Below, in pieces: positions 1 to 64,000 of a DNA stretch of 64,000 nt (position 1 is the first letter of the stretch; each line of letters opens with the position of its first letter). The position numbers were made by a program, and so were the translations under genes. The DNA is from Marinifilum caeruleilacunae (lineage in GTDB: Bacteria > Bacteroidota > Bacteroidia > Bacteroidales > Marinifilaceae): contig NZ_RZNH01000021.1 of NCBI RefSeq assembly GCF_013141825.1, positions 27,278 through 91,277 of the forward strand. The letters run 5' to 3'. Under the pieces are notes generated by a model that worked only from the letters and a program-made list of their open reading frames with translations, was not told the DNA's origin and did no database searches.

Positions 1-542
1 TCCAACAGGCCAAGTACAATATCTTTGGCGTAAAGCCCTTTAGGTCTTTTTCCTCTAAGGTTAATTTTAACAGATTTTGGCACTTTGAACCATACTTTTC
101 CCTTGTGAATTGCAGCGGCAATATCTTTATCGCCCATTCCCTGACCGAAAGCCCCAACAGCACCCAATATATTTGCATGAGAATCGGTAGTTACCGCAGT
201 AGAACCAGAGTAAGCCAAGCCTTTTTCAATTAAAGTGTGGGTACCAATTCCTGTATTGATATCGAAAACTTTCACACCATTATCGCGGGCAAACAAACGA
301 CATATTTGTTGGTTTACTGCGTATTTTTGATCCGATCCGGTTGGATTGCAATCGAAAGTAAAGAAGGTTTTAGAAGGATCGTGAATTTTCAGTTGATGAT
401 CCTGCATATTTTTAACCACATTGGCACCTCCAAAGTCGCGCGCAGCACGCACATCTATCTCAATATCCACGATATCTCCCGGACAAACGACTTTCTCCTT
501 GGAATGGTTCGCCAGGATTTTTTCGATTAGTGTCATTCCCAT
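1..542 (-). CDS. LeuC/HacA-type dehydratase large subunit (partial, runs off left edge)
   Basis: This is the N-terminal ~180 residues of an aconitase-superfamily dehydratase; the 3' part lies outside the window. The protein starts MGMTLIEKILA, the usual opening of the 3-isopropylmalate dehydratase/homoaconitase-like large subunit. It continues with the substrate-loop regions FDCNPTGSDQ and TDSHANILGAVGAFGQGMGD. Family members isomerise 3-/2-isopropylmalate (leucine pathway) or related hydroxy acids with a 4Fe-4S cluster and need a separate small subunit. The cluster cysteines are expected downstream and cannot be checked here. The start at 542 is the first of two close ATGs. Aconitase proper is less likely because the protein begins directly at the LeuC-type N terminus. 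The exact substrate is unknown. Confidence 0.8.
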   Translation of the reverse strand, partial: MGMTLIEKILANHSKEKVVCPGDIVDIEIDVRAARDFGGANVVKNMQDHQLKIHDPSKTFFTFDCNPTGSDQKYAVNQQICRLFARDNGVKVFDINTGIGTHTLIEKGLAYSGSTAVTTDSHANILGAVGAFGQGMGDKDIAAAIHKGKVWFKVPKSVKINLRGKRPKGLYAKDIVLGLL

Positions 543-758
543 AGTTCAAAGTTTTTTCAAGTTGAACATTTCCACGTTCGAGTCTACTATTTTTCCACCC
601 AAACTCAACACAAAATCAAGCCCTTACTCTTAAATTTACGGAAAAATTATCCCATATCCATCAGATTTACAGAAGAATATTTCAACAATCATATCTCTTT
701 TATCAAGATATTTTAAGATTTGAATAGAGAAATTATCTTTGCAGTTCAATTCACAAAA

Positions 759-1931
759 ATGACAAGAACTTACGCCGGAAATATTCCCAAACTATACGCT
801 ATTAAAATAGCAAAGTGGTTCATGCTTACCATGCCCATTATTGTTCTGTTTTACCAGGAAAATGGATTGAGCATGCAGGATGTTCTTACCCTTAAAGGAA
901 TTTATTCGGTTGCTGTGGTCATTCTCGAAATACCGTCGGGTTACCTTGCCGATGTATGGGGACGAAAAAAATCACTCATTTTAGGGTCAATTCTTGGTTG
1001 TCTTGGTTTTGTGGTCTACTCGTTCAGTTATGGTTTTACAGGATTTCTTGCGGCAGAATTAATTCTTGGAATTGGGAGTAGTTTTATTTCCGGTTCCGAT
1101 TCAGCGATGCTTTACGATAGTCTCTTAAAAATGAAAAGAGAAAAGGAATATTTAAAGCAGGAAAGCCGGGTGATGTCTATCGGTAATTTTGCCGAAGCCA
1201 TTGCTGGTATTGCTGGCGGAAGCCTGGCATTAATTAGTTTACGTACGCCATTTATCCTGCAGTCTTTTATTGCATTTATTGCCATTCCGGCAGCCATATT
1301 GCTTCTTGATCCAAATCAGGACTCCAAAAAAACAAAAGCAGGATTCACGCACATTCTGTCCATTGTAAAATTCTCACTTTGGGATAGTGCAAAACTTCGC
1401 TGGAACATCATGCTTTCTTCAGTTATTGGTTGCGCTACACTTACTTTGGCCTGGTTTATTCAGCCCTATCTTAAAGATTTAAATATGGAAGTAAGCACCA
1501 TTGGTGTAATATGGACCTTACTGAATTTAACCGTTGGCTTCGTTGCCCTCTTAGCTCATCGGGTCGAAGGATATTTAGGGAAAATTGGTACCTCTGTTTT
1601 TATCGTAATCGGGATATCAAGTGGCTTTATCCTAAGTGGATGGTTTCACTCTTTAATTGGTGTTGGCGTTCTGTTTTTCTTCTATTTCGTTCGAGGTATT
1701 GCTACTCCTGTACTGAAAGATTATATCAATCGGATTACCGAATCTGACATGAGAGCAACTGTTCTTTCGGTACGTAATTTTATCATCAGAATTTGCTTTG
1801 CTGCCATTGGACCATTTCTTGGTTGGTATACCGATCATTACAGCATTTCGTCGGCTTTAATGCTTGCCGGAACAATTTTCCTGATACTGGGTGGAGTAAG
1901 CGTAATTTTTATCCGAAAAGTAGAAAAATAA
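759..1931 (+). CDS. MFS transporter (drug/solute exporter-like)
   Basis: A membrane protein of 390 residues with about 12 hydrophobic segments and a major-facilitator signature after TM2 (SGYLADVWGRKKS, about residues 67-79). This places it among the MFS exporters; the substrate cannot be read from sequence. I chose ATG 759. An in-frame TTG at 720 lies upstream of a TATCTTTG element at 734-741, a Bacteroidota -7 promoter sequence, so the transcript probably begins after it. The gene is convergent with the PhnP-like hydrolase, from which a short TTAGACC-type repeat separates it. Confidence 0.85.
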   Translation: MTRTYAGNIPKLYAIKIAKWFMLTMPIIVLFYQENGLSMQDVLTLKGIYSVAVVILEIPSGYLADVWGRKKSLILGSILGCLGFVVYSFSYGFTGFLAAELILGIGSSFISGSDSAMLYDSLLKMKREKEYLKQESRVMSIGNFAEAIAGIAGGSLALISLRTPFILQSFIAFIAIPAAILLLDPNQDSKKTKAGFTHILSIVKFSLWDSAKLRWNIMLSSVIGCATLTLAWFIQPYLKDLNMEVSTIGVIWTLLNLTVGFVALLAHRVEGYLGKIGTSVFIVIGISSGFILSGWFHSLIGVGVLFFFYFVRGIATPVLKDYINRITESDMRATVLSVRNFIIRICFAAIGPFLGWYTDHYSISSALMLAGTIFLILGGVSVIFIRKVEK

Positions 1932-1940
1932 ATACTTTTC

Positions 1941-1993
1941 GACCTTTTGACTTTTAGACTCTTAGACCTTTAGACTCTTAGACCTTTAGACCT
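1941..1993. repeat. Short tandem repeat, 16-bp unit
   Basis: Two exact copies of TTTAGACTCTTAGACC lie at 1953-1968 and 1969-1984, followed by a half unit at 1985-1992 and preceded by a degenerate copy. The repeat fills almost the whole space between two convergent genes and abuts the stop codon of the minus-strand one. No stable terminator hairpin is visible in it. Confidence 0.8.
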
Positions 1994-2758
1994 TTAAACT
2001 TCTATCGTCAACTCATCGTAGGCCAGGTAGACATTTTCGGGAAGTTCGGCCTGAATATCATCATAGAATCCCATTTGGTGACTGATATGTGTAAAATAAG
2101 CCTTTTCGGGTTTGATTTCTTCTACCAATTCCAATGCTTCAGATAAATTGTAATGAGAAATATGCTTCTCTTTTCGCAGTGCGTTAACCACTAATATTTT
2201 TGCTCCTTTGATCTTCTCTTTTTCCTCTGGCGAGATGTAATTCACATCGGTAATATAAACCAAATCGCCTATGCGATATCCATAAACCGGTAATTTTAGG
2301 TGCATTCCTCTAATGGGCTGAATGGTGGTGCCATTAATTCGAAAAGGCTGATTTGTAACCTCAATTAAATTCATTTGTGGTATACCAGGATATTTGAACT
2401 CTGCAAATACATAGGCGAACTCCTTTTTCAATGACTCCTGCACACGTTTTTCGGCATAAATATTTACGGCAGTTTTGTTCACCCAATTAAATGCACGAAT
2501 ATCATCTAATCCTGCAGTATGGTCTTTATGTTCGTGCGTAAACAGTATGGCCGAAATGTTTTCAACCCCGGCTCGAAGCATTTGATACCTAAAATCAGGT
2601 CCACTATCAATTACAATATTCTGATTGTCTACATGAACCAAAACAGAAGTTCGCAATCGCTTATCCTTCTTATTTTTGGATTGACACACGGGACATTTGC
2701 ATGCAATAATGGGCACTCCCTGAGAAGTTCCAGTTCCAAGAAAAGTTAGTTTTACCAT
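1994..2758 (-). CDS. PhnP-like metallo-beta-lactamase-fold hydrolase
   Basis: A 254-residue soluble protein of the MBL fold. It carries the metal motif THEHKDH (H75, H77, D79, H80) and an N-terminal Cys cluster CKCPVC (C20, C22, C25) typical of the PhnP/YcbJ-like subgroup that includes cyclic phosphodiesterases. The start MVKLTFLGTGTSQGVP matches the family. It probably hydrolyses a phosphodiester with two metal ions in the cytoplasm. No phosphonate genes are nearby, so a role in phosphonate use is not supported. The gene lies 12 bp downstream of the BASS transporter gene on the same strand, so the two are probably co-transcribed. Confidence 0.85.
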   Translation of the reverse strand: MVKLTFLGTGTSQGVPIIACKCPVCQSKNKKDKRLRTSVLVHVDNQNIVIDSGPDFRYQMLRAGVENISAILFTHEHKDHTAGLDDIRAFNWVNKTAVNIYAEKRVQESLKKEFAYVFAEFKYPGIPQMNLIEVTNQPFRINGTTIQPIRGMHLKLPVYGYRIGDLVYITDVNYISPEEKEKIKGAKILVVNALRKEKHISHYNLSEALELVEEIKPEKAYFTHISHQMGFYDDIQAELPENVYLAYDELTIEV

Positions 2759-2770
2759 ACTTTATTCCTA

Positions 2771-3721
2771 TCAGAGTTCACCTCTTGATTTGTCTGGTTT
2801 TTTCTGATCCCGAAGTTCTTTTCGAATGGAAAGGAATAATAAGTAAGCCAGGACAAATACAGCTAATACAGCCGATGGAATTGCAGCTTTTTCGCCAAAC
2901 AACGTTAAGGCTGTTACTACGGCAAATCCAGAACTTTTTACAGTCACCAACAAATTCTGAGTCATGGCCACAGGTGCCGAAACACCCATTTTTTTACTTA
3001 TTTTTTCATAGGTCCATCCCAATCCAAAAATCCCAAGGAATAATACCAGGGAAACCAGCAAGAGTATCTCAAAATTAGAAAAAAATACTTGTCGGTTTAA
3101 ACCTACAGCCGTAAAAATTATTAGTGCAAAACCCCAGTCGACAATTCGCCCCCTTACCTTTTCGATGGTGGGTTTAATTGGCGCCCACAATAAGAAGCGG
3201 GAAATCAGTAATGGTATTAATACCAGCTGAACCATGGCAATAAACAAATCTATGGGATTAATTCCCCCATCAACATTAGAAAACAGGCCTACAATGAGGG
3301 GCGCAAAAAACAAAGAAGAAATAAAGGCTCCCAATGTTCCTACAATGGCATATTTTAAATCCCCGTCAAGGATATGAGAAAATGGAATAACAGCAACCCC
3401 AGGCGGCGTAGATGCAATCACTACAAAGCCAAGAAACAATTCCGGTGTTGGCATAATAAAATAGGAAAGTGTAATTACCACTGCCCCAAAAACCACATAA
3501 TTTAAAAGAGAACCCATTATCATTGGCTTGATCATCTCTTTTAATGGGAACATGGCTTTGGTTGAAATACCTGTAGTTGAAAAGGTCATAACTACGGCCA
3601 AAACATAAAAAGTATAGTTTTTGAACAAAGAAGCGTACTGACCAATTAGTAAACCCAAAATAACAGCCAAGACCAGGATAAAGTTTCTATTTAATATGAT
3701 TTTTGTAGCAAATTCTTTCAT
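2771..3721 (-). CDS. Bile acid:sodium symporter (BASS) family transporter
   Basis: A hydrophobic protein of about 316 residues with 9-10 membrane segments. The stretch IASTPPGVAVIPFSHIL matches the BASS family, whose members carry organic anions with sodium. The bacterial substrate is usually not a bile acid (pantoate, pyruvate and similar are known in relatives), and I cannot tell it here. The longest frame begins at 3748, but an imperfect -7 element (CATCTTTG) ends immediately before that ATG. The internal ATG at 3721 (MKEFATKII) is therefore the better start. The gene is followed after 12 bp by the PhnP-like gene. Confidence 0.8.
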   Translation of the reverse strand: MKEFATKIILNRNFILVLAVILGLLIGQYASLFKNYTFYVLAVVMTFSTTGISTKAMFPLKEMIKPMIMGSLLNYVVFGAVVITLSYFIMPTPELFLGFVVIASTPPGVAVIPFSHILDGDLKYAIVGTLGAFISSLFFAPLIVGLFSNVDGGINPIDLFIAMVQLVLIPLLISRFLLWAPIKPTIEKVRGRIVDWGFALIIFTAVGLNRQVFFSNFEILLLVSLVLFLGIFGLGWTYEKISKKMGVSAPVAMTQNLLVTVKSSGFAVVTALTLFGEKAAIPSAVLAVFVLAYLLFLSIRKELRDQKKPDKSRGEL

Positions 3722-3920
3722 TTTGTAAGACAATCCTATGATTTTCATGCAAAGATGAAATATTTTTCATTGGATTCAAAATTATTTAGACTAATTCCAG
3801 ATAGAAATAAATAATCAATTCTAAATCCCATTTTATGGTTGACTCATTTTGTATTCCAATTAAGCTCCAGACATTCATTGAATCAATTATTTTGTACATT
3901 TGCCGAAAATAAACAGAATC

Positions 3921-4628
3921 ATGAAAGGCAAGTTATATTTGATCCCAACTACATTGGGTGATACATCAATCAATCAGGTTATTCCCCAGGACATTCAGGA
4001 GTTGATCCCAAACATTAAACATTTTATTGTAGAAAATATCAGGACTGCTCGCCGATATCTGAAAAAGGTAGATTCTGCCATCAATATTGATGAACTTCGA
4101 TTTTATGAGCTGAACAAGCACAGTTCTCCCAACGAAATATCAGGCTACCTGAATGCGATTAAAGATTTCGATATAGGAATCATTTCTGAAGCAGGCTGCC
4201 CTGGTGTTGCCGATCCTGGTGCCGACGTGGTAAAATTGGCTCACGAAAAAAACATACAGGTGGTTCCTTTGGTTGGTCCTTCTTCTATTTTAATGTCGCT
4301 AATGGCCTCGGGTTTTAACGGACAAAACTTTGCCTTTAACGGATATTTGCCCATAAAGGCCAACGAAAGAGCTAAAAAAATAAAACAACTGGACTCAAGA
4401 TCATTAAGCGAAAACCAGAGCCAGATTTTTATTGAAGCGCCCTACCGCAACAATAAGCTGGTAGAAGATTTAATTGCCAATTGCAGTGGCGGAACAAAAT
4501 TGTGCATTGCAGTTGACATTACCATGGAGAGCGAATTTATTAAAACCATGCCGGTAAAAGCCTGGAAAGGAATGGATATCGATTTGCATAAAAAACCAGC
4601 AATTTTCCTTATTCACAGGGAGAAATAA
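3921..4628 (+). CDS. SAM-dependent tetrapyrrole/RsmI-type methyltransferase
   Basis: A protein of 235 residues with the tetrapyrrole (corrin/porphyrin) methylase fold. The N terminus KLYLIPTTLGD, the SEAGCPGVADPG loop (about residues 91-102) and LVGPSSILMSLMASG are close to RsmI (16S rRNA C1402 2'-O-methyltransferase) and YabN-like proteins. Bacteroidota often carry this shorter form beside or in place of RsmI. I favour an rRNA or other non-corrin target because no cobalamin genes are near. ATG 3921 is preferred over the upstream TTG at 3900, which lies inside a TACATTTG -7 promoter element (3895-3902). Confidence 0.8.
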   Translation: MKGKLYLIPTTLGDTSINQVIPQDIQELIPNIKHFIVENIRTARRYLKKVDSAINIDELRFYELNKHSSPNEISGYLNAIKDFDIGIISEAGCPGVADPGADVVKLAHEKNIQVVPLVGPSSILMSLMASGFNGQNFAFNGYLPIKANERAKKIKQLDSRSLSENQSQIFIEAPYRNNKLVEDLIANCSGGTKLCIAVDITMESEFIKTMPVKAWKGMDIDLHKKPAIFLIHREK

Positions 4629-4637
4629 AATCAAAAA

Positions 4638-4722
4638 CAGCGCAGATTGTAAAACCTGCGCTGCGAAACTCATAGTTAAAAATTTAGGCATAATCCCGAC
4701 CGCCTAAAACCGGGATTATTTC
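4638..4722. terminator. Two hairpins between convergent genes
   Basis: The first hairpin has 8-bp arms CAGCGCAG (4638-4645) and CTGCGCTG (4656-4663) but no T run. The second has 9-bp arms ATAATCCCG (4690-4698) and CGGGATTAT (4711-4719) followed by TTCTT. Together they probably end transcription of the methylase gene and of nrnA coming from the right. Confidence 0.6.
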
Positions 4723-4848
4723 TTGACTTCGTCTCATGATATCCTAAAATTTACAAAACCACTATTTAAATTAAAGACAAGACTTTAGTCGTCTGAAATA
4801 GTGCAAATATCATACCATCAAGTCCTTTTTATCGTCTAAATAAAGGTT

Positions 4849-5883
4849 TTACTGATTTAAACTCTTATAAAAAGCCGGTAAAACCTCTTTAAATTTGGCA
4901 ATAGCATCTTTCAGCTGATCGGTAGTTCGACCTCCTGCTGCATTCATATGACCACCTCCATTAAAATATTCGGCGGCAACAGCATTAATCGGCACATTTC
5001 CTTTCGAACGGAAGGAGATCTTCACCATATCTTCCTTCTCGATGAAAATGACTGAAACCAGCATTCCCTGAATCGACAAAGGATAGTTTACAAAACCTTC
5101 AGTATCGCCGTCCTTGTAGTTGAACTTCAATAAATCTTCTTTGGTAAGTGTAATAATTGCCGTTTGATATTCCGGCAAAACCTCAAGACCTCGATCCAAA
5201 CAATGTCCCAACAACTTCATTCTGTCGGTAGAGAAGTTATCGTAAACATTCGAATGAATTTTACTTTTATCGATACCTCTTGCCAACAAATCGCCCACAA
5301 TCTGGTAGGTTCTCGGGTTTGACGAATTGTAGCTCAACCCGCCTGTATCAGTAACAATTCCAGTATACAAACACTCGGCAATATGAGTATCGATTAGGTT
5401 CTCATCTCCCAGGGCTTCTATAAATTCATACATTAATTCGCAGGTTGCGCACATCGAAGTATCAGAGAACATTACATCCACAATTTGCTCTGGTTCGGGA
5501 TGATGATCGATCATGATTTTTTTAGCAGGCAGATCCTGAAGAATTTTTTCCAAATCGCCCGATCGTTTAAAAGAGTTGTGATCGACAATAAAAACCAAAT
5601 CGGATGATTTCAGATACTCCTCGGCAGCTTTTTTGCCATTGGTATAAATCATGACTTCCGAGTTTTTTGGCAACCAATTTAAAAATACCGGGTATGCACT
5701 TGGACTCACAATTTTAGGCATTTTACCTTTTTTCTTCAGATATTGGTACAATGCCAGCGATGACCCGATAGCATCTCCATCTGGACCAGAGTGGGGAATT
5801 ATTGCAATTTTTTCCGACTCGTACAACAAAGCTTCAGCCTTGGCAATCAAATCAATATCAATTCTATTCTTTATATTATTCAT
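4849..5883 (-). CDS. nrnA: Bifunctional oligoribonuclease/PAP phosphatase (DHH family)
   Basis: A cytoplasmic enzyme of 344 residues. The N-terminal DHH domain shows HSGPDGDAIG (31-40) and the name-giving DHH at 126-128. The C-terminal DHHA1 domain ends with GGGHMNAAGG. NrnA enzymes degrade oligoribonucleotides of 2-5 nt and dephosphorylate pAp, linking RNA turnover and sulfur metabolism. Length and motif order match the family. The gene is monocistronic here, with a hairpin pair behind it. Confidence 0.9.
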   Translation of the reverse strand: MNNIKNRIDIDLIAKAEALLYESEKIAIIPHSGPDGDAIGSSLALYQYLKKKGKMPKIVSPSAYPVFLNWLPKNSEVMIYTNGKKAAEEYLKSSDLVFIVDHNSFKRSGDLEKILQDLPAKKIMIDHHPEPEQIVDVMFSDTSMCATCELMYEFIEALGDENLIDTHIAECLYTGIVTDTGGLSYNSSNPRTYQIVGDLLARGIDKSKIHSNVYDNFSTDRMKLLGHCLDRGLEVLPEYQTAIITLTKEDLLKFNYKDGDTEGFVNYPLSIQGMLVSVIFIEKEDMVKISFRSKGNVPINAVAAEYFNGGGHMNAAGGRTTDQLKDAIAKFKEVLPAFYKSLNQ

Positions 5884-6030
5884 TCTCTATTGAGTAAGAT
5901 GATTCAATTTTAGTGGGTAAAGATAAAGATTGCGGTGCAGATTTCATCATGAAAAAATAATCGATGATGGAATTGCACAAGCTTACGGAAAATTAATTAG
6001 AATTAATCCAAATAAATTCGTCCGATTCTA

Positions 6031-6060
6031 TTGCATGCCTAAGCGGAAATATTATTTTTG
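6031..6060 (+). promoter_or_regulatory. Promoter of ndk
   Basis: TTG at 6031-6033 (-33 element) and TATTTTTG at 6053-6060 (-7 element, consensus TAnnTTTG) are separated by 19 bp, the spacing of Bacteroidota housekeeping promoters. The ndk ATG follows 33 bp later. Confidence 0.7.
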
Positions 6061-6092
6061 TATACCAAGATTAAACTTATACACACAAATTA

Positions 6093-6512
6093 ATGAGAAG
6101 CGACAGAACTTTTACAATGATTAAGCCAGATGCAGTGGCAGCTGGACATATTGGAGCAATTCTTGCAAAAATTAACGAAGCTGGTTTTAGAATTGCAGCC
6201 ATGAAATACACTCAAATTTCTAAAGAACAAGCTAAAAAATTCTACGAAGTACATAAAGACAGACCATTTTATGATGAGCTGACAGATTTTATGAGTTCAG
6301 GTCCGATTGTAGCAGCAATCCTGGAAAAGGAAGATGCTGTTGCCGCTTTCCGAAAACTGATTGGCGCTACCAATCCGGCAGAAGCTGAGGAAGGTACAAT
6401 CCGTAAAGAATTTGCAGAATCGATGTCGAAAAATGCAGTACACGGTTCTGATAGCGATGAGAATGCCTGCATTGAAGGTGCATTTTATTTCTCACAAACA
6501 GAAGTGATTTAA
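6093..6512 (+). CDS. ndk: Nucleoside diphosphate kinase
   Basis: A 139-residue enzyme that transfers phosphate between nucleoside tri- and diphosphates through a phosphohistidine. The sequence opens with [11 protein letters not shown] and contains NAVHGSDS, in which H117 is the active-site histidine. Length is typical of the bacterial family. A good promoter lies 33 bp upstream and a bidirectional terminator follows directly, so the gene is transcribed alone. Confidence 0.97.
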
Positions 6513-6531
6513 AAGAATCTCAAATACCTGG

Positions 6532-6567
6532 AAAGCACATCGATCATGAATTGATGTGCTTTTTTTA
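6532..6567. terminator. Bidirectional terminator ndk / DUF721
   Basis: Arms AGCACATC (6534-6541) and GATGTGCT (6553-6560), flanked by A and T runs, sit between convergent genes. Confidence 0.85.
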
Positions 6568-6855
6568 TCTCACCACAATTTCATCGATGATATTGGCTTG
6601 TACTTCGCGATTAAGTGCTTTCACCAGGCCATCTCTGATTATCATGAGCTCGTTTCGAATTACTGATGAACGAACGGCAACAAACAAGCGTCGGTTGCGA
6701 ATGTAGATTTCGGTAGTAGCGTTGGCAACAGTTTTACCAATCACCTTTTCCCAGGAATTGACCAATTCATACTCTTTCAACTTAACATCAAGTTTCGATT
6801 CTTTCAGAACCTCTTTGATTAGTTCATCTATTTTTTGAGTGTTGCTTCTTCTCAT
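6565..6855 (-). CDS. DUF721 protein, DciA-like
   Basis: A 96-residue protein of the DUF721 family, which includes the ancestral replicative-helicase loader DciA. Visible family features are the N-terminal basic helix (MRRSNTQKIDELI), the central VNSWEKVIGKTVANAT region and the RRLFVAVRSS strand. The gene overlaps the end of recF by 4 bp (ATGA), an arrangement common in Bacteroidota and consistent with a replication or repair role. Loader activity is an inference from the family. Confidence 0.85.
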   Translation of the reverse strand: MRRSNTQKIDELIKEVLKESKLDVKLKEYELVNSWEKVIGKTVANATTEIYIRNRRLFVAVRSSVIRNELMIIRDGLVKALNREVQANIIDEIVVR

Positions 6856-7961
6856 GAGTCTGAATTTACAATTGCACCATTATCGATTACAAACAACTGG
6901 TATTCCAGGGCAGATCCTGACAGAATATCATCCAAATGATCGCGATTCGTATCGGAAATAAATATTTGCCCAAAGCGTTCTTCCGAAACCAAGCGAACAA
7001 TTTGTTCTACTCTATTGGAATCCAGTTTATCAAAAATATCATCCAACAAAAGAATTGGCGTAAAACCGGCTATTTGCTTAATAAATTCAAACTGTGCCAG
7101 TTTCAGAGCAATCAGGTATGATTTTTTTTGTCCTTGCGAACCCATTTTTTTTATCGGATATTTCCCAAGGTTCAACACCAAATCATCTTTATGAATACCC
7201 ACAGTTGTGTATTGCATTACCTGGTCTTTCCAACGTGCATTGTCCAACAAATCGCGCATGGAGTGATCGTGTAGCTGAGATTTGTATTCCAGGCTAACAA
7301 TTTCATTTCCTTGCGAAATAATGGAGTAATACTCCTGGAAAACAGGCATCAGTTTATGCAAGAAATCCTTACGTTTTTTATAAATCTCACTTCCTAAATT
7401 CACCAATTGCTCATCCCAAATACTTAAGGTATCCTCATCGTATTTGGTTCCCGATGCAAAATCTTTTAATAGCTTATTTCTTTGTTGAATTACACGATTG
7501 TAACGAATTAAATCGTCGAGATATTTTCTATCGTATTGCGAAATTACACTATCCATGTATTTTCGTCTCTCCTCGCTTCCATCGGTAATCAATCGGCCAT
7601 CGGCAGGCGAAACCATTACAATTGGCAGTAATCCAATATGTTCCGATAACTTTTTATATTCCTTTTTGTTTCGTTTAAAGTTCTTTTTCTGTCCACGCTT
7701 TACACCACAGTAAATCACCTCTTCCAATTCCTTACGGTGATAATTACCCTCAAGAACCATAAACTGTGCATCATGATTGATGTTGTGCTGATCGGTAGAT
7801 GAAAAGTAGCTTTTACAAAAGCTGAGGTAATAGACTGCATCCAAAAGATTGGTTTTCCCCATTCCATTATTTCCGATAAAACAATTGATTTTTGGAGAAA
7901 AATTCAATTCCAACTCAAGTATGTTTTTATAGTTTATTAGAGATAGTTTTTCCAGATGCAT
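6852..7961 (-). CDS. recF: DNA replication/repair protein RecF
   Basis: An SMC-like ATPase of about 369 residues that helps load RecA at gaps and stalled forks. The Walker A motif GNNGMGKT (about residues 30-37) and the C-terminal LLLDDIFDKLD Walker B / D-loop region are visible. The frame extends to 7988, but a TAATTTTG promoter-like element on this strand lies at that end and the family start is MHLEKLSLIN, so ATG 7961 is preferred. It is followed by the overlapping DUF721 gene. Confidence 0.93.
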   Translation of the reverse strand: MHLEKLSLINYKNILELELNFSPKINCFIGNNGMGKTNLLDAVYYLSFCKSYFSSTDQHNINHDAQFMVLEGNYHRKELEEVIYCGVKRGQKKNFKRNKKEYKKLSEHIGLLPIVMVSPADGRLITDGSEERRKYMDSVISQYDRKYLDDLIRYNRVIQQRNKLLKDFASGTKYDEDTLSIWDEQLVNLGSEIYKKRKDFLHKLMPVFQEYYSIISQGNEIVSLEYKSQLHDHSMRDLLDNARWKDQVMQYTTVGIHKDDLVLNLGKYPIKKMGSQGQKKSYLIALKLAQFEFIKQIAGFTPILLLDDIFDKLDSNRVEQIVRLVSEERFGQIFISDTNRDHLDDILSGSALEYQLFVIDNGAIVNSDS

Positions 7962-8137
7962 GTGCAAAACTTTAAGGTAACGCTGCAAAATTACGAAATA
8001 AAATCAATTCAAATCCGCGAAAGCGTGGCAATAATTAAGTTCTAATTTATTCTCATTTTTTATATTAATAATGCTTAATATTTGCTAAAAAAAATTACAT
8101 TTGCGTTAGAAAAAATAAACCTATTAATTATTTGAGT

Positions 8138-8830
8138 ATGTCGAAGAACAAAAACAATCCGGAAACTGCGGATAATTTCGAGAATCTAGAAGAGGCGTTA
8201 AGTAAAACTGAACAATATATAGAGAAGAACCAGAAGAAATTAACCAGCATTGCATTTGCTGTTATTTTGGTTGCTGTTGCCATTTTTGCTTATCAAAAGT
8301 ACTATAAAGCTCCTCTTGAACAAGAAGCTCAAAACCAATTGTTCCAGGCTCAAAGATATTTCGAACAAGATTCATTTAAAATGGCTTTAAATGGAGATGA
8401 GAACTATCCTGGCTTTTTGGAAATTGCTGATGAATTCGGTTCAACTGCTGCTGGTAACTTGTCTAAGTATTATTCTGGAATTTCATACTTGAGAATTGGA
8501 GAATATCAAAATGCAATTGATTTCTTAAGCTCTTTTAGCTCTGATGATTTCTTATTAAGCTCTTTAGCAAAAGCTGCTGCTGGTGATGCTTATATGGAAT
8601 TGGGCGAAAATGCAAAAGCTGCTTCAAACTATATGGATGCAAGCTCGATTAACGCTAACGAATTTACAACTCCTATTTATTTGCAAAAAGCTGGTTTGGC
8701 TTACGAAATGTTAGGAGACTATAAAAAAGCATTAGCTGCTTACGAAAAAATTGAAAAGGATTTTGCCAAGTCAGCAGAAGCTCGCGATATCGAAAAATAT
8801 ATCACAAGAGCTAAGGCAATGATGAAGTAA
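8138..8830 (+). CDS. Membrane-anchored tetratricopeptide-repeat protein
   Basis: A protein of about 230 residues. A polar N-terminal stretch is followed by one membrane segment (about residues 39-57, SIAFAVILVAVAIFAY), then TPR-like helices including YYSGISYLRIGEYQNAIDFL and YEMLGDYKKALAAYEKI. The form resembles YfgM/Tol-Pal-type periplasmic TPR proteins. It probably acts as a scaffold at the inner membrane, with no catalytic residues visible. A TACATTTG -7 element (8096-8103) lies 35 bp upstream of ATG 8138, so the in-frame TTG at 8132 is not needed. Confidence 0.8.
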   Translation: MSKNKNNPETADNFENLEEALSKTEQYIEKNQKKLTSIAFAVILVAVAIFAYQKYYKAPLEQEAQNQLFQAQRYFEQDSFKMALNGDENYPGFLEIADEFGSTAAGNLSKYYSGISYLRIGEYQNAIDFLSSFSSDDFLLSSLAKAAAGDAYMELGENAKAASNYMDASSINANEFTTPIYLQKAGLAYEMLGDYKKALAAYEKIEKDFAKSAEARDIEKYITRAKAMMK

Positions 8831-8852
8831 TTCTCTTTTAAAAGATATTGAA

Positions 8853-8884
8853 AACGGAAACCTAATACTGGTTTCCGTTTTTTT
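8853..8884. terminator. Bidirectional terminator
   Basis: A 10-bp perfect stem AACGGAAACC (8853-8862) / GGTTTCCGTT (8870-8879) with a 7-nt loop is followed by a T run, between two convergent genes. Confidence 0.9.
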
Positions 8885-8887
8885 GTA

Positions 8888-9754
8888 TCAGCAAATCACC
8901 TTTAATGCCTTCTTTTCAATATTGACCTTAAGAGAAGTTCCTAGCCTTACAGGTTCACCATCCAAATGAGCAAATTCATTTGTTTGAGTAACTTCAAATG
9001 AAGATCCCAGGATTTGGCGCCATGATGCATCTTTAAATACCTTACCATTTAAAATTCGATAGGCAAGTCGTGGAATTTGAAGAAAGGAAGGTTTTTTCAT
9101 CAGGATAAGATTTAGAACCCCATCTGAAACATCTGCTTCGGGCGCAATATAGGCGTTATTCCCAAACTGACTGGCGTTGGCGAAACAGAGCATAAAGCCG
9201 TTTAAGCGATATTCTTCATCATTGCACTTCACCATAAAGTTTTGATTCCGGCTTTGCTTAAAACATTTTAAACAGGCAATAATGTAGGAATATAAACCTC
9301 TTGCTTTCATTCTTTGAAACGCTCTGCTTACTTCAGCATCAAAACCGATTCCTGCAACGCAAAAAGAGTATTGCTCGTTAATTCGCATGGCATCCATCTC
9401 GAACAAGTCCATTTTATTAATTCGCTTCATGGCTCCTTTAAGCGATAAAGGAATTTTAAGGTGCCTGGCCAGTCCATTTCCCGATCCAACGGGAATAATA
9501 CCCATTGGCATATTTGAGTGTACCAGAACTCTTCCTACTTCGTTTACCGTTCCATCTCCTCCTACTGCAATAATGGCATGGTAATTCTCTGACAAAGCAT
9601 CTCGACTAATTTCTGAAATGTGTTCGGGATATTCAGAAAAAATGAAAACCGGAGCATACGAATTTACATCAAGATATTTTTTAATTCTCTCAACAATGTT
9701 TGCACCTGAGCTCTTCCCGGCAATCGGATTGATGATAAAAAGTAGTTTCTTCAT
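8888..9754 (-). CDS. Diacylglycerol kinase-family lipid kinase (YegS/DgkB-like)
   Basis: A 288-residue enzyme with the DAGK catalytic signature GGDGTVNE (65-72) and the downstream GSGNGLARHL loop (90-99). Family members phosphorylate diacylglycerol or related lipids at the inner face of the membrane; some act on sphingosine-type lipids. Which lipid is used here cannot be read from sequence. The length is complete and the start MKKLLFIINPIAGK is typical. Confidence 0.88.
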   Translation of the reverse strand: MKKLLFIINPIAGKSSGANIVERIKKYLDVNSYAPVFIFSEYPEHISEISRDALSENYHAIIAVGGDGTVNEVGRVLVHSNMPMGIIPVGSGNGLARHLKIPLSLKGAMKRINKMDLFEMDAMRINEQYSFCVAGIGFDAEVSRAFQRMKARGLYSYIIACLKCFKQSRNQNFMVKCNDEEYRLNGFMLCFANASQFGNNAYIAPEADVSDGVLNLILMKKPSFLQIPRLAYRILNGKVFKDASWRQILGSSFEVTQTNEFAHLDGEPVRLGTSLKVNIEKKALKVIC

Positions 9755-10055
9755 GAATTTTGGTAAGGATTTAATATCCCATTAAAATTGTAAGATCTTC
9801 TCAATCGAATATAATCATTATTCGTTGAATAATATTTCAAATCTTAGTGCTCAGCCAGTTAGACTTTTTGCACATCTATACAAGAACCACACATCACGCC
9901 ATAAAACACTGTTTTACTGAACCTTAAACAACCATCCTTTAGTAAAATCTTAATGTGAAATGTTTATTAAAAAAAAATGACAAAAATATTTACTAGGAAA
10001 TCAAACACTTACATAAAAAACTGCATTTTTTTTGAAAAAAAAATCTTCCAAGCCC
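9755..10055. other. Intergenic stretch upstream of tRNA operon
   Basis: No convincing gene on either strand. The stretch is A+T-rich with several homopolymer runs and leads into the tRNA promoter. Confidence 0.6.
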
Positions 10056-10085
10056 TTGTATATTCTATCAAAGCACCTATATTTG
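10056..10085 (+). promoter_or_regulatory. Promoter of tRNA operon
   Basis: TTG (10056-10058) and TATATTTG (10078-10085) with a 19-bp spacer match the Bacteroidota -33/-7 consensus. The first tRNA begins 42 bp downstream. Confidence 0.75.
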
Positions 10086-10127
10086 CATCCGCAATCGAGA
10101 AACAAAGTTCTTTAAAAAATTGCTTTT

Positions 10128-10210
10128 GGGGAGATACCAAAGTGGCCAACTGGGGCGGACTGTAACTCCGCTGACTTTCGTCTTCGTAGGTTCGAATCCT
10201 GCTCTCCCCA
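10128..10210 (+). tRNA. tRNA-Tyr (GTA), copy 1
   Basis: Acceptor arms GGGGAGA and TCTCCCC pair fully. Anticodon GTA lies in the loop CTGTAAC. A long variable arm typical of bacterial tRNA-Tyr and a T-loop GGTTCGAATCC are present. First gene of the five-tRNA operon. Confidence 0.96.
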
Positions 10211-10251
10211 CAATCGGATTGAAAACGTTCAATCTTTGAAAAAATATTCTT

Positions 10252-10324
10252 GCGGGAATAGCTCAGTTGATAGAGCATCAGCCTTCCAAGCTGAGGGTCG
10301 CGGGTTTGAGTCCCGTTTCCCGCT
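10252..10324 (+). tRNA. tRNA-Gly (TCC), copy 1
   Basis: A 73-nt cloverleaf with acceptor GCGGGAA / TTCCCGC, discriminator T and anticodon TCC in the loop CTTCCAA. It sits 41 bp after the Tyr gene. Confidence 0.96.
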
Positions 10325-10344
10325 CAAAAGTACTGAAACATATT

Positions 10345-10427
10345 GGGGAGATACCAAAGCGGCCAACTGGGACGGACTGTAACTCCGTTGACTTATGTCT
10401 TCGCAGGTTCGAATCCTGCTCTCCCCA
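10345..10427 (+). tRNA. tRNA-Tyr (GTA), copy 2
   Basis: The same structure as copy 1, with a few changes in the D arm and variable arm; acceptor, anticodon and T arms are unchanged. It begins 217 bp after copy 1 as part of a tandem Tyr-Gly duplication. Confidence 0.96.
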
Positions 10428-10466
10428 CAAGCAGATTGAAAACGTTCAATCTTTGAAAAAATTCTT

Positions 10467-10539
10467 GCGGGAATAGCTCAGTTGATAGAGCATCAGCCTT
10501 CCAAGCTGAGGGTCGCGGGTTTGAGTCCCGTTTCCCGCT
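10467..10539 (+). tRNA. tRNA-Gly (TCC), copy 2
   Basis: Identical over the tRNA body to the copy 215 bp upstream. The Tyr-Gly spacer (GATTGAAAACGTTCAATC and neighbours) is also duplicated almost exactly. Confidence 0.96.
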
Positions 10540-10549
10540 CAAATATTTT

Positions 10550-10634
10550 GGAGAGATGGCAGAGTGGTCGAATGCGGTGGTCTTGAAAACCATTGTACGG
10601 CAACGTACCGGGGGTTCGAATCCCTCTCTCTCCG
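10550..10634 (+). tRNA. tRNA-Ser (TGA), integration target
   Basis: An 85-nt class II tRNA with acceptor GGAGAGA / TCTCTCC, discriminator G, anticodon TGA and a long variable arm. It is the last gene of the operon. Its 3' 21 bases plus CA are repeated at 28605-28627, so an integrated element joins here and rebuilds the gene end. Confidence 0.95.
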
Positions 10635-10636
10635 CA
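10614..10636 (+). repeat. Left attachment core (attL), tRNA-Ser 3' end
   Basis: A 23-bp stretch from the T-loop GTTCGAATCC to the CCGCA after the acceptor stem. It recurs exactly at 28605-28627. Behind the core the two sides also share GACAAAG, but this side has 8 extra bases (CTTATGCA) between core and that word. Confidence 0.88.
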
Positions 10637-10647
10637 CTTATGCAGAC

Positions 10648-10680
10648 AAAGCTCCTGATTTTCAGGAGCTTTTGTTTTTT
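10648..10680 (+). terminator. Terminator after tRNA operon (element-borne)
   Basis: An 11-bp stem AAAGCTCCTGA / TCAGGAGCTTT is followed by GTTTTTT. It lies inside the element and so replaces the displaced original terminator now at 28631-28663. Confidence 0.88.
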
Positions 10681-11582
10681 AAGGGAAAGCACGGGGGAAA
10701 GAACAAGAATAATAAACCACAGTTACCCTGCTTCATCTTGAAACACTTCGCAACAAATTCCAACCCTCTTTTAAATAACTTTACCCCAGATAAACCACTT
10801 AAGATTTTTTTAGTCGTTAGAAGAAAAGTCTTTAATAAATATAAATGGTATCACACACTTAGGGTGAAAAAGTCAATTACTAAGTCACTGATCTAAGTTT
10901 CAGTATTGCTCTAAACCCCACTAAATACTGGTAGAGAACAGAAGATGTGATACAAGAAAAATCGAAAATTCTAAATAGCATATACCCGTATTACCACAAT
11001 ACGCTCCTGTTCTTTTATATATGAATTCACAGAAATAAGGAAACTTGAATAGGATAGAATTGAAGACAACCATACCCCCATACCAAATTCAAACATTGAA
11101 ATAGAAATGGTTTATGGTATTCCGGAAAATGTATGATTCAGAAAGTTAGAAAATGAAATCTGATACCTAACAATACTTTGTATAAACGTTGTATTTCCTA
11201 TTTTTAAAAATCATACTGAGAAAATACAAACGACTAGATAGTTAACAGCATAAATAGAGACTAAAAACAGCACAAATGAAGAAGAAGACTTGACGTAAAT
11301 GGTAAGCCATTGTATGTCTTCAGCTTAAATCAATCAAAATTACCATTTCTTTGAACCCATCTGTAAATTGAACTCCGAAAATATCTATTTGCTTTTGTTG
11401 AGTTTGACTGTGGTGAGCCAACCATATAATGGTTAATTAAAGATGGATCGGGATTGTAAAATGAACCGAAATAATAGTACCACTTTAAATCACTACTTCT
11501 AGGTATATCTTTTCATTTTAATTGTTTGTATCATTAAAGCTAATAATCATAGGCATGGTGAGTCAAACTTAAAGTGTAATGT
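10681..11582. other. Gene-poor 0.9 kb with a possible gene remnant
   Basis: No intact gene is visible. On the minus strand a run of about 59 codons without a stop (about 11505-11329) contains KWYYYFGSFYNPDP and SSIYRWVQRNG; it reads like coding sequence but lacks a start and ends abruptly. I do not recognise the family. The rest is A+T-rich and carries no hairpin or repeat that I can support. Confidence 0.4.
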
Positions 11583-12188
11583 ATGTTAAGTGAATTTATT
11601 GTAGAGAATGATTTGGGAAAAGTCGAGGTGAAGAAAAATTTTAAGGAAGTAATAGAATTAAAGTACTTACCTAAGGGAACCTTGTTACATGAAAAAGGAA
11701 AACCATTGGTTAAAAACTTTTTTATTTTAAAAGGAATTGCCAGATGTTTCATGTATAAAGATGGGAAAGAGATAACCACTTATTTTGCAACTGATAATAG
11801 TCCGATTGTAGCCATTGATGTTATTGAAAATGATAACAAAGTAAGCATGCTCACCATTGAATTGTTAGATGATTCTATTGTTGCTGAAATACAATTTCAT
11901 AAAATAAGAGATATCATATTTAGTGATTTGAACTACAGTATAAAATATTGTTATTATTTGGATAATGAATATAGGAAACTGGCTATGAATCAAATTACCA
12001 ATCGTTTTACAACTGCAAAAGAGCGATATATGAAATTTTGTAAGGAGAATCCCGAAATTCTTCGCAAAGTAAAACTCTCACACATTGCCTCTTATCTCGA
12101 TATTTCTCTGGAAACCCTAAGCCGAATCAGAACTGAACAAAAACCAAGAAGGTTGAAACAATTTCAAGAAATGTTGATTAAAAAATAG
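11583..12188 (+). CDS. Crp/Fnr-family transcriptional regulator
   Basis: A 201-residue regulator with an N-terminal cyclic-nucleotide-binding-like beta roll (LPKGTLLHEKGKPLVKNFFILKGIARCF, about residues 29-56) and a C-terminal winged helix (VKLSHIASYLDISLETLSRIR, about 161-181). The cNMP phosphate-binding Arg/Ser motif is not clear and there is no N-terminal Fe-S cysteine set, so the signal is unknown. It sits directly upstream of the TonB receptor operon on the same strand. An FNR-like dyad lies in the 133-bp gap between them, so it probably controls that operon. Confidence 0.85.
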   Translation: MLSEFIVENDLGKVEVKKNFKEVIELKYLPKGTLLHEKGKPLVKNFFILKGIARCFMYKDGKEITTYFATDNSPIVAIDVIENDNKVSMLTIELLDDSIVAEIQFHKIRDIIFSDLNYSIKYCYYLDNEYRKLAMNQITNRFTTAKERYMKFCKENPEILRKVKLSHIASYLDISLETLSRIRTEQKPRRLKQFQEMLIKK

Positions 12189-12203
12189 CATTGAGGGCAT
12201 TTT

Positions 12204-12217
12204 TTGATATTTGTCAA
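12204..12217 (+). promoter_or_regulatory. FNR/CRP-like dyad upstream of TonB receptor operon
   Basis: TTGAT-ATTT-GTCAA has one base off the FNR consensus TTGAT-N4-ATCAA. A TTTCTTTG element near 12240 could be the -7 box, which puts the dyad about 40 bases before a likely transcript start. The upstream gene encodes a protein of this regulator family. Confidence 0.5.
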
Positions 12218-12321
12218 ATACTTTTTAGACACTATTATTTTTCTTTGCACATATTAATTTAATCTCAATCTAAATTAAAAGAAGAGGAGTACTATGCTTA
12301 AATGTATAGTGCTGATTAATT

Positions 12322-14739
12322 ATGCAATTAAATCAAAATATAATAAGAAAATTTGTGTCCATTATTTTTCTGGTGATTCTATGTATCGGAAAATCAATGT
12401 CGCAAAGTAAAACTGTAACAATTAAAGGAACTGTTCTAGATCCTAATGATAATGCAATTCCATTTGCAACAGTATATGAGAATAATACAGAGAATGGAAC
12501 AGTAACAGACGAGAATGGAGAGTTTAAAATAACAGTCTCGATAAAAAGTAATGTTGAATTGGTGTTTAGAAATTTAGGATTTCAAGAAAAAAGAATAATC
12601 ATTCAACAAAGCTCCAATCCTGGATTAATAGTGGTTCTTGAGCCAAGTTTGGAAAAAATAAACGAGGTAGACATTATTGCTAAAAGTACTTCGACAAAAA
12701 TAGAAGAAAAAGGTTTTACTGCCATTTCGCTTCCCGTAAAAGAACTACAAACACAATCAATTGAGATAAATCAGGTTTTAAGTCAGAGTGCAGGAGTTAG
12801 AGTTCGACAGCAAGGAGGATTAGGATCAAGAGTTAACTATAGTATTAATGGATTAGAAGGTAAAGCGGTTCGCTTCTTTCTCGATGGAATTCCAATGGAT
12901 TACTTTGGTTCCTCCTTTTCAGCCGCAACCATTCCTATTTCACAAATTAGTAGAATAGATATTTATAAAGGTGTTGTTCCCGTCGAATTGGGAAGTGATG
13001 CCTTAGGGGGTGCTGTTAATCTAGTTTCTAAAAAAGATGTTAAAAACAATTTAGATTTCAGCTACTCTTTTGGATCATTTAATACCCATAAAGTTTCATT
13101 GTCTGGATTTTGGCGAAATAAAAACAATGGATTAACAGGAAAAATTTCGGCCTTTTACAATTATTCCGATAACAATTATAAAGTATGGGGCAATGATATA
13201 AAGGTGGATGAGAAAGTTGTCAATGAAGATGGTTTTGTAACCTATGTTCCAAAAAGAGGGATCACGGTTGAGCGTTTTCATGATGCCTTTGAGTCAAAAA
13301 CAGTTAAGGCAGACTTTGGATTTACAGGCATAGATCAAGCAGATCAGGTTTTTATCGGACTATTGTTGTCTGGAATGGATAAGGAAATCCAGCATGGAGC
13401 AACAATGTTTGTTCCATTTGGAGAAGCAACTTACGAGCAAAGTGTTATCATGCCATATCTTACCTATAAAAAAAATAATATTTTAACAGAAGGTCTTTCT
13501 TTAAACTTATTTACATCTTATTCTGAATTAATTCGTTCCAGGGTAGATACAACCCGTAACATTTACAATTGGCTAGGTGAAATTGAGGATGAGAAAAGAG
13601 TATTAGGAGGAGAACAAAAACGCACTTTGAATAAATTAACCGAGAATGCTTTCTTAAATAGATTGAATATTGGGTATGATTTATCGGACAATCATAGTTT
13701 AGGTTTTAATACAGTTTTTACACATGTAAAAAGAACAGATGAAGATCCATTGGTTACCCAAAAAACCGATGGTTATTATGCACCACAATATTTTAAGAAA
13801 AGTGTAATGGGCCTTAGTTTGCAAAGCAAATTAATTGATCAGAGATTACAAACCAATCTATTCGCAAAATCTTATTACTATTGGGCCGATATAAAAGTAT
13901 CTACCACCGAGGCAGGAGTTACGAGTTATGAAACCGTTTCAAGTAGTAAAAATAGTTTTGGGATTGGTATTGCTAGTTCTTTTGAATTGAATGAGAATTT
14001 TCTGATTAGTGCTTCTCTTGAACATGCTAATCGTCTTCCCGAAGCCAACGAGGTTTTAGGTGATGGTTTAAATATAATTTCGAATCCTCATCTAAAACCA
14101 GAGTCCAGTTTCAACGCTAACCTCGGATTTAATTGGAATATAAATTTAGATTCAGATAATAGAATTCAATTGGTTCCTAATCTATTTTACAGAAATGTAA
14201 GCCAAAAATTGAAGATGGTAACTGCTAGTGACCCTGGACTATTTCAGTTTGTAAACTTTGATAAAGTTAGAATAAAAGGAATTGATGGTCGAATTCAATT
14301 TTTCCATAAGCAAAGCATAAGATTAACACAATCGGTATCCTACCTGAATCCGGTAATTAAAACGGACAAAGATGAATTGGGAAATGATAATGGATTGGCA
14401 AATACAAGAATGTCTAATACTCCATTTTACCAAGCCAATTCTGAGGCCCGTTACAACTTTAAATCATGGCTAAAAAACAATGCCCAGGCATTTGTCTACT
14501 GGCGCTTTAAATATGTGGGATCTTTTTACAGATATTCTGAGAAATTCGGAAGTGAAAAAAAAGACCAAGTGCCTAAGCAAAATGTAAATAATTTCGGTAT
14601 AGGCTATACTTTCCCAAATCAGAAATTAAGTATTAGTGCTGACGTTAACAATATATTCAACGTTCAGGCTTTTGATAATTATGCTGTCCAAAAACCTGGA
14701 AGAGCATTCTATATAAAAATTAATTGTAAAATATTTTAA
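12322..14739 (+). CDS. TonB-dependent outer-membrane receptor (siderophore/iron type)
   Basis: A protein of 805 residues with a signal peptide (about 1-27, ending SMSQ) and a carboxypeptidase-regulatory-like domain (TIKGTVLDPNDNAIPFATV, about 33-120). The plug follows (VLSQSAGVRVRQQGGLGSR; DIYKGVVPVELGSDALGGAVNLVSKK), then a 22-strand-type barrel ending in FYIKINCKIF. It should bind a ligand at the cell surface and import it with TonB energy. There is no SusD partner, and the neighbours are a DUF4374 lipoprotein, an esterase and a flavin reductase. That context favours a ferric siderophore over a glycan as ligand. First gene of a five-gene operon. Confidence 0.9.
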   Translation: MQLNQNIIRKFVSIIFLVILCIGKSMSQSKTVTIKGTVLDPNDNAIPFATVYENNTENGTVTDENGEFKITVSIKSNVELVFRNLGFQEKRIIIQQSSNPGLIVVLEPSLEKINEVDIIAKSTSTKIEEKGFTAISLPVKELQTQSIEINQVLSQSAGVRVRQQGGLGSRVNYSINGLEGKAVRFFLDGIPMDYFGSSFSAATIPISQISRIDIYKGVVPVELGSDALGGAVNLVSKKDVKNNLDFSYSFGSFNTHKVSLSGFWRNKNNGLTGKISAFYNYSDNNYKVWGNDIKVDEKVVNEDGFVTYVPKRGITVERFHDAFESKTVKADFGFTGIDQADQVFIGLLLSGMDKEIQHGATMFVPFGEATYEQSVIMPYLTYKKNNILTEGLSLNLFTSYSELIRSRVDTTRNIYNWLGEIEDEKRVLGGEQKRTLNKLTENAFLNRLNIGYDLSDNHSLGFNTVFTHVKRTDEDPLVTQKTDGYYAPQYFKKSVMGLSLQSKLIDQRLQTNLFAKSYYYWADIKVSTTEAGVTSYETVSSSKNSFGIGIASSFELNENFLISASLEHANRLPEANEVLGDGLNIISNPHLKPESSFNANLGFNWNINLDSDNRIQLVPNLFYRNVSQKLKMVTASDPGLFQFVNFDKVRIKGIDGRIQFFHKQSIRLTQSVSYLNPVIKTDKDELGNDNGLANTRMSNTPFYQANSEARYNFKSWLKNNAQAFVYWRFKYVGSFYRYSEKFGSEKKDQVPKQNVNNFGIGYTFPNQKLSISADVNNIFNVQAFDNYAVQKPGRAFYIKINCKIF

Positions 14740-14767
14740 TATGTATAAACTCAAAAATAACTTTAAA

Positions 14768-16063
14768 ATGAAAAAGTATCTATCATTAGCATTTGTCTTT
14801 CTATTTGGCTTTGCTCTATTTTCTTGTTCTGATGATGACGATAATGATTCAAATCCTAATCCAGAGCCGGAACCAGAAGTTAGAGACAATTTCAGTGTCT
14901 TGGGAGTAATTGAAGGAGCTTATTATTTGGCTCAAACTGAATCATTAAGTGAAGGAACTCTTAGCTTCGTGAACAATGGAACTCAATTGGAAGCCGATCA
15001 GGCAGCACGTATTATTGCATCTGGAGATTATTTGTATTCTCTAAACTATGGCACGGGTTTGTTAACACAGCTTAAAGCTAATACAAATGGAGGCTATGAT
15101 ATTGTGAAGGAAATTAATGCAGGATTATCAGTTGGTACGAATCGTCCTAGATTTAAGCTGGCTAGCGAAGATATTATTATGGTATACAATGTAACTGTTG
15201 AGCCAATTAAAGATCAAGATGACAACATTATCGACAATACCTGTACTCTACGTTTGGCTTCAGTTTCTATTCCTGATTTGACAATTGCCAATTTAAATGA
15301 ATTTGTAATTCCTCAGTCGGATAATGCAAAACAAGGCGGAACTATTGGTTATCACCCAATGCGTGTGGATGGTCCGGTAATTTCAGAAGATAAAATTTAT
15401 TTTGGATTAATGCACATGGACATGTCTGATCCTACAACTCCACCACCATTCCGTAAGCCAAAACAAACAGGATTGGAAACTTTGGTGTTTGACTATCCCT
15501 CACTAACCAATGGAACTGTAGTAGAATCAAGTGTAGCTTCAGGTCATACGACAGGTTACCGTGCACCATCAATGCACGTTGATGAGGAAGGCGATGTTTA
15601 CCAGGTGAACTGGTTCATGAGTGGAAACTCTTTCGATCTATCTGCTGGTGATAAAACCGTTATTTCGCGATTAAGAGATGGTGTATATGATCAGGCATAT
15701 TCATTTAATGTATCAGAGGCATTAGGTTTAAGTACAAATATTGCATCTGTTGGTTGGTTCTATGTTGGCAATGGAATTGGTTATATGCCAATTCAATTGG
15801 AAGATGAAGGGACTTACTATAATTCAAATTCATGGTCAGTTGCCAAAATTGATGTGTACAATAAAACTGCGGTTAAACTTGACGTACCATTATCAGGATT
15901 ATTCTCTTACGAAAATGGAGTAGCTGCAAACGAAATGTTCTACATGGCTATCAGTCCAATTGGTGGAGAATCATATGTATATGAATTCGACCCAGAATCA
16001 AATGACTTTACACAAGGACTTAAATTGGATGGTGGAAACGTAGTTGTTGACGGCGTTTACTAG
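14768..16063 (+). CDS. DUF4374 lipoprotein
   Basis: A lipoprotein of about 431 residues. The signal peptide MKKYLSLAFVFLFGFALFSC ends in a lipobox Cys (residue 20), followed by an acidic SDDDDND tract and a Pro/Glu linker. The body is beta-rich, propeller-like, and matches the DUF4374 family that accompanies TonB receptors in Bacteroidota iron loci. Known relatives are surface lipoproteins suspected of binding siderophore or haem. An upstream in-frame ATG at 14741, one base after the receptor stop, would add 9 residues; 14768 gives the cleaner signal peptide. A hairpin follows at 16094. Confidence 0.82.
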   Translation: MKKYLSLAFVFLFGFALFSCSDDDDNDSNPNPEPEPEVRDNFSVLGVIEGAYYLAQTESLSEGTLSFVNNGTQLEADQAARIIASGDYLYSLNYGTGLLTQLKANTNGGYDIVKEINAGLSVGTNRPRFKLASEDIIMVYNVTVEPIKDQDDNIIDNTCTLRLASVSIPDLTIANLNEFVIPQSDNAKQGGTIGYHPMRVDGPVISEDKIYFGLMHMDMSDPTTPPPFRKPKQTGLETLVFDYPSLTNGTVVESSVASGHTTGYRAPSMHVDEEGDVYQVNWFMSGNSFDLSAGDKTVISRLRDGVYDQAYSFNVSEALGLSTNIASVGWFYVGNGIGYMPIQLEDEGTYYNSNSWSVAKIDVYNKTAVKLDVPLSGLFSYENGVAANEMFYMAISPIGGESYVYEFDPESNDFTQGLKLDGGNVVVDGVY

Positions 16064-16093
16064 ATCTAGCTAATTTCGATTAATACCATAAAT

Positions 16094-16122
16094 CTCCGAC
16101 AAATATACTGTCGGGGGTTTTT
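16094..16122 (+). terminator. Hairpin with T run inside the operon
   Basis: The stem CTCCGACA (16094-16101) / TGTCGGGG (16109-16116) is followed by a T-rich tail. It lies between the DUF4374 gene and the next lipoprotein gene and probably lowers expression of the downstream genes. Confidence 0.75.
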
Positions 16123-16143
16123 ACATTTTTAATACTCACTATC

Positions 16144-16764
16144 ATGAAAAATTTAATACTTATACTTACCATTGCTTTTTCATTTGCAGCATGCAGTAAA
16201 ATGGGACCTAAAATTGGCCCTGATTACAACAAGGTTAAACCAGAACTTGCTATGGATAAAAAGCAAGAGAAACAATTTGATCAAATAACAGGAAAATATA
16301 CAGAACTTAGAATGGAGGCATTCGCAAAAGCTCGATCGGGTGGTAAAATGAACCGTGAAGCTATGATGGCTGAAATGAAAAAGTTATTTGCAAAACAAGG
16401 AGAGGAACTTAAGCCAGTATTGTCGGATCAACAATTTAAATATTTTACCGAATGGTTGCAAAAGCAGATTCCTGGTCCTGTGGGTTGGTCGAAAGAGTTA
16501 AGAGCAAAAATTAAAACAGAGCTGGCGTTTGACGATGAGAAGTCAAAAATGCTGGAGGCAGTAAACCAGGCTTTTGTTGAAGCTTATGTTGGAGCTCATG
16601 ACAATTACCATGGAAATAATGAAGCCGCCAAAGAATATTGGACTGAGTTCAATAACAACAGAAATGATGCAATGAAACAACTGCTAAACAATGAGGAGTA
16701 TAGTAAGTTTCTTGAGCTAACTAAAGAGGTTCGATTCAAAGGAGAACATGGTAAAGAAGAGTAA
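16144..16764 (+). CDS. Small helical lipoprotein, unknown function
   Basis: A protein of 206 residues with a lipoprotein signal (MKNLILILTIAFSFAAC, Cys17). The body is charged and helical, with repeated LxxxQ-type segments (LSDQQFKYFTEWLQKQ), in style like Spy/CpxP-type periplasmic proteins, though I cannot assign the family. It sits 80 bp after DUF4374 and 2 bp before the esterase gene, so it belongs to the operon. A holder or accessory role for ligand or metal is only a guess. Confidence 0.7.
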   Translation: MKNLILILTIAFSFAACSKMGPKIGPDYNKVKPELAMDKKQEKQFDQITGKYTELRMEAFAKARSGGKMNREAMMAEMKKLFAKQGEELKPVLSDQQFKYFTEWLQKQIPGPVGWSKELRAKIKTELAFDDEKSKMLEAVNQAFVEAYVGAHDNYHGNNEAAKEYWTEFNNNRNDAMKQLLNNEEYSKFLELTKEVRFKGEHGKEE

Positions 16765-16766
16765 GC

Positions 16767-17615
16767 ATGAAAGGTAGAATACTTTTTTTATTATTAATCT
16801 TAACATCTACAGCTGTCCTTGCACAAAAGGACAGTTGTGCTATTACGATTAAAAAGCACATCATAAATTCAAAATTTCTTGATCAAGATCGTGAGGTATG
16901 GGTTGCCCTTCCAAAGACTTATGAATCTGGCAAAAAATATCCTGTATTGTATGTCCTTGATGCAGAATGGCATTTTGATTTGATTCGTGTATTGTCCAAT
17001 AATCTGGCGAAAAGTAAAAAAATACCTGAGCATATTGTAGTTGGTATTCCGCATGTTTCGGTTTCAAAAGAACGTGTGAAAGATTTTACATTCAGTCTTT
17101 CAAATGTAAATCCGTATGGAAAAAAACAATTACCAAAATTTTTTAATGAAGCAAATTGTGGAGGAGGCATTCCATTTTTCTCCTTCTTGAATCAGGAAGT
17201 AGTTCAATGTATTGATTCTTGTTATACAACCAATAACAATAATGTACTACTAGCTCATTCTCTTGCCGGATATTTTGCCTCATATACTTTATCTAGAAAT
17301 CATAAATTTACTGCAATACAAATTTACGATCCAAGCATTTGGTATAACAATGGTGAAGCAATAGAACAAATTAAAGACGTTGAATTTCTAAATAATGGTG
17401 TAAAGGTATTTATGGCAAACCAGATTTTTCCAAATTTTCACTACCAAAACATGAATAAGTTTGCGATAGTTTTAAGGGAATGTAAGCATGTAGATTTTAA
17501 GCAGGTTGAGTTCAGTGATGAAAACCATGGCTCGGTTTATCTCGATGGATTTTTAAAGGGCATTGATCATTTGTATAAGGATTATAAACTAGAACATTTT
17601 AAATTAAAGAAATAG
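16767..17615 (+). CDS. Secreted alpha/beta-hydrolase, siderophore-esterase-like (Fes/IroE type)
   Basis: A protein of 282 residues with a cleavable signal (about 1-19, ending VLAQ). It has the putative-esterase fold: a VWVALPKTYESGKKYPVLYVLD strand pair, the nucleophile elbow LAHSLAGYF (Ser165), an Asp in YDPSIW and a His in DENHGSV. These enzymes cut siderophore ester backbones or other esters. The position between TonB receptor lipoproteins and a flavin reductase supports iron release from a siderophore in the periplasm. The elbow is A-H-S-L-A-G, not G-x-S-x-G. It starts 2 bp after the previous stop. Confidence 0.82.
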   Translation: MKGRILFLLLILTSTAVLAQKDSCAITIKKHIINSKFLDQDREVWVALPKTYESGKKYPVLYVLDAEWHFDLIRVLSNNLAKSKKIPEHIVVGIPHVSVSKERVKDFTFSLSNVNPYGKKQLPKFFNEANCGGGIPFFSFLNQEVVQCIDSCYTTNNNNVLLAHSLAGYFASYTLSRNHKFTAIQIYDPSIWYNNGEAIEQIKDVEFLNNGVKVFMANQIFPNFHYQNMNKFAIVLRECKHVDFKQVEFSDENHGSVYLDGFLKGIDHLYKDYKLEHFKLKK

Positions 17616-17635
17616 TTCATCGCTAATTGAAATGA

Positions 17636-20404
17636 ATGGTACAATTCAAAAAAGTAATATTTAAACTTCATTTATGGCTCGGACTTGCTGCTGGTCTGGT
17701 GATTTTTTTAGTATGCCTAACCGGTGCGATATATACATTTCGTGCCCAAATAGAGAATGGTCTTAATTATAAAAATATTGCTGTGAACGAGGAGGGAACA
17801 CCTCTTTCTTTAGACTCTATTCGTGCTGAATTTAAAAAGAATAATCTTACAATTAATCAAATTGTTGTTCACCCTAAATTAAATCGCAGCATTGAAGTTT
17901 TCTATACCTCAATAGATGGTTCAGAATCTGGAATGTATTACGTAAATCCATTTACCGGAGCTATAATTGGTAACAGAAACTCAGCATTAAGTCCTTTTTT
18001 TGAGTTTGTATTATCCTTACACAAAAGCTTGTTACTAAATAATATTGGGAAACGAATTGTAGGAGCAAGTGTTTTGATTTTCGTATTCATGCTCTTATCA
18101 GGTTTGGCATTATGGTTTCCTAAAAAACTGAGAAGTTTAAAAAGAAAACTGCGATTTAAAAGGAGTGAAGGCAAAGCACGTTTAACTCTTGATTTACACC
18201 AAGTAAACGGTTTCTACTCTTTTCTTGTGTTACTATTAATTGCCATAATGGGATTGTATATTACCTACCCATGGATGAAAAGTACATTAATAGTTGTTTT
18301 TGGTGGCAATCCGGTATTATCACAGGCTTCTGATAAGCAAAGTGAAAAGATTAAAATGGAATTGGCCGCATCATTTGCTGAATCCTTAAAAAAAATCATA
18401 GATCAAAATAATGAGAAGCAGGTTGATGGTAATTATTCCCTTGATACAATCCTTTTAAGAGCGAATGAGGCTTTACCATACAAATCAATAACAAGAATAC
18501 AATTACCTACTGCCGAGAATTCATGGGTAAGTGTAAGAAAGAGTAATAGGAAAAACTTATTGAGGGCAATATTGATAGATGAATTGGATTTTAACCAAAA
18601 AGCTGAGTTGAAAAACAAAAATCTATTTAAGGATAAAAGCCTGGATCAAAAGTTTGTGGCATTGTCGCTACCCTTGCATACGGGAGAAATATTGGGATGG
18701 CCAAGTTTGGTTCTATATTTTCTTGTAAGTCTTATTGGTGCATCTTTACCTGTTACAGGCACTTTAATGTGGTACAGACGTATGAAAACTCAAACTCGAT
18801 TCAATCGAGCGGGCATTATATCAGAAAGTTTAGAAAAGGATTATTCTCACATAAGTACACAAAAATGGTTAATTGCTTATGCAAGTAAGTCAGGTAATTC
18901 GAAATTAATTGCACTTGCACTACAACAACAATTTAAAAAAACGGGCTTAAATGTAAAATGTAGTAATATTTCGCAGGTTGGATTAAATGAAATTAGGGAC
19001 CTAAGCCATTTATTTGTTACGATAAGTACAGATGGACAGGGAGTTGAGCCACCATCAGCAAGAAAATTGTTCAAAGAACTGCGGGATTCAAAAAACGGTA
19101 CTTTAGATCAGTTACAATATTCAATTTGTGCTTTGGGCGATTCTGCTTACGACGAGTTTTGTAAGGCTGGTAAGGATTTGGAATCTTTATTGCTTAAGAA
19201 TAAATCAAAAACACTTGTAGAAAGAGTTGATTGTGATACCGATTTTTCAAAAGAATCAAGGAATTGGATAATTGAGTGCATTAATAAATCGCTTTGCCTG
19301 AAGGATATTCCTTTGGATGAATATGGAACAGGTGATATTAATTTAAACTCCAAACAAATTCAGTTACTAAAAGTTAAGGAAATTTTTCAATTAACTAAAG
19401 GGAAAACTCAAAAGCCATGTTTTCATATTACACTAGAGTCCGATCATGATATTAGCTATATAAAACCTGGTGATTCAATAGAAATTCACCCTAACAATCC
19501 TAAATGGTTGGTTAATGATATTCTAGATCGTTTACATATCCGTAAATCGAAATTACTGTTTAAAAACTTAAGTGAAGATAAAGAGTTAACCAGGCTGTCC
19601 AAAAATACTTTACAGAGGTATTACAATATATCCCATGATGAAAAATTAAATCAATTATTGAATAGTTCTTCTAAATTGATTAAATATCTGACAAAGGCTA
19701 ATTTTTATGACTTATTGATGGATTTTCCATATTTTTTAAGTTCGAAACAATTGTTGGCGATCTTACCTCCAAAGAAAGGAAGATTGTATTCTGTTGCATC
19801 GAGCACTGCTGTTTATCCCCGGCAAATTCATCTTACTGTGAAATCAATTCGCTATCAGTTTAAATCAAGAAAACACGAAGGAGTTGGATCTATAGAATTA
19901 ACCGAAAATCTGCAAATTGGTGAAATTCTGAAATATAAACATTATCCTAATTTTGATTTTAGATTGCCAGAATCTCCAGATGTACCCCTTCTGATGATTG
20001 GTATTGGAACTGGAATAGCACCCTTTAGAGCCTTTATTCAAGAGTGCATGTGGAATAATTATAATAATAAAATTTGGCTAATTTGGGGAGATAAAAATAG
20101 AGAGTCTGATTACTTGTATAAGGATGAACTAGAAGAATTAAAGAAGAACAATAGTCAAATAAGAATAGATTTGGCATTTTCACGTGATGGTGAATCAAAA
20201 ACATACGTACAAGATATAATTCGACAAAATCAGAAGGATTTTATTAGTTACTTAATCAATGGTGCTCATGTTTATGTTTGCGGATCAATTAAAATGGCTA
20301 ATGACTTACGGGAAGTTGTAAAAAATAGTCTGTATATGAGTTCCAATTTAAAAATTAGCTATGAGAAACTGAATAAAACCAAATATCATGAAGATACTTA
20401 TTAA
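17636..20404 (+). CDS. PepSY-membrane domain fused to flavodoxin/FAD/NADPH reductase
   Basis: A large fusion of 922 residues. The N-terminal part is a PepSY-associated membrane domain with about four TM segments (FKLHLWLGLAAGLVIFLV at 6-23; others near 140, 190 and 370). From about 405 a flavodoxin domain follows (AYASKSGNS; TDGQGVEPPSA). The rest is an FNR-type module with an FAD region (GRLYSVASS, near 715) and an NADPH region (MIGIGTGIAPFRAF near 785; YVCGSIKMA near 880). It is built to pass electrons from NADPH through FAD and FMN across the inner membrane. In this operon the likely acceptor is ferric siderophore. Sulfite reductase flavoprotein is a common mis-label because of the C-terminal half. 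Confidence 0.85.
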   Translation: MVQFKKVIFKLHLWLGLAAGLVIFLVCLTGAIYTFRAQIENGLNYKNIAVNEEGTPLSLDSIRAEFKKNNLTINQIVVHPKLNRSIEVFYTSIDGSESGMYYVNPFTGAIIGNRNSALSPFFEFVLSLHKSLLLNNIGKRIVGASVLIFVFMLLSGLALWFPKKLRSLKRKLRFKRSEGKARLTLDLHQVNGFYSFLVLLLIAIMGLYITYPWMKSTLIVVFGGNPVLSQASDKQSEKIKMELAASFAESLKKIIDQNNEKQVDGNYSLDTILLRANEALPYKSITRIQLPTAENSWVSVRKSNRKNLLRAILIDELDFNQKAELKNKNLFKDKSLDQKFVALSLPLHTGEILGWPSLVLYFLVSLIGASLPVTGTLMWYRRMKTQTRFNRAGIISESLEKDYSHISTQKWLIAYASKSGNSKLIALALQQQFKKTGLNVKCSNISQVGLNEIRDLSHLFVTISTDGQGVEPPSARKLFKELRDSKNGTLDQLQYSICALGDSAYDEFCKAGKDLESLLLKNKSKTLVERVDCDTDFSKESRNWIIECINKSLCLKDIPLDEYGTGDINLNSKQIQLLKVKEIFQLTKGKTQKPCFHITLESDHDISYIKPGDSIEIHPNNPKWLVNDILDRLHIRKSKLLFKNLSEDKELTRLSKNTLQRYYNISHDEKLNQLLNSSSKLIKYLTKANFYDLLMDFPYFLSSKQLLAILPPKKGRLYSVASSTAVYPRQIHLTVKSIRYQFKSRKHEGVGSIELTENLQIGEILKYKHYPNFDFRLPESPDVPLLMIGIGTGIAPFRAFIQECMWNNYNNKIWLIWGDKNRESDYLYKDELEELKKNNSQIRIDLAFSRDGESKTYVQDIIRQNQKDFISYLINGAHVYVCGSIKMANDLREVVKNSLYMSSNLKISYEKLNKTKYHEDTY

Positions 20405-20877
20405 AAGAGAATGAAAGAGGTTTTATTTGATTGAAATCAAGAATAAATACAATAATGCCAGATACTTGTGGTGAATTCCAAACTAATTTTATTGACAGCT
20501 GGAAGATCTCAGAAATATTCAATTTAACATATGTACAACCACTTTTATTAAGTGGCAAAATTAAACTTTCTTATTGCACTATTAAAAATGCATTCTACTA
20601 ATCACTCTCCTACCCAGATGATACTGACTGGAAAGAAAATTTTTACATCTACTACTAATTATACTCAACTAAAGATTTGTAAACACTACATGAATTCACA
20701 TGATGAATTTATTGAAATAATTATCACTTAAGAATAATGCCCCTAAATTTAACTATCTAATATTCTTTACAATCTGGAGTATAATATAAAAGTGAATCGG
20801 CAATTATAACTTCCTGATGAGTATTGATTCATTTCGTTAATCACCGATTACTTAAATCATGTATAGCTTCGACTTCA
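20405..20877. other. Intergenic stretch between convergent cargo blocks
   Basis: A+T-rich, with no gene and no clear hairpin terminator found. It separates the plus-strand iron operon from the minus-strand HMA2/ATPase cluster. Confidence 0.6.
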
Positions 20878-21129
20878 TTATTCTTTTGTATCTTCTTTCA
20901 ACTTCTGCTCCATTTCAGCAATAAGATCTTCAATATGTTCCTTAGTACTCACCAACTCTTCAATGTTCATATCATCAAAGCCTTTGTCGTTTGATTCTGG
21001 TATATTTATACCTTGGCTTCTTAAAAATTCATTAATTTGAGCCTTGTTTTTATTGTATAAGTAATAAGCTCCCAATGAAACACCAACCCCAATTAAAATT
21101 CCCGTTGTAAGATTTCCTTTGTTTTCCAT
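20878..21129 (-). CDS. Small YtxH-like membrane protein
   Basis: A protein of 83 residues with one N-terminal glycine-rich membrane segment (TTGILIGVGVSLGAYYLY, about 8-25) and a charged, coiled-coil-like tail (IEDLIAEMEQKLKEDTKE). The layout is that of YtxH-type or gas-vesicle-like small proteins. It is the last gene of the minus-strand HMA2/ATPase cluster, 22 bp after the preceding one, and probably acts beside those membrane proteins. Function unknown. Confidence 0.72.
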   Translation of the reverse strand: MENKGNLTTGILIGVGVSLGAYYLYNKNKAQINEFLRSQGINIPESNDKGFDDMNIEELVSTKEHIEDLIAEMEQKLKEDTKE

Positions 21130-21151
21130 AGTTAATTGTTTTATTGTTTAG

Positions 21152-21979
21152 TTATTGATTAAAATGCAATACCATTCCGTTTATATTTTTTCCTACGCCT
21201 TCAATAAATTCATCATGCGAATTCATTAGGTCCTTAGAGCCATCGAACATAGTATTTCTAAACCCTCCTCTTGTTAAAGCAAAGCTTTTCGATAGCTGAT
21301 GAAACAAATCAGCAACAGTTCCCCTGTTTGGTAATTTCGAAACATTCAGATGATAGTATATTTTTTTGTTCTCTTCCTTTTTTCTTGCTACTTCCAGCAC
21401 TATTCCCTCATTGTCATTAGTTGAAAAATGTCTGCCAAATGTACTTACCCAAGTAAGGGCAGTAGGAATAAGTAATCGCTGATTACTTACCACAGAATTC
21501 ACCAGCAAGCCTATTGAAAGTACTTCAGGATCAACACTACCTTTTTTACGATAATCAAATTCAGCATGTTCAATTACAGCAGCTGCCGTAGTTACAGCAC
21601 TGATCCAATTTGTTGCCTTTTTTAATATGAGATTTTTAGAAAAAAGATTTAATGTAACCGCCGTAACAATACATAAGCCAGAAAATATTCCTTTGGAAGT
21701 AATGAATTCACCCTTTCCTTTCTGAGTAATTTTCACAGGAATCATATTATTTTCCACCGAATAAGCCACAGCAACTCGAATAAGAATTTCGTTAGCTTTT
21801 ACTACTTCATTATTAAAGAAGACCAGAACATTCTGACTTAGCGGATTATAATCGAATGATTCTATTCCACTATGTTCCAATACCTGAGACTTTAGTTTCT
21901 TGAAATGCTTGATGGGTTTCGAAAAATTTATTCGCAACCTATTATTCAATCGATGTTTTATTTTTAATACCAACTCCAT
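21152..21979 (-). CDS. HMA2-like membrane protein, ATPase partner
   Basis: About 275 residues. The N-terminal ~80 residues look like an HMA2-type ferredoxin-like domain (KIKHRLNNRLRINFSKPIKHF; later SQNVLVFFNNEVV), without a CxxC metal motif. A membrane region follows (about 110-200), then a C-terminal soluble part (KIYYHLNVSKLPNRGTVADLFHQL). The frame reaches back to 22063, but ATG 21979 forms a TAATG stop-start overlap with the ATPase gene and gives the natural start MELVLKIKH, so translation is coupled to the ATPase. It resembles the N-terminal half of the ATPase without its catalytic domains. I infer an accessory subunit. Confidence 0.75.
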   Translation of the reverse strand: MELVLKIKHRLNNRLRINFSKPIKHFKKLKSQVLEHSGIESFDYNPLSQNVLVFFNNEVVKANEILIRVAVAYSVENNMIPVKITQKGKGEFITSKGIFSGLCIVTAVTLNLFSKNLILKKATNWISAVTTAAAVIEHAEFDYRKKGSVDPEVLSIGLLVNSVVSNQRLLIPTALTWVSTFGRHFSTNDNEGIVLEVARKKEENKKIYYHLNVSKLPNRGTVADLFHQLSKSFALTRGGFRNTMFDGSKDLMNSHDEFIEGVGKNINGMVLHFNQ

Positions 21980-24177
21980 TACCTTTCCATTTTGAAAAAA
22001 AACAATCTTAACGAATTTGAAACCACAGCCACTGTGGTCATATTGTGCAGAAATGCACCCCAAAATACTGGTAAAAGTCCAGTAGCTCCCAGAACAAGAC
22101 CCAAACTATTAATTCCTATCGAAGCAATAAAATTCTGTTGCACAGTTTGCATTGTTCTACGGGAAAGTTGAATTGCCGAAGGAATTGTTAATGGGTTATC
22201 ACTTTGTATGGCAATATCGGCAGCTTCCATTGCAATATCTGTTCTCTTGCTTCCCAATGCAATACCAACATCAGCATAAGCCAACGCAGGTGCGTCATTT
22301 ATACCATCTCCAATCATTACTACTTTAGAGCCTTTAGACTGAAGATTTAAAGCAAAGCGGGCTTTATCTTCGGGCATTAATTCCGACTTGTACCGATCGA
22401 AAGTCATTTTACTGGCAACCACCTCCGCCTGCTGTTCCACATCTCCAGTCAAAAGGATAATATCATCAACTTCAAGGTTTCGTAAACGATTAATGGTTTT
22501 TTTCATATTCTCCCTAAGAGGATCATTCAGTCCTATTAATCCGCATAGTTTATTTGATTTAGAGACATAGACTATGTTTTCCCCACGAAGCATCAATCTC
22601 GAAATAATGTCTTTAGCTGGTTCCAACAGAATTCCATTCTCCTTCATAAATTTAGCATTACCAACCCTCACAATACTTCGCCCAATTTTAGTTTTCACTC
22701 CCCTGCCTATTACAACCTCAATTTCATTGTGTTTCGGGATTTTTATTCCATTTAACTTCACTCGTTGCATAATTGCATGAGCCACAGGATGTGTTGATGT
22801 TTCCTCAGCTGCTGCTACTATCCCAAGCAAATCAGGAATATTTAACTTTTCATCAACAGGAATAATGGATTTTACTTCAGGATTCCCTTCTGTCAAGGTT
22901 CCGGTTTTATCAAATATGACTGTATCAACTTCTGCAAGGGTCTCAAGGTAGTTGCTGCCTTTAATTAATACTTTATTTCTGGCACCGGTAGAAATTGCTG
23001 CTGTAAGCGCTGTTGCTGTTGATAAACGTATACTACAAGAGTAATCGATCACCAACATATTTAGCGCACGCATTGGACTTTTAGTAACAGCATATACGAT
23101 ACCTCCCAGAATGAAATTTAATGGTATGAGGCTGCCAGAAAATTTATCGGCAACATTTTGCACCTGTGCCTTATTGTGAGAGGCCTCCTCAACCATATGA
23201 ATTATTTTCGAAGCAGCAGTATCTTCCTGGGTTTGTTCGGCCATAATGGAAACAGTTCCGGTTTTTATTGTACTGCCTGCAAAAACATAGTCACCTTTTG
23301 ACTTCTCTTTTGGCATATACTCCCCAGTAATCGAGGAATCATCAACTGTTGCACTTCCATTAATTACCTTCCCATCAACACTGATGATCTCACCCGAATG
23401 CACAACAATGGTATCTCCTTTATGTATTTCTTCTTGTGGTGTTTTTATCAATGAGCCATCCTGTTCTAATTTCCATACGAATTTTTCTCCGGTAGCAAGC
23501 ATTGCCCTTATAGCTTTTCTTGTTCGATTCATGCTATATGCAGTAAGCAATTCAGCTATATCAGAAAGCAAAATAATAGTTAATGAGGAGATCCCATTAC
23601 CTGACAGAAGACTAGCAAGAATAGATACAGCGCTTAACGTATCTGCATTGGGTCTCTTATTATACCGTAGAGATTCATAGCCACTCTTAAAAACCGGTCG
23701 GGCCAAACTCAAACTAGTCAGTGCAGTAAAATTTGTAAGTCTTCCAAACATGGAACGAGCTGGAGTGGTATTTCGTTTAAAAAGCGCCCAAGCCAGTGCT
23801 GCCGATCCTACCAATACATTTCGGAACAATTCTTCCACAGGCTCTTCCTGCAATCGCCGTTCATTTACGGTAAGTCTCGATTTTTCTTTTCGTTCTCCCT
23901 TAAATGCAGGAATGGAAAATTGTGAAATAATATCTTCTACTTTACGCAAAACAATTTTCGAATCAAATTCATCAGAATAATATATCAACACATTACTTGT
24001 TATGGGAGAGATTTTAACCGATGAAATAAAATGAACGCTTAACAGTAACTCTTCTATGTCCTTCTTATGATCCGAAAGAAATTTCAATGCACGGCAATAT
24101 ATTCGCATACGACCATGTAACTGGTGTATAGGATTACATTGTAGTAAAGGTCTTTTATAGTTCTGCCTCAAATTCAT
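21979..24177 (-). CDS. P1B-type heavy-metal ATPase with HMA2 domain and S-C-S membrane motif
   Basis: A pump of 732 residues. The N-terminal HMA2-like domain (HQLHGRMRIYCRALKFL, about 19-90) lacks CxxC. The A-domain has a SSITGEYMP loop, a TGES variant. The P-domain has DKTGTLTEGNP with the phosphorylated Asp at 423; THPVAHA is the HP motif and MIGDGINDAPAL the hinge. The transmembrane metal motif that is CPC in Cu, Zn or Cd pumps reads Y-S-C-S here (C381), followed by IRLSTATALTAAIS. The P-type mechanism is certain; the ion and direction are not. The next gene is translationally coupled, and the upstream gene overlaps it by 23 bp. Confidence 0.9.
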   Translation of the reverse strand: MNLRQNYKRPLLQCNPIHQLHGRMRIYCRALKFLSDHKKDIEELLLSVHFISSVKISPITSNVLIYYSDEFDSKIVLRKVEDIISQFSIPAFKGERKEKSRLTVNERRLQEEPVEELFRNVLVGSAALAWALFKRNTTPARSMFGRLTNFTALTSLSLARPVFKSGYESLRYNKRPNADTLSAVSILASLLSGNGISSLTIILLSDIAELLTAYSMNRTRKAIRAMLATGEKFVWKLEQDGSLIKTPQEEIHKGDTIVVHSGEIISVDGKVINGSATVDDSSITGEYMPKEKSKGDYVFAGSTIKTGTVSIMAEQTQEDTAASKIIHMVEEASHNKAQVQNVADKFSGSLIPLNFILGGIVYAVTKSPMRALNMLVIDYSCSIRLSTATALTAAISTGARNKVLIKGSNYLETLAEVDTVIFDKTGTLTEGNPEVKSIIPVDEKLNIPDLLGIVAAAEETSTHPVAHAIMQRVKLNGIKIPKHNEIEVVIGRGVKTKIGRSIVRVGNAKFMKENGILLEPAKDIISRLMLRGENIVYVSKSNKLCGLIGLNDPLRENMKKTINRLRNLEVDDIILLTGDVEQQAEVVASKMTFDRYKSELMPEDKARFALNLQSKGSKVVMIGDGINDAPALAYADVGIALGSKRTDIAMEAADIAIQSDNPLTIPSAIQLSRRTMQTVQQNFIASIGINSLGLVLGATGLLPVFWGAFLHNMTTVAVVSNSLRLFFFKMER

Positions 24178-24538
24178 AGCCTTCTTCCTTTAGCTCTTTG
24201 TACATTTCATCTACCTTATTAATCGTCATCTTTTCCTCCTTCGTTACGATTTCATATAGCTTTTCTCTTACTCTGTTAAGAAATGTCAGAATATGTTTAT
24301 CAGAGGTTACATCCTTGTCATATAAAATCAATGCTTTTGACGAAATAAAATTCACATTTAGGGATTGAATGCCTTTTAATCGGTATCGTTGAAAGAAGCT
24401 TTCTATTTCCTGAGGTTCAATTTTGTTTTTTACGTATTTAAGAATTGGTATTTTAACCCTTAACCTTCCGGGAATACTGTGCACCAATTGAATCTTGGAT
24501 AAATTAAATGCAGTTCTATATAAGAGATTTGTAGACAT
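24155..24538 (-). CDS. HMA2-domain small protein
   Basis: A soluble protein of 127 residues, essentially a single HMA2-like domain. It shows LVHSIPGRLRVKIP (about 19-32), a strand with SLNVNFISSKALILYD (about 58-73) and a helical tail that is Glu/Lys-rich. The H-x-x-PGR-x-R motif occurs in most members of this cluster. There is no CxxC, so it is not a standard copper chaperone. The reading frame overlaps the ATPase start by 23 bp. It could dock to the ATPase N terminus or deliver its ion; this is inference. Confidence 0.75.
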   Translation of the reverse strand: MSTNLLYRTAFNLSKIQLVHSIPGRLRVKIPILKYVKNKIEPQEIESFFQRYRLKGIQSLNVNFISSKALILYDKDVTSDKHILTFLNRVREKLYEIVTKEEKMTINKVDEMYKELKEEGYEFEAEL

Positions 24539-24590
24539 TATTTACGATTTAAGTTATTTCCGGGAGTTAAATTTACAAGTCAAGCTTTTA

Positions 24591-25139
24591 TCACGGCTTT
24601 TGCAAGTTCATATACGCCCAATACAAAAAATTCAATCCAGGTGGCATTAGGTTGCGCTTGACTATCATCGAATAAGCTCCAAAACCAATAAATGAAGTAG
24701 TTACCAAACTCCTTAAATCCATTACTCCATTGGTATACTCATAAACACCAGTATTTAGTGATTTAAACAAATCCTTTAACTCCTTTGTTAGCATTGAATT
24801 TGGAGATTTTTCAATTGATTTTTCAAGCCCTAATAATTTAACCAGGACACCCGTTAAGGTTTCAACATCAATATGATCCTTATCAAACTCAATTAATACT
24901 TTTCCCGTAATAGGATTGGGCGTGATACCATTGATTTGTTCCGCCTTTTCTAATTGAGTTTTTAATTGTTTACATTTGTCAGGCTCATTTTTTAGTGTAG
25001 GAACTAAAAATCGAACACGGCCAGGTATTAGATGCATTATTTCAACTATGCCTTTAAATCCTTTAAATCCTTTCATACCTTTGTTCATTAAATTTCCTGC
25101 CAATAGCCTTGCTATCAGTAAACCTGTTATGATGCGCAT
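24591..25139 (-). CDS. HMA2-domain protein with membrane tail
   Basis: A protein of 182 residues. After a short hydrophobic or basic N terminus (MRIITGLLIARLLAG, then GMKGFKGFKG) comes the motif IMHLIPGRVRFLVP (about 34-47) and an HMA2-like fold ending KVLIEFDKDHID (about 84-95). A hydrophobic stretch (SLVTTSFIGFGAYSMIV, near 144-160) closes the protein. It lies 52 bp upstream of the 127-residue HMA2 gene on the same strand and is likely part of the same transcript. Family function unknown. Confidence 0.7.
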   Translation of the reverse strand: MRIITGLLIARLLAGNLMNKGMKGFKGFKGIVEIMHLIPGRVRFLVPTLKNEPDKCKQLKTQLEKAEQINGITPNPITGKVLIEFDKDHIDVETLTGVLVKLLGLEKSIEKSPNSMLTKELKDLFKSLNTGVYEYTNGVMDLRSLVTTSFIGFGAYSMIVKRNLMPPGLNFLYWAYMNLQKP

Positions 25140-25510
25140 AATGTATTAGATGATTCGTTTTCCCTCTTACTAGTAAGATAATGAAAATTACCATTTTTAG
25201 AAAATCTACGAACTGGAATTCAAAGCTTTAATTTGAATCAATATTGTTTTTTATGAACACTTATATTTTAGTTTTTATTCAAACAGGCTGTTTAAGAAAT
25301 ACCTTAAAAACTTGATTTTTTATATAAAAATCATGAATTAAGAATTTGGCAAATAAGATTTCTGAGGTGAGAAATAACAGATGTTCATTAACAGAAAAAA
25401 ACGCTGTATTCGAGGATTACAACGAAAAACTATGCATCGTTAAGTCGAACGATATGAAGAGCAAAAGTTAAGATAAGAGAATTTTTGTCCTCACATATAT
25501 CTTATTTTAT
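25140..25510. other. Non-coding stretch within HMA2 cluster
   Basis: No gene found. A small dyad ATCGTT-AAGTCG-AACGAT (about 25437-25454) is present. The stretch lies upstream of the HMA2/ATPase run on the minus strand and may hold its promoter. Confidence 0.5.
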
Positions 25511-25610
25511 GAATCAAGAGATAGACAAATTTCAAACGTTTTAAACATCATTTGATAAGTGTATAACCGAATTATTTATAGAGATTATAAATTTGTCTAT
25601 CTCTAAATTC
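25511..25610. repeat. 100-bp segment with long inverted repeats
   Basis: Arms at 25517-25532 (starts AGAGATAG) and 25589-25604 (ends CTATCTCT) are perfect 16-bp inverse complements 56 bp apart. Including the outer GAAT/ATTC they span 22 bp per arm with 2 mismatches. It could be a MITE-like insertion or a structured RNA leader. Confidence 0.75.
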
Positions 25611-25623
25611 TATGTATAAGTAT

Positions 25624-26106
25624 TTATGAAATTTGATTAGATCGACGTCCATTCCCTATCAATCCATTCACTGATTTTTGAAGAGGTTTTCTATTTAAAC
25701 CCATATGTCCTAAAACGATGCCGGTAAAAGCTGTCCCAAAAGCTATGTGCCATTTCTTACTATCAAATGCCAAGGCCCCTAGTGTTCCTGCGAAACTAAT
25801 AATCATACCAGGATTTACAATACTTCTCACTTTGCTTTTGTTACTCTTGGAACGTTTTGTAGTGATATGATCCTGCTCTGGTGGGAAACAACTTTTCCAT
25901 TGTTCTTTTAGCCTCATTTGCATGTTTTTCATTGATTCATCATCCTTATACAAAATCAGAATTGATCCAATACAATCATTCAACCTCACTTCTTTAACAT
26001 GCTCAATGGTTCGAATCCTATCCATGAATAAGTCAGTCTTTTTACGATCCAAAAAAACTTTATTCACACAGCGAATACGCCCAGGTATATGACTAACCAC
26101 ATTCAT
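25624..26106 (-). CDS. HMA2-domain protein with membrane hairpin
   Basis: A protein of about 160 residues. The start MNVVSHIPGRIRCVN carries the H-x-x-PGR-x-R motif; an IGSILILYKDD strand completes the HMA2-like part. The C-terminal half is a Gly-rich hydrophobic hairpin (PGMIISFAGTLGALAF; IAFGTAFTGIVLGHMG), in layout like the Gly-zipper of small membrane partner proteins. ATG 26106 is preferred over 26130 because AGAGGAG lies just before it. First gene of the cluster in transcription order, separated by about 480 bp from the rest, so it may have its own promoter. Confidence 0.7.
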   Translation of the reverse strand: MNVVSHIPGRIRCVNKVFLDRKKTDLFMDRIRTIEHVKEVRLNDCIGSILILYKDDESMKNMQMRLKEQWKSCFPPEQDHITTKRSKSNKSKVRSIVNPGMIISFAGTLGALAFDSKKWHIAFGTAFTGIVLGHMGLNRKPLQKSVNGLIGNGRRSNQIS

Positions 26107-26345
26107 AGTTCTATCTCCTCTTCCAATCATGATTCAATTGTCTTCTTTTATAGATGTCAAACATTTTGGAACTGTTGTCCCATTTAAATTCAGACAAAAA
26201 TATCTAAAAAGCTGAATCATACAAAACTAGGCTTTTATTTAGACAATGATTTCATTATACCAAAGATTTAGAGTCAAATATGTATAGTTACATTATAAGT
26301 AGTTCCATAATAAGGGTACATTTTACATACCCAAACTATATTTAA

Positions 26346-26512
26346 TGAACCAACATATGGTAGGTTCACAAAAGGCATACCCTATTCGCACCATATAGAT
26401 ATTTTTCAGGTTCATTTTTGAGGTGGGTTCAAAGCTGGGATAATTTTGATCGAATTAAGCTCAATTGTAGATCAATTTTGGGTTCAGGTTGAAGTGTACC
26501 CTATTTTGAACC
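26346..26512. repeat. GGTTCA/TGAACC word cluster
   Basis: Six copies in 167 bp: TGAACC at 26346 and 26507; GGTTCA at 26363, 26409, 26426 and 26481. Another lies at 26667. TACCCTATT also occurs twice (26378, 26497) within the same stretch. Confidence 0.7.
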
Positions 26513-26596
26513 TCTAATACATTGTGAATCTAATGTTATTAAGAAATGAGCCTAAAAATTATTTTCTCACTCAATTATCATTTTCTTTTAAAAAAA

Positions 26597-26961
26597 ATAC
26601 ACATACAATACGTTGTGTATCCGTACCACTTTTTCTGCGTGATTTTTCAACAATCAAGACCATTTAGGTTCATTAGAATTGAGAATAACAAGTAGAAACT
26701 AAATGGCTTTTGATCACATCTAATAGTCATATTACTTGATAATTACACTACCATTCACTTACTAGACTTATGTAGACATCTGAGAACGAAGCCAGCCATT
26801 GAGTTTGGATAATATCTGTGCTAAATTGGTAGAAGATAAGTAACTTAAAAAGTATGTGTATGCGTAACAATATTACCTGCGTATACACATACAATTTAAT
26901 AGAAAATTGAAGTATTATTTGTGCTTAAAAGTATGTGTATCTGTACACATTTTTTCTGCGT
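26597..26961. repeat. Triplicated GTATGTGTAT / CTGCGT motif with inverted arms
   Basis: Copies are at 26614-26640, 26852-26883 and 26931-26961. Each has a TGTGTAT half, a GTAC/GTAAC middle and CTGCGT at the end. The second copy is the left part of a 41-bp dyad (26852-26892; arms GTATGTGTAT and ATACACATAC), and ATACACATAC recurs at 26597-26606. Confidence 0.75.
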
Positions 26962-27208
26962 TCATCATTCCAAATGCCCAGTAAAACCTACCATTCATAA
27001 GGTTTTATCAATAAGAGTAAATTGAATTATAAAGCATTTAGTCAATAATCTTAAAGGCAAATTTAATATTTTTTATTTACGGCCAAATAAATTAATTGTT
27101 TTTTGTTAAAACACTAAGTTGTATTCCAGCTACTGATTTTGCCATCATCTTTCCATTCTCCATTCGGGAATGTTACACTGAAATTTACAGCATAACAACA
27201 GCCAACCA

Positions 27209-28444
27209 CTAACCCCAATATTTCTGCATCGAATCAATAACAGATTTTTGTGAAGTCTTTTTATATTTTATTAAGGTTTTGGGATCCCGTATACCTGTAA
27301 TTTTCATAATTATATGATCAGGCATTCCCTTTTCACTTGACAAGGTGATAAAGGTTCGTCGAGCTGTATGACTCGACACCATTTTATATTTAGGATTGTA
27401 AACCACCTCTTTCTTAGTTCCCCTATATATGATTTCCTTTATATCTTCATTAAACTCGGCCAATTCGCAAACTTTCTGAATATGCTCGTTAAACTTCTGA
27501 CTAGATATCCGGGGTAACTCCCAGTCATACTTATCTAAAAGCTCTTTTAATTTTAGATGCAATGGTATAAAACTTTCAGTTTCTGTTTTCTCAGCTTTCT
27601 TAATTATCATTTCTCCTTGAACATCCGATTTCTCAAAAACCGAATAATCCGAAAATCTTTGTCCAGAATAAACACCTATTAAAAACAAATCTCTTACACG
27701 CTCCAATGATTTACGTGGCAATGAGATATTTTCAAGAATTGCAACCTCTTCACTAGTTAAAAAGACATCATCCGGTTGATACTTGTTTACGGGATTCTTT
27801 ATTGTCTTTAGGTTGATATTGTGATATTTCGTTTCAGACCAAATCAAGACAGTAATCAAGAAATTAATTGTACGGTGTAATGTGTTATCATTATGTGGTT
27901 TAAACGGTTTAACCCTGATAACACGTAAAAACCCGCAAAATTCATCTATCCAATCCTGGGTAATTGAATTAAATTCTATTTTTCTTCTCTTTTTGGTTTC
28001 AAAAGCTATTAACTTGTTTTTAAGGTTCTTGTATTTCTGATTCCAGGAATGAGATTGTCCTTTAGACTTATTTTTAGTATCAATAAAATCCTGAATAGCA
28101 TCTATGAGATACTGGCTCTCCCCTTTAATGGCTTTATGCTTGAATTTTTCATCAAACAATTGCTTTAGTAATTCTCTGGTTAAAGGCTTATTAAGCTTTT
28201 CATACTCTTTAATTTTTTCATCCAAAAAGTCGGAGTACATAGCTAATACGGAACCAAGATGTTTCAATTCTACACCCCCAGCCCCTCTTTTTACCACTGG
28301 CATTCGACTTTTACTATTCCAATTATCAGGGTGAATCTTTTGATTAGTAGAATATTTAAAGTTTTTATTCTGATTTTTTAAAAAATAAATCAAATAAATT
28401 GGCGTGATTTTATCACTTTTGGGTTCTTTAAGAAAAAAATACAT
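27209..28444 (-). CDS. Tyrosine recombinase (site-specific integrase)
   Basis: An integrase of 411 residues of the Bacteroidota phage/ICE type. The N-terminal arm-binding region and SAM-like core-binding domain (about 115-220) precede the catalytic domain. In the catalytic domain GVYSGQRFSDYS gives the first Arg (about 265), SSHTARRTF gives H-x-x-R (about 365) and LIKYKKTS gives the nucleophile Tyr (about 395). The position that is usually His before the Tyr reads G-I-R. The gene ends about 160 bp from the right att core and is transcribed inward. It should excise and insert the island at tRNA-Ser. Confidence 0.92.
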   Translation of the reverse strand: MYFFLKEPKSDKITPIYLIYFLKNQNKNFKYSTNQKIHPDNWNSKSRMPVVKRGAGGVELKHLGSVLAMYSDFLDEKIKEYEKLNKPLTRELLKQLFDEKFKHKAIKGESQYLIDAIQDFIDTKNKSKGQSHSWNQKYKNLKNKLIAFETKKRRKIEFNSITQDWIDEFCGFLRVIRVKPFKPHNDNTLHRTINFLITVLIWSETKYHNINLKTIKNPVNKYQPDDVFLTSEEVAILENISLPRKSLERVRDLFLIGVYSGQRFSDYSVFEKSDVQGEMIIKKAEKTETESFIPLHLKLKELLDKYDWELPRISSQKFNEHIQKVCELAEFNEDIKEIIYRGTKKEVVYNPKYKMVSSHTARRTFITLSSEKGMPDHIIMKITGIRDPKTLIKYKKTSQKSVIDSMQKYWG

Positions 28445-28604
28445 AGCTTATATTTCGTTTCTACAAATATACAAAGGGGAAAGTTAAGGGGAAAGAAAAA
28501 GTGCTTTTAAAGTCAATTTTGAAGTAATTAAAAAGATAACAAACCTCGCATAAGCCTTTATTTATCTACATAGTACAGAATTCGAAATATTTTACAGATA
28601 GAAT

Positions 28605-28627
28605 GTTCGAATCCCTCTCTCTCCGCA
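28605..28627 (+). repeat. Right attachment core (attR)
   Basis: An exact 23-bp copy of 10614-10636, from the tRNA-Ser T-loop to CCGCA. It is followed directly by GACAAAG and the former tRNA terminator. Confidence 0.88.
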
Positions 28628-28630
28628 GAC

Positions 28631-28663
28631 AAAGGGAACTTCAAAATTGAGGTTCCCTTTTTT
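28631..28663 (+). terminator. Displaced tRNA-Ser terminator
   Basis: The stem AAAGGGAAC (28631-28639) / GTTCCCTTT (28652-28660) with a T run stands directly after the att core, as expected for the terminator of the uninterrupted tRNA operon. Confidence 0.85.
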
Positions 28664-28745
28664 ATGCATAAGTTTTGAAAATACAGGAAGAGGGATGATC
28701 CCGATTCTCGGGAGTAACATGTTCATGACGACTGAAAGAAGGAAT

Positions 28746-28762
28746 AATCCCTCTCTCTCCGC
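28746..28762 (+). repeat. Third, partial copy of the tRNA-Ser 3' end
   Basis: Seventeen bases (AATCCCTCTCTCTCCGC) identical to the acceptor/T-arm end of tRNA-Ser, 135 bp right of attR. The T-loop part is lost. Confidence 0.8.
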
Positions 28763-28769
28763 TGAAAAC

Positions 28770-28804
28770 AAGCACTGAAGTTGAAAAACTTTGGTGCTTT
28801 TTTT
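28770..28804 (+). terminator. Terminator after third tRNA-end copy
   Basis: The stem AAGCACTGAAGTT / AACTTTGGTGCTT has one mismatch and is followed by a T run. It repeats the order tRNA end then terminator seen at the other two copies. Confidence 0.8.
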
Positions 28805-29141
28805 ATGCAATAAATTCAATGGAATTAGAACCTCTGGGTTCGTAACATATTCATGAAAAAAGATTCCATCATCTTAAGTACCTAAATTAAATTTATTGTC
28901 ATTGACCTCTTAATTTCAAATAAAGAACAAATTTTTCACACTAGTTAAGCATTGCAATATCAACTAAAATCATCTATAATTATTTGATATCAACACTTTA
29001 CAAAATACTTCCATGTAATCTTATAAATATTACATAATTATTTATCATTTGTTTTATAATCAAATACTTTCATCACATTTGAAAATCTAAACTTTATGAT
29101 ATAGCTTAGCAATATAAATATGATTTTAAAGCAAAGATTAG
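28805..29141. other. Intergenic stretch upstream of propeller gene
   Basis: Very A+T-rich. No gene, hairpin or clear repeat seen. Confidence 0.55.
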
Positions 29142-31340
29142 ATGTTATTACGACTAAAACTCTACTTATTACTAAGCTTGGCAATATGTAACAATCTAAC
29201 TGCCAAAAATTTTTTCACGAACCACGCAAAATATACTACAGAGCATGGTTTGCTTACCAACAATATTTACAGTCTGTTTCAGGATCAAACGGGCTTATTA
29301 TGGATTGGTGGAAGTAATGGCATAAGTGTGTATAATGCATATCAGTTTAAGAGTTTCCCAATTCCCAATCATAACTTCATCGATACTGTTCAGCACATTA
29401 GTCAAATCAATAAAAATCAACTTTTCGTTGGAACCAATTTGGGTGTTTATGTTTTCGATATTTCCGGAAAGGATTATCGCCTCATACCGACTTCTGAGAA
29501 GCAGGTAAAAAATCTAGCTTTTAGCTTTCAAATTAAAGGACGATACTTTTTGGGTGGAAAAACAGGTATTTTTGAGTATCTGCCCCAAAAACAAACAATC
29601 CAAAAAATTAACAACATGTCAGTGAGTTGTGGTCAGCAAACACCAGGTGGAAAAATATGGCTTGGAACCTTTGATCAGGGCATACACGAAGTTGAACTAG
29701 TGAATGATCGGCTACAAAACAAATCTATTTTCCATGAAATGGAAGAAAGCATAATTTCAATCCACTTTAAAGCCGATAATACTCCGCTTGTGCATACTCA
29801 AAATGGGTTGTGGATTCGTGACAATAACGGATTTAGGCGTGATGTTGGTGGTACCTTCTCAACCACTGGAATTAACCTAAACGATGATATCTACATGACC
29901 GTGTACAAGAAAGGCTTCATGTATCAAACCGATGATTCCAAATTGCCATACTTTGATGAAGGTGTAAACTCAGAATTAAACGATTATTACGAGAGGCAAT
30001 TTACTGTTTCGTTAACTGATGAATCGGGAGCCATATGGTTGGGAACCAAGGAATCTGGATTAATTAAAATCGACAATAAAAATATCTGCTATTCACAGTT
30101 CACGACAGGTCCAGACATTTCCATTAATTATGTAAATGGTATACTGGCCATTGATAATAATGTTTTGGCTGGGTTGTCTCAAATTGGTTTGTTCTGTGTA
30201 GACATAAAAAAGAAACAACTGACTCCATTACTAACCGATGAAAAAGTAAAATTTATAGAGGCAATTGTCCGTAAAGATAGCATGATCTTTCTGGGTACGA
30301 GGTATCATGGAGTCTTATCGGTAATCATGCGAAAAGGCAATACATTTAAGCCCGAAGATATCAAACACATTTACGATGATAAAATTGGTCTTCTAAAAGA
30401 TTCATATATCCTGGACCTTTCCTTGCAGAATGATATCATTAGCATTGCAGGAAGACAAGGCTGTTTTTCGTACTCCTTAAAAACGAAAACTTTTGAAAAA
30501 ATCTCAGACATTCCATCCTATAAATATCGAAGGGATTCTTTAGGGAACGATTGGAACGTTTCAACCAAAAATGAACTTTATTACAATGGCGATAAAATAC
30601 ACCCCAATACCTTTGTGTCAGATTTTACCTTTGACAAGGATAACAACCTTTGGCTGGCAAGCAACGATGGACTTGCACTCATTAAATCCGGAACTCAAGA
30701 GTTAAGCTTCTTTAAGCCGCATCAAGGTAATTTTACATTTACCTCTCTTCTAATAGATCCGAATGGTCAGATATGGATTGGTTCACGTATGGGGATATTT
30801 TGTTATCATCCTGAAAAGAACAGCTTTGCCCGTTATAAAATTAAAGGAAAATCGACCAACAATAGCTTCAATAAAGGAACCATAACAATGTCGGAAGAAG
30901 GGCAAATTATGCTAGGTAGCAACAATGGAATTATAGCGATTTGCTCCATGAAATACAAACTTCTTCCGCCACCTAAATTCCAGGTACAAGAACATATAAA
31001 TGGCGAGGAAGGTATTTTCTCTGTTAGCAACCTTTCGTTTAATCACCAGGAAGACAATGCGATTGCATATCGATTTGTGCATCCTGACTCCACCTGGCAC
31101 ATTAACCAACACGATAATCGGATTATTGACCTAAGCGATTTGCCCCCTTTCACATATGAGCTGGAATTTAATGCCATCAATTCCGATGGAGTCTGGGGCG
31201 AATCTTATACAACTTCCTTTTGGACTGAGAATAAGGACAAACCAAGAATTTTCATTTATGCCATAGTCATCTTTTTTGTGCTACTACTCGTGCTCGCTAA
31301 ATTCTTCCTAAAAAATGAAGACGAAAGCCATACGATTTAA
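29142..31340 (+). CDS. Two-component-type beta-propeller sensor without kinase domain
   Basis: A protein of 732 residues with a signal segment (about 1-20). A long periplasmic part carries Reg_prop-type repeats (YSLFQDQTGLLWIGGSNGISVY near 44-65; DESGAIWLGTKESGLIKID near 293; DKDNNLWLASNDGLALI near 498; DPNGQIWIGSRMGIFCY near 540). A Y_Y_Y-like domain (about 625-695) and one TM segment (FIYAIVIFFVLLLVLAKFFL) follow. In SusR-type hybrid sensors a histidine kinase comes next; here the protein stops about 10 residues after the TM. The ligand is probably a glycan, given the glycosidase neighbours. It may act through a separate partner or as a decoy. Confidence 0.85.
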   Translation: MLLRLKLYLLLSLAICNNLTAKNFFTNHAKYTTEHGLLTNNIYSLFQDQTGLLWIGGSNGISVYNAYQFKSFPIPNHNFIDTVQHISQINKNQLFVGTNLGVYVFDISGKDYRLIPTSEKQVKNLAFSFQIKGRYFLGGKTGIFEYLPQKQTIQKINNMSVSCGQQTPGGKIWLGTFDQGIHEVELVNDRLQNKSIFHEMEESIISIHFKADNTPLVHTQNGLWIRDNNGFRRDVGGTFSTTGINLNDDIYMTVYKKGFMYQTDDSKLPYFDEGVNSELNDYYERQFTVSLTDESGAIWLGTKESGLIKIDNKNICYSQFTTGPDISINYVNGILAIDNNVLAGLSQIGLFCVDIKKKQLTPLLTDEKVKFIEAIVRKDSMIFLGTRYHGVLSVIMRKGNTFKPEDIKHIYDDKIGLLKDSYILDLSLQNDIISIAGRQGCFSYSLKTKTFEKISDIPSYKYRRDSLGNDWNVSTKNELYYNGDKIHPNTFVSDFTFDKDNNLWLASNDGLALIKSGTQELSFFKPHQGNFTFTSLLIDPNGQIWIGSRMGIFCYHPEKNSFARYKIKGKSTNNSFNKGTITMSEEGQIMLGSNNGIIAICSMKYKLLPPPKFQVQEHINGEEGIFSVSNLSFNHQEDNAIAYRFVHPDSTWHINQHDNRIIDLSDLPPFTYELEFNAINSDGVWGESYTTSFWTENKDKPRIFIYAIVIFFVLLLVLAKFFLKNEDESHTI

Positions 31341-31371
31341 GCTGGACAATATAGCTTGATTGATACAATCT

Positions 31372-34008
31372 CTATTCCTGGTATTTCTTAAACACTTTCA
31401 GCAGCTGATCGCCTGCACCTATTTTATATCCATTTGATATATAGAAGATTTCTTTATTGGCAGAAATCATGGCTAAAACCGGAAACTGATTTTCAAAACT
31501 CTGCTTTGTTGCACTTTCAAAATCTTGCAGCAATTGATCGTTTGTCACAAAAATTGAATTTTCAGGCAAGTTATAATCGTCTTTATTGAAAACTTTTGCC
31601 CGATCATCATTCGGCAATACAAATACAAAGGGTGTTTGTAAATCGTCAAAAGACTGTTTTAAATCCACAAAATCTTTTAACACATGCTTTGTTGGTTCTT
31701 TGTCAGGATCGAGCCAAATCACAGCAATTCCATTACGCATCGATTCCGAATCCAATTGTTCTATTTGTCCATCAACAGTTTTTAATTCCGATGGCAAAAG
31801 GAAGCTTCCCAAAGATTCTAATGCTTTCTCTTCCTTTCTCAGTCCTACATCAATCTCTTTATGCTCGTCTTTCGACAGATTAAAAAAGGATAAGCGGGTT
31901 AACAGGCTTCCATCCTTTACTCGTTCGGCCGTATACAGCATATAGTTTCCGCTTGCCAACTTCAATTGAGCTGGAAAATCAGCCAAAGCTTTCTTAAATT
32001 CAAACTCCAATGTTTTGTAGCTTCCATTTTCGAATTTGGCCAACGTAAAGTTTTTATAATATTCACAGGCATCTTTGCTCGATTCGGTGGCTTTTAATTG
32101 AATGCTGCCAAAATCTTCTATTTCTTTCGGCTGTAATTTTCCCAAATAGACATTGGTCCAATCTTTACCAATTTTGTATTGAGCAATACCTGTAACTTTA
32201 TCGATTCGGGCCACTACACCAGCAGTTCGGCACATGGCTACAAAAAGAATTTTTGCGCTACCCAAATCCGAAGTTTTCATTTCAAACACTCCTTTTGGTG
32301 TTGCTGGCACCCAAATGTAGTTTTCTCTTTCATTTATACTGATATTTTCCAAAATCCAATCTTTGGCTTTGCCAGGATCTTCCAGTATATCTCTCCAGAA
32401 ATCATTCTCAAATTTTGGTCTTAAATAAGCTTTGTAAGCTGATAATTGCTCCATCGCAATTCTAGGATTCAAAACATACTGAACATATTCATCTTCTGAG
32501 TATTGCCCCTTGTATTCTATCGTATTATTCATATGACTAAGCAGCACTTCAGCTTTAGCATCCCGTAAATCTTTTTCAGATATATGTTGAAGCAGCGACA
32601 AAATCCACATTTTACGATCGACAGGGGTCTTTGTAATTACATTTTGGATACTCTCCCAATTCCCTCTTGATGCTTTTATTTTCTGCCAAACTTCACTTGT
32701 ATCCAAACGTTCAGCTTTTGCCAGTTCTATGGCTTTCTCTTTGACCATAAAGGTGTTTTCGTAGGCCAAACGAATGGAATCTTCGTAGGCCAATCGTTTT
32801 TTGTTGTTTTCCTTCCCTTCTGCCGACACTTTAAATGCAGCCTTTTTAACCGGAGGAATTAGATCCATATCTACAGTTCTCTCAGAAAAATCGCTCCCAG
32901 AAAGTTCAATGTTTAAAGTATCCATATCGGCAACCGATACTTTTTCGAAATTAAATTTGTTCTCTTTCCATGTCCAAACCAGAACATCTCCCAAACCTAA
33001 CTTCAGCTTGCACAAACCATTCTCATCGGTTTGTAAATCGGCAAGATGATACAATTCGGCATAGTTGCAAACTAAAAATCCAACATTGGCCTTTTCTATT
33101 GGTTTACGGTTTCGATCAAGCACTTTAACAAAGAGATTTTTTGCAGTGGCGTAATTCTCAACCTGGTTTAATCGAGTATAATTTTCGCGTTTATAAATTA
33201 GGTCTGAAGTTTCATAATGACCTGGTGTTTGTGTCGCAGTCAATATCGCTCGTCGGCTAGGTTCCACAAACCATCCCTGGTTTACATCAGCTTCTGGTTC
33301 GCATGCACCCATAAAATACCATTCACCATCGGCCCAAAATTCAACCCATGCATGGTTATCGTCCTGGTGCACCCAACGCGGCGTATAAATCTGACGAGCT
33401 GGAATTCCAACAGCACGCAAGGCCGTTACCGTTAGCACCGACTCCTCGCCACAGCGCCCTTTTGCATTTTTAATGGTGGCCAAAGGTGCAGATGTTCTTC
33501 CATCGGTGCCTGTATAGGTTACTTTTTCATGACACCAGTGATTTACCTCAAGTGCAGCATCTTTCATACTCATATGCCTAACACGCTCCTTCAACTCTTT
33601 AAAAATCACAAGTCTTGCAGAATCCATATTTTCGGTTCCTGCACGAGGAGGAAGTACAAAATGTAAAAAATCTTCTTTGCTGACTTTCTTTCCCCAATGA
33701 AATGTGTTTTGAGCTTTAAAAGCATAACGAATCTGCTGCAGGTAATAATCTGAATCGTAATTACTCAAATCGCTTAAAGTTTCGTATGCATACAAAAACT
33801 CCAAAGCCTCACGTTCTTTTATACTAATATCCGACGAAAAGACATCAAGCAATTGTTCTTGCCTGTTTTTTAAAAACTGCTCTTTTCTTTGCTCGAATTT
33901 CTCCTTAATCTCCTTTCTTTTCTTCGCATCGGAAACAAGGTGATCGGAACAAGCCGATAAAAACAAACCCAGTAAGAGTGTAATGTATAAAAAGCGCTTC
34001 GTCATCAT
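31372..34008 (-). CDS. Transglutaminase-fold lipoprotein
   Basis: A protein of 878 residues with a lipoprotein signal (Cys20). A transglutaminase-like domain (about 150-260) has catalytic Cys186 in KGRCGEES and His219 in DNHAWVEF. Beta-sandwich-like regions follow (about 290-375). Around 620-650 a second stretch reads GSAKILFVAMCRTAGVVAR, like a degenerate second transglutaminase core. The fold usually acts as a cysteine peptidase or amidase on proteins or peptidoglycan. Last gene of the minus-strand operon with GH20 and GH92, 31 bp behind GH92, so a role in breaking down glycoproteins or glycopeptides is likely. Confidence 0.82.
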   Translation of the reverse strand: MMTKRFLYITLLLGLFLSACSDHLVSDAKKRKEIKEKFEQRKEQFLKNRQEQLLDVFSSDISIKEREALEFLYAYETLSDLSNYDSDYYLQQIRYAFKAQNTFHWGKKVSKEDFLHFVLPPRAGTENMDSARLVIFKELKERVRHMSMKDAALEVNHWCHEKVTYTGTDGRTSAPLATIKNAKGRCGEESVLTVTALRAVGIPARQIYTPRWVHQDDNHAWVEFWADGEWYFMGACEPEADVNQGWFVEPSRRAILTATQTPGHYETSDLIYKRENYTRLNQVENYATAKNLFVKVLDRNRKPIEKANVGFLVCNYAELYHLADLQTDENGLCKLKLGLGDVLVWTWKENKFNFEKVSVADMDTLNIELSGSDFSERTVDMDLIPPVKKAAFKVSAEGKENNKKRLAYEDSIRLAYENTFMVKEKAIELAKAERLDTSEVWQKIKASRGNWESIQNVITKTPVDRKMWILSLLQHISEKDLRDAKAEVLLSHMNNTIEYKGQYSEDEYVQYVLNPRIAMEQLSAYKAYLRPKFENDFWRDILEDPGKAKDWILENISINERENYIWVPATPKGVFEMKTSDLGSAKILFVAMCRTAGVVARIDKVTGIAQYKIGKDWTNVYLGKLQPKEIEDFGSIQLKATESSKDACEYYKNFTLAKFENGSYKTLEFEFKKALADFPAQLKLASGNYMLYTAERVKDGSLLTRLSFFNLSKDEHKEIDVGLRKEEKALESLGSFLLPSELKTVDGQIEQLDSESMRNGIAVIWLDPDKEPTKHVLKDFVDLKQSFDDLQTPFVFVLPNDDRAKVFNKDDYNLPENSIFVTNDQLLQDFESATKQSFENQFPVLAMISANKEIFYISNGYKIGAGDQLLKVFKKYQE

Positions 34009-34039
34009 ATTATGTGTCTTTCAATTAGATTCTCAATTC

Positions 34040-36262
34040 TTATTGTGGTCTGTTTTCGAATGCACTGCCAAAAGTAAAATTTGGCTCGGCTCCCATCACA
34101 AACTTCAATGTTCCACCTTTCACTATATCCTTATGGGTGATAAATGATTTGTGGTATGATTTTCCATTCAATTCAACAGATTGAATGTAGATATTCTCAT
34201 CATTATTATTTTCGGTGGTAATTACTAAAGATCTGTTTCCTGCTAAGTTAATTTTAGCCTCACTAACCACCGGACTTCCAAAAACATAAACTCCATTGGC
34301 TGAATTTACCGGATAAAACCCAAGTGCCGAATAGATATACCAGGCCGACATTTGCCCGCAATCTTCATTTCCTGATAATCCATTTGGGGCATCGTGATAC
34401 AAAGTTTTAAGAATTTGACGAACCCTTTTCGCCGTTTTCCACTGCTGTCCTACAAATGCATATAAATAGGTTGTGTGGTGCCCAGGTTCGTTCCCATGGG
34501 CATACTGACCTATTAAACCTGAGATATCCGAAGATGCTTCTTCCCCAAGATCAGAACTAATGGTAAATAAAGAATCCAGTTTCTGAACAAATGCATCTTC
34601 ACCTCCAAAAAGATCAATTAAGCCATATGGATCATGAGGCACCAACCATGTGTATTGCCAGGCATTTCCCTCACAATAATCATCGGCGCGATGTTTGGAA
34701 TGTACAGGATCAAAAACTTCTCTAAATTCTCCCGAAGCAAGTTTGCCTCGCATAAAGCGAAGATCCTTATCGAAGTAATGAGTATAGGCTTTTGCTCTTT
34801 GTGAGAAATAATTGTAGTCTTCTGTTTTTCCCATCTTTTTCGCCATTGCTGCCACACACCAGTCATCAATGGCATATTCTAATCCAATTGCCACCGATTC
34901 GTGTATGGAATCAGCCGGAATAAAACCCATTTCTTTAACAAACTTCATCCCTTCAAAATCGAGCATGGAAGAAGCCTTTATCGCCTCAAATGCCAATTCT
35001 GCATCGAAGCCATCAAAGCCTTTTAGGTAAGCATCCACAATTACGGGTATGGCATGGTTTCCGATCATGGTATTGGTTTCGCTTCCCGATAAATGCCATA
35101 CTGGTAATTTGCCCTGCTTCTTATAAATCTCTAACATGGTATTCACCATATCGTTTACCTTATCGGCTTGGGTAATGGTAAATAAAGGGTGCAATGCCCT
35201 GTAGGTATCCCAAAGCGAAAACACAGTGTAATGCTCTACTTGCGAATTTACTACGCGATCGTCCACGCCAATATAATCGCCATTGTGATCGTTAAAAAGC
35301 GATGGAAAAAAGGCCGTATGATAAAGCGCGGTGTAGAATATTTTTTCATCAGAAGGATTGTTGAATTTTGCCTCAATGGCTAGTAATTCATCATTCCATT
35401 TTTTTTCGGCCGCCATTTTAACTTTATTAAAATCCCAGTGCGGAACTTCGGCTGTTAAATTGTTTTTTGCACCCTCAATACCAATCGGTGAAAGTGCTGT
35501 TTTGGCCATTAACTCATTTCCTTCTTCAAATTCAATCAGAAAGGTTCGAGGATTACTCCCATTGCTATACTTCGTCTCTAAAACATTTACACTCTTAATT
35601 TTTAAAGAAAACTGAGCATGAAAATACAATTTCTGGTTTTTCGACCAACCTTTTGAAAATCGATGGCCAGCAATGGTATAATCATCTATCTGTTCCAGTT
35701 TTCCATCAGTAAATTGATCCCATCCAATGCCCGAATGAAGGTCGATAATTAACTGTGCAGCATCATTATTCTTAAATGTGTACCTGTGAACCCCTACTCT
35801 TTCGGTGGCAGTTAATTCTGCAAACACATTGTATTTATCGATATGAATTGAATAATAGCCAGGCTGAACATGCTCATCGTCGTGAGTATACAAAGCAGTC
35901 CAATCTTCCATACCAATCTGATGCTTTGGTATAGAATCCAAAGCAACCGGCATAAATAACAGGTCGCCATAATCGCCAATGCCGGTTCCACTCAAATGTG
36001 TATGGGCAAATCCCGTAAGGGTTGAATCGGAATAATGATAGCCCGAACACCAATCCCATCCTTTAAAAACATTATTGGGTCCAAGTTGAACCATGCCAAA
36101 TGGAAGGTTTGCTCCCACAAAAACATGTCCATGACCTCCTGAGCCAATATATGGATCAACCTTATGGATATAGGAATTACTTTTTTGCCCGGTAGAAACA
36201 CATGAGAGCAAAATGAAAATAGGAAGCGTTAAAAAAATCCTGAATGCAAAATGTTTATTCAT
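34040..36262 (-). CDS. GH92 alpha-mannosidase, lipoprotein
   Basis: An enzyme of 740 residues with a lipoprotein signal (Cys21). GH92 hallmarks are VDPYIGSGGHGHVFVGANLPFGMVQ near the start, AHTHLSGTG, the FSLWDTYRALHPL helix of the (alpha/alpha)6 barrel and the C-terminal NEDCGQMSAWYI. GH92 enzymes are calcium-dependent exo-alpha-mannosidases that trim N-glycans and yeast mannan in Bacteroidota. The linkage preference cannot be told. It sits between GH20 and the transglutaminase gene with gaps of about 30 bp. Confidence 0.93.
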   Translation of the reverse strand: MNKHFAFRIFLTLPIFILLSCVSTGQKSNSYIHKVDPYIGSGGHGHVFVGANLPFGMVQLGPNNVFKGWDWCSGYHYSDSTLTGFAHTHLSGTGIGDYGDLLFMPVALDSIPKHQIGMEDWTALYTHDDEHVQPGYYSIHIDKYNVFAELTATERVGVHRYTFKNNDAAQLIIDLHSGIGWDQFTDGKLEQIDDYTIAGHRFSKGWSKNQKLYFHAQFSLKIKSVNVLETKYSNGSNPRTFLIEFEEGNELMAKTALSPIGIEGAKNNLTAEVPHWDFNKVKMAAEKKWNDELLAIEAKFNNPSDEKIFYTALYHTAFFPSLFNDHNGDYIGVDDRVVNSQVEHYTVFSLWDTYRALHPLFTITQADKVNDMVNTMLEIYKKQGKLPVWHLSGSETNTMIGNHAIPVIVDAYLKGFDGFDAELAFEAIKASSMLDFEGMKFVKEMGFIPADSIHESVAIGLEYAIDDWCVAAMAKKMGKTEDYNYFSQRAKAYTHYFDKDLRFMRGKLASGEFREVFDPVHSKHRADDYCEGNAWQYTWLVPHDPYGLIDLFGGEDAFVQKLDSLFTISSDLGEEASSDISGLIGQYAHGNEPGHHTTYLYAFVGQQWKTAKRVRQILKTLYHDAPNGLSGNEDCGQMSAWYIYSALGFYPVNSANGVYVFGSPVVSEAKINLAGNRSLVITTENNNDENIYIQSVELNGKSYHKSFITHKDIVKGGTLKFVMGAEPNFTFGSAFENRPQ

Positions 36263-36289
36263 GCTTAGTAATTTTAGTGTACAACTCGC

Positions 36290-38146
36290 CTATTCAGCTT
36301 TTGAGACGATTGCAGTTTTAAGATCATTAAACATTTCTCCTTTGTAGGCTCTTGCTTTAATTTCACCTTCTTTTTTTACCACAAATGGTTCTGTGTAAAG
36401 CAATGAATTTCTTGTAGGAACACTTCCGTCGAGTGTATAAAAAATTTCTACCCCGTCGTGCGGATATGCCAACTGCAAATTCACAGTGGTGGTATCGGTC
36501 AATTCAATTTTCTCTTTTAATCCTTCTACAGCCGGTATGTAATAGTAAATACCCATTTCATCCAGGCGAGAATAGTGTTTGTTGATTCGATGCGAAAAAT
36601 CTTTAAAGTTCTTTTGCTCTTTTGCTGTCCATGCCGTTTCGGCCAAAGGAATTAAACGTGGAAAAGCCTGGTACTGTAAACGCTTAAAACTTGGAATCCA
36701 CTCCGACCAAAGATTGGCCTGTACGCCCAAAACATGCTTGCTTTGTTCTGGAGTTAAATCTGCCGGCACAGGTTCGTAGGCATATATTTTTTCGATTGGA
36801 TTGTGATCATTTAAATAATCGTAATAATAGGCTGAAGTGGTAGTTACAACCACATCGTTCCCTTTTTGGGCAGCAATTTTTGGCGATTGTGGCGCCCAGT
36901 GTCGCCACCACATTACAGTCGCATCTTTGCTTAATCCACCTTCAATAATTTCATCCCAACCCAATAATTGTTTTCCTCGGGATTGAAGGAATTTTTCGAT
37001 TCGACGATTAAAATGAGATTGTAACTCATGTTCGTTCGATAATTTATGCTTTTTAATTTCGGCCTGACATTTCGGACATTCCTGCCATGATTCGATTCTT
37101 ACTTCGTCACCTCCAATATGTACATATTTGCAAGGGAATAATTCAACCACCTCTGCCAAAATATTTTCCATGAATTCATAAGTAGTCTCCTTACCCAAAC
37201 AAGCCGGAGTTGAAAACACTTTGCCCCAACCTGCTTCACCTGTACAGGATAAGAACAGGTAATTATCAATTGCAGATTTAAAATGTCCCGGCATATCTAT
37301 TTCGGGCACAACCGTAATGCATCTCTCATCAGCGTAAGCTATAATTTCTTTAATTTGTTCCTGGCTAAAGAATCCTCCATACTCTTTTTTACCATTGCTT
37401 TCGCGATAATTTTTCGGATCGATTTGATACAGCTCATTTTCTTTTGCAAGATTCATACAAACGGTATCCTGATTGTTTTCAATTCTCCAGGCCCCTTTCT
37501 CGGTAAGCAACGGGTATTTCTTAATCTCGATGCGCCACCCCTGATCATCGGTAAGGTGCATATGATAGGTATTCAATTTATACAGAGCCATATAGTCTAA
37601 AAACTCTTTTACCTCATCTACAGTAAAGAAGTGGCGGCTAAAATCCATGTGCATTCCACGCCACGAAAAACGAGGCTCATCTTCAACAGTACAACACGGA
37701 ACAAACCATTCGGCATCAACAACACTTTTGCTTTCTATCTGCTCTGGCAACAGTTGACGAATGGTTTGAACTGCATTAAAAAATCCAGATTCACTCGAAG
37801 CTTTTACTAAAATTTGTTTACTCGTAACTTCAATTCGATAGGCTTCAGTTTTCAAGCCTTCTGCCTTCGTAAAATGCAGGTCACCAAACTCATTAGCACC
37901 AGAGACATCTACTTGAATTCCTGCCGCAGCACTCAGCATATTTCCCAGATAGTTTACTGCTTTTCTTGCATCTTCATCTTTAATGGTAATACTTGTTTTA
38001 GACTGAAAACGAAATGAACTCTCATGAAGTTCGAACGAAACCGGTTTTGGTATAAGTGAAATTTGTTTCTGCGTAAAATTTGGATTGGAGCATGATGCAA
38101 AAAGCAAGATCATCATGAGCGGAATAATAAGAAAATGTGTCTTCAT
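36290..38146 (-). CDS. GH20 beta-N-acetylhexosaminidase, lipoprotein
   Basis: An enzyme of 618 residues with a lipoprotein signal (Cys19). A GH20b N-terminal domain (about 30-140) precedes the catalytic barrel, which shows WRGMHMDFSRHF, HLTDDQGWRIEIK and the catalytic pair Asp347-Glu348 in HIGGDEV. The C-terminal region resembles a FN3-like or chitobiase C-terminal domain (IFYTLDGSVPTRNS). It removes terminal beta-linked GlcNAc or GalNAc by substrate-assisted catalysis. First gene of the GH20-GH92-transglutaminase operon; with GH92 it suggests degradation of N-glycans or other glycoprotein glycans. Confidence 0.94.
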   Translation of the reverse strand: MKTHFLIIPLMMILLFASCSNPNFTQKQISLIPKPVSFELHESSFRFQSKTSITIKDEDARKAVNYLGNMLSAAAGIQVDVSGANEFGDLHFTKAEGLKTEAYRIEVTSKQILVKASSESGFFNAVQTIRQLLPEQIESKSVVDAEWFVPCCTVEDEPRFSWRGMHMDFSRHFFTVDEVKEFLDYMALYKLNTYHMHLTDDQGWRIEIKKYPLLTEKGAWRIENNQDTVCMNLAKENELYQIDPKNYRESNGKKEYGGFFSQEQIKEIIAYADERCITVVPEIDMPGHFKSAIDNYLFLSCTGEAGWGKVFSTPACLGKETTYEFMENILAEVVELFPCKYVHIGGDEVRIESWQECPKCQAEIKKHKLSNEHELQSHFNRRIEKFLQSRGKQLLGWDEIIEGGLSKDATVMWWRHWAPQSPKIAAQKGNDVVVTTTSAYYYDYLNDHNPIEKIYAYEPVPADLTPEQSKHVLGVQANLWSEWIPSFKRLQYQAFPRLIPLAETAWTAKEQKNFKDFSHRINKHYSRLDEMGIYYYIPAVEGLKEKIELTDTTTVNLQLAYPHDGVEIFYTLDGSVPTRNSLLYTEPFVVKKEGEIKARAYKGEMFNDLKTAIVSKAE

Positions 38147-38596
38147 GGAAGTATAGTTTGGTACGGAATCACAATTATAAAATATTAGAATTAAAAAACA
38201 TAACTTCTTTCAAAATAAAGACAATTCGAAAATACTTGGTTTCACGATAAGACAAAATAGATCCTCTAAATTCTGATCGATTCAAAATTGCACCACTACT
38301 GGTTAAAAGAAACAGATCACATCCAGTTTTATTTCGAAAAATCACTTTTACACAAACAAATTATTTAAAAGCAATACAAATAAGCGCTAAGATATTTGAG
38401 CATAAATAACAGCGAACGATTAGTAAACACAAATCACTTAGTGTACTTTTTACAATTTATAAAGCGAATTCGATTGCAGAAAATTAAAATTCTCTTTTTG
38501 TCAATATCAAAAAAGGTCTTACATTAGCATCAAAATATACTTAGTGTAGTTTTTACACAACCAATTTTAAGCCCTAACATTTCGACAATTACAACA
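38147..38596. promoter_or_regulatory. Divergent control region with two repeated operator sites
   Basis: This region lies between divergently transcribed GH20 and the Nudix-type regulator. It carries TTAGTGTACTTTTTACAA (38438-38455) and TTAGTGTAGTTTTTACACAA (38541-38560); the second is a near-perfect inverted repeat of TTgTGTA halves. Operators of this TGTA-n-TACA type are typical for NrtR/AraR-like regulators. Confidence 0.65.
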
Positions 38597-39337
38597 ATGA
38601 CAAATCGAATTCTAAATGATTATATATCTGTAGACTGTGTAATATTTGGCTACAACGACAATGAACTTCAGGTTCTGCTTGTAGAACGAACACTTACTAA
38701 GGAATCTACAAAAGAAATTGAATTCACAGATCTTACCTTAACGGGAAATCATATTTATGAGGATGAAACCATTGAAGATGCTGCTTATCGTGTTTTATAT
38801 GACCGAACCGGCCTCGACAATGTTTACCTCGAACAGTTCAAAGCATTTGCACATCCCAATCGATTAAAAAAAGAAAAAGACAGAAAATGGTTGATTCACG
38901 ATGGACGTGATCCTGAACAACGAATTGTGTCCATCGGTTTCTTTTCCCTGATTTCGACTCGCAACATTATCGTGGAATCGAAATGCGGGATTGCAAAGTG
39001 GGTTCCATTATCGGAAATAGGAGAACTGGCCTTCGATCACAATCAGATTGTTGAGGAAGCTTTAAAAGCATTGCGCAGCAAAATTAAGCACGAACCAATT
39101 GGATTCGAACTCCTTCCAGAAAAATTTACACTTACCGAATTACAACATGTATATGAAGTGATCCTGGGAACAGAATTGGACAAGAGGAATTTTAGAAAGA
39201 AAATTGGAAGAATGAAATACCTGGTTCCTTTAGATGAAAAACAAAAAGGAGTAGCACACAAACCTGCCCGATTATACATGTTTAGTCGTGATGTGTACGA
39301 AAAAACCAGGAAAGAAATGTTTGATTTCACAGTTTAA
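38597..39337 (+). CDS. Nudix-fold transcriptional regulator (NrtR/AraR-like)
   Basis: A protein of 246 residues with an N-terminal Nudix domain (about 10-145) and a C-terminal winged helix (FTLTELQHVYEVILGTELDKRNFRKKI, about 177-203). The Nudix box region, GNHIYEDETIEDAAYRVLYDRTGL, has lost the REUxEE glutamates, so hydrolysis is unlikely and ligand sensing is expected. Relatives in Bacteroidota repress or activate pentose and glucoside genes. It stands first in the beta-glucan operon, is stop-start coupled (TAATG) to the GPH symporter, and two matching operators lie in its own upstream region. Confidence 0.85.
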   Translation: MTNRILNDYISVDCVIFGYNDNELQVLLVERTLTKESTKEIEFTDLTLTGNHIYEDETIEDAAYRVLYDRTGLDNVYLEQFKAFAHPNRLKKEKDRKWLIHDGRDPEQRIVSIGFFSLISTRNIIVESKCGIAKWVPLSEIGELAFDHNQIVEEALKALRSKIKHEPIGFELLPEKFTLTELQHVYEVILGTELDKRNFRKKIGRMKYLVPLDEKQKGVAHKPARLYMFSRDVYEKTRKEMFDFTV

Positions 39338-40947
39338 TGCCCATGAACAATACCTCTAAAATATCGATTCGCGAAAAAGTTGGTTATGCTTTGGGTGATG
39401 GTGCTGCCAATATCGCCTGGCGTGGTGTAGCCACCTTCCTGTTTATATTTTATACGGATGTGTTCGGTATTGGTCCGGCTGTAGTTGGCGTTTTAATGCT
39501 GGTAGCACGTTCATCGGATGGAATAAGTGATGTTTTAATGGGCATTGCAGGCGACAGAACCAATACCAGATATGGAAAATTCCGTCCCTGGATTTTATTT
39601 ACCGCCATTCCCCTTGCGGTGATTTTATCATTGCTATTTACTTCGCCAAAGCTATCGGATACAGGTAAAATTATCTATGCCTATACCACCTATATTCTGT
39701 TTACACTGATTTACACTGCCAACAATATTCCATATGGTGCTTTAATGGCTGTAATGACTGGTGATGACAAGGAGAGAACCAGTATTGGATCGTACAGAAT
39801 GGTTGGTGCTTTTGCAGGAGGAATGCTGGTGCAGGGAGCCTTGCTTTTTCTTGTGGCGCACTTTGGAAATATCAATCCAAATATCACCCTCAAGGAATTG
39901 GAAAGTGAAAAATACCAACTAGTTATTTCGGCCCCAACAGATGTTGAAAATGTAAACATTAAAACCAAAGATGGTATTGCCAATTTTGTTTGGGATACCA
40001 AATTGGTACAGGACAGCACTCCTTCGAAGAACAAAAGCTTTAGTATTGAAGCAAATAAGGAATATGCCTTTATCGTAAGTGGTGAAAGCAATCTAGACAA
40101 AGACAAAATCATTGTTATCGACCAAAAAAGTGGTTACAGTAATTCTATATACCTGATGTCAGGATTCCTGGCTGTTTTCATGCTGATTACCTTTTTAAGC
40201 ACCAAAGAACGAATTCATCCGCCAAAAGAACAGCAAAATAACCTGTGGAAAGATTTAAAAGATCTTGTTCAAAATAAACCCTGGTTGGTTCTACTTACAA
40301 TAGGCTTACTTTTTAGCATTTACAATTCGATAAAGCAAGGCATTGTAGTCATCTATTTCACACATTATTTGCACAACCAGTTGTTGGCGGCATCCTTTAT
40401 GGTGGCCTTAATGATTGCATCAATTGCAGGTGCCATGATTACCGCTCCTTTGAGTAAAAGAATGGGCAAAAAACGCTTATTCATTCAAGCATTGGTGTTC
40501 TCAGGCGTAACAAATGCAGCCATATTTTTCTGCGGTCCTAACGATACAGCAGCCATTTTTACTTTAGGGATTGTATCGGAATTTGCAGCAGCAATATTCC
40601 CAACCCTATTCTTTGCCATGTTGGGTGACGCTGCCGATTATTCGGAATTTAAAAATGGTCGACGTGCAACCGGCCTGATTTACTCAGCAGGTTCTTTTGC
40701 CACCAAATTTGGAGGTGGAGTAGCCGGTGCAATTATTGGTTTTATACTGGCGGCATTTCATTACAACGGACAAGATCATACAGCCATACAAGGAGCCATT
40801 CCTGGCATCAAAATGCTTATGAGTTGGGTTCCGGCACTTATTGCAATACTGGGCGCAATATTTATGAGCATATATCCATTGAACCAAAATAAAATGAACG
40901 AAATAACTACTGAATTAAGTAGAAGAAGACTTGTAGAAGGAAATTAA
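39337..40947 (+). CDS. GPH-family sugar:cation symporter
   Basis: A protein of 536 residues of the glycoside-pentoside-hexuronide group. Signature stretches are KVGYALGDGAANIAWRG, ARSSDGISDVLMGIAGDRT and TRYGKFRPWILF near the N terminus, and EFAAAIFPTLFFAMLGDAADYSE in the second half. An insert of about 80 polar residues (about 185-270, including SAPTDVENVNI) between the two six-helix halves is larger than usual. It should import the disaccharide used by the following phosphorylase, probably cellobiose, with a proton or sodium. The start overlaps the regulator stop as TAATG. Confidence 0.88.
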   Translation: MPMNNTSKISIREKVGYALGDGAANIAWRGVATFLFIFYTDVFGIGPAVVGVLMLVARSSDGISDVLMGIAGDRTNTRYGKFRPWILFTAIPLAVILSLLFTSPKLSDTGKIIYAYTTYILFTLIYTANNIPYGALMAVMTGDDKERTSIGSYRMVGAFAGGMLVQGALLFLVAHFGNINPNITLKELESEKYQLVISAPTDVENVNIKTKDGIANFVWDTKLVQDSTPSKNKSFSIEANKEYAFIVSGESNLDKDKIIVIDQKSGYSNSIYLMSGFLAVFMLITFLSTKERIHPPKEQQNNLWKDLKDLVQNKPWLVLLTIGLLFSIYNSIKQGIVVIYFTHYLHNQLLAASFMVALMIASIAGAMITAPLSKRMGKKRLFIQALVFSGVTNAAIFFCGPNDTAAIFTLGIVSEFAAAIFPTLFFAMLGDAADYSEFKNGRRATGLIYSAGSFATKFGGGVAGAIIGFILAAFHYNGQDHTAIQGAIPGIKMLMSWVPALIAILGAIFMSIYPLNQNKMNEITTELSRRRLVEGN

Positions 40948-41019
40948 GAAACTGTTGATTTTTATTGAACGGATAATCTGAAACAGTCTCAAAAAAAGTA
41001 AACATTTAAACAAATAATT

Positions 41020-43449
41020 ATGCAGTACGGTTTCTTTGATGATACCAATAGAGAGTACGTAATTAACTCACCAAAAACACCATTCCCATGGATTAATTAC
41101 CTGGGAAACAAGGATTTTTTCGGGTTGATTTCAAATACAGCGGGAGGATATACATTCTACAAAGATGCCAAATTCCGTAGATTGACAAGATATCGATATA
41201 ATAATGTTCCTATTGATACTGGTGGACGATATTATTACCTGAAAGATGAAGAGACGATTTGGAATCCAGGCTTTAAACCAAGTCAAACCAAACTTGATCA
41301 TTACGAGTGCAGACATGGTTTGGGTTACACCCGGTTTTTAAGTCAGAAAAACGGAGTTTCATCTAACCTGTTATGCTTCATCCCACTTGATTACATGGGT
41401 GAAGTACACCTGTTGAAGCTACAGAATGATTCTAATAAAATCAAAAAGATAAAACTCTTCTCTTTTGCTGAGTGGTGCCTGTGGAATGCCGAGGATGACA
41501 TGGCCAATTTCCAAAGAAACCTGTCGACAGGCGAAGTGGAAGTTGAAGGCTCGACCATCTACCACAAAACGGAATACAAAGAGCGACGCAATCATTTTGC
41601 ATTCTTCTCTGCCAATGTAAAAATAGATGGTTTTGATACCGATCGCGAAAGCTTTATTGGCATGCACAACGGATTTAATAATCCTGAAGTGGTGGAAAAT
41701 GGAAATTCCAAAAACAGCATTGCCCATGGTTGGTCGCCAATTGCATCCCATTATATCGAAATAGAACTACAGCCTGGCGAAGAAAAAGATTTTGTTTTTA
41801 TTCTGGCTTATGTGGAGAATGAAAAAGATGACAAATGGAGTTCAAAAGCAGTAATCAATAAGAGTAAGGCATACAAAATGATGGAGCAGTTTGATTCATC
41901 GAAGAAGGTGCTTGCTGCCTTTGAGGAGCTTCAGAACTATTGGTCGAAATTGCTGGATACATTCCAACTGGAAAGCAATGAACCTAAGCTTAACCGCATG
42001 GTAAATATCTGGAACCAATACCAGTGCATGGTTACTTTTAACATGTCGAGAAGTGCCAGCTTTTTCGAAAGCGGTATCGGACGAGGAATGGGTTTCAGAG
42101 ATTCCAACCAGGATTTAATCGGGTTTGTACACCAGGTTCCGGAATTGGCAAAAGAAAGAATACTGGACATTGCTGCCACCCAATTCGAAGATGGTGGATG
42201 CTACCACCAATATCAGCCTTTAACAAAAATGGGTAATCATGCCTTGGGTGGAGATTTTAATGATGATCCGCTGTGGTTGATCCTATCGGTTACATCTTAT
42301 ATCAAGGAAACTGGCGATTTTGGTATACTCGATGAACAAGTTCCTTTCGATAATGATGAAAGCAAAGCCAAAAGTCTGTTTCATCATTTGCATGTTTCTT
42401 TTTACCATGTGGTAAATAATTTAGGTCCTAACCAATTGCCATTAATTGGTCGTGCCGACTGGAATGACTGTTTAAACCTGAATTGTTTCTCGGAAAATCC
42501 GAACGAATCCTTCCAAACAACAGGAAATAAAAAAGGCAATACGGCAGAATCGCTCATGATTGCAGGTCTGTTTGTGGTCTACGGAAAAGAGTATGTAAAA
42601 CTGTGCAATCAAATTGGTAAAGGTGAAGATGCAAAAACAGCCCAGATCCATATCGATAAGATGATTGAAGCGGTAAAAAGCAAAGGCTGGGATGGCGAAT
42701 GGTATTTAAGAGCCTACGATTACTTTGGCAACAAGGTAGGTTCGAATGAAAATGAAGAAGGTAAAATTTTTATAGAATCCCAAGGCTGGTGCACCATGGC
42801 CGAAATTGGAGCAGATGAAGGGATGCCGGAAAAAGCACTGAACAGCGTTAAAAAAATGTTGGATACACCCTATGGAATTGTATTAAATAATCCTGCTTTT
42901 ACGGAGTACCGAATTGAATATGGTGAAATCTCTACTTATCCTGCCGGATATAAGGAGAATGCTGGAATTTTCTGCCACAACAACCCTTGGATTATCATTG
43001 GAGAAACCCTTTTGGGAAGAGGAGATCAGGCTTGGGATTATTTCAAGAAAATTTGCCCTGCCTACCTCGAAGAAATTAGTGAACTGCACAAGGTGGAACC
43101 ATACATCTATTGCCAGATGATTGCCGGGAAAGATGCGCATAAGCCAGGAGAAGGCAAAAACAGTTGGTTAACCGGAACTGCTGCATGGAACTATTATACA
43201 ATTACCCAATACATTCTAGGCATACAACCCGATTACAATGGTTTAAGAATTGACCCTTGTATTCCTTCTAACTGGAAAGAATTTAAGGTGATTAGAAAGT
43301 TTAGAAATGCTACCTACAATATCAACATTTACAATCCAAATGGAAATTGTAAAGGGATTAATTCTCTCTCAATTAATGGAATAGAAATTACTGGTAATCT
43401 TATTCCGGTTCATCCTGAAGGAAATTACCAGATTGATGTTCACATGTAA
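41020..43449 (+). CDS. Cellobiose phosphorylase (GH94)
   Basis: An intracellular enzyme of 809 residues without a signal peptide. Sequence blocks [49 protein letters not shown] and [13 protein letters not shown] are the strongly conserved ones of GH94 cellobiose phosphorylases. The acid residue is the second Asp of RADWND (Asp483). The reaction is cellobiose + phosphate to glucose 1-phosphate + glucose, saving one ATP. A related beta-glucobiose such as laminaribiose is a less likely substrate. Its place behind the GPH symporter and before the SusC/D pair makes it the last step of the pathway. Confidence 0.93.
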
Positions 43450-43481
43450 TTTATGCTCCACCTAACCCAAAATGATACCCT

Positions 43482-46400
43482 ATGATTGATCAAGCAAATT
43501 ATCAAAATAAAAAATGCCGAAAGGATATGTTGGCCCAATCCAATCGGCAAATAATTCATAACAAATTAACGCTAATGAATCATTTCAAATTTATGAAAAA
43601 ATCTAACAATTCCAGAGCTACTTTATCCATAGCAGATAAAGGAAAGCAAATGAGAGGCAATTGGATGTTAAAACCAGTCCTCTTGTTACTAAGTATTTTA
43701 TTAAGTACGGCGATGGTTTTCTCACAGGAAAAAACCATATCCGGAAAGGTAAGCGATTCTGAAGGCCTTGCATTACCAGGCGTAAACATCTCGTTAAAAG
43801 GCACAACCATGGGTACTGTATCGAATATTGATGGCGAATATTCCATTAGTGCAAGTCCCGAAAACGTTATTGTATTCAGTTTTATTGGTCACACAACACA
43901 GGAAATTTTAGTTGGCGATCAAAATACAATCAATGTAATCATGATGGAAGATGCTCTAAGCATGGATGAAGTTGTGGTAGTTGGATATGGTGTGAAAAAG
44001 AAGAGTTTGGTTACCGGATCGATTTCAAGTGTAAAATCTGAAGACATTCAGAATGTACCGGTTTCAAGAGCCGATCAGGCCATTCAAGGGAAAACTGCCG
44101 GTGTATCTATCCTTTCTACCTCCGGATCGCCTGGTGCAGGAGCAAAAATCCGCATTCGAGGTGTTAACTCCAACGGAAACTCGAATCCTTTGTTTATTGT
44201 TGACGGAATGAAAACCGGTGATATCAACAATATCGATCCGGGTGATATTGAGTCAATGGAAGTTTTAAAAGACGCTGCTTCGGCTGCAATTTACGGTACC
44301 GAAGGTGCAAATGGTGTTATCATTATTACCACCAAAAGTGGAAAACCGGGTGCAGCAAAAATTTCGTATGACTTTCAGTATGGCCTTCAATCTGCAAGAA
44401 GCGATATGGACCTAATGAACGCTGAAGAGTACAAACAGTGGATGGAAGAATCGGGAGCAGGCACAGTAACATTAAATGGTACTGATACAGATTGGTTAGA
44501 TGAACTTTTTGAAGTTGCACCAATGCAAAAGCATCACCTTAGTTTCTCGGGTGGTAGCGAAAAAACTTCCTACTTAATTTCAGGTTCCTACTATTCTCAG
44601 AACGGTATTGTTGGCGACGATAAGGCAAAGTATGAGCGTTTTACAGCCAGAGCGAATATTAAAAGTCAATTGAAAGATTGGATTGAAGTTGGAAACAACA
44701 TTAGTTTCTCTCATTCCAAACAAAAATACATTGGAGAGGACGATGAGTACAGAAGTCCTGTAAACTCGGCACTATTGCTTGATCCTTTAACCCCAGTTAC
44801 TTATAATGGAACTCCCTCAAGAGTTCAAACTTTATTAGATGCTGGGAATACCATTCTTGCCGATAAAAATGGCAACTATTATGGTTTGCCGGAATATGCT
44901 ACAGGTGAAATCTCAAATCCGCTTGCATTGTTGGATACTTATAGAAATACAATTACCCAGGATAAAATTCTGGGCAATGTATATGCAAAGCTTAAACCTA
45001 TTAAAGGCCTAACCTTTACTACACGAATTGGTTTAGATTTAACCTATCAGACCGATCACAGATGGGCACCTTTATATTATTTCTCTCCAGAAAGTCAGAA
45101 TTCGGAAACTTACGTTGATGATGATATTAACAAATGGTACACCTGGTTATGGGAAAACTTTGCATCTTATAACAAAGCATTTGGCGATCACGACTTTACA
45201 GTATTAGCTGGTTATTCAGCTGAAGAATCGCAAAGCCCGATGTATACCATGCACTCAGGTCCACTTGTGAAAGAAGGAAGTCAATATGCACACCAGGGTT
45301 ACGCAACTGGAAATGAAGCTGATAAAGTTGGTGGTTCATACGAAGAACATGCTATGACCTCATTCTTTGGTCGTTTATCTTACAACTACCTGAACAAATA
45401 CATGTTGGAATTTTCGATCAGACGTGATGCTGCCGATGTTTTCCCAAAGGATAACCAAGCTGCTGTGTTCTCTGCATTTTCTGCTGGTTGGACCATTTCT
45501 GAAGAAGATTTCTTTAATGTAAAAGGAATCGATTTTCTGAAGCTTCGTGCAAGTTGGGGTGAAAATGGAAGCCGCGCCAATACGCCAGGTAATGAAGGAC
45601 AAGAGTTCTATGTTTTCAACAGTCAATATCCTGGAGCAGACGACAATTACCAGTCGGGAGCAGAAATTGACAAATTGGTAAATCCTGATTTGAAATGGGA
45701 AACAACGGAACAATTAGACCTAGGTTTCGATTTCAGAGCTTTGAACGGAAAATTATCATTCTCTGCCGATTACTATCACAAGAAAACAAAAGATTTGTTG
45801 GCTCAAGGTAGTGGTCCATTATCGGCAGGTAACGATTTCCCAATTATGAATGTAGGGGATGTTACCAACAAAGGTTTTGATTTTGAATTGGGCTACACCA
45901 ACCGAGACAATGAATTTAAATACAGCATCAACCTAAACTTATCTACTCTTGATAACGAAGTAACCAGGTTAGATGTTGATAATCCTGTAAAAGGTGATAA
46001 CCTTAGAGGATACGATTTAACATGGTTCGAAGAAGGATATCCTATCTGGTAATTTAAAGGTTTTAAAACTGATGGTGTAAACCCTGCAAATGGTGATGTA
46101 AATGTAGTTGATGTAAATGGTGATGGTGAAATTACCGATGCCGACCAGACTTATATTGGCGATCCACATGCCGATATTTTATATGGTGCTACATTTAATG
46201 CTCAGTACAAGGGATTCGATTTTAATTTATTCATACAAGGTTCGAAAGGGAATGATGTATTTATGGGTTGGTTCCGTTCTGACAGACAATTCTCGAACAA
46301 GCCTAAATTTATGTATGACGATCGTTGGACTCCAACCAATACCAACGCAAGTCGTCCGGCTGCAAACAATTCAAGCGACTATGTTTACAGAAGTGACTTG

Positions 46401-46652
46401 ATGGTTTCTGATGGTTCTTACATGAGAATTAAGCAAATTCAGTTGGGTTATTCACTGCCAAAAGCAATGATTGAAAAGGCAGGTATCGATCGTGCAAGAG
46501 TATTTGTATCTCTTGATGACTTCTTTACTTTCACTGATTATGAAGGATTAGATCCTGAAGCAGGTAGTTCTAACAATACTCGTCAAGGTGTTGATAGAGG
46601 TTTATACCCAATCGCAGGAAAAGTAATTTTTGGTGTATCTGTTAACTTCTAA
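43482..46652 (+). pseudogene. SusC-like TonB-linked outer-membrane protein with in-frame stop
   Basis: The frame would encode 1056 residues, but TAA at 46050-46052 (codon 857) interrupts it. The same frame continues open to 46652 with normal SusC sequence (VVDVNGDGEITDADQTYIGDP, C-terminal KVIFGVSVNF). The part before the stop shows a carboxypeptidase-like domain (TISGKVSDSEGLALPGVNI), the SusC box DEVVVVGYGVKKK, a plug (GKTAGVSILSTSG) and most of the barrel. A single change of a Tyr codon (TAT/TAC) to TAA explains it. The truncated protein would lack about 200 residues of barrel. Start is uncertain: 43482, or 43575 (MNHFKFMKKS), which gives a more usual signal peptide. It could be a true nonsense mutation, a sequencing error or read-through. 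Confidence 0.85.
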
Positions 46653-46669
46653 TTTTAAAATCGCAAGAC

Positions 46670-48205
46670 ATGAAATTTTCAAAATACTATATATTCTTAA
46701 TAGGATTAGCCTTGACTTTTTCTATTACTTCGTGTAACGAAGATGAATTTCTCGATAAAGAACCAATTGGTAAATTATCCAGTGAAACCTATTTAGAAAC
46801 CGACGAGGAAGTAAAAACCGTTATTGTTGGGATCTATAACTCTATGCAAAACAATTTCTCGAGCGGTGCATGGGCAAGCGTTTATTTTATCAAAAATTTA
46901 CCTGCCGATGATTGTTTAGCGGGTTCATCTCCGGGCGACCAAACAGGTTATCAGAACATTGATGACTTTGCAATTCAAACCACCAATGCAAAGATCGAAG
47001 CCATTTGGACCAACTTTTACAAAGCAATTAGTTCTGCAAATACCATTATCAATTTGGTTGAAGCTGATACAGATGCAAAGCAAGAAATGATTGCTGAAGC
47101 AAAAGCGCTTAGAGCTTATCAATACCTGGAATTGGTAACCATGTTTGGTGGTGTGCCTTTAATGACAAGCAATCCTGTTAGTTCTGAAGACTATCATTTG
47201 CCAAGATCAACAGTAGCTGAAGTTTATGCTCAAATTGAAAAAGATTTCTCAGAAGCAATTCCAAATCTTCCAATGAAGAGCGAATACAGTGCTGCCGACC
47301 GTTACAGAATGTCGAAAGGTGCTGCCCAGGCTTATTATGGAAAAGCACTTTTATACCAGGAAAAATATGCTGCTGCCGCAAGCGAATTGGCTGCAGTAAT
47401 TAGCAGTAGCGAATACGACCTGGAACCTAATTTTGCAGATGTTTGGTCTAAAGAAACTGAATTTGGGCAAGAATCATTGTTCGAAGTTTCATACACCGCA
47501 CAGGAAGGATACGATTGGGGTAACTTCCCTTGGGGAGGTGGTAACGAGAACAACATCGAAGTTCAGTTACAAGGTCCTCGTGGCAATTTATTTAACCTTT
47601 CCGGATCATCTTTGGATATTGTAAATGGATGGGGATTTAACATGCCTTCAGCAAAAATTGGCCAGGCATTTATCGATGCCGGTGATACCGAACGTGGAAA
47701 TGCGACTGTAATGTCGGCTGCCGATTTCGAAGCCACAGGTGGTGTAATCGAAGATGACAATGCTCACGATTACGAAGGATTTATGAGAATGAAATATGTA
47801 ACTCGTTCATCGGAAACCAGTGAAAGCGGAGTGCCGGAACTGAACTACACAACCAACTGGCGATTAATGCGATATGCAGATGTTTTATTAATGGCAGCCG
47901 AAGCTTATCACTTCTCGAGTCAAGATCCTCAGGCATTGGTAGAAATGAACAAAGTTCGCTCTCGTGCCGGATTGGCAGATATCACTGCTGCCGATAATAT
48001 TTTCCAGGCCATCGTAACTGAGCGACAATTGGAGCTGGCTTTCGAAGGAAGCAGATACTGGGATTTGGTTCGTTGGGATTTAGCAGTACAAGAATTAGGA
48101 AGCTTAGGTTATACAGCAAACAAACATGAACTGTTCCCAATTCCACAGAATGAAATCATTGCCAACAATTCAATTAGCGATACCGACCAGAATCCTGGTT
48201 ACTAA
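46670..48205 (+). CDS. SusD/RagB-family nutrient-binding lipoprotein
   Basis: A protein of 511 residues with a lipoprotein signal ending TSC (Cys22). The SusD N-terminal motif DEFLDKEPIGKLS follows, then TPR-like helices (AKALRAYQYLELVTMFGGVPL) and the C-terminal block RYADVLLMAAEAYHFS ... TERQLELAFEGSRYWDLVRW. It sits on the cell surface over the SusC channel and binds the glycan. It lies 18 bp after the SusC frame. A hairpin follows at 48224-48252. Confidence 0.93.
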   Translation: MKFSKYYIFLIGLALTFSITSCNEDEFLDKEPIGKLSSETYLETDEEVKTVIVGIYNSMQNNFSSGAWASVYFIKNLPADDCLAGSSPGDQTGYQNIDDFAIQTTNAKIEAIWTNFYKAISSANTIINLVEADTDAKQEMIAEAKALRAYQYLELVTMFGGVPLMTSNPVSSEDYHLPRSTVAEVYAQIEKDFSEAIPNLPMKSEYSAADRYRMSKGAAQAYYGKALLYQEKYAAAASELAAVISSSEYDLEPNFADVWSKETEFGQESLFEVSYTAQEGYDWGNFPWGGGNENNIEVQLQGPRGNLFNLSGSSLDIVNGWGFNMPSAKIGQAFIDAGDTERGNATVMSAADFEATGGVIEDDNAHDYEGFMRMKYVTRSSETSESGVPELNYTTNWRLMRYADVLLMAAEAYHFSSQDPQALVEMNKVRSRAGLADITAADNIFQAIVTERQLELAFEGSRYWDLVRWDLAVQELGSLGYTANKHELFPIPQNEIIANNSISDTDQNPGY

Positions 48206-48223
48206 AATCATATTACAATAACA

Positions 48224-48252
48224 AAAGACTACCTCATTGTGGGGTAGTCTTT
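48224..48252 (+). terminator. Hairpin between SusD and GH30 genes
   Basis: Arms AAAGACTACC (48224-48233) and GGTAGTCTTT (48243-48252) form a perfect 10-bp stem with a short T end. It is probably a partial terminator or an mRNA-stabilising hairpin behind the strongly expressed SusCD part. Confidence 0.7.
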
Positions 48253-48283
48253 ACCTGTTTCGTCACCTAATAGATTTATACAT

Positions 48284-49744
48284 ATGAAACGTTTTATTCC
48301 ATTATTAGCAATTCCCCTGGCAGCATGCATTCAACCAGGTGAGAAAACAGAGCCGACAAAGATGAAAGATATGAACGTAGATGGGAAAAAAGCTAGTATT
48401 TATACTACAGCAAAGGATACTGATTTGCGTTTGGATAAATCTGGCACAGTAGAGTTTAAAAAGGCGAAACAAGCATTGGAAACTGAAAATTCAATTTTTG
48501 TGAATCCCAACAAAACCTTCCAAAGCTTTATTGGTATTGGTGGTGCCATTACCGATTCTTCGGCCGAAGTTTTTGCAAAACTATCCAAAGAAAAGCAGGA
48601 AGAGCTACTTCAGGCTTATTATGGAAAAAATGGGATTGACTACAGCTTAATGCGAACCTCTATTCACTCTTGCGATTTTAGCAAGGGCAAGTTTACCTAT
48701 ATCGAAGAAGGTGATAAGGAATTAAAAACATTCTCCATTGATGTGGATAAAGAATACCGACTTCCGATGATTAAAAGAGCCATTGAAAAGGCTGGTGGTT
48801 CAATTCTTTTTTATGCAAGTCCGTGGAGTCCTCCTGCATTTATGAAAGACAGCAAAAACATGCTGCAAGGCGGCAAATTGCTTCCTGAATATTACGATGC
48901 CTGGGCAAAATACTATGCCAAATTTATCAAGGCCTACGAGGCTGAAGGAATTCCTGTTTGGGGTGTTACCATCCAAAATGAACCCATGGCAACCCAACGT
49001 TGGGAATCGTGCATCTATACTGCCGAAGAAGAAAGAGATTTTCTAAAGAACCACCTGGGGCCAACTTTTGAAAAAGAAGGTTTGGCCGATAAAAAAATTG
49101 TGGTTTGGGATCATAATCGAGATTTAATTACCCACAGGGCAAATACAATTTTCGATGATCCTGAAGCTGCTAAATATGCCTGGGGAACCGGATTCCATTG
49201 GTACGAAACCTGGAGAAAAGGAAAACCAATGTTCGACAATTTACAAAGAATTCAGGAATCATATCCTGACAAGAAATTATTATTTACCGAAGGCTGCAAC
49301 GAAGCATTCGATCCTGAAAAATACCAATACTGGCCTAATGCCGAGCGCTACGGTCGTTCCATGATTAACGATTTTAATTGTGGAACAGTAGGCTGGACCG
49401 ACTGGAACATTCTTTTGGATGAAACCGGTGGACCAAATCATGTAAACAACCTTTGTTTTGCTCCTGTTCATGCCGACACAAGAAATGACAGTCTAATATA
49501 TACACCATCCTATTACTACATTGGCCATTTTTCAAAGTTTATCAGGCCTGGAGCCAAACGAGTAAGCACGGTTTCAAGTATCAGTTTCCTGGAGAGCACA
49601 ACATTTGTGAATCCCGATGGGAAAATGGCAACCGTAGTGATGAATTCAACCGACGAAGAAATTACCTATCAATTGTATGTTGGAAGCAATACTGCTGCAA
49701 GTATTGTAATTCCGGCAAGGGCAATGCAAACCATTATATACTAA
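48284..49744 (+). CDS. GH30 beta-glucanase/glucosylceramidase-family lipoprotein
   Basis: An enzyme of 486 residues with a short lipoprotein signal (Cys15). The GH30 core shows FIGIGGAITDSSAEVF, SPWSPPAFMK, acid/base Glu233 in TIQNEPMA and nucleophile Glu336 in LFTEGC. The C-terminal beta domain ends in VIPARAMQTIIY. GH30 members in Bacteroidota SusCD loci are mostly beta-1,6-glucanases or exo-beta-glucosidases, so beta-1,6-glucan or branched laminarin fits. It is probably surface- or periplasm-exposed. It follows SusD in the same direction. Confidence 0.9.
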   Translation: MKRFIPLLAIPLAACIQPGEKTEPTKMKDMNVDGKKASIYTTAKDTDLRLDKSGTVEFKKAKQALETENSIFVNPNKTFQSFIGIGGAITDSSAEVFAKLSKEKQEELLQAYYGKNGIDYSLMRTSIHSCDFSKGKFTYIEEGDKELKTFSIDVDKEYRLPMIKRAIEKAGGSILFYASPWSPPAFMKDSKNMLQGGKLLPEYYDAWAKYYAKFIKAYEAEGIPVWGVTIQNEPMATQRWESCIYTAEEERDFLKNHLGPTFEKEGLADKKIVVWDHNRDLITHRANTIFDDPEAAKYAWGTGFHWYETWRKGKPMFDNLQRIQESYPDKKLLFTEGCNEAFDPEKYQYWPNAERYGRSMINDFNCGTVGWTDWNILLDETGGPNHVNNLCFAPVHADTRNDSLIYTPSYYYIGHFSKFIRPGAKRVSTVSSISFLESTTFVNPDGKMATVVMNSTDEEITYQLYVGSNTAASIVIPARAMQTIIY

Positions 49745-49778
49745 ATCATATTACAAACTCAACCAAAACGAACAAAGA

Positions 49779-52052
49779 ATGATCAAGTTAGAGCAATTAT
49801 TAGCAGGATGTCTTATCTTTTTTTCTGCTTGTACCAATAATGAAGGCATGAAGAGCAAGGAGGATCAATTTGTTGATGAGCTGATTTCAAAAATGACACT
49901 GGAAGAAAAAATTGGGCAGATGAACCAATATACCAGTCATTGGGAGATGACTGGGCCAGCGCCAAAAAATGCCTCATCGCAAAAACGATTAGAAGAAATT
50001 AAAAGTGGTGGTGTTGGATCTATGCTTAATGTTGTTGGAGCCAAGGCAACCTACGAAGCACAAAAACTGGCAGTAGAAAATAGTAGGTTAGGAATCCCAT
50101 TGATATTTGCCTACGATGTAATTCACGGATTCAAAACCATGGCTCCTATCCCATTGGCCGAAGCATGTGCCTGGGATCCTGAAATTTCGAAACTCTCATC
50201 TCAATTGGCTGCACGTGAAGCATCGGCTTCTGGTTTGCACTGGACTTTTGCTCCTATGATGGATGTAGGGCGCGATGCACGCTGGGGACGAGTGATGGAA
50301 GGCTGTGGAGAAGATCCATACCTGGCAAGTGTTTTATCGGTGGCAAGAGTAAAGGGATTCCAGGGCGATGACCTTAGCCAAAATTACACCATGGCTGCCT
50401 GTGCCAAGCATTTTGCTGCCTATGCTTTTGTAGAAGCAGGCAGAGAGTACAACACAGTCGATATCGGAACTTTCACGCTGCACAATATTGCACTTCCTCC
50501 TTTTAAAGCTGTCGCTGATGAAGGTGTGAGTACCTTCATGAATGCTTTTAATATCATTAATGGAACGCCGGCCACAGCCAGTCCATATCTGCAAAGAGAT
50601 CTATTAAAAGGAGAATGGAATTTCCCTGGCTATGTAGTTTCCGACTGGGGAAGTATCGAAGAAATTGTAACGCACGGAGCTGCTGAAGATTTAAAACATG
50701 CTGCTGAACTTGCTGTAAAAGCAGGTTCTGATATGGACATGGAGTCGAGTGCTTACCTTCCTTACTTAAAAGAGTTGGTAGAAGAAGGAAAAGTTGATGA
50801 AGCTTTAATTGATGATGCTGCCCGAAGAATCCTGAAAATAAAATATCGATTGGGATTGTTTGAAGATCCGTACAGATATTCGAATGAAGAGCGTGAAAAA
50901 GAAATAGTTTACAGCAAAGAGAGTCGTGAACAAGCAAGAAAAATAGCTCGCCACTCTATGGTTTTGCTGAAGAATGACGATCAGCTTTTGCCGCTTTCAA
51001 AAAACACCAAATCAATCGCAGTAATTGGACCATTGGCTGATGACAAAAATTCTCCTTTAGGAAGTTGGAGAGCACAAGCGATTAAAAACTCTGCAGTATC
51101 ACTTTTGGAAGGAATTCAAAAAGCTGTAGGTTCAAGCACCAACATTAAATATGCAAAAGGTTGCGATTTGGCTTTGGGAGATCGTAACTTCCTGGACGAA
51201 TTGGTTTATGCCAAGGCAGATGCCACTGAGATGGCAAAAGCTGTTGCTGTTGCTCAAAAATCAGACCTCGTGATTATGGCTTTGGGCGAAGATTGCTTCC
51301 AATCGGGCGAAGGTCGCAGTCAGACCGACATTCGTTTAAAAGGTGTGCAAATGGAGCTGTACAACAAAATCAGGAAACTGAATAAAAAAATTGTTGTAGT
51401 ACTGATGAATGGCCGCCCAGTTGCCATTCCTGAGATTGCCGAAAGTGCCGATGCCATACTGGAAACCTGGTTTGCCGGAACTGAAGCTGGTAACGCTATT
51501 GCTGATGTATTGTTTGGAGATTTTAATCCGTCAGGAAAATTAACCACTTCTTTTCCATATGCCACCGGACAATGTCCAATTTATTACAATCATATGAACA
51601 CAGGGCGCCCAACTGCTACCGGAAATGTATTTTGGTCGCATTATACCGATGCGCCGAACGAGGCTCTTTATCCCTTTGGTTATGGTTTAAGCTATACAGA
51701 ATTCGAATATGCCAAACCTTCAACAGATAAGGAAATTTACGCCATGAATGAATCGGTAAAACTACGTGTGAAAGTAAAGAATACTGGTAAATTTACTGGT
51801 GAAGAAGTAGTCCAGCTCTACATTCAGGATCCTGCAGCAACCTACGCCCGACCGGTAAAAGAGTTAAAAGCATTCCAGAAAATCAGTTTTAAAGCTGGAG
51901 AAGAAAAAGAAATTGAGTTCAGTCTGAATCAATCAGATTTAGGATATTATTCTCCTGAAGGCAAATTCCTGTTCGAAGCAGGCACTTATCACCTGTTTGT
52001 AGGAACAAATTCAAGAGAAGTACAAAAGCTTAGTGTTAAGTTCAACGATTAG
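49779..52052 (+). CDS. GH3 beta-glucosidase, BglX-like
   Basis: An enzyme of 757 residues with an N-terminal lipoprotein-like signal (FFSAC, Cys18). The (beta/alpha)8 domain has KHFAAYAF and nucleophile Asp289 in VVSDWGSI. The alpha/beta sandwich (about 400-610) and C-terminal FN3-like domain (TGKFTGEEVVQLYIQDP, near 670-690) complete the BglX layout. It removes terminal beta-linked glucose in the periplasm. It lies 34 bp after GH30, is the last gene of the locus, and a strong terminator follows. Confidence 0.92.
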   Translation: MIKLEQLLAGCLIFFSACTNNEGMKSKEDQFVDELISKMTLEEKIGQMNQYTSHWEMTGPAPKNASSQKRLEEIKSGGVGSMLNVVGAKATYEAQKLAVENSRLGIPLIFAYDVIHGFKTMAPIPLAEACAWDPEISKLSSQLAAREASASGLHWTFAPMMDVGRDARWGRVMEGCGEDPYLASVLSVARVKGFQGDDLSQNYTMAACAKHFAAYAFVEAGREYNTVDIGTFTLHNIALPPFKAVADEGVSTFMNAFNIINGTPATASPYLQRDLLKGEWNFPGYVVSDWGSIEEIVTHGAAEDLKHAAELAVKAGSDMDMESSAYLPYLKELVEEGKVDEALIDDAARRILKIKYRLGLFEDPYRYSNEEREKEIVYSKESREQARKIARHSMVLLKNDDQLLPLSKNTKSIAVIGPLADDKNSPLGSWRAQAIKNSAVSLLEGIQKAVGSSTNIKYAKGCDLALGDRNFLDELVYAKADATEMAKAVAVAQKSDLVIMALGEDCFQSGEGRSQTDIRLKGVQMELYNKIRKLNKKIVVVLMNGRPVAIPEIAESADAILETWFAGTEAGNAIADVLFGDFNPSGKLTTSFPYATGQCPIYYNHMNTGRPTATGNVFWSHYTDAPNEALYPFGYGLSYTEFEYAKPSTDKEIYAMNESVKLRVKVKNTGKFTGEEVVQLYIQDPAATYARPVKELKAFQKISFKAGEEKEIEFSLNQSDLGYYSPEGKFLFEAGTYHLFVGTNSREVQKLSVKFND

Positions 52053-52070
52053 TTCGTTTGGTTAGAGTTA

Positions 52071-52104
52071 AAAGCAAGGTTTTTTGGGCCTTGCTTTTTT
52101 TTTT
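52071..52104 (+). terminator. Terminator of beta-glucan locus
   Basis: The stem AAAGCAAGG (52071-52079) / CCTTGCTTT (52089-52097) is followed by a long T run. Confidence 0.88.
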
Positions 52105-52158
52105 CATTTTTTTCAAGAATCCTGCATCTTTTCCCATCCTTTTCCGACATCTCTATAC

Positions 52159-52176
52159 ACTTTAAAATTATAAAGT
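52159..52176. promoter_or_regulatory. Dyad upstream of MerT-like gene
   Basis: ACTTTA-AAATTA-TAAAGT, arms perfect over 6 bp, lies 7 bp before the ATG. It could be an operator of a metal-sensing repressor; no regulator gene of the ArsR or MerR type is adjacent. Confidence 0.35.
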
Positions 52177-52182
52177 ATAGAT

Positions 52183-52590
52183 ATGACAAACAAAAAATCA
52201 ACTTTAACTGGGTTTGGAGCAGCACTTTTGGCTGTTTTGGGAAGTATAACATGCTGTGGTGCACCAATTGCAGCAGGAATTTTGGCAACAGTAGGAATCG
52301 GTGCCAGTCAGCTGGAATTTCTTCATTCTATTCAGTACTACCTTATCGGGATTTCATTTGTAGCATTGGGCATAGGCTTTTACAAAAGCTATTTTCAGAA
52401 TAGTAAATCCTGTTGTACGGCTGACACCTCACAAAAACCAAATAAAACCTCCCGTTTTTTCTTATGGATTGTGAGCCTCTTCACAATTGGTTTATTGATC
52501 CAAAGCTTGAAAATGGAAGCGGCAAAATCTGAAAGTTCGTGTTGCCCTACACAAGATACAACAGAGCAATCATGTTGTCCTGCACAGTAA
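52183..52590 (+). CDS. MerT-like small membrane transport protein with Cys-rich tail
   Basis: A protein of 135 residues with three hydrophobic segments. TM1 carries the vicinal pair SITCCGAP (Cys24-Cys25), as in mercuric transporter MerT. A loop contains SCCTAD (near 76-81), and the tail holds two more pairs, SSCCPT and SSCCPA-like (about 118-134). Such paired thiols bind soft metals or arsenite. No mercuric reductase gene is nearby. The context (SigZ, YraQ/ArsP-type permease, two Cys-pair peptides) suggests a soft-metal or metalloid uptake or export unit, metal unknown. Confidence 0.75.
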   Translation: MTNKKSTLTGFGAALLAVLGSITCCGAPIAAGILATVGIGASQLEFLHSIQYYLIGISFVALGIGFYKSYFQNSKSCCTADTSQKPNKTSRFFLWIVSLFTIGLLIQSLKMEAAKSESSCCPTQDTTEQSCCPAQ

Positions 52591-52659
52591 GGAATAAGAT
52601 AATTTATCATTTGTAATCTTAGCAGTATTTGCTTAATTTATTCACAAAAGTTTCCATTC

Positions 52660-53232
52660 ATGAATTGCGATATTCATCATATATATCAGCGTTACAGCTC
52701 ACATTTGCTGGCCTTTATTCGCCAGCAGATTAAAGATAGTTCTACTGCCGACGATTTGTTGCAGGAGGTTTTCTTAAGAACCATGGAATCCTGTATCAGT
52801 GAGAAAAACATCAAAAATTTAAAAAGCTGGCTGTTCCAGGTAACACGAAATACTATTGTAGATTACTATCGTGCTCAGAATAAAACTTTTCAGGAACAAG
52901 ATTACATCATCCACAATCATTTTAACTCTCCTGATTTTCAACAAATTCTTTCCGAAGATATTGCTGATATGATTGAGCTTCTGCCCGAAGAATATGCTGT
53001 TCCTCTCCGTTGGAGCGACATTGAAGGGATACCACAAAAGGAGATTGCCGATAAATTAAATATCGGGCTTCCCGGAGCAAAATCGAGGATACAGCGAGCA
53101 CGTAAAAAGCTCCGCGACTTGTTCTACGAGTGTTGCGATATTGAACTGGATGCACAAGGCAATATTATCTCCTGCGAAATTAAGAGTCACTGTACTCCCC
53201 TGCTCGAAAAACGTGAACAAGAAAAAAAATAA
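52660..53232 (+). CDS. sigZ: RNA polymerase sigma factor SigZ
   Basis: An ECF sigma factor of 190 residues. Region 2 shows ADDLLQEVFLRTME and LKSWLFQVTRNTIVDYYR (about residues 27-75). Region 4 shows IPQKEIADKLNIGLPGAKSRIQRARKKL (about 127-155). The C-terminal extension with ECCDIELDAQGNIISC and SHC is characteristic of SigZ and suggests direct metal or redox sensing. No anti-sigma gene is adjacent, which fits self-sensing. It lies between the MerT-like gene and the permease gene, all on the same strand. Confidence 0.86.
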   Translation: MNCDIHHIYQRYSSHLLAFIRQQIKDSSTADDLLQEVFLRTMESCISEKNIKNLKSWLFQVTRNTIVDYYRAQNKTFQEQDYIIHNHFNSPDFQQILSEDIADMIELLPEEYAVPLRWSDIEGIPQKEIADKLNIGLPGAKSRIQRARKKLRDLFYECCDIELDAQGNIISCEIKSHCTPLLEKREQEKK

Positions 53233-53305
53233 TTCTCTCTTTTTGCATCTTTTGAATCCTTGTTTCGACTCTATTGTGAAAACAATATGAGATTGAAATA
53301 AAACA

Positions 53306-53383
53306 ATGGAGAAAATTAAATCAGCAAGCTGGTTCCGTATCATTTATGGCCAGCGTGGAAAATCGACTTGTTGTCCCGGATAA
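53306..53383 (+). CDS. 25-residue peptide ending in CCPG
   Basis: A tiny frame MEKIKSASWF...STCCPG with a vicinal Cys pair next to its C terminus, in the 208-bp gap between sigZ and the permease gene. The CC pair matches the theme of its neighbours. There is no clear ribosome-binding site. It may be a real metal-binding microprotein or chance; conservation would decide. Confidence 0.45.
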   Translation: MEKIKSASWFRIIYGQRGKSTCCPG

Positions 53384-53440
53384 TGAAAAAATTTATAAAC
53401 CCAGATCAAATTCATTATTCAAAATCAACAAGTAAAAATT

Positions 53441-54421
53441 ATGCAAGAGAGTTTAATATTAGCAATCAGAAATTTATTTTATCATTCGCTAGGAGTTGTA
53501 CCCACACCATTTTACGATGGCTTAACCAAAACACTGGGAAACTTTGTATTTATCACCCTGGAGTTATTTGTTCTGTTCATACTGATTACGGCAATTATTG
53601 AGTATATCATGATTCATGTGAATCAACAAAAACTCCAGAAACTGTTCGAGGGAAAAGGCATTGTTGGTAATATAGCTGCTGCAACATTTGGTGCAGTAAC
53701 ACCATTTTGTGCCTGTTCAACCATACCTATGACTGTAGGATTTTTAAATGCAAAAGTTCCTTTCGGATCTGTGATGTCATTTCTAATTTCGTCGCCACTA
53801 CTTAACCCAATTATTGTAGCCATGTTGGCAGCAACAGTTGGAGTGCAAAATGCAGCAATCTATTTTGCTTTGTCCTTTAGTTTATCTGTCCTTTTCGGAT
53901 ATCTGCTTCAAAAATTCAATTTCGCCAAACAGGTAAAGGCAGTAAAAGTTACTGGCGGTAAGCAAACCGATAATAATGGAACCGACCAAAGAAAATCTTT
54001 ATCGATTCTGAAAAAAATGGGAATTTCATTAAAAGTGGGTTGGGACACTTTGCTACCTATACTTCCATATTTATTTATTGGTGTTGCTGTTGGAGCTGCC
54101 ATTTATGGTTATCTGCCAAAAGGGGAAACCATTGCCCAGTATGCCGGAAAGGGAAATTTATTTGCGGTACCAATAGCTTCAATTTTGGGAATTCCTTTGT
54201 ACATCAGGGCCGAAACAGCAATTCCTATTGCCATGTCGCTCATTACAAAAGGGGTTGGAATGGGTACTGCCATTGCACTAATTATTGGGGGCGCCGGAAT
54301 GGCCATTCCCGAAATGACCATGCTGGCCAAAATCTTCAAGAAAAAACTGCTGTTCACATTTATCGCAGTCATCTTTCTTGTGGCAGTTATTACTGGCTAC
54401 GCATTCAATATTATCATGTAA
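53441..54421 (+). CDS. Permease of the YraQ/ArsP (DUF318) family
   Basis: A membrane protein of 326 residues with eight or more TM segments in two halves. The family motif TPFCACSTIP (Cys90, Cys92) lies in the first half, and GIPLYIRAETAIPIAMSL and GGAGMAIPEMTML in the second. ArsP relatives export trivalent organoarsenicals through Cys coordination; many YraQ proteins have no proven substrate. With SigZ and MerT-like proteins it is probably the transporter of this soft-metal locus. Confidence 0.85.
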   Translation: MQESLILAIRNLFYHSLGVVPTPFYDGLTKTLGNFVFITLELFVLFILITAIIEYIMIHVNQQKLQKLFEGKGIVGNIAAATFGAVTPFCACSTIPMTVGFLNAKVPFGSVMSFLISSPLLNPIIVAMLAATVGVQNAAIYFALSFSLSVLFGYLLQKFNFAKQVKAVKVTGGKQTDNNGTDQRKSLSILKKMGISLKVGWDTLLPILPYLFIGVAVGAAIYGYLPKGETIAQYAGKGNLFAVPIASILGIPLYIRAETAIPIAMSLITKGVGMGTAIALIIGGAGMAIPEMTMLAKIFKKKLLFTFIAVIFLVAVITGYAFNIIM

Positions 54422-54454
54422 ACAAAAGTAAAGTTCATTAAAAACAGATGTAAA

Positions 54455-54625
54455 ATGGGATTATTTGGAAAATCAAAAAAGAAGTCGAATTGTTGTTCGA
54501 TTCAAATAGAAGAAACAAAAGAAAGCAAAAAGGAAAAACCATCTTGTTGCGATATCACCATTGAAGAAGCACAAGAAAAGGAAACATCAAATGAAACTGA
54601 AAGCAAGTTTTCCATCAAAGAGTAG
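54455..54625 (+). CDS. 56-residue protein with two Cys-Cys pairs
   Basis: A small Lys/Glu-rich protein (MGLFGKSKKKSNCCSIQIEE, later SCCDITIEEAQ). Each CC pair is followed by an acidic I-x-I-E-E segment, so the protein is an internal repeat of one CC unit. The same CCDIxI text occurs in the C-terminal tail of SigZ. It starts 33 bp after the permease gene and is probably in the operon. It may chelate or pass on a soft metal; I know no characterised relative. Confidence 0.65.
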   Translation: MGLFGKSKKKSNCCSIQIEETKESKKEKPSCCDITIEEAQEKETSNETESKFSIKE

Positions 54626-54691
54626 GAAAATAATTACCAAACTTATGAATCTGAGTATAGTTTAAAACTATTTTAATCGAATACAGATTTT

Positions 54692-54734
54692 AAAAAAGGG
54701 GGAAATTTCATTAACCACAATGCACCTTTCCCCC
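54692..54734 (-). terminator. Terminator of LysE-type gene
   Basis: Arms GGGGGAAA (54698-54705) and TTTCCCCC (54727-54734). On the minus strand a TTTTTT run follows the stem. Confidence 0.65.
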
Positions 54735-54830
54735 ATACTTCCCTATAAGTCTTTTTATTTACGTGATAAAGTAAAACGAATACCTTAAAATGTAACAATT
54801 CAAAGGCTAGTAGGTCAAAACAAATATTTA

Positions 54831-55460
54831 TTATTTATCAGATGTAAGTAATAATCCTGCCAATATCGTTAAGACTCCAAATTTGCTCCATTTGGTAATG
54901 GTTAAGAAATTTGGACTTTCCAGGTATCTATGTAATCTTCCAGATAAAATTGCGATGAAGCTAAATACGAGCCATGCCTGTATCATAAAAATAAAGCCCA
55001 GAATAATCATCTGAAAACTGATATTAAAGCCTGATTTACTAACAAACTGAGGTAAAAAAGCGATAAAAAAGAGTGATACTTTTGGATTCAAAACATTCAT
55101 CAGAAAGCCCTTTCGAATGAGTTGACTTATGCTTTTACGCTCAGCTCCTTTTGTGAAATCCTTTTTGCTTCCTCCCGGTTTTGTTTTTAAAGCTGATATT
55201 GCCAGGTAGAACAAATAGGCAGCACCCAAATATTTAATAATTGAGAAGATGAGAACCGATTGCTGAATAACGATAGATAACCCCAGAGCTGCAGCCAAGG
55301 TATGAATCATTACCCCAAGCGATAAACCCAATGATATAGACAATCCACTTCGTTGCCCGCTGCTCACACTCTCTGTAAGCACAAAAATATTATCGGGCCC
55401 AGGCATAATTGATAAGATCAATGATGCTGTTAAAAAAGACAAAATCAACTCTATCTCCAT
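54831..55460 (-). CDS. LysE/RhtB-family exporter
   Basis: A protein of about 209 residues with six TM segments. The signature SIMPGPDNIFVL lies near residues 18-29, and the second half shows GFLMNVLNPKVSLFFIAFLPQF. The family exports amino acids or derivatives such as homoserine, threonine and lysine; the substrate is unknown here. ATG 55460 (MEIELILSF) is chosen over 55469. The AraC-type regulator gene lies upstream on the same strand with a 100-bp gap and may control it. Confidence 0.87.
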   Translation of the reverse strand: MEIELILSFLTASLILSIMPGPDNIFVLTESVSSGQRSGLSISLGLSLGVMIHTLAAALGLSIVIQQSVLIFSIIKYLGAAYLFYLAISALKTKPGGSKKDFTKGAERKSISQLIRKGFLMNVLNPKVSLFFIAFLPQFVSKSGFNISFQMIILGFIFMIQAWLVFSFIAILSGRLHRYLESPNFLTITKWSKFGVLTILAGLLLTSDK

Positions 55461-55567
55461 TCTACACAATTCTTTCGTTATTATTGAAAGTAAAGTAAAC
55501 TGAAATGGAGGAAAATAAGATTAGCAAAATTCACTTAAAATTGTGCCATTTTGTTTTTTGCACAAAC

Positions 55568-56437
55568 CTATTGGTAATTTTTAAGCAGTTGATCTTTTAA
55601 ATTGGAAGGTCGACATCCCATATGCTTTTGCACAAAGCGACTATAAGAACTCTGACTATCAAAATTCAACCGAAAGCTAATCTCCTTATGCGTCATGTGT
55701 TCCGCCAGGAGCAGACTCTTAATTTCCAGAATAAGCAATTCGTGTAAGATTTGTAAAGGAGTTTTCCCCAATTTTTCTTTTAGCTCAGTATTCAGCTTAC
55801 TAATCGATACGTTTAGCATTTTAGCATAATCGGCTACCAATCTTTTTTGCTTAAAATTTCTCTCGGCCAAATCGATAAACTGATCCAGTAGAACATCATG
55901 TAAGCTGGTTTCAGATTTCTGAGGCAGTACATCTAATATTTGAAAGAAAACATAGCCAAACAAATGTCTAATTTGCTGATTTTTATACACATTATTTGAA
56001 TGATACAAATCTTTCAATTGTTTAAAATTGTCATAAAGCAATTGAAATTTTTGAGGAGAAAGTTGCGTGTAAGCATTCGATCTCAGCAACTGCATGAAAT
56101 TTATTTGACCTGGTAAAAGGCTGGCTTGTAAAAACTCTTTGGTAAACTGAATAATAATGCCATTTTCCTCCCTGTGGCGTTTCATCAAATGAACCTGGTT
56201 TGGCATCACCACATATAATGATTTTTCATGAATTGGATATTCAACAAAATCGATCAGTTGAGATCCTTTTCCGCCTCCTTCAAATAAAATGATTTCAAAA
56301 TAATCATGCCGATGAATACTTTTATAGTCGTAAACAGGCTTGTGATGGATCTCTATCATTTGAAAAGACAAATGATCACGATTTTCGTTTTGTAATTCTT
56401 GAATTTCCATAGTCGCCAATGTATTGGAAGTAGACAT
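55568..56437 (-). CDS. AraC-family transcriptional regulator
   Basis: A protein of 289 residues. The N-terminal cupin-like sensor domain (HRHDYFEIILFEGGGKGSQLIDF, about 42-64) precedes a double helix-turn-helix (about 188-285; VADYAKMLNVSISKLN and ISFRLNFDSQSSYSRFVQKHMGCRPS). It binds DNA as an activator in most relatives; ligand unknown. It stands upstream of the LysE-type exporter gene, which is its best candidate target. Confidence 0.88.
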   Translation of the reverse strand: MSTSNTLATMEIQELQNENRDHLSFQMIEIHHKPVYDYKSIHRHDYFEIILFEGGGKGSQLIDFVEYPIHEKSLYVVMPNQVHLMKRHREENGIIIQFTKEFLQASLLPGQINFMQLLRSNAYTQLSPQKFQLLYDNFKQLKDLYHSNNVYKNQQIRHLFGYVFFQILDVLPQKSETSLHDVLLDQFIDLAERNFKQKRLVADYAKMLNVSISKLNTELKEKLGKTPLQILHELLILEIKSLLLAEHMTHKEISFRLNFDSQSSYSRFVQKHMGCRPSNLKDQLLKNYQ

Positions 56438-56784
56438 GCAATCTAATTTATTTTTAGGAAAAATCCATACCTAATAACTCCCTGGCAAAAAACAATGAAG
56501 CACAAAAACAGTAGTTTTACAGGTAACATACAACATTAAACAATATATTAAAGGATTCAAATTCCAGTATAATTTTAATATTTCGAAAAAACTTAATTTT
56601 TAGTTCGCTTATTTTGAAGACTTTGAAAATTAATATTTGTTAAACTTCAATAAAAACGCATGTTTCATTTCATAAGCTTATTTTTTTTGCTTAATTTCAA
56701 GCTAGAAAGATTAATCAAAAAGGCTTAACGAAGCCGAACATTCGCGAAAAATAAAACCGGTTTACACTTATCAGAATATTAACT
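56438..56784. other. Intergenic stretch between AraC regulator and HPF
   Basis: A+T-rich, no gene. The promoter region of the two divergent genes must lie here, but I cannot place it firmly. Confidence 0.5.
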
Positions 56785-56800
56785 TATGCACTTGTGCATA
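56785..56800. promoter_or_regulatory. Perfect 16-bp dyad upstream of HPF gene
   Basis: TATGCAC-TT-GTGCATA lies 22 bp before the HPF ATG. A symmetric operator for a dimeric regulator is possible. An AGGAGG ribosome-binding site (56810-56815) follows, rare in this phylum. Confidence 0.5.
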
Positions 56801-56822
56801 TTAAAATATAGGAGGAATTGTG

Positions 56823-57113
56823 ATGAACATGAAGATGCAATCCGTAGGTTTTAAAGCAGATAGTAAGCTAGAAGCTTTCATTAACCAAAAACTTAAAAAG
56901 CTTGAGAAGTTGGAAAACAGTATTACTACTTACGATGTAATATTAAACGTTGACAAAGCAAGTAATAAGGAAAACAAGGTTGTTGAGGTGAAAATGCAAG
57001 TTCCGGGTTCAGAACTATTTGCAAAAAAACAAAGTAAAACATTTGAAGAAGCAACAGATTTGGTAGCCGATGCACTTCGAAGCCAAATTCTAAAATATAA
57101 AGAAAAGAGATAA
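56823..57113 (+). CDS. hpf: Ribosome hibernation-promoting factor (HPF/RaiA, short form)
   Basis: A protein of 96 residues with the Sigma54-modulation/S30EA fold (MKMQSVGFKADSKLEAFINQKLKKLEKL; KVVEVKMQVPG; FEEATDLVADALRSQI). It binds the 30S subunit and silences ribosomes in stationary phase. Short form without the C-terminal dimerisation domain. AGGAGG 7 bp before ATG 56823 fixes the start; the in-frame GTG at 56820 is the codon before it. A strong terminator follows. Confidence 0.92.
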   Translation: MNMKMQSVGFKADSKLEAFINQKLKKLEKLENSITTYDVILNVDKASNKENKVVEVKMQVPGSELFAKKQSKTFEEATDLVADALRSQILKYKEKR

Positions 57114-57125
57114 TCCTCGAACAGA

Positions 57126-57153
57126 AACGGAGTCAATTGACTCCGTTTTTTTT
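57126..57153 (+). terminator. Terminator of HPF gene
   Basis: An 11-bp perfect self-complementary stem from 57126 to 57147 (AACGGAGTC... ...GACTCCGTT) is followed by a T run. Confidence 0.88.
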
Positions 57154-57257
57154 GCCTCTTACCTAGCCAATTCAACCATTAACTTTTCTTCACATTTATT
57201 ATAGCTCTTTAATAGGATAATATTTCTATTTTTGATCCAGCCCAATCTAAATGTGAT

Positions 57258-57809
57258 ATGCAATTATCCAAAACCACAAAGAATATCGATTTTGAAAATT
57301 GTTTCAAAGAGTATTACTCTCCTTTGTGCAAATATGCTTATACATTACTTCCCGATCAGGATTTGTGTGAGGATTTGGTGCAGGAAATCTTTCTAAAAAT
57401 TTGGGATAAAAATCCTGACATCAACTCATCTCTTTCTTCCTACTTATACAGGGCTGTAAAAAATGCTTGTATCAACGAGGTAAAAAAGAAAATGCAGCAG
57501 GCCAATCTTCCCATTGAGGAAATTGAGGATCCGATGGACACGCCTTTCGATCTAAATCGGGAAAAAAACCTTTCAGCCATTAAAGTGAAAGTCACAAAGG
57601 CTATCGACAACTTGCCTCCGCGATGCAGAGAAATTTTCGTAATGCGACGCAATATGCAGATGTCATACGATGAAATATCAATTGCATTAAACATTTCTAA
57701 GAAAACCATCGAGAATCAGATGAATTCTGCCATTAAAAAACTGAGAACTCAGTTGAGCAAATCTGATTTATTGGTATACTTCCTGATGTTTCGTAGAAAA
57801 CAGAATTAG
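57258..57809 (+). CDS. ECF sigma factor, FecI-like
   Basis: A sigma factor of 183 residues. Region 2 shows DLCEDLVQEIFLKIWDKNP and SYLYRAVKNACINEVKK (about 35-75); region 4 shows LPPRCREIFVMRRNMQMSYDEISIALNISKKTIENQMNSAIKKL (about 117-160). It starts the FecI-FecR-TonB receptor order that transmits an outer-membrane signal to transcription. The following FecR-like gene is its likely anti-sigma factor. Confidence 0.9.
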   Translation: MQLSKTTKNIDFENCFKEYYSPLCKYAYTLLPDQDLCEDLVQEIFLKIWDKNPDINSSLSSYLYRAVKNACINEVKKKMQQANLPIEEIEDPMDTPFDLNREKNLSAIKVKVTKAIDNLPPRCREIFVMRRNMQMSYDEISIALNISKKTIENQMNSAIKKLRTQLSKSDLLVYFLMFRRKQN

Positions 57810-57976
57810 TTGCCACCCCTTACTCACTACTGTATTTCAACAACTTAAATAAATCACACTTATTTATATCAATTTTTTTTCAAAAAAAATGATCGGACCA
57901 ATAGGGGTAAATCATTTTTCATTGTCTTACTTATAGAATTGCAATTTTATTTGAAGTACAATTTAATTTCAGGGCC

Positions 57977-58927
57977 ATGAAAATTAATACCGAGTTAATA
58001 ACCGATTATTTAAATAAGCAATGTGATCAAGAAACAAGAGAGAGTATAGAAAATTGGCTGGATGAAAATCCGGCAAACCGAGAATATTATGAAGAGCTCA
58101 AACTTTATTGGGAAAGTAAATCCGAAATTGCTGATGAAATTGAGTTTGATGGAGAGAAAGCATTTAAACAGCTAAGTATAAAACGATCCAGACAAAAGCG
58201 CTTATGGATTCGTCGATTTGTTCAATATGCAGCTGCTCTTGCAGTATTAATTGCAAGTGGCATAAGTGCCTACCTTTATATCAACCCGATTTCGAACCAT
58301 GTTTTGGTTCAAAATAATGACACATTTGAAAAAAAGTTGAACATGCCCGATGGCAGTACAATCCTATTGGCCCAGGGAGGTAGCATTGAGTATTCGAAAC
58401 ATTTTTCAGAGAACACAAGATCGATACAACTTAGGGGAACAGCATTTTTTAATGTTGCAAAAGACAAAAACAGACCATTTATTATCACCACCAGTCGGAC
58501 TCGAACACAAGTTTTAGGAACATCATTTCGAATCTCAGAAAATATTAGCAAAACCTCTATTGAGGTAGAATCGGGGATTGTGGAATTTATGGAAATCGAT
58601 GATCCTGAAAATAAAGTACGACTGGTAAAAGGTGATATGGCAAAATTTGTTCCCAGGCAACATGTTGTTCTAAAGGGAAATCAAAAATTACAGAATGCTG
58701 ATTTCAAAATTCAACATTTGGCATATCAGAATCAGAATTTAGCAAGTATATGTAAAGATTTAAGTGAACTGTTTCATTCAGATATCAGACTGGAAGGTGA
58801 CCATACCACTCATCTTACATTAACAGCGGTATTCGAGGATCAAACCCTCGACAATATCCTGGAAACCATATCTTTTAGTTTGGATCTGGAGATCGAAAAA
58901 CAGGAAAAATTCATCCTACTAAAATAA
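57977..58927 (+). CDS. FecR-like anti-sigma factor
   Basis: A protein of 316 residues. A short cytoplasmic domain with a zinc-less anti-sigma helix bundle (about 1-80) is followed by one TM segment (YAAALAVLIASGISAYLYI, about 84-102), the periplasmic FecR domain (LNMPDGSTILLAQGGSIEYSKHF ... TRTQVLGTSFRI) and a C-terminal DUF4974-like secretin/STN domain. It should hold the upstream sigma factor until the TonB receptor's N-terminal domain signals. It lies 7 bp before the receptor gene. Confidence 0.9.
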   Translation: MKINTELITDYLNKQCDQETRESIENWLDENPANREYYEELKLYWESKSEIADEIEFDGEKAFKQLSIKRSRQKRLWIRRFVQYAAALAVLIASGISAYLYINPISNHVLVQNNDTFEKKLNMPDGSTILLAQGGSIEYSKHFSENTRSIQLRGTAFFNVAKDKNRPFIITTSRTRTQVLGTSFRISENISKTSIEVESGIVEFMEIDDPENKVRLVKGDMAKFVPRQHVVLKGNQKLQNADFKIQHLAYQNQNLASICKDLSELFHSDIRLEGDHTTHLTLTAVFEDQTLDNILETISFSLDLEIEKQEKFILLK

Positions 58928-58934
58928 ATTATTA

Positions 58935-61517
58935 ATGAGAAATATATTTCTTTCTCTGATGGCATTATTCATGCTATTGGGGATGAATACAGCAATGTCT
59001 CAATCGAAAGACACACAAAGCATTACAACAAAAAAAGAAGCCTATACTTTTGTGGAACTTATGGACTTGATTAAAAGTCAGACCAAGTTAAATTGCACCT
59101 ACCCGGGAACCGAGGAACTCACCAATAAAAAAGTTCACCTGGGTAAAAAATCCTACCCACTAAGAATTTTATTGGATAAGGTTTGTTTGCAGCTACAGTT
59201 AAAGTACAAAATCATTGGCAATCAGATCGCTTTTAAGAAATATCCGGCTAAGACCGTAACAATAAGCGGCTACATTAAAGATGCAAGTAATGGCGAAGAT
59301 TTAATAGGTGCAGCCTGTTATATCAAAGAAATTAGAAAGGGAACAATTACCAATCCCTATGGCTTTTACTCCTTAAGCATTCCGGCAGGTTATTACACGG
59401 TAAGTTTTTCGTTTTTAGGAACAAAAACCCAGGTAAAAACAATGGAAATTGCCGACAATATCAGTTTAAATATCGATTTGGCATCGGATAATTTACAGAT
59501 TCAAGAAGTTGTGGTTAGAGGTGAAGCGGCGGCAAGTAATGTTGAGAGCGCTGAAATGAGTGTTGTAAAAGTACCAGCTTCAACCATAAAAAAGTTGCCA
59601 GCCTTAATGGGTGAAGTTGACCTGATTAAGGCTGTACAAATGCTTCCCGGTGTAAAACCTGCAGCCGAAGGATCGAGTGGCTTTAGTGTTCGCGGTGGGA
59701 ATCCGGATCAGAATCTTTTGTTACTCGATGAGGCTCCGGTTTACAATGCGTCGCACCTGCTTGGTTTTTTCTCCATTTTTAACAACGATGCTTTAAGCGA
59801 TATGAAGCTTTACAAAGGCGATATTCCTGCTGGCGTTGGTGGCAGACTTTCTTCATTTCTGGATATCAGGATGAAAAATGGGAACAGCAAAAAATTTAGC
59901 GGTAACGGGGGTATAGGGACTATCTCTTCACGCCTGACACTTGAGGGGCCAATTGGTAAAAATGAGAAAACCTCATTCATGCTATCGGGGCGACGAAGTT
60001 ATGCTGATTTATTTTTGCGACTTTCCTCTGATGAAGATGTCAAAAACAACATCATATACTTTTATGATGTAAATGCAAAAATCAACCATAAGTTTAATGA
60101 TAAAAACCGCCTGTTTGTTTCCACTTACATGGGAAAAGATAAATTCAAAAGCAACGAAAATGAGTTGAATTTTGGAAACAGAACCGTGAGTCTTCGCTGG
60201 AACCATCTGTTTTCGAACAAACTCTTTTCCAATGCTACTTTCCTGTATAGCAAGTACGATTATGAACTTTCGAATCGCCTGGGAGCCGATGCATTCAAGT
60301 GGAAATCGAATATGGAAGATTATTCAGCAAAAATCGATTTCAATTACTTTCTGAATTCAAATAACAACATCAAGTTTGGAGGATTATTTACCTATCACAA
60401 ATTTGAACCGGGACATGCATACGGACTGGGCGAACAATCGTTCTTTTCGGATTATCGTGTGAATGAATCCAATGCTTTGGAAGAAGCGCTGTATATTTCC
60501 AATGAGCAGAAAATCGGCGATCGCCTGATCTTAAAATATGGTTTGCGTTTTAGCATGTTCAATAATATTGGAAAAGGAACGGTTTATGATTTTGATGAAA
60601 ACTATAATGTGGCTGACTCTACAACTTACAAGAAGGGTGATATCTTTAATACTTATACTAATTGGGAACCTCGGTTTGGATTGAAATATTCTGTTGGACC
60701 AACCTCATCGATCAAAGCCAGTTATTCCAGAACAACCCAATACATGCAGTTGACTCAAAATTCGACTGGTGGATTGCCTTTGGATGTATGGTTTCCGGCT
60801 TCGCCAAATGTAAAACCACAAACTTCCGATCAATTTGCGCTTGGTTACTTCCGAAACTTTAGGGACAATACCATCGAAATGTCTTTGGAAAGCTACTATA
60901 AAAAAATGCACAATTCGATTGATTTTAAAGACTTTGCCGATTTGCTTTTGAACAAACACCTGGAAGGGGAATTGAGAACTGGATCGGCAGAAGCCTATGG
61001 TTTCGAGTTTACAACGAACCTGAAATTTAACCGCCTGCAAGGTTGGGTTGGTTATACCTGGTCGAGAACAAAGCGTACCATCGAGGGAATAAACAATGGC
61101 AATGCCTATCGTTCGCCTTACGATGTGCCTCACAATATTAAAGCAGCGCTTAGCTATAAGCTCACAAAAAGAACAATAGTTTCTGCCAACTTTACCTACT
61201 CAACCGGATCACCGGTAACTTACCCGGTAGGTCGTGCCGAATACCAGGGTTCATTAATCAAAATCTACTCAGGCAGAAACTCTTATCGCATGCCTGATAA
61301 CCATCGTTTGGATTTGGCAGTAACCTTAAAGGGTAAAAAGAAACCTGGCAGAAAATGGGAAAGCGAATGGAATTTCTCCCTTTACAATGCCTATGGTAGA
61401 AAAAATCCTTGGTACATCAGTTTCAACCAGGATGAAGACAATCCGAAGGTAATGAAGGCTGAAAAAACCTACTTGTTCACATTTGTACCATCAATAACTT
61501 ATAATTTTAAATTCTAG
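58935..61517 (+). CDS. TonB-dependent receptor with N-terminal STN signalling domain
   Basis: A protein of 860 residues with a signal peptide (about 1-22), then an STN domain (YTFVELMDLIKSQTKLNCTY, about 35-105), a carboxypeptidase-regulatory-like domain (TISGYIKDASNGEDLIGAA), the plug (LPGVKPAAEGSSGFSVRGGNPDQNLLLLDEAPVYN) and a barrel ending FTFVPSITYNFKF. The STN domain interacts with the FecR-like protein, so ligand binding can switch on the sigma factor. The ligand is not known; the following DUF4249 lipoprotein points to the transporter type common in this phylum that lacks a SusD. Confidence 0.92.
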   Translation: MRNIFLSLMALFMLLGMNTAMSQSKDTQSITTKKEAYTFVELMDLIKSQTKLNCTYPGTEELTNKKVHLGKKSYPLRILLDKVCLQLQLKYKIIGNQIAFKKYPAKTVTISGYIKDASNGEDLIGAACYIKEIRKGTITNPYGFYSLSIPAGYYTVSFSFLGTKTQVKTMEIADNISLNIDLASDNLQIQEVVVRGEAAASNVESAEMSVVKVPASTIKKLPALMGEVDLIKAVQMLPGVKPAAEGSSGFSVRGGNPDQNLLLLDEAPVYNASHLLGFFSIFNNDALSDMKLYKGDIPAGVGGRLSSFLDIRMKNGNSKKFSGNGGIGTISSRLTLEGPIGKNEKTSFMLSGRRSYADLFLRLSSDEDVKNNIIYFYDVNAKINHKFNDKNRLFVSTYMGKDKFKSNENELNFGNRTVSLRWNHLFSNKLFSNATFLYSKYDYELSNRLGADAFKWKSNMEDYSAKIDFNYFLNSNNNIKFGGLFTYHKFEPGHAYGLGEQSFFSDYRVNESNALEEALYISNEQKIGDRLILKYGLRFSMFNNIGKGTVYDFDENYNVADSTTYKKGDIFNTYTNWEPRFGLKYSVGPTSSIKASYSRTTQYMQLTQNSTGGLPLDVWFPASPNVKPQTSDQFALGYFRNFRDNTIEMSLESYYKKMHNSIDFKDFADLLLNKHLEGELRTGSAEAYGFEFTTNLKFNRLQGWVGYTWSRTKRTIEGINNGNAYRSPYDVPHNIKAALSYKLTKRTIVSANFTYSTGSPVTYPVGRAEYQGSLIKIYSGRNSYRMPDNHRLDLAVTLKGKKKPGRKWESEWNFSLYNAYGRKNPWYISFNQDEDNPKVMKAEKTYLFTFVPSITYNFKF

Positions 61518-61518
61518 A

Positions 61519-62442
61519 ATGATGCAAATCAATATATTAAAATCGATGATTAATTCACGACATAGCCTTCAGGCAAAATTTGTTGGTTTAATGATGTTCG
61601 CCATTCTTTTTTCATCCTGCACCGAAGAAATTGATGTGAATGTGGACAGTGGTGAAACTCGCCTTTCTGTAGAAGCCACGCTTACCTCCGATTTAAAAAA
61701 GCATTTCGTAAAACTTAAGGAATCGAGCGATGTATTCTACGATCAGGAAGCCGTTGCAGTAGAAAATGCAAGCATCAGCGTAAGCGATGGAAGTACCAAC
61801 TATCAGTTCATCGAAACCAAACCTGGCTATTACGAAAGCGAAAACGAATTTGCCGGCGAACCGGGCAAAACTTATTCATTATCAATTACCAATGTAGATG
61901 TGAATAAAGATGGTGAATTGGAAGAATACCTGGCTAGTTCCACCATGAAACAGCCTTATGCTGTGGATTCTATCAGACTACATTATGATCCTGAATATGA
62001 ATCGGAAGGCAGGGGTGATGACGATGAAGAAGGAGAATTCTGGCTGGTATCTCTATACATGAAAGATGATATTAAAACTGAAGATTTTTATGCATTCGCC
62101 TGCAGACGCAATGATATTTTGGTACATGATACCATTACCGAAGTTTTGGTACAAAAGGATACCTATTTCAATGGTGAAACAACCAAGGGGGTTGATGTAG
62201 GCGAATTTGATCAGGCCAAACCTGATGAAATTTTACGAAATAATGACAAGATTACTCTTGAAACCTATGCAATAGATGAAGCTTATTACGATTTTGTTTT
62301 TCAGCTACAGGAAATGGATGAAGAACAAAGTATGTTTTCTGGTCCTCCAGGCAATATTAGTACTAACATATCAAATGGAGCCATCGGATTTTTTGCCGTG
62401 TACTCCATTACGAGAACAAGTATTATTCTCGAAACAGACTAA
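61519..62442 (+). CDS. DUF4249 lipoprotein
   Basis: A protein of 307 residues with a long N terminus and a lipobox ending FSSC (Cys34). Beta-rich DUF4249 domain (INVNVDSGETRLSVEATLTSD-like start; ENASISVSDGS; GAIGFFAVYSITRTS at the end). It starts 1 bp after the receptor stop codon and is its usual lipoprotein partner. Function unknown; probably it caps the receptor as SusD does. Confidence 0.85.
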   Translation: MMQINILKSMINSRHSLQAKFVGLMMFAILFSSCTEEIDVNVDSGETRLSVEATLTSDLKKHFVKLKESSDVFYDQEAVAVENASISVSDGSTNYQFIETKPGYYESENEFAGEPGKTYSLSITNVDVNKDGELEEYLASSTMKQPYAVDSIRLHYDPEYESEGRGDDDEEGEFWLVSLYMKDDIKTEDFYAFACRRNDILVHDTITEVLVQKDTYFNGETTKGVDVGEFDQAKPDEILRNNDKITLETYAIDEAYYDFVFQLQEMDEEQSMFSGPPGNISTNISNGAIGFFAVYSITRTSIILETD

Positions 62443-62450
62443 TGAAACGA

Positions 62451-62480
62451 AAGAGCACTTTTTAGGGTGCTCTTTTTTTT
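62451..62480 (+). terminator. Terminator of FecI/FecR/receptor unit
   Basis: The stem AAGAGCAC / GTGCTCTT with a 7-nt loop is followed by a long T run. It lies between convergent genes and may serve both. Confidence 0.88.
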
Positions 62481-62922
62481 ATTCCTTAAATCCGATGTCG
62501 TGATGCGAACCATCGCAGAAAGGTTTATTTTTCGAGGCTCCACACCTACAAAAATAACAGGCATCTTCCATGGCTTCACGTTTTCCATCCGCACCAATTA
62601 ACGTGATTGGTCCTTCAACCATCAATGGACCATTGGTCATCACCTCTACCTTCTTTCCTGTTTCCAGGGCTTTTATTGGCCCTTTATCTGCTTCATCCTC
62701 TTCAGGAGTATTCATATAAAAGGATAAGGCACGCGATGGGCACTTTTGCACTTGCTTAATAATCGATTCAGTATCCGATCCCTGCATTTTGATCCAGGGG
62801 CGAGTTCCAGGCTGAAAAACTGTTGGCAAGCCTTTAAAACAGGTTCCGGCATGAATACAAATGGCCGAGTCGTATACCACAGTTACCTCTCCGTTTGAAT
62901 ATTCTTTTTTTGTATTCTTCAT
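62479..62922 (-). CDS. Divergent ferredoxin plus CDGSH iron-sulfur protein
   Basis: A protein of 147 residues made of two iron-sulfur parts. The N-terminal Fer4_19-like domain shows ICIHAGTCFKGLP and VQKCPSRAL (C22, C28, C61). The C-terminal CDGSH zinc-finger motif reads CRCGASKNKPFCDGSH (C125, C127, C136, H140) and binds a 2Fe-2S cluster. It probably works in electron transfer or Fe-S handling in the cytoplasm. Transcribed alone, convergent with DUF4249. Confidence 0.9.
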   Translation of the reverse strand: MKNTKKEYSNGEVTVVYDSAICIHAGTCFKGLPTVFQPGTRPWIKMQGSDTESIIKQVQKCPSRALSFYMNTPEEDEADKGPIKALETGKKVEVMTNGPLMVEGPITLIGADGKREAMEDACYFCRCGASKNKPFCDGSHHDIGFKE

Positions 62923-63177
62923 GATAGCTTGTTTTGAAGTTAGATTGTCACACTATAATTTACCACATTTTTAAAAAAATTGCAGAATTTTATTTCAATG
63001 CCAAAAAAAATATATTTATGACAATCCTCTCATCCTGAACAAGCTGCAAAATCGAGAAAAATCAACATGAATAAAATCGAAATATTAGCCCCGAAAAGGA
63101 CTTGCAGATCTAAAAAAATGTTCTACTTTTGTCGCAGACTTTTGAAAAAGCCAAGGCTTGAAAGTCTACAAAAACAT

Positions 63178-63250
63178 ACGGGTGTAGCTCAGTTGGCAGA
63201 GCACTGGTCTCCAAAACCAGGTGTCGGGAGTTCGAGTCTCTCCTCCCGTG
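63178..63250 (+). tRNA. tRNA-Trp (CCA)
   Basis: A 73-nt cloverleaf with anticodon CCA in the loop CTCCAAA, D arm GCTCAGTTGGCAGAGC and T arm TCGGGAGTTCGAGTCTCTC-like. The acceptor pair ACGGGTG / CTCCCGT has one T:T mismatch at the sixth pair. Confidence 0.92.
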
Positions 63251-63251
63251 C

Positions 63252-63282
63252 AAAACCTTCCGATTTTTCGGGAGGTTTTTTT
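63252..63282 (+). terminator. Terminator after tRNA-Trp
   Basis: The stem AAACCTTCCGA / TCGGGAGGTTT is followed by a T run. A second hairpin ACCGCC-CGAA-GGCGGT lies at about 63302-63317. Confidence 0.85.
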
Positions 63283-63388
63283 GTATCTACTAAAAAACAA
63301 AACCGCCCGAAGGCGGTTCATAGTTTTTAATTGTTCTAACACTAATTATATTTCTAACTCTGGTACAAAGAGTCACCTATCGGTGATT

Positions 63389-63535
63389 TTATACACGCTC
63401 TTTTAATAAATGATTGTCTGCTATTTCCTGATAATTTTCTTGGTTTAAATTGTTTTTAAATCCTCTCTTTGATTTCTTTGATTGAGGTCTTCTTCTCTTT
63501 TCCCTGGTCTGTTCAGCTCTAAAAGTTTTAGACAT
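63389..63535 (-). CDS. Small, very basic protein (48 residues)
   Basis: The frame starts MSKTFRAEQTREKRRRPQSK and ends LLKERV. Its N-terminal half is rich in Arg and Lys and its C-terminal half is polar and helical. The intergenic position, coding-like composition and complete start and stop support a real gene. Strongly basic short proteins of this kind often bind nucleic acid or ribosomes; this is inference. The hairpin pair after tRNA-Trp lies behind it on this strand. Confidence 0.5.
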   Translation of the reverse strand: MSKTFRAEQTREKRRRPQSKKSKRGFKNNLNQENYQEIADNHLLKERV

Positions 63536-63667
63536 AACATCAAAATTTTAGTTCTTCAAAAATCATATTATCAGATATTTGTACGGAAAAATGATTTGTG
63601 ACGTTACAAAAAAATGGATAAAAAAATAAACAGAGCTTGCTAAGGCTTATGAAATAGGCCAAAACAA

Positions 63668-63702
63668 AACGCACCACAAAAAATTGTAGTGCGTTATTTA
63701 TT
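63668..63702. terminator. Hairpin near right edge
   Basis: Arms AACGCAC and GTGCGTT with inner ACAA/TTGT pairing, flanked by A/T runs. It probably ends a transcript coming from beyond the right edge. Confidence 0.55.
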
Positions 63703-63754
63703 TTAACGGCCCTTCGACTTCGCTCAGGGACCTGCGTCCTTAAATTATTTACAG

Positions 63755-64000
63755 TCCCAAAGATTCCTGAGTGGAGTCAACAGCATACCTTATTTTAAAT
63801 TGCAGCTCCAAAGGTTCCTGAGCGAAGTCAACAGCATACTTTATTTTAAATTGCAGTTCCAAAGATTCCTGAGTGGAGTCAACAGCATACCTTATTTTAA
63901 ATTGCAGCTCCAAAGGTTCCTGAGTGGAGTCAACAGCATACCTTATTTTAAATTGCAGTTCCAAAGGTTCCTGAGCGGAGTCAACAGCATACCTTATTTT
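63755..64000. repeat. 51-bp tandem repeat, five phased copies, open at right edge
   Basis: Copies begin at 63755, 63806, 63857, 63908 and 63959 and differ by only a few bases. Each contains CCTGAGCGAAGTCAACAG or a close variant. Just before, CCTTCGACTTCGCTCAGGGA (about 63711-63730) is the inverse form of that word. Because 51 is divisible by three, the minus strand stays open with a 17-residue repeat (ELQFKIRYAVDSTQEPL), but start signals and codon bias for a gene are missing. Confidence 0.85.

Follow-up and report, generated by a model that had tools for sequence, protein, structure and literature searches.

A conserved cluster of HMA2 proteins around a P1B6-type ATPase in Marinifilum caeruleilacunae is probably a ferrosome-type operon

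The window analysed here, a 64,000-nt stretch of the Marinifilum caeruleilacunae genome (contig NZ_RZNH01000021.1), contains six open minus-strand genes flanked by a siderophore operon and a tyrosine recombinase. These six genes probably constitute a ferrosome-type (fez-like) operon, the pump of which would transport Fe(II) into a vesicle; ferrosomes are membrane-bound bodies in which some bacteria store iron. The cluster is conserved as an operon in other bacteria. Its ATPase bears the P1B6 signature and is related to FezB of Clostridioides; it is accompanied by small HMA2 proteins and by the product of gene 5, itself related to the N-terminal half of the pump.

The genes are numbered 1 to 6 (P0001 to P0006) and all lie on the minus strand. 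Gene 1 (25624..26106) encodes an HMA2 domain followed by a C-terminal transmembrane (TM) hairpin carrying H128 and H142. Its start was placed at the ATG at 26106, which has AGGAGA ahead of it, and residues are numbered from the longer ORF at 26130. This gene stands apart, 484 nt upstream of gene 2, and the interval carries an imperfect 22-nt inverted repeat (arms 25511-25532 and 25589-25610), a candidate terminator or regulatory site. Gene 2 (24591..25139) encodes an HMA2 protein with a C-terminal Gly-containing hydrophobic hairpin and a full-length HMA_2 match, and gene 3 (24155..24538) a small HMA2 protein with no obvious TM tail. Gene 4 (21979..24177) encodes the P1B6-type, FezB-like ATPase, with an HMA2 N terminus and the motifs DYSC and LHN. 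Gene 5 (21152..21979), which starts with ATG, encodes a half-pump composed of an HMA2 domain and four helices, with no catalytic domains. Gene 6 (20878..21129) encodes 83 aa, an N-terminal Gly-rich TM segment followed by a charged tail; it is a member of the set and lies within the limits given in an earlier note on this DNA, though it was unnamed there. Genes 2 to 6 are tightly spaced, with gaps of 52 and 22 nt and two overlaps, one of 23 nt between the end of gene 3 and the start of the ATPase, the other as TAATG at the junction of genes 4 and 5.

The Pfam domain HMA_2 (PF19991) was detected above cut-off in gene 1 (2.2e-10), gene 2 (1.5e-47), gene 3 (3.5e-9) and the ATPase N terminus (2.4e-8), the match in gene 5 (9.2e-4) falling under it. 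A sequence check found CxxC in none of the six proteins. The description of these proteins in the earlier note as HMA2-like and devoid of CxxC is thus borne out, and both proteins that were modelled (genes 1 and 5) have HMA-like domains in the predicted structures, in line with the fold it had suggested. Its claim of a shared H-x-x-x-G-R-x-R motif stands in part: only genes 2 and 3 and the ATPase carry the exact motif, gene 1 is one residue short (H-x2-GRxR) and the half-pump carries the variant H-x3-NRxR. Among related loci, HxxxGRxR was found in 33/66, 29/60, 50/65 and 39/65 members of the four HMA2 classes, and is therefore common in the HMA2 family without being universal. Its occurrence within the first 130 aa of 8/3624 ORFs outside the HMA2 set, against 29/60 to 50/65 within the classes, shows that it is not due to chance.

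Genome contigs were scanned with two patterns taken from an alignment of three ATPases (the window, a Fusobacterium record and Priestia pBM400). The last of these, from the laboratory strain Priestia megaterium QM B1551, has the set HMA2-HMA2-ATPase-HMA2-small protein. Since these were ATPase patterns alone, neighbouring genes had no part in the choice of loci. The scan returned 67 loci, spread over Bacteroidota, Fusobacteriota, Bacillota, Desulfobacterota and KSB1. Because the TM4 motif MLVID[YF][SI]C formed part of one of the two patterns, its conservation among these 67 loci is to some extent built in. With two records from a plasmid collection (L061 and L062), 69 loci were examined. L061 is NZ_CP084075.1 of Fusobacterium vincentii, a 2.1 Mb record filed as plasmid, the size and genes of which look chromosomal.

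The gene order HMA2-HMA2-ATPase-HMA2/TM-small TM (HH-A-H-S) is kept in 51/69 loci, and the set is a single metal-handling system, as the earlier note had proposed. Other orders are H-A-H-S (7 loci) and HHH-A-H-S (1 locus), and the partial orders of the 10 remaining loci (HH-A 3, H-A-H 2, HH-A-H 2, A-H-S 2, HH-A-S 1) come mostly from short contigs. At least one HMA2 gene stands beside the pump in 69/69 loci, so that the co-occurrence of the small proteins with such ATPases, on which the same note had staked its reading, was found throughout; the downstream HMA2/TM gene is present in 65/69 and the small TM gene in 62/69. Bacilli loci have their first two genes in swapped order, and across loci the gene 2 family is the first or the second gene of the operon. 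With the surroundings of 20 other P-type pumps as control (L002, L004-L022; 394 ORFs), the small-TM-protein model gave no matches. The HMA2 model gave 11 domain matches there, and the 10 listed all fall in pump frames except those of a single 128-aa ORF (L021); as this model recognizes ordinary HMA domains in the controls, a few of the HMA2 matches in the 69 loci could be of that kind. The nearest relatives of the window cluster occur in 13 Bacteroidales/Bacteroidetes MAGs (L064-L076), with 64-67% identity and isolate names that suggest sediment. The cluster is a real, conserved metal-handling system.

The window ATPase is a heavy-metal P-type ATPase (TIGR01525 over cut-off, NCBIfam) with DYSC in TM4, D[YF][SI]C in its family, and LHN in the last TM helix. 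In the available part of the literature, P1B6 pumps are characterized by HN in their last TM helix and P1B1/P1B2 pumps by CPC, and CtpC, which has CPC, is ranked only P1B6-like (PMC9374683). CPC is present in 9/9 of the pumps listed among 22 aligned outside the window family. The window pump has HN and lacks CPC, the P1B6 combination. A P1B-1/P1B-2 pump (CopA/ZntA) was also considered and ruled out, there being neither CPC in TM4 nor a CxxC HMA domain.

The known ferrosome (fez) machinery is made up of P1B6 ATPases and small membrane partners, Desulfovibrio magneticus being named among the hosts in the accessible text of PMC11334425. For this reason the word undescribed, applied to the system in the earlier note, is too strong. 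A wholly undescribed pathway is very hard to credit with a pump related to the P1B6 pumps of ferrosomes, even though the literature found on the HMA2 domain/PF19991 concerned only plant immune receptors, in a search whose scope left the founding ferrosome papers outside.

The relation to a ferrosome pump was obtained through Clostridioides. In the family of Peptostreptococcus canis, HMA_2 was above cut-off in 25/71 genomes. Six genomes of this family have a single HMA_2 match, located in a 707-aa frame, and all six are among the 8/15 genomes tested (G367-G374) that carry the exact site of the tpi primer used for C. difficile typing. The candidate Clostridioides fezAB locus pairs the gene for a 131-aa DUF6110 protein with that for a 699-aa pump. 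Its composition fits C. difficile fezAB, identified as CD630_05910-05920 in the part of PMC11651100 available, and the position of the locus in G367 (L155, at 0.71 of 4.11 Mb) is about that expected for CD630_05910-05920 if gene numbers are ordered. The HMA_2 match of the Clostridioides pump reaches 26.9 of 30 bits, i.e. it is under cut-off; having been found through HMA_2, this pump is free of the TM4 selection bias mentioned above.

The window family and the Clostridioides ATPase shared one side of a branch with support 97/91 in a 43-row tree and 98/93 in a 28-row tree from which rows with long end branches had been left out; this support is for the split, and reading it as a clade requires a root outside that group. 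Among the tree rows, the Clostridioides ATPase is the nearest neighbour of the window family, at 30% identity and with a stem of ~3 changes per column. Grouping of the window family with a Rhodococcus CtpC-like pump was disfavoured (p-AU 0.027, for a group chosen after the first tree). The window pump therefore groups with a proven FezB, the only such FezB in the trees, across a long stem and with the root assumed outside.

A pump of Desulfobacterota (L197), with an HMA_2 N terminus and CPC, falls outside the window group in the trees. Loci L194-L203 of this phylum represent a second HMA2 system, in which 10/10 loci encode a 1001-1043-aa pump carrying HMA2 at its N terminus, with at least one small HMA2 gene nearby in every case, the loci having been picked by HMA_2 matches. 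Pfam classes the L198 pump as P2-type (Cation_ATPase_N and _C).

In C. difficile fezAB, as in the window cluster, a small Gly-containing TM partner gene stands beside a P1B6-type pump whose N terminus is HMA2-like, whose TM4 carries D[YF]SC and whose last TM helix carries HN. The fezAB locus differs by having two genes, by its FezA, a DUF6110 protein with no significant match to gene 6, and by the absence of separate HMA2 proteins or a half-pump within the 10 kb read. According to the published text available, FezA and FezB of C. difficile are both required for ferrosomes and are Fur-repressed. Longer fez operons, of six genes, exist in Rhodopseudomonas palustris and also in Shewanella putrefaciens, and a pump is present in both. 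The six fez genes of R. palustris ferrosomes are given as RPA2333-2338 in the accessible part of PMC12016538. The window cluster is like these two operons in gene number and may be equivalent to them gene by gene.

The small partner gene also brings in a rather unlikely alternative, a PacL/CtpC-like platform at the cell membrane where a scaffolded pump would expel Fe(II) or another divalent metal, with no organelle. In mycobacteria, PacL1, a small TM scaffold with a Gly motif, has its gene next to that of a P1B6-like pump, and P1B6 pumps are also accompanied by DUF6110 proteins; at Rhodococcus L063, the sole locus of the PacL1-CtpC kind in our set, a DUF1490 gene stands with the pump, and gene 6 has a similar layout. 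CtpC-type pumps, however, retain CPC in TM4, which the window family lacks, L063 has no HMA2 neighbours, and the nearest proven relative, that of Clostridioides, makes ferrosomes according to the accessible literature. At E<=1, Pfam gave no DUF1490 match in gene 6, and DUF6110 does not match this gene either. Membership of the PacL/CtpC effluxosome itself was rejected, the window pump having DYSC and not CPC and gene 6 having no DUF1490 match. The layout of gene 6 is FezA/PacL-like, and hhalign against DUF6110-type FezA gave a probability of 7.9 with shallow profiles.

Under the preferred ferrosome-type reading, gene 1 is a FezC/DUF4405-like candidate heme protein. It matches DUF4405 with an E of 0.074, under the Pfam cut-off. 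In the AF2 model, its HMA2 part has a pLDDT of ~90 and its hairpin is of low confidence. His128 and His142 (H-x13-H), invariant in 3/3 sequences (gene 1 and its homologues at L078 and L121), lie on one predicted helix (125-145), again with low confidence. Two histidines 14 residues apart suit b-type heme ligation. Full-length relatives of gene 1 were found in only 2/32 other genomes (L078 and L121), both of which had been used to build the model. FezC of ferrosomes is, in the part of PMC11334425 available, a DUF4405-like heme protein or cytochrome, possibly dimeric, the conserved histidines of its TM hairpin being the proposed heme ligands in a homodimer. Not all fez clusters include such a cytochrome. 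Gene 1 has a comparable hairpin with conserved histidines and differs from FezC by its HMA2 domain and by a DUF4405 match that stays under cut-off.

We then considered the genes around the operons. In 8/69 loci (L076, L096, L113, L117, L120, L121, L128, L130), a FeoA, FeoB or DtxR gene is present no more than 2.7 kb away, and none was found beyond this distance in the available flanks of the 69 loci, some of which are short. Neither Feo nor DtxR genes occur in the available flanks of the other 61/69 loci, which include 6/6 named Peptostreptococcus loci. In the Peptostreptococcus family (set L157, L188-L193), feoA-feoB stands directly upstream and on the same strand in 2/7 operons (L157, L193).

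These neighbours bear on the metal. A system for Mn, Co or Zn, with only pump ancestry in common with ferrosomes, would be in line with two Bacilli loci: L113 has a DtxR/MntR-type regulator (Pfam) and ABC-transporter-like genes upstream, and L115 has ABC-transporter-like genes downstream, all of which transporter genes we take to resemble Mn/Zn-type metal transporters. We regard such a system as improbable in view of the Feo genes at L120, L128, L130, L157 and L193, the DtxR-FeoA fusion at L117 and the siderophore operon that adjoins the window cluster. This xus-like siderophore-iron operon (12322..20404, plus strand) is convergent with the cluster and is given as context only. It encodes a TonB receptor (12322-14739), a DUF4374 protein (14741-16063, the match covering profile positions 2-77 of 431 only), an esterase (16767-17615) and a PepSY_TM + CysJ-like flavoreductase fusion (17636-20404), a composition like that of xus-type xenosiderophore (XusABC) systems as set out in the available portion of PMC13142918. 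Elsewhere in its genome, the host also has an 838-aa FeoB-type frame. No Fur-box-like site was found upstream of the operon; the window holds 6 matches vs 11.7 expected, for a site that may differ in this phylum.

The operon was probably acquired horizontally. HMA_2 above cut-off was found in the own genome only among 58 searched, being absent from the 57 other relatives. Across the phylum it was above cut-off in 2/296 genomes, the own one and another with a single 30.3-bit match inside another ATPase frame; at E<=0.001 it was found in 38/296, mostly as weak matches within ATPase-size frames, and all five matches of the own genome at this threshold fall inside the cluster. A tyrosine recombinase gene (27209..28444, minus strand; Pfam PF13102/PF00589) adjoins the cluster and is a possible carrier. 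The mobile island of the earlier note thus keeps the recombinase and the absence of HMA_2 from the relatives on its side, but lacks a flanking direct repeat of at least 24 nt (searched within 20300-29200) and an empty site; the latter could not be demonstrated because the 5 other genomes of the genus do not share the flanks that were tested.

Several repeats were observed in the window. Between the cluster and the recombinase, 26845-26961 contains a pair of 35-nt direct repeats, along with nested inverted repeats whose core is TATGTGTAT, possibly arm sites of the recombinase. Short sequences at 28746-28854, 26297-26464 and 11319-11485 are repeated in the own and other genomes of the genus. A tRNA array (Tyr, Gly, Tyr, Gly, Ser) at 10128-10635 includes a duplicated Tyr-Gly pair.

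The nature of gene 5 was addressed by profile comparison. A gene 5 profile of 56 rows aligned with an ATPase profile of 20 rows over 204 columns (hhalign 98.6%, E 7.7e-16), the aligned stretch running through the HMA2 domain and the first TM helices up to the start of the A-domain. Together with the TAATG overlap, this upholds the pump half, without catalytic domains and coupled to the ATPase, that the earlier note had recognized. The AlphaFold2 model of gene 5 (pLDDT 85) shows an HMA2 fold, four helices and two strands; fold comparisons agree with the pump-half reading and are not decisive. All 56 gene 5 rows share R16, H138 and W177. No description of the half-pump or of the HMA2 proteins was found in the literature searched, a search that did not extend to the founding ferrosome papers, which may well describe them.

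Taken as a ferrosome-type operon, the cluster could work as follows. The gene 4 ATPase would sit in a membrane patch destined to become an intracellular vesicle, which it would load with cytosolic Fe(II). Genes 2 and 3 and the N termini of genes 4 and 5, which share the GRxR module, would serve as adaptors and not as thiol metal chaperones, gathering the pump, the half-pump and the small TM protein of gene 6 into the patch. Gene 1 would be an optional bis-histidine heme hairpin, altering the redox state of the stored iron. More tentatively, it is possible that the catalytically empty gene 5 pairs with the FezB-like pump in a hetero-oligomeric P-type ATPase, and that GRxR-HMA2 is a common assembly tag, recruiting the Fez proteins and curving the membrane into a vesicle.

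The five-gene signature, with its optional sixth gene, is found in Bacteroidales, Fusobacterium, Leptotrichia, Peptostreptococcus, Christensenella and Priestia, among others, and part of these hosts are harmless. The conserved half-pump offers a specific handle on possible organelle assembly in these bacteria. If true, the half-pump reading and the GRxR-HMA2 tag would show how a ferrosome is built.
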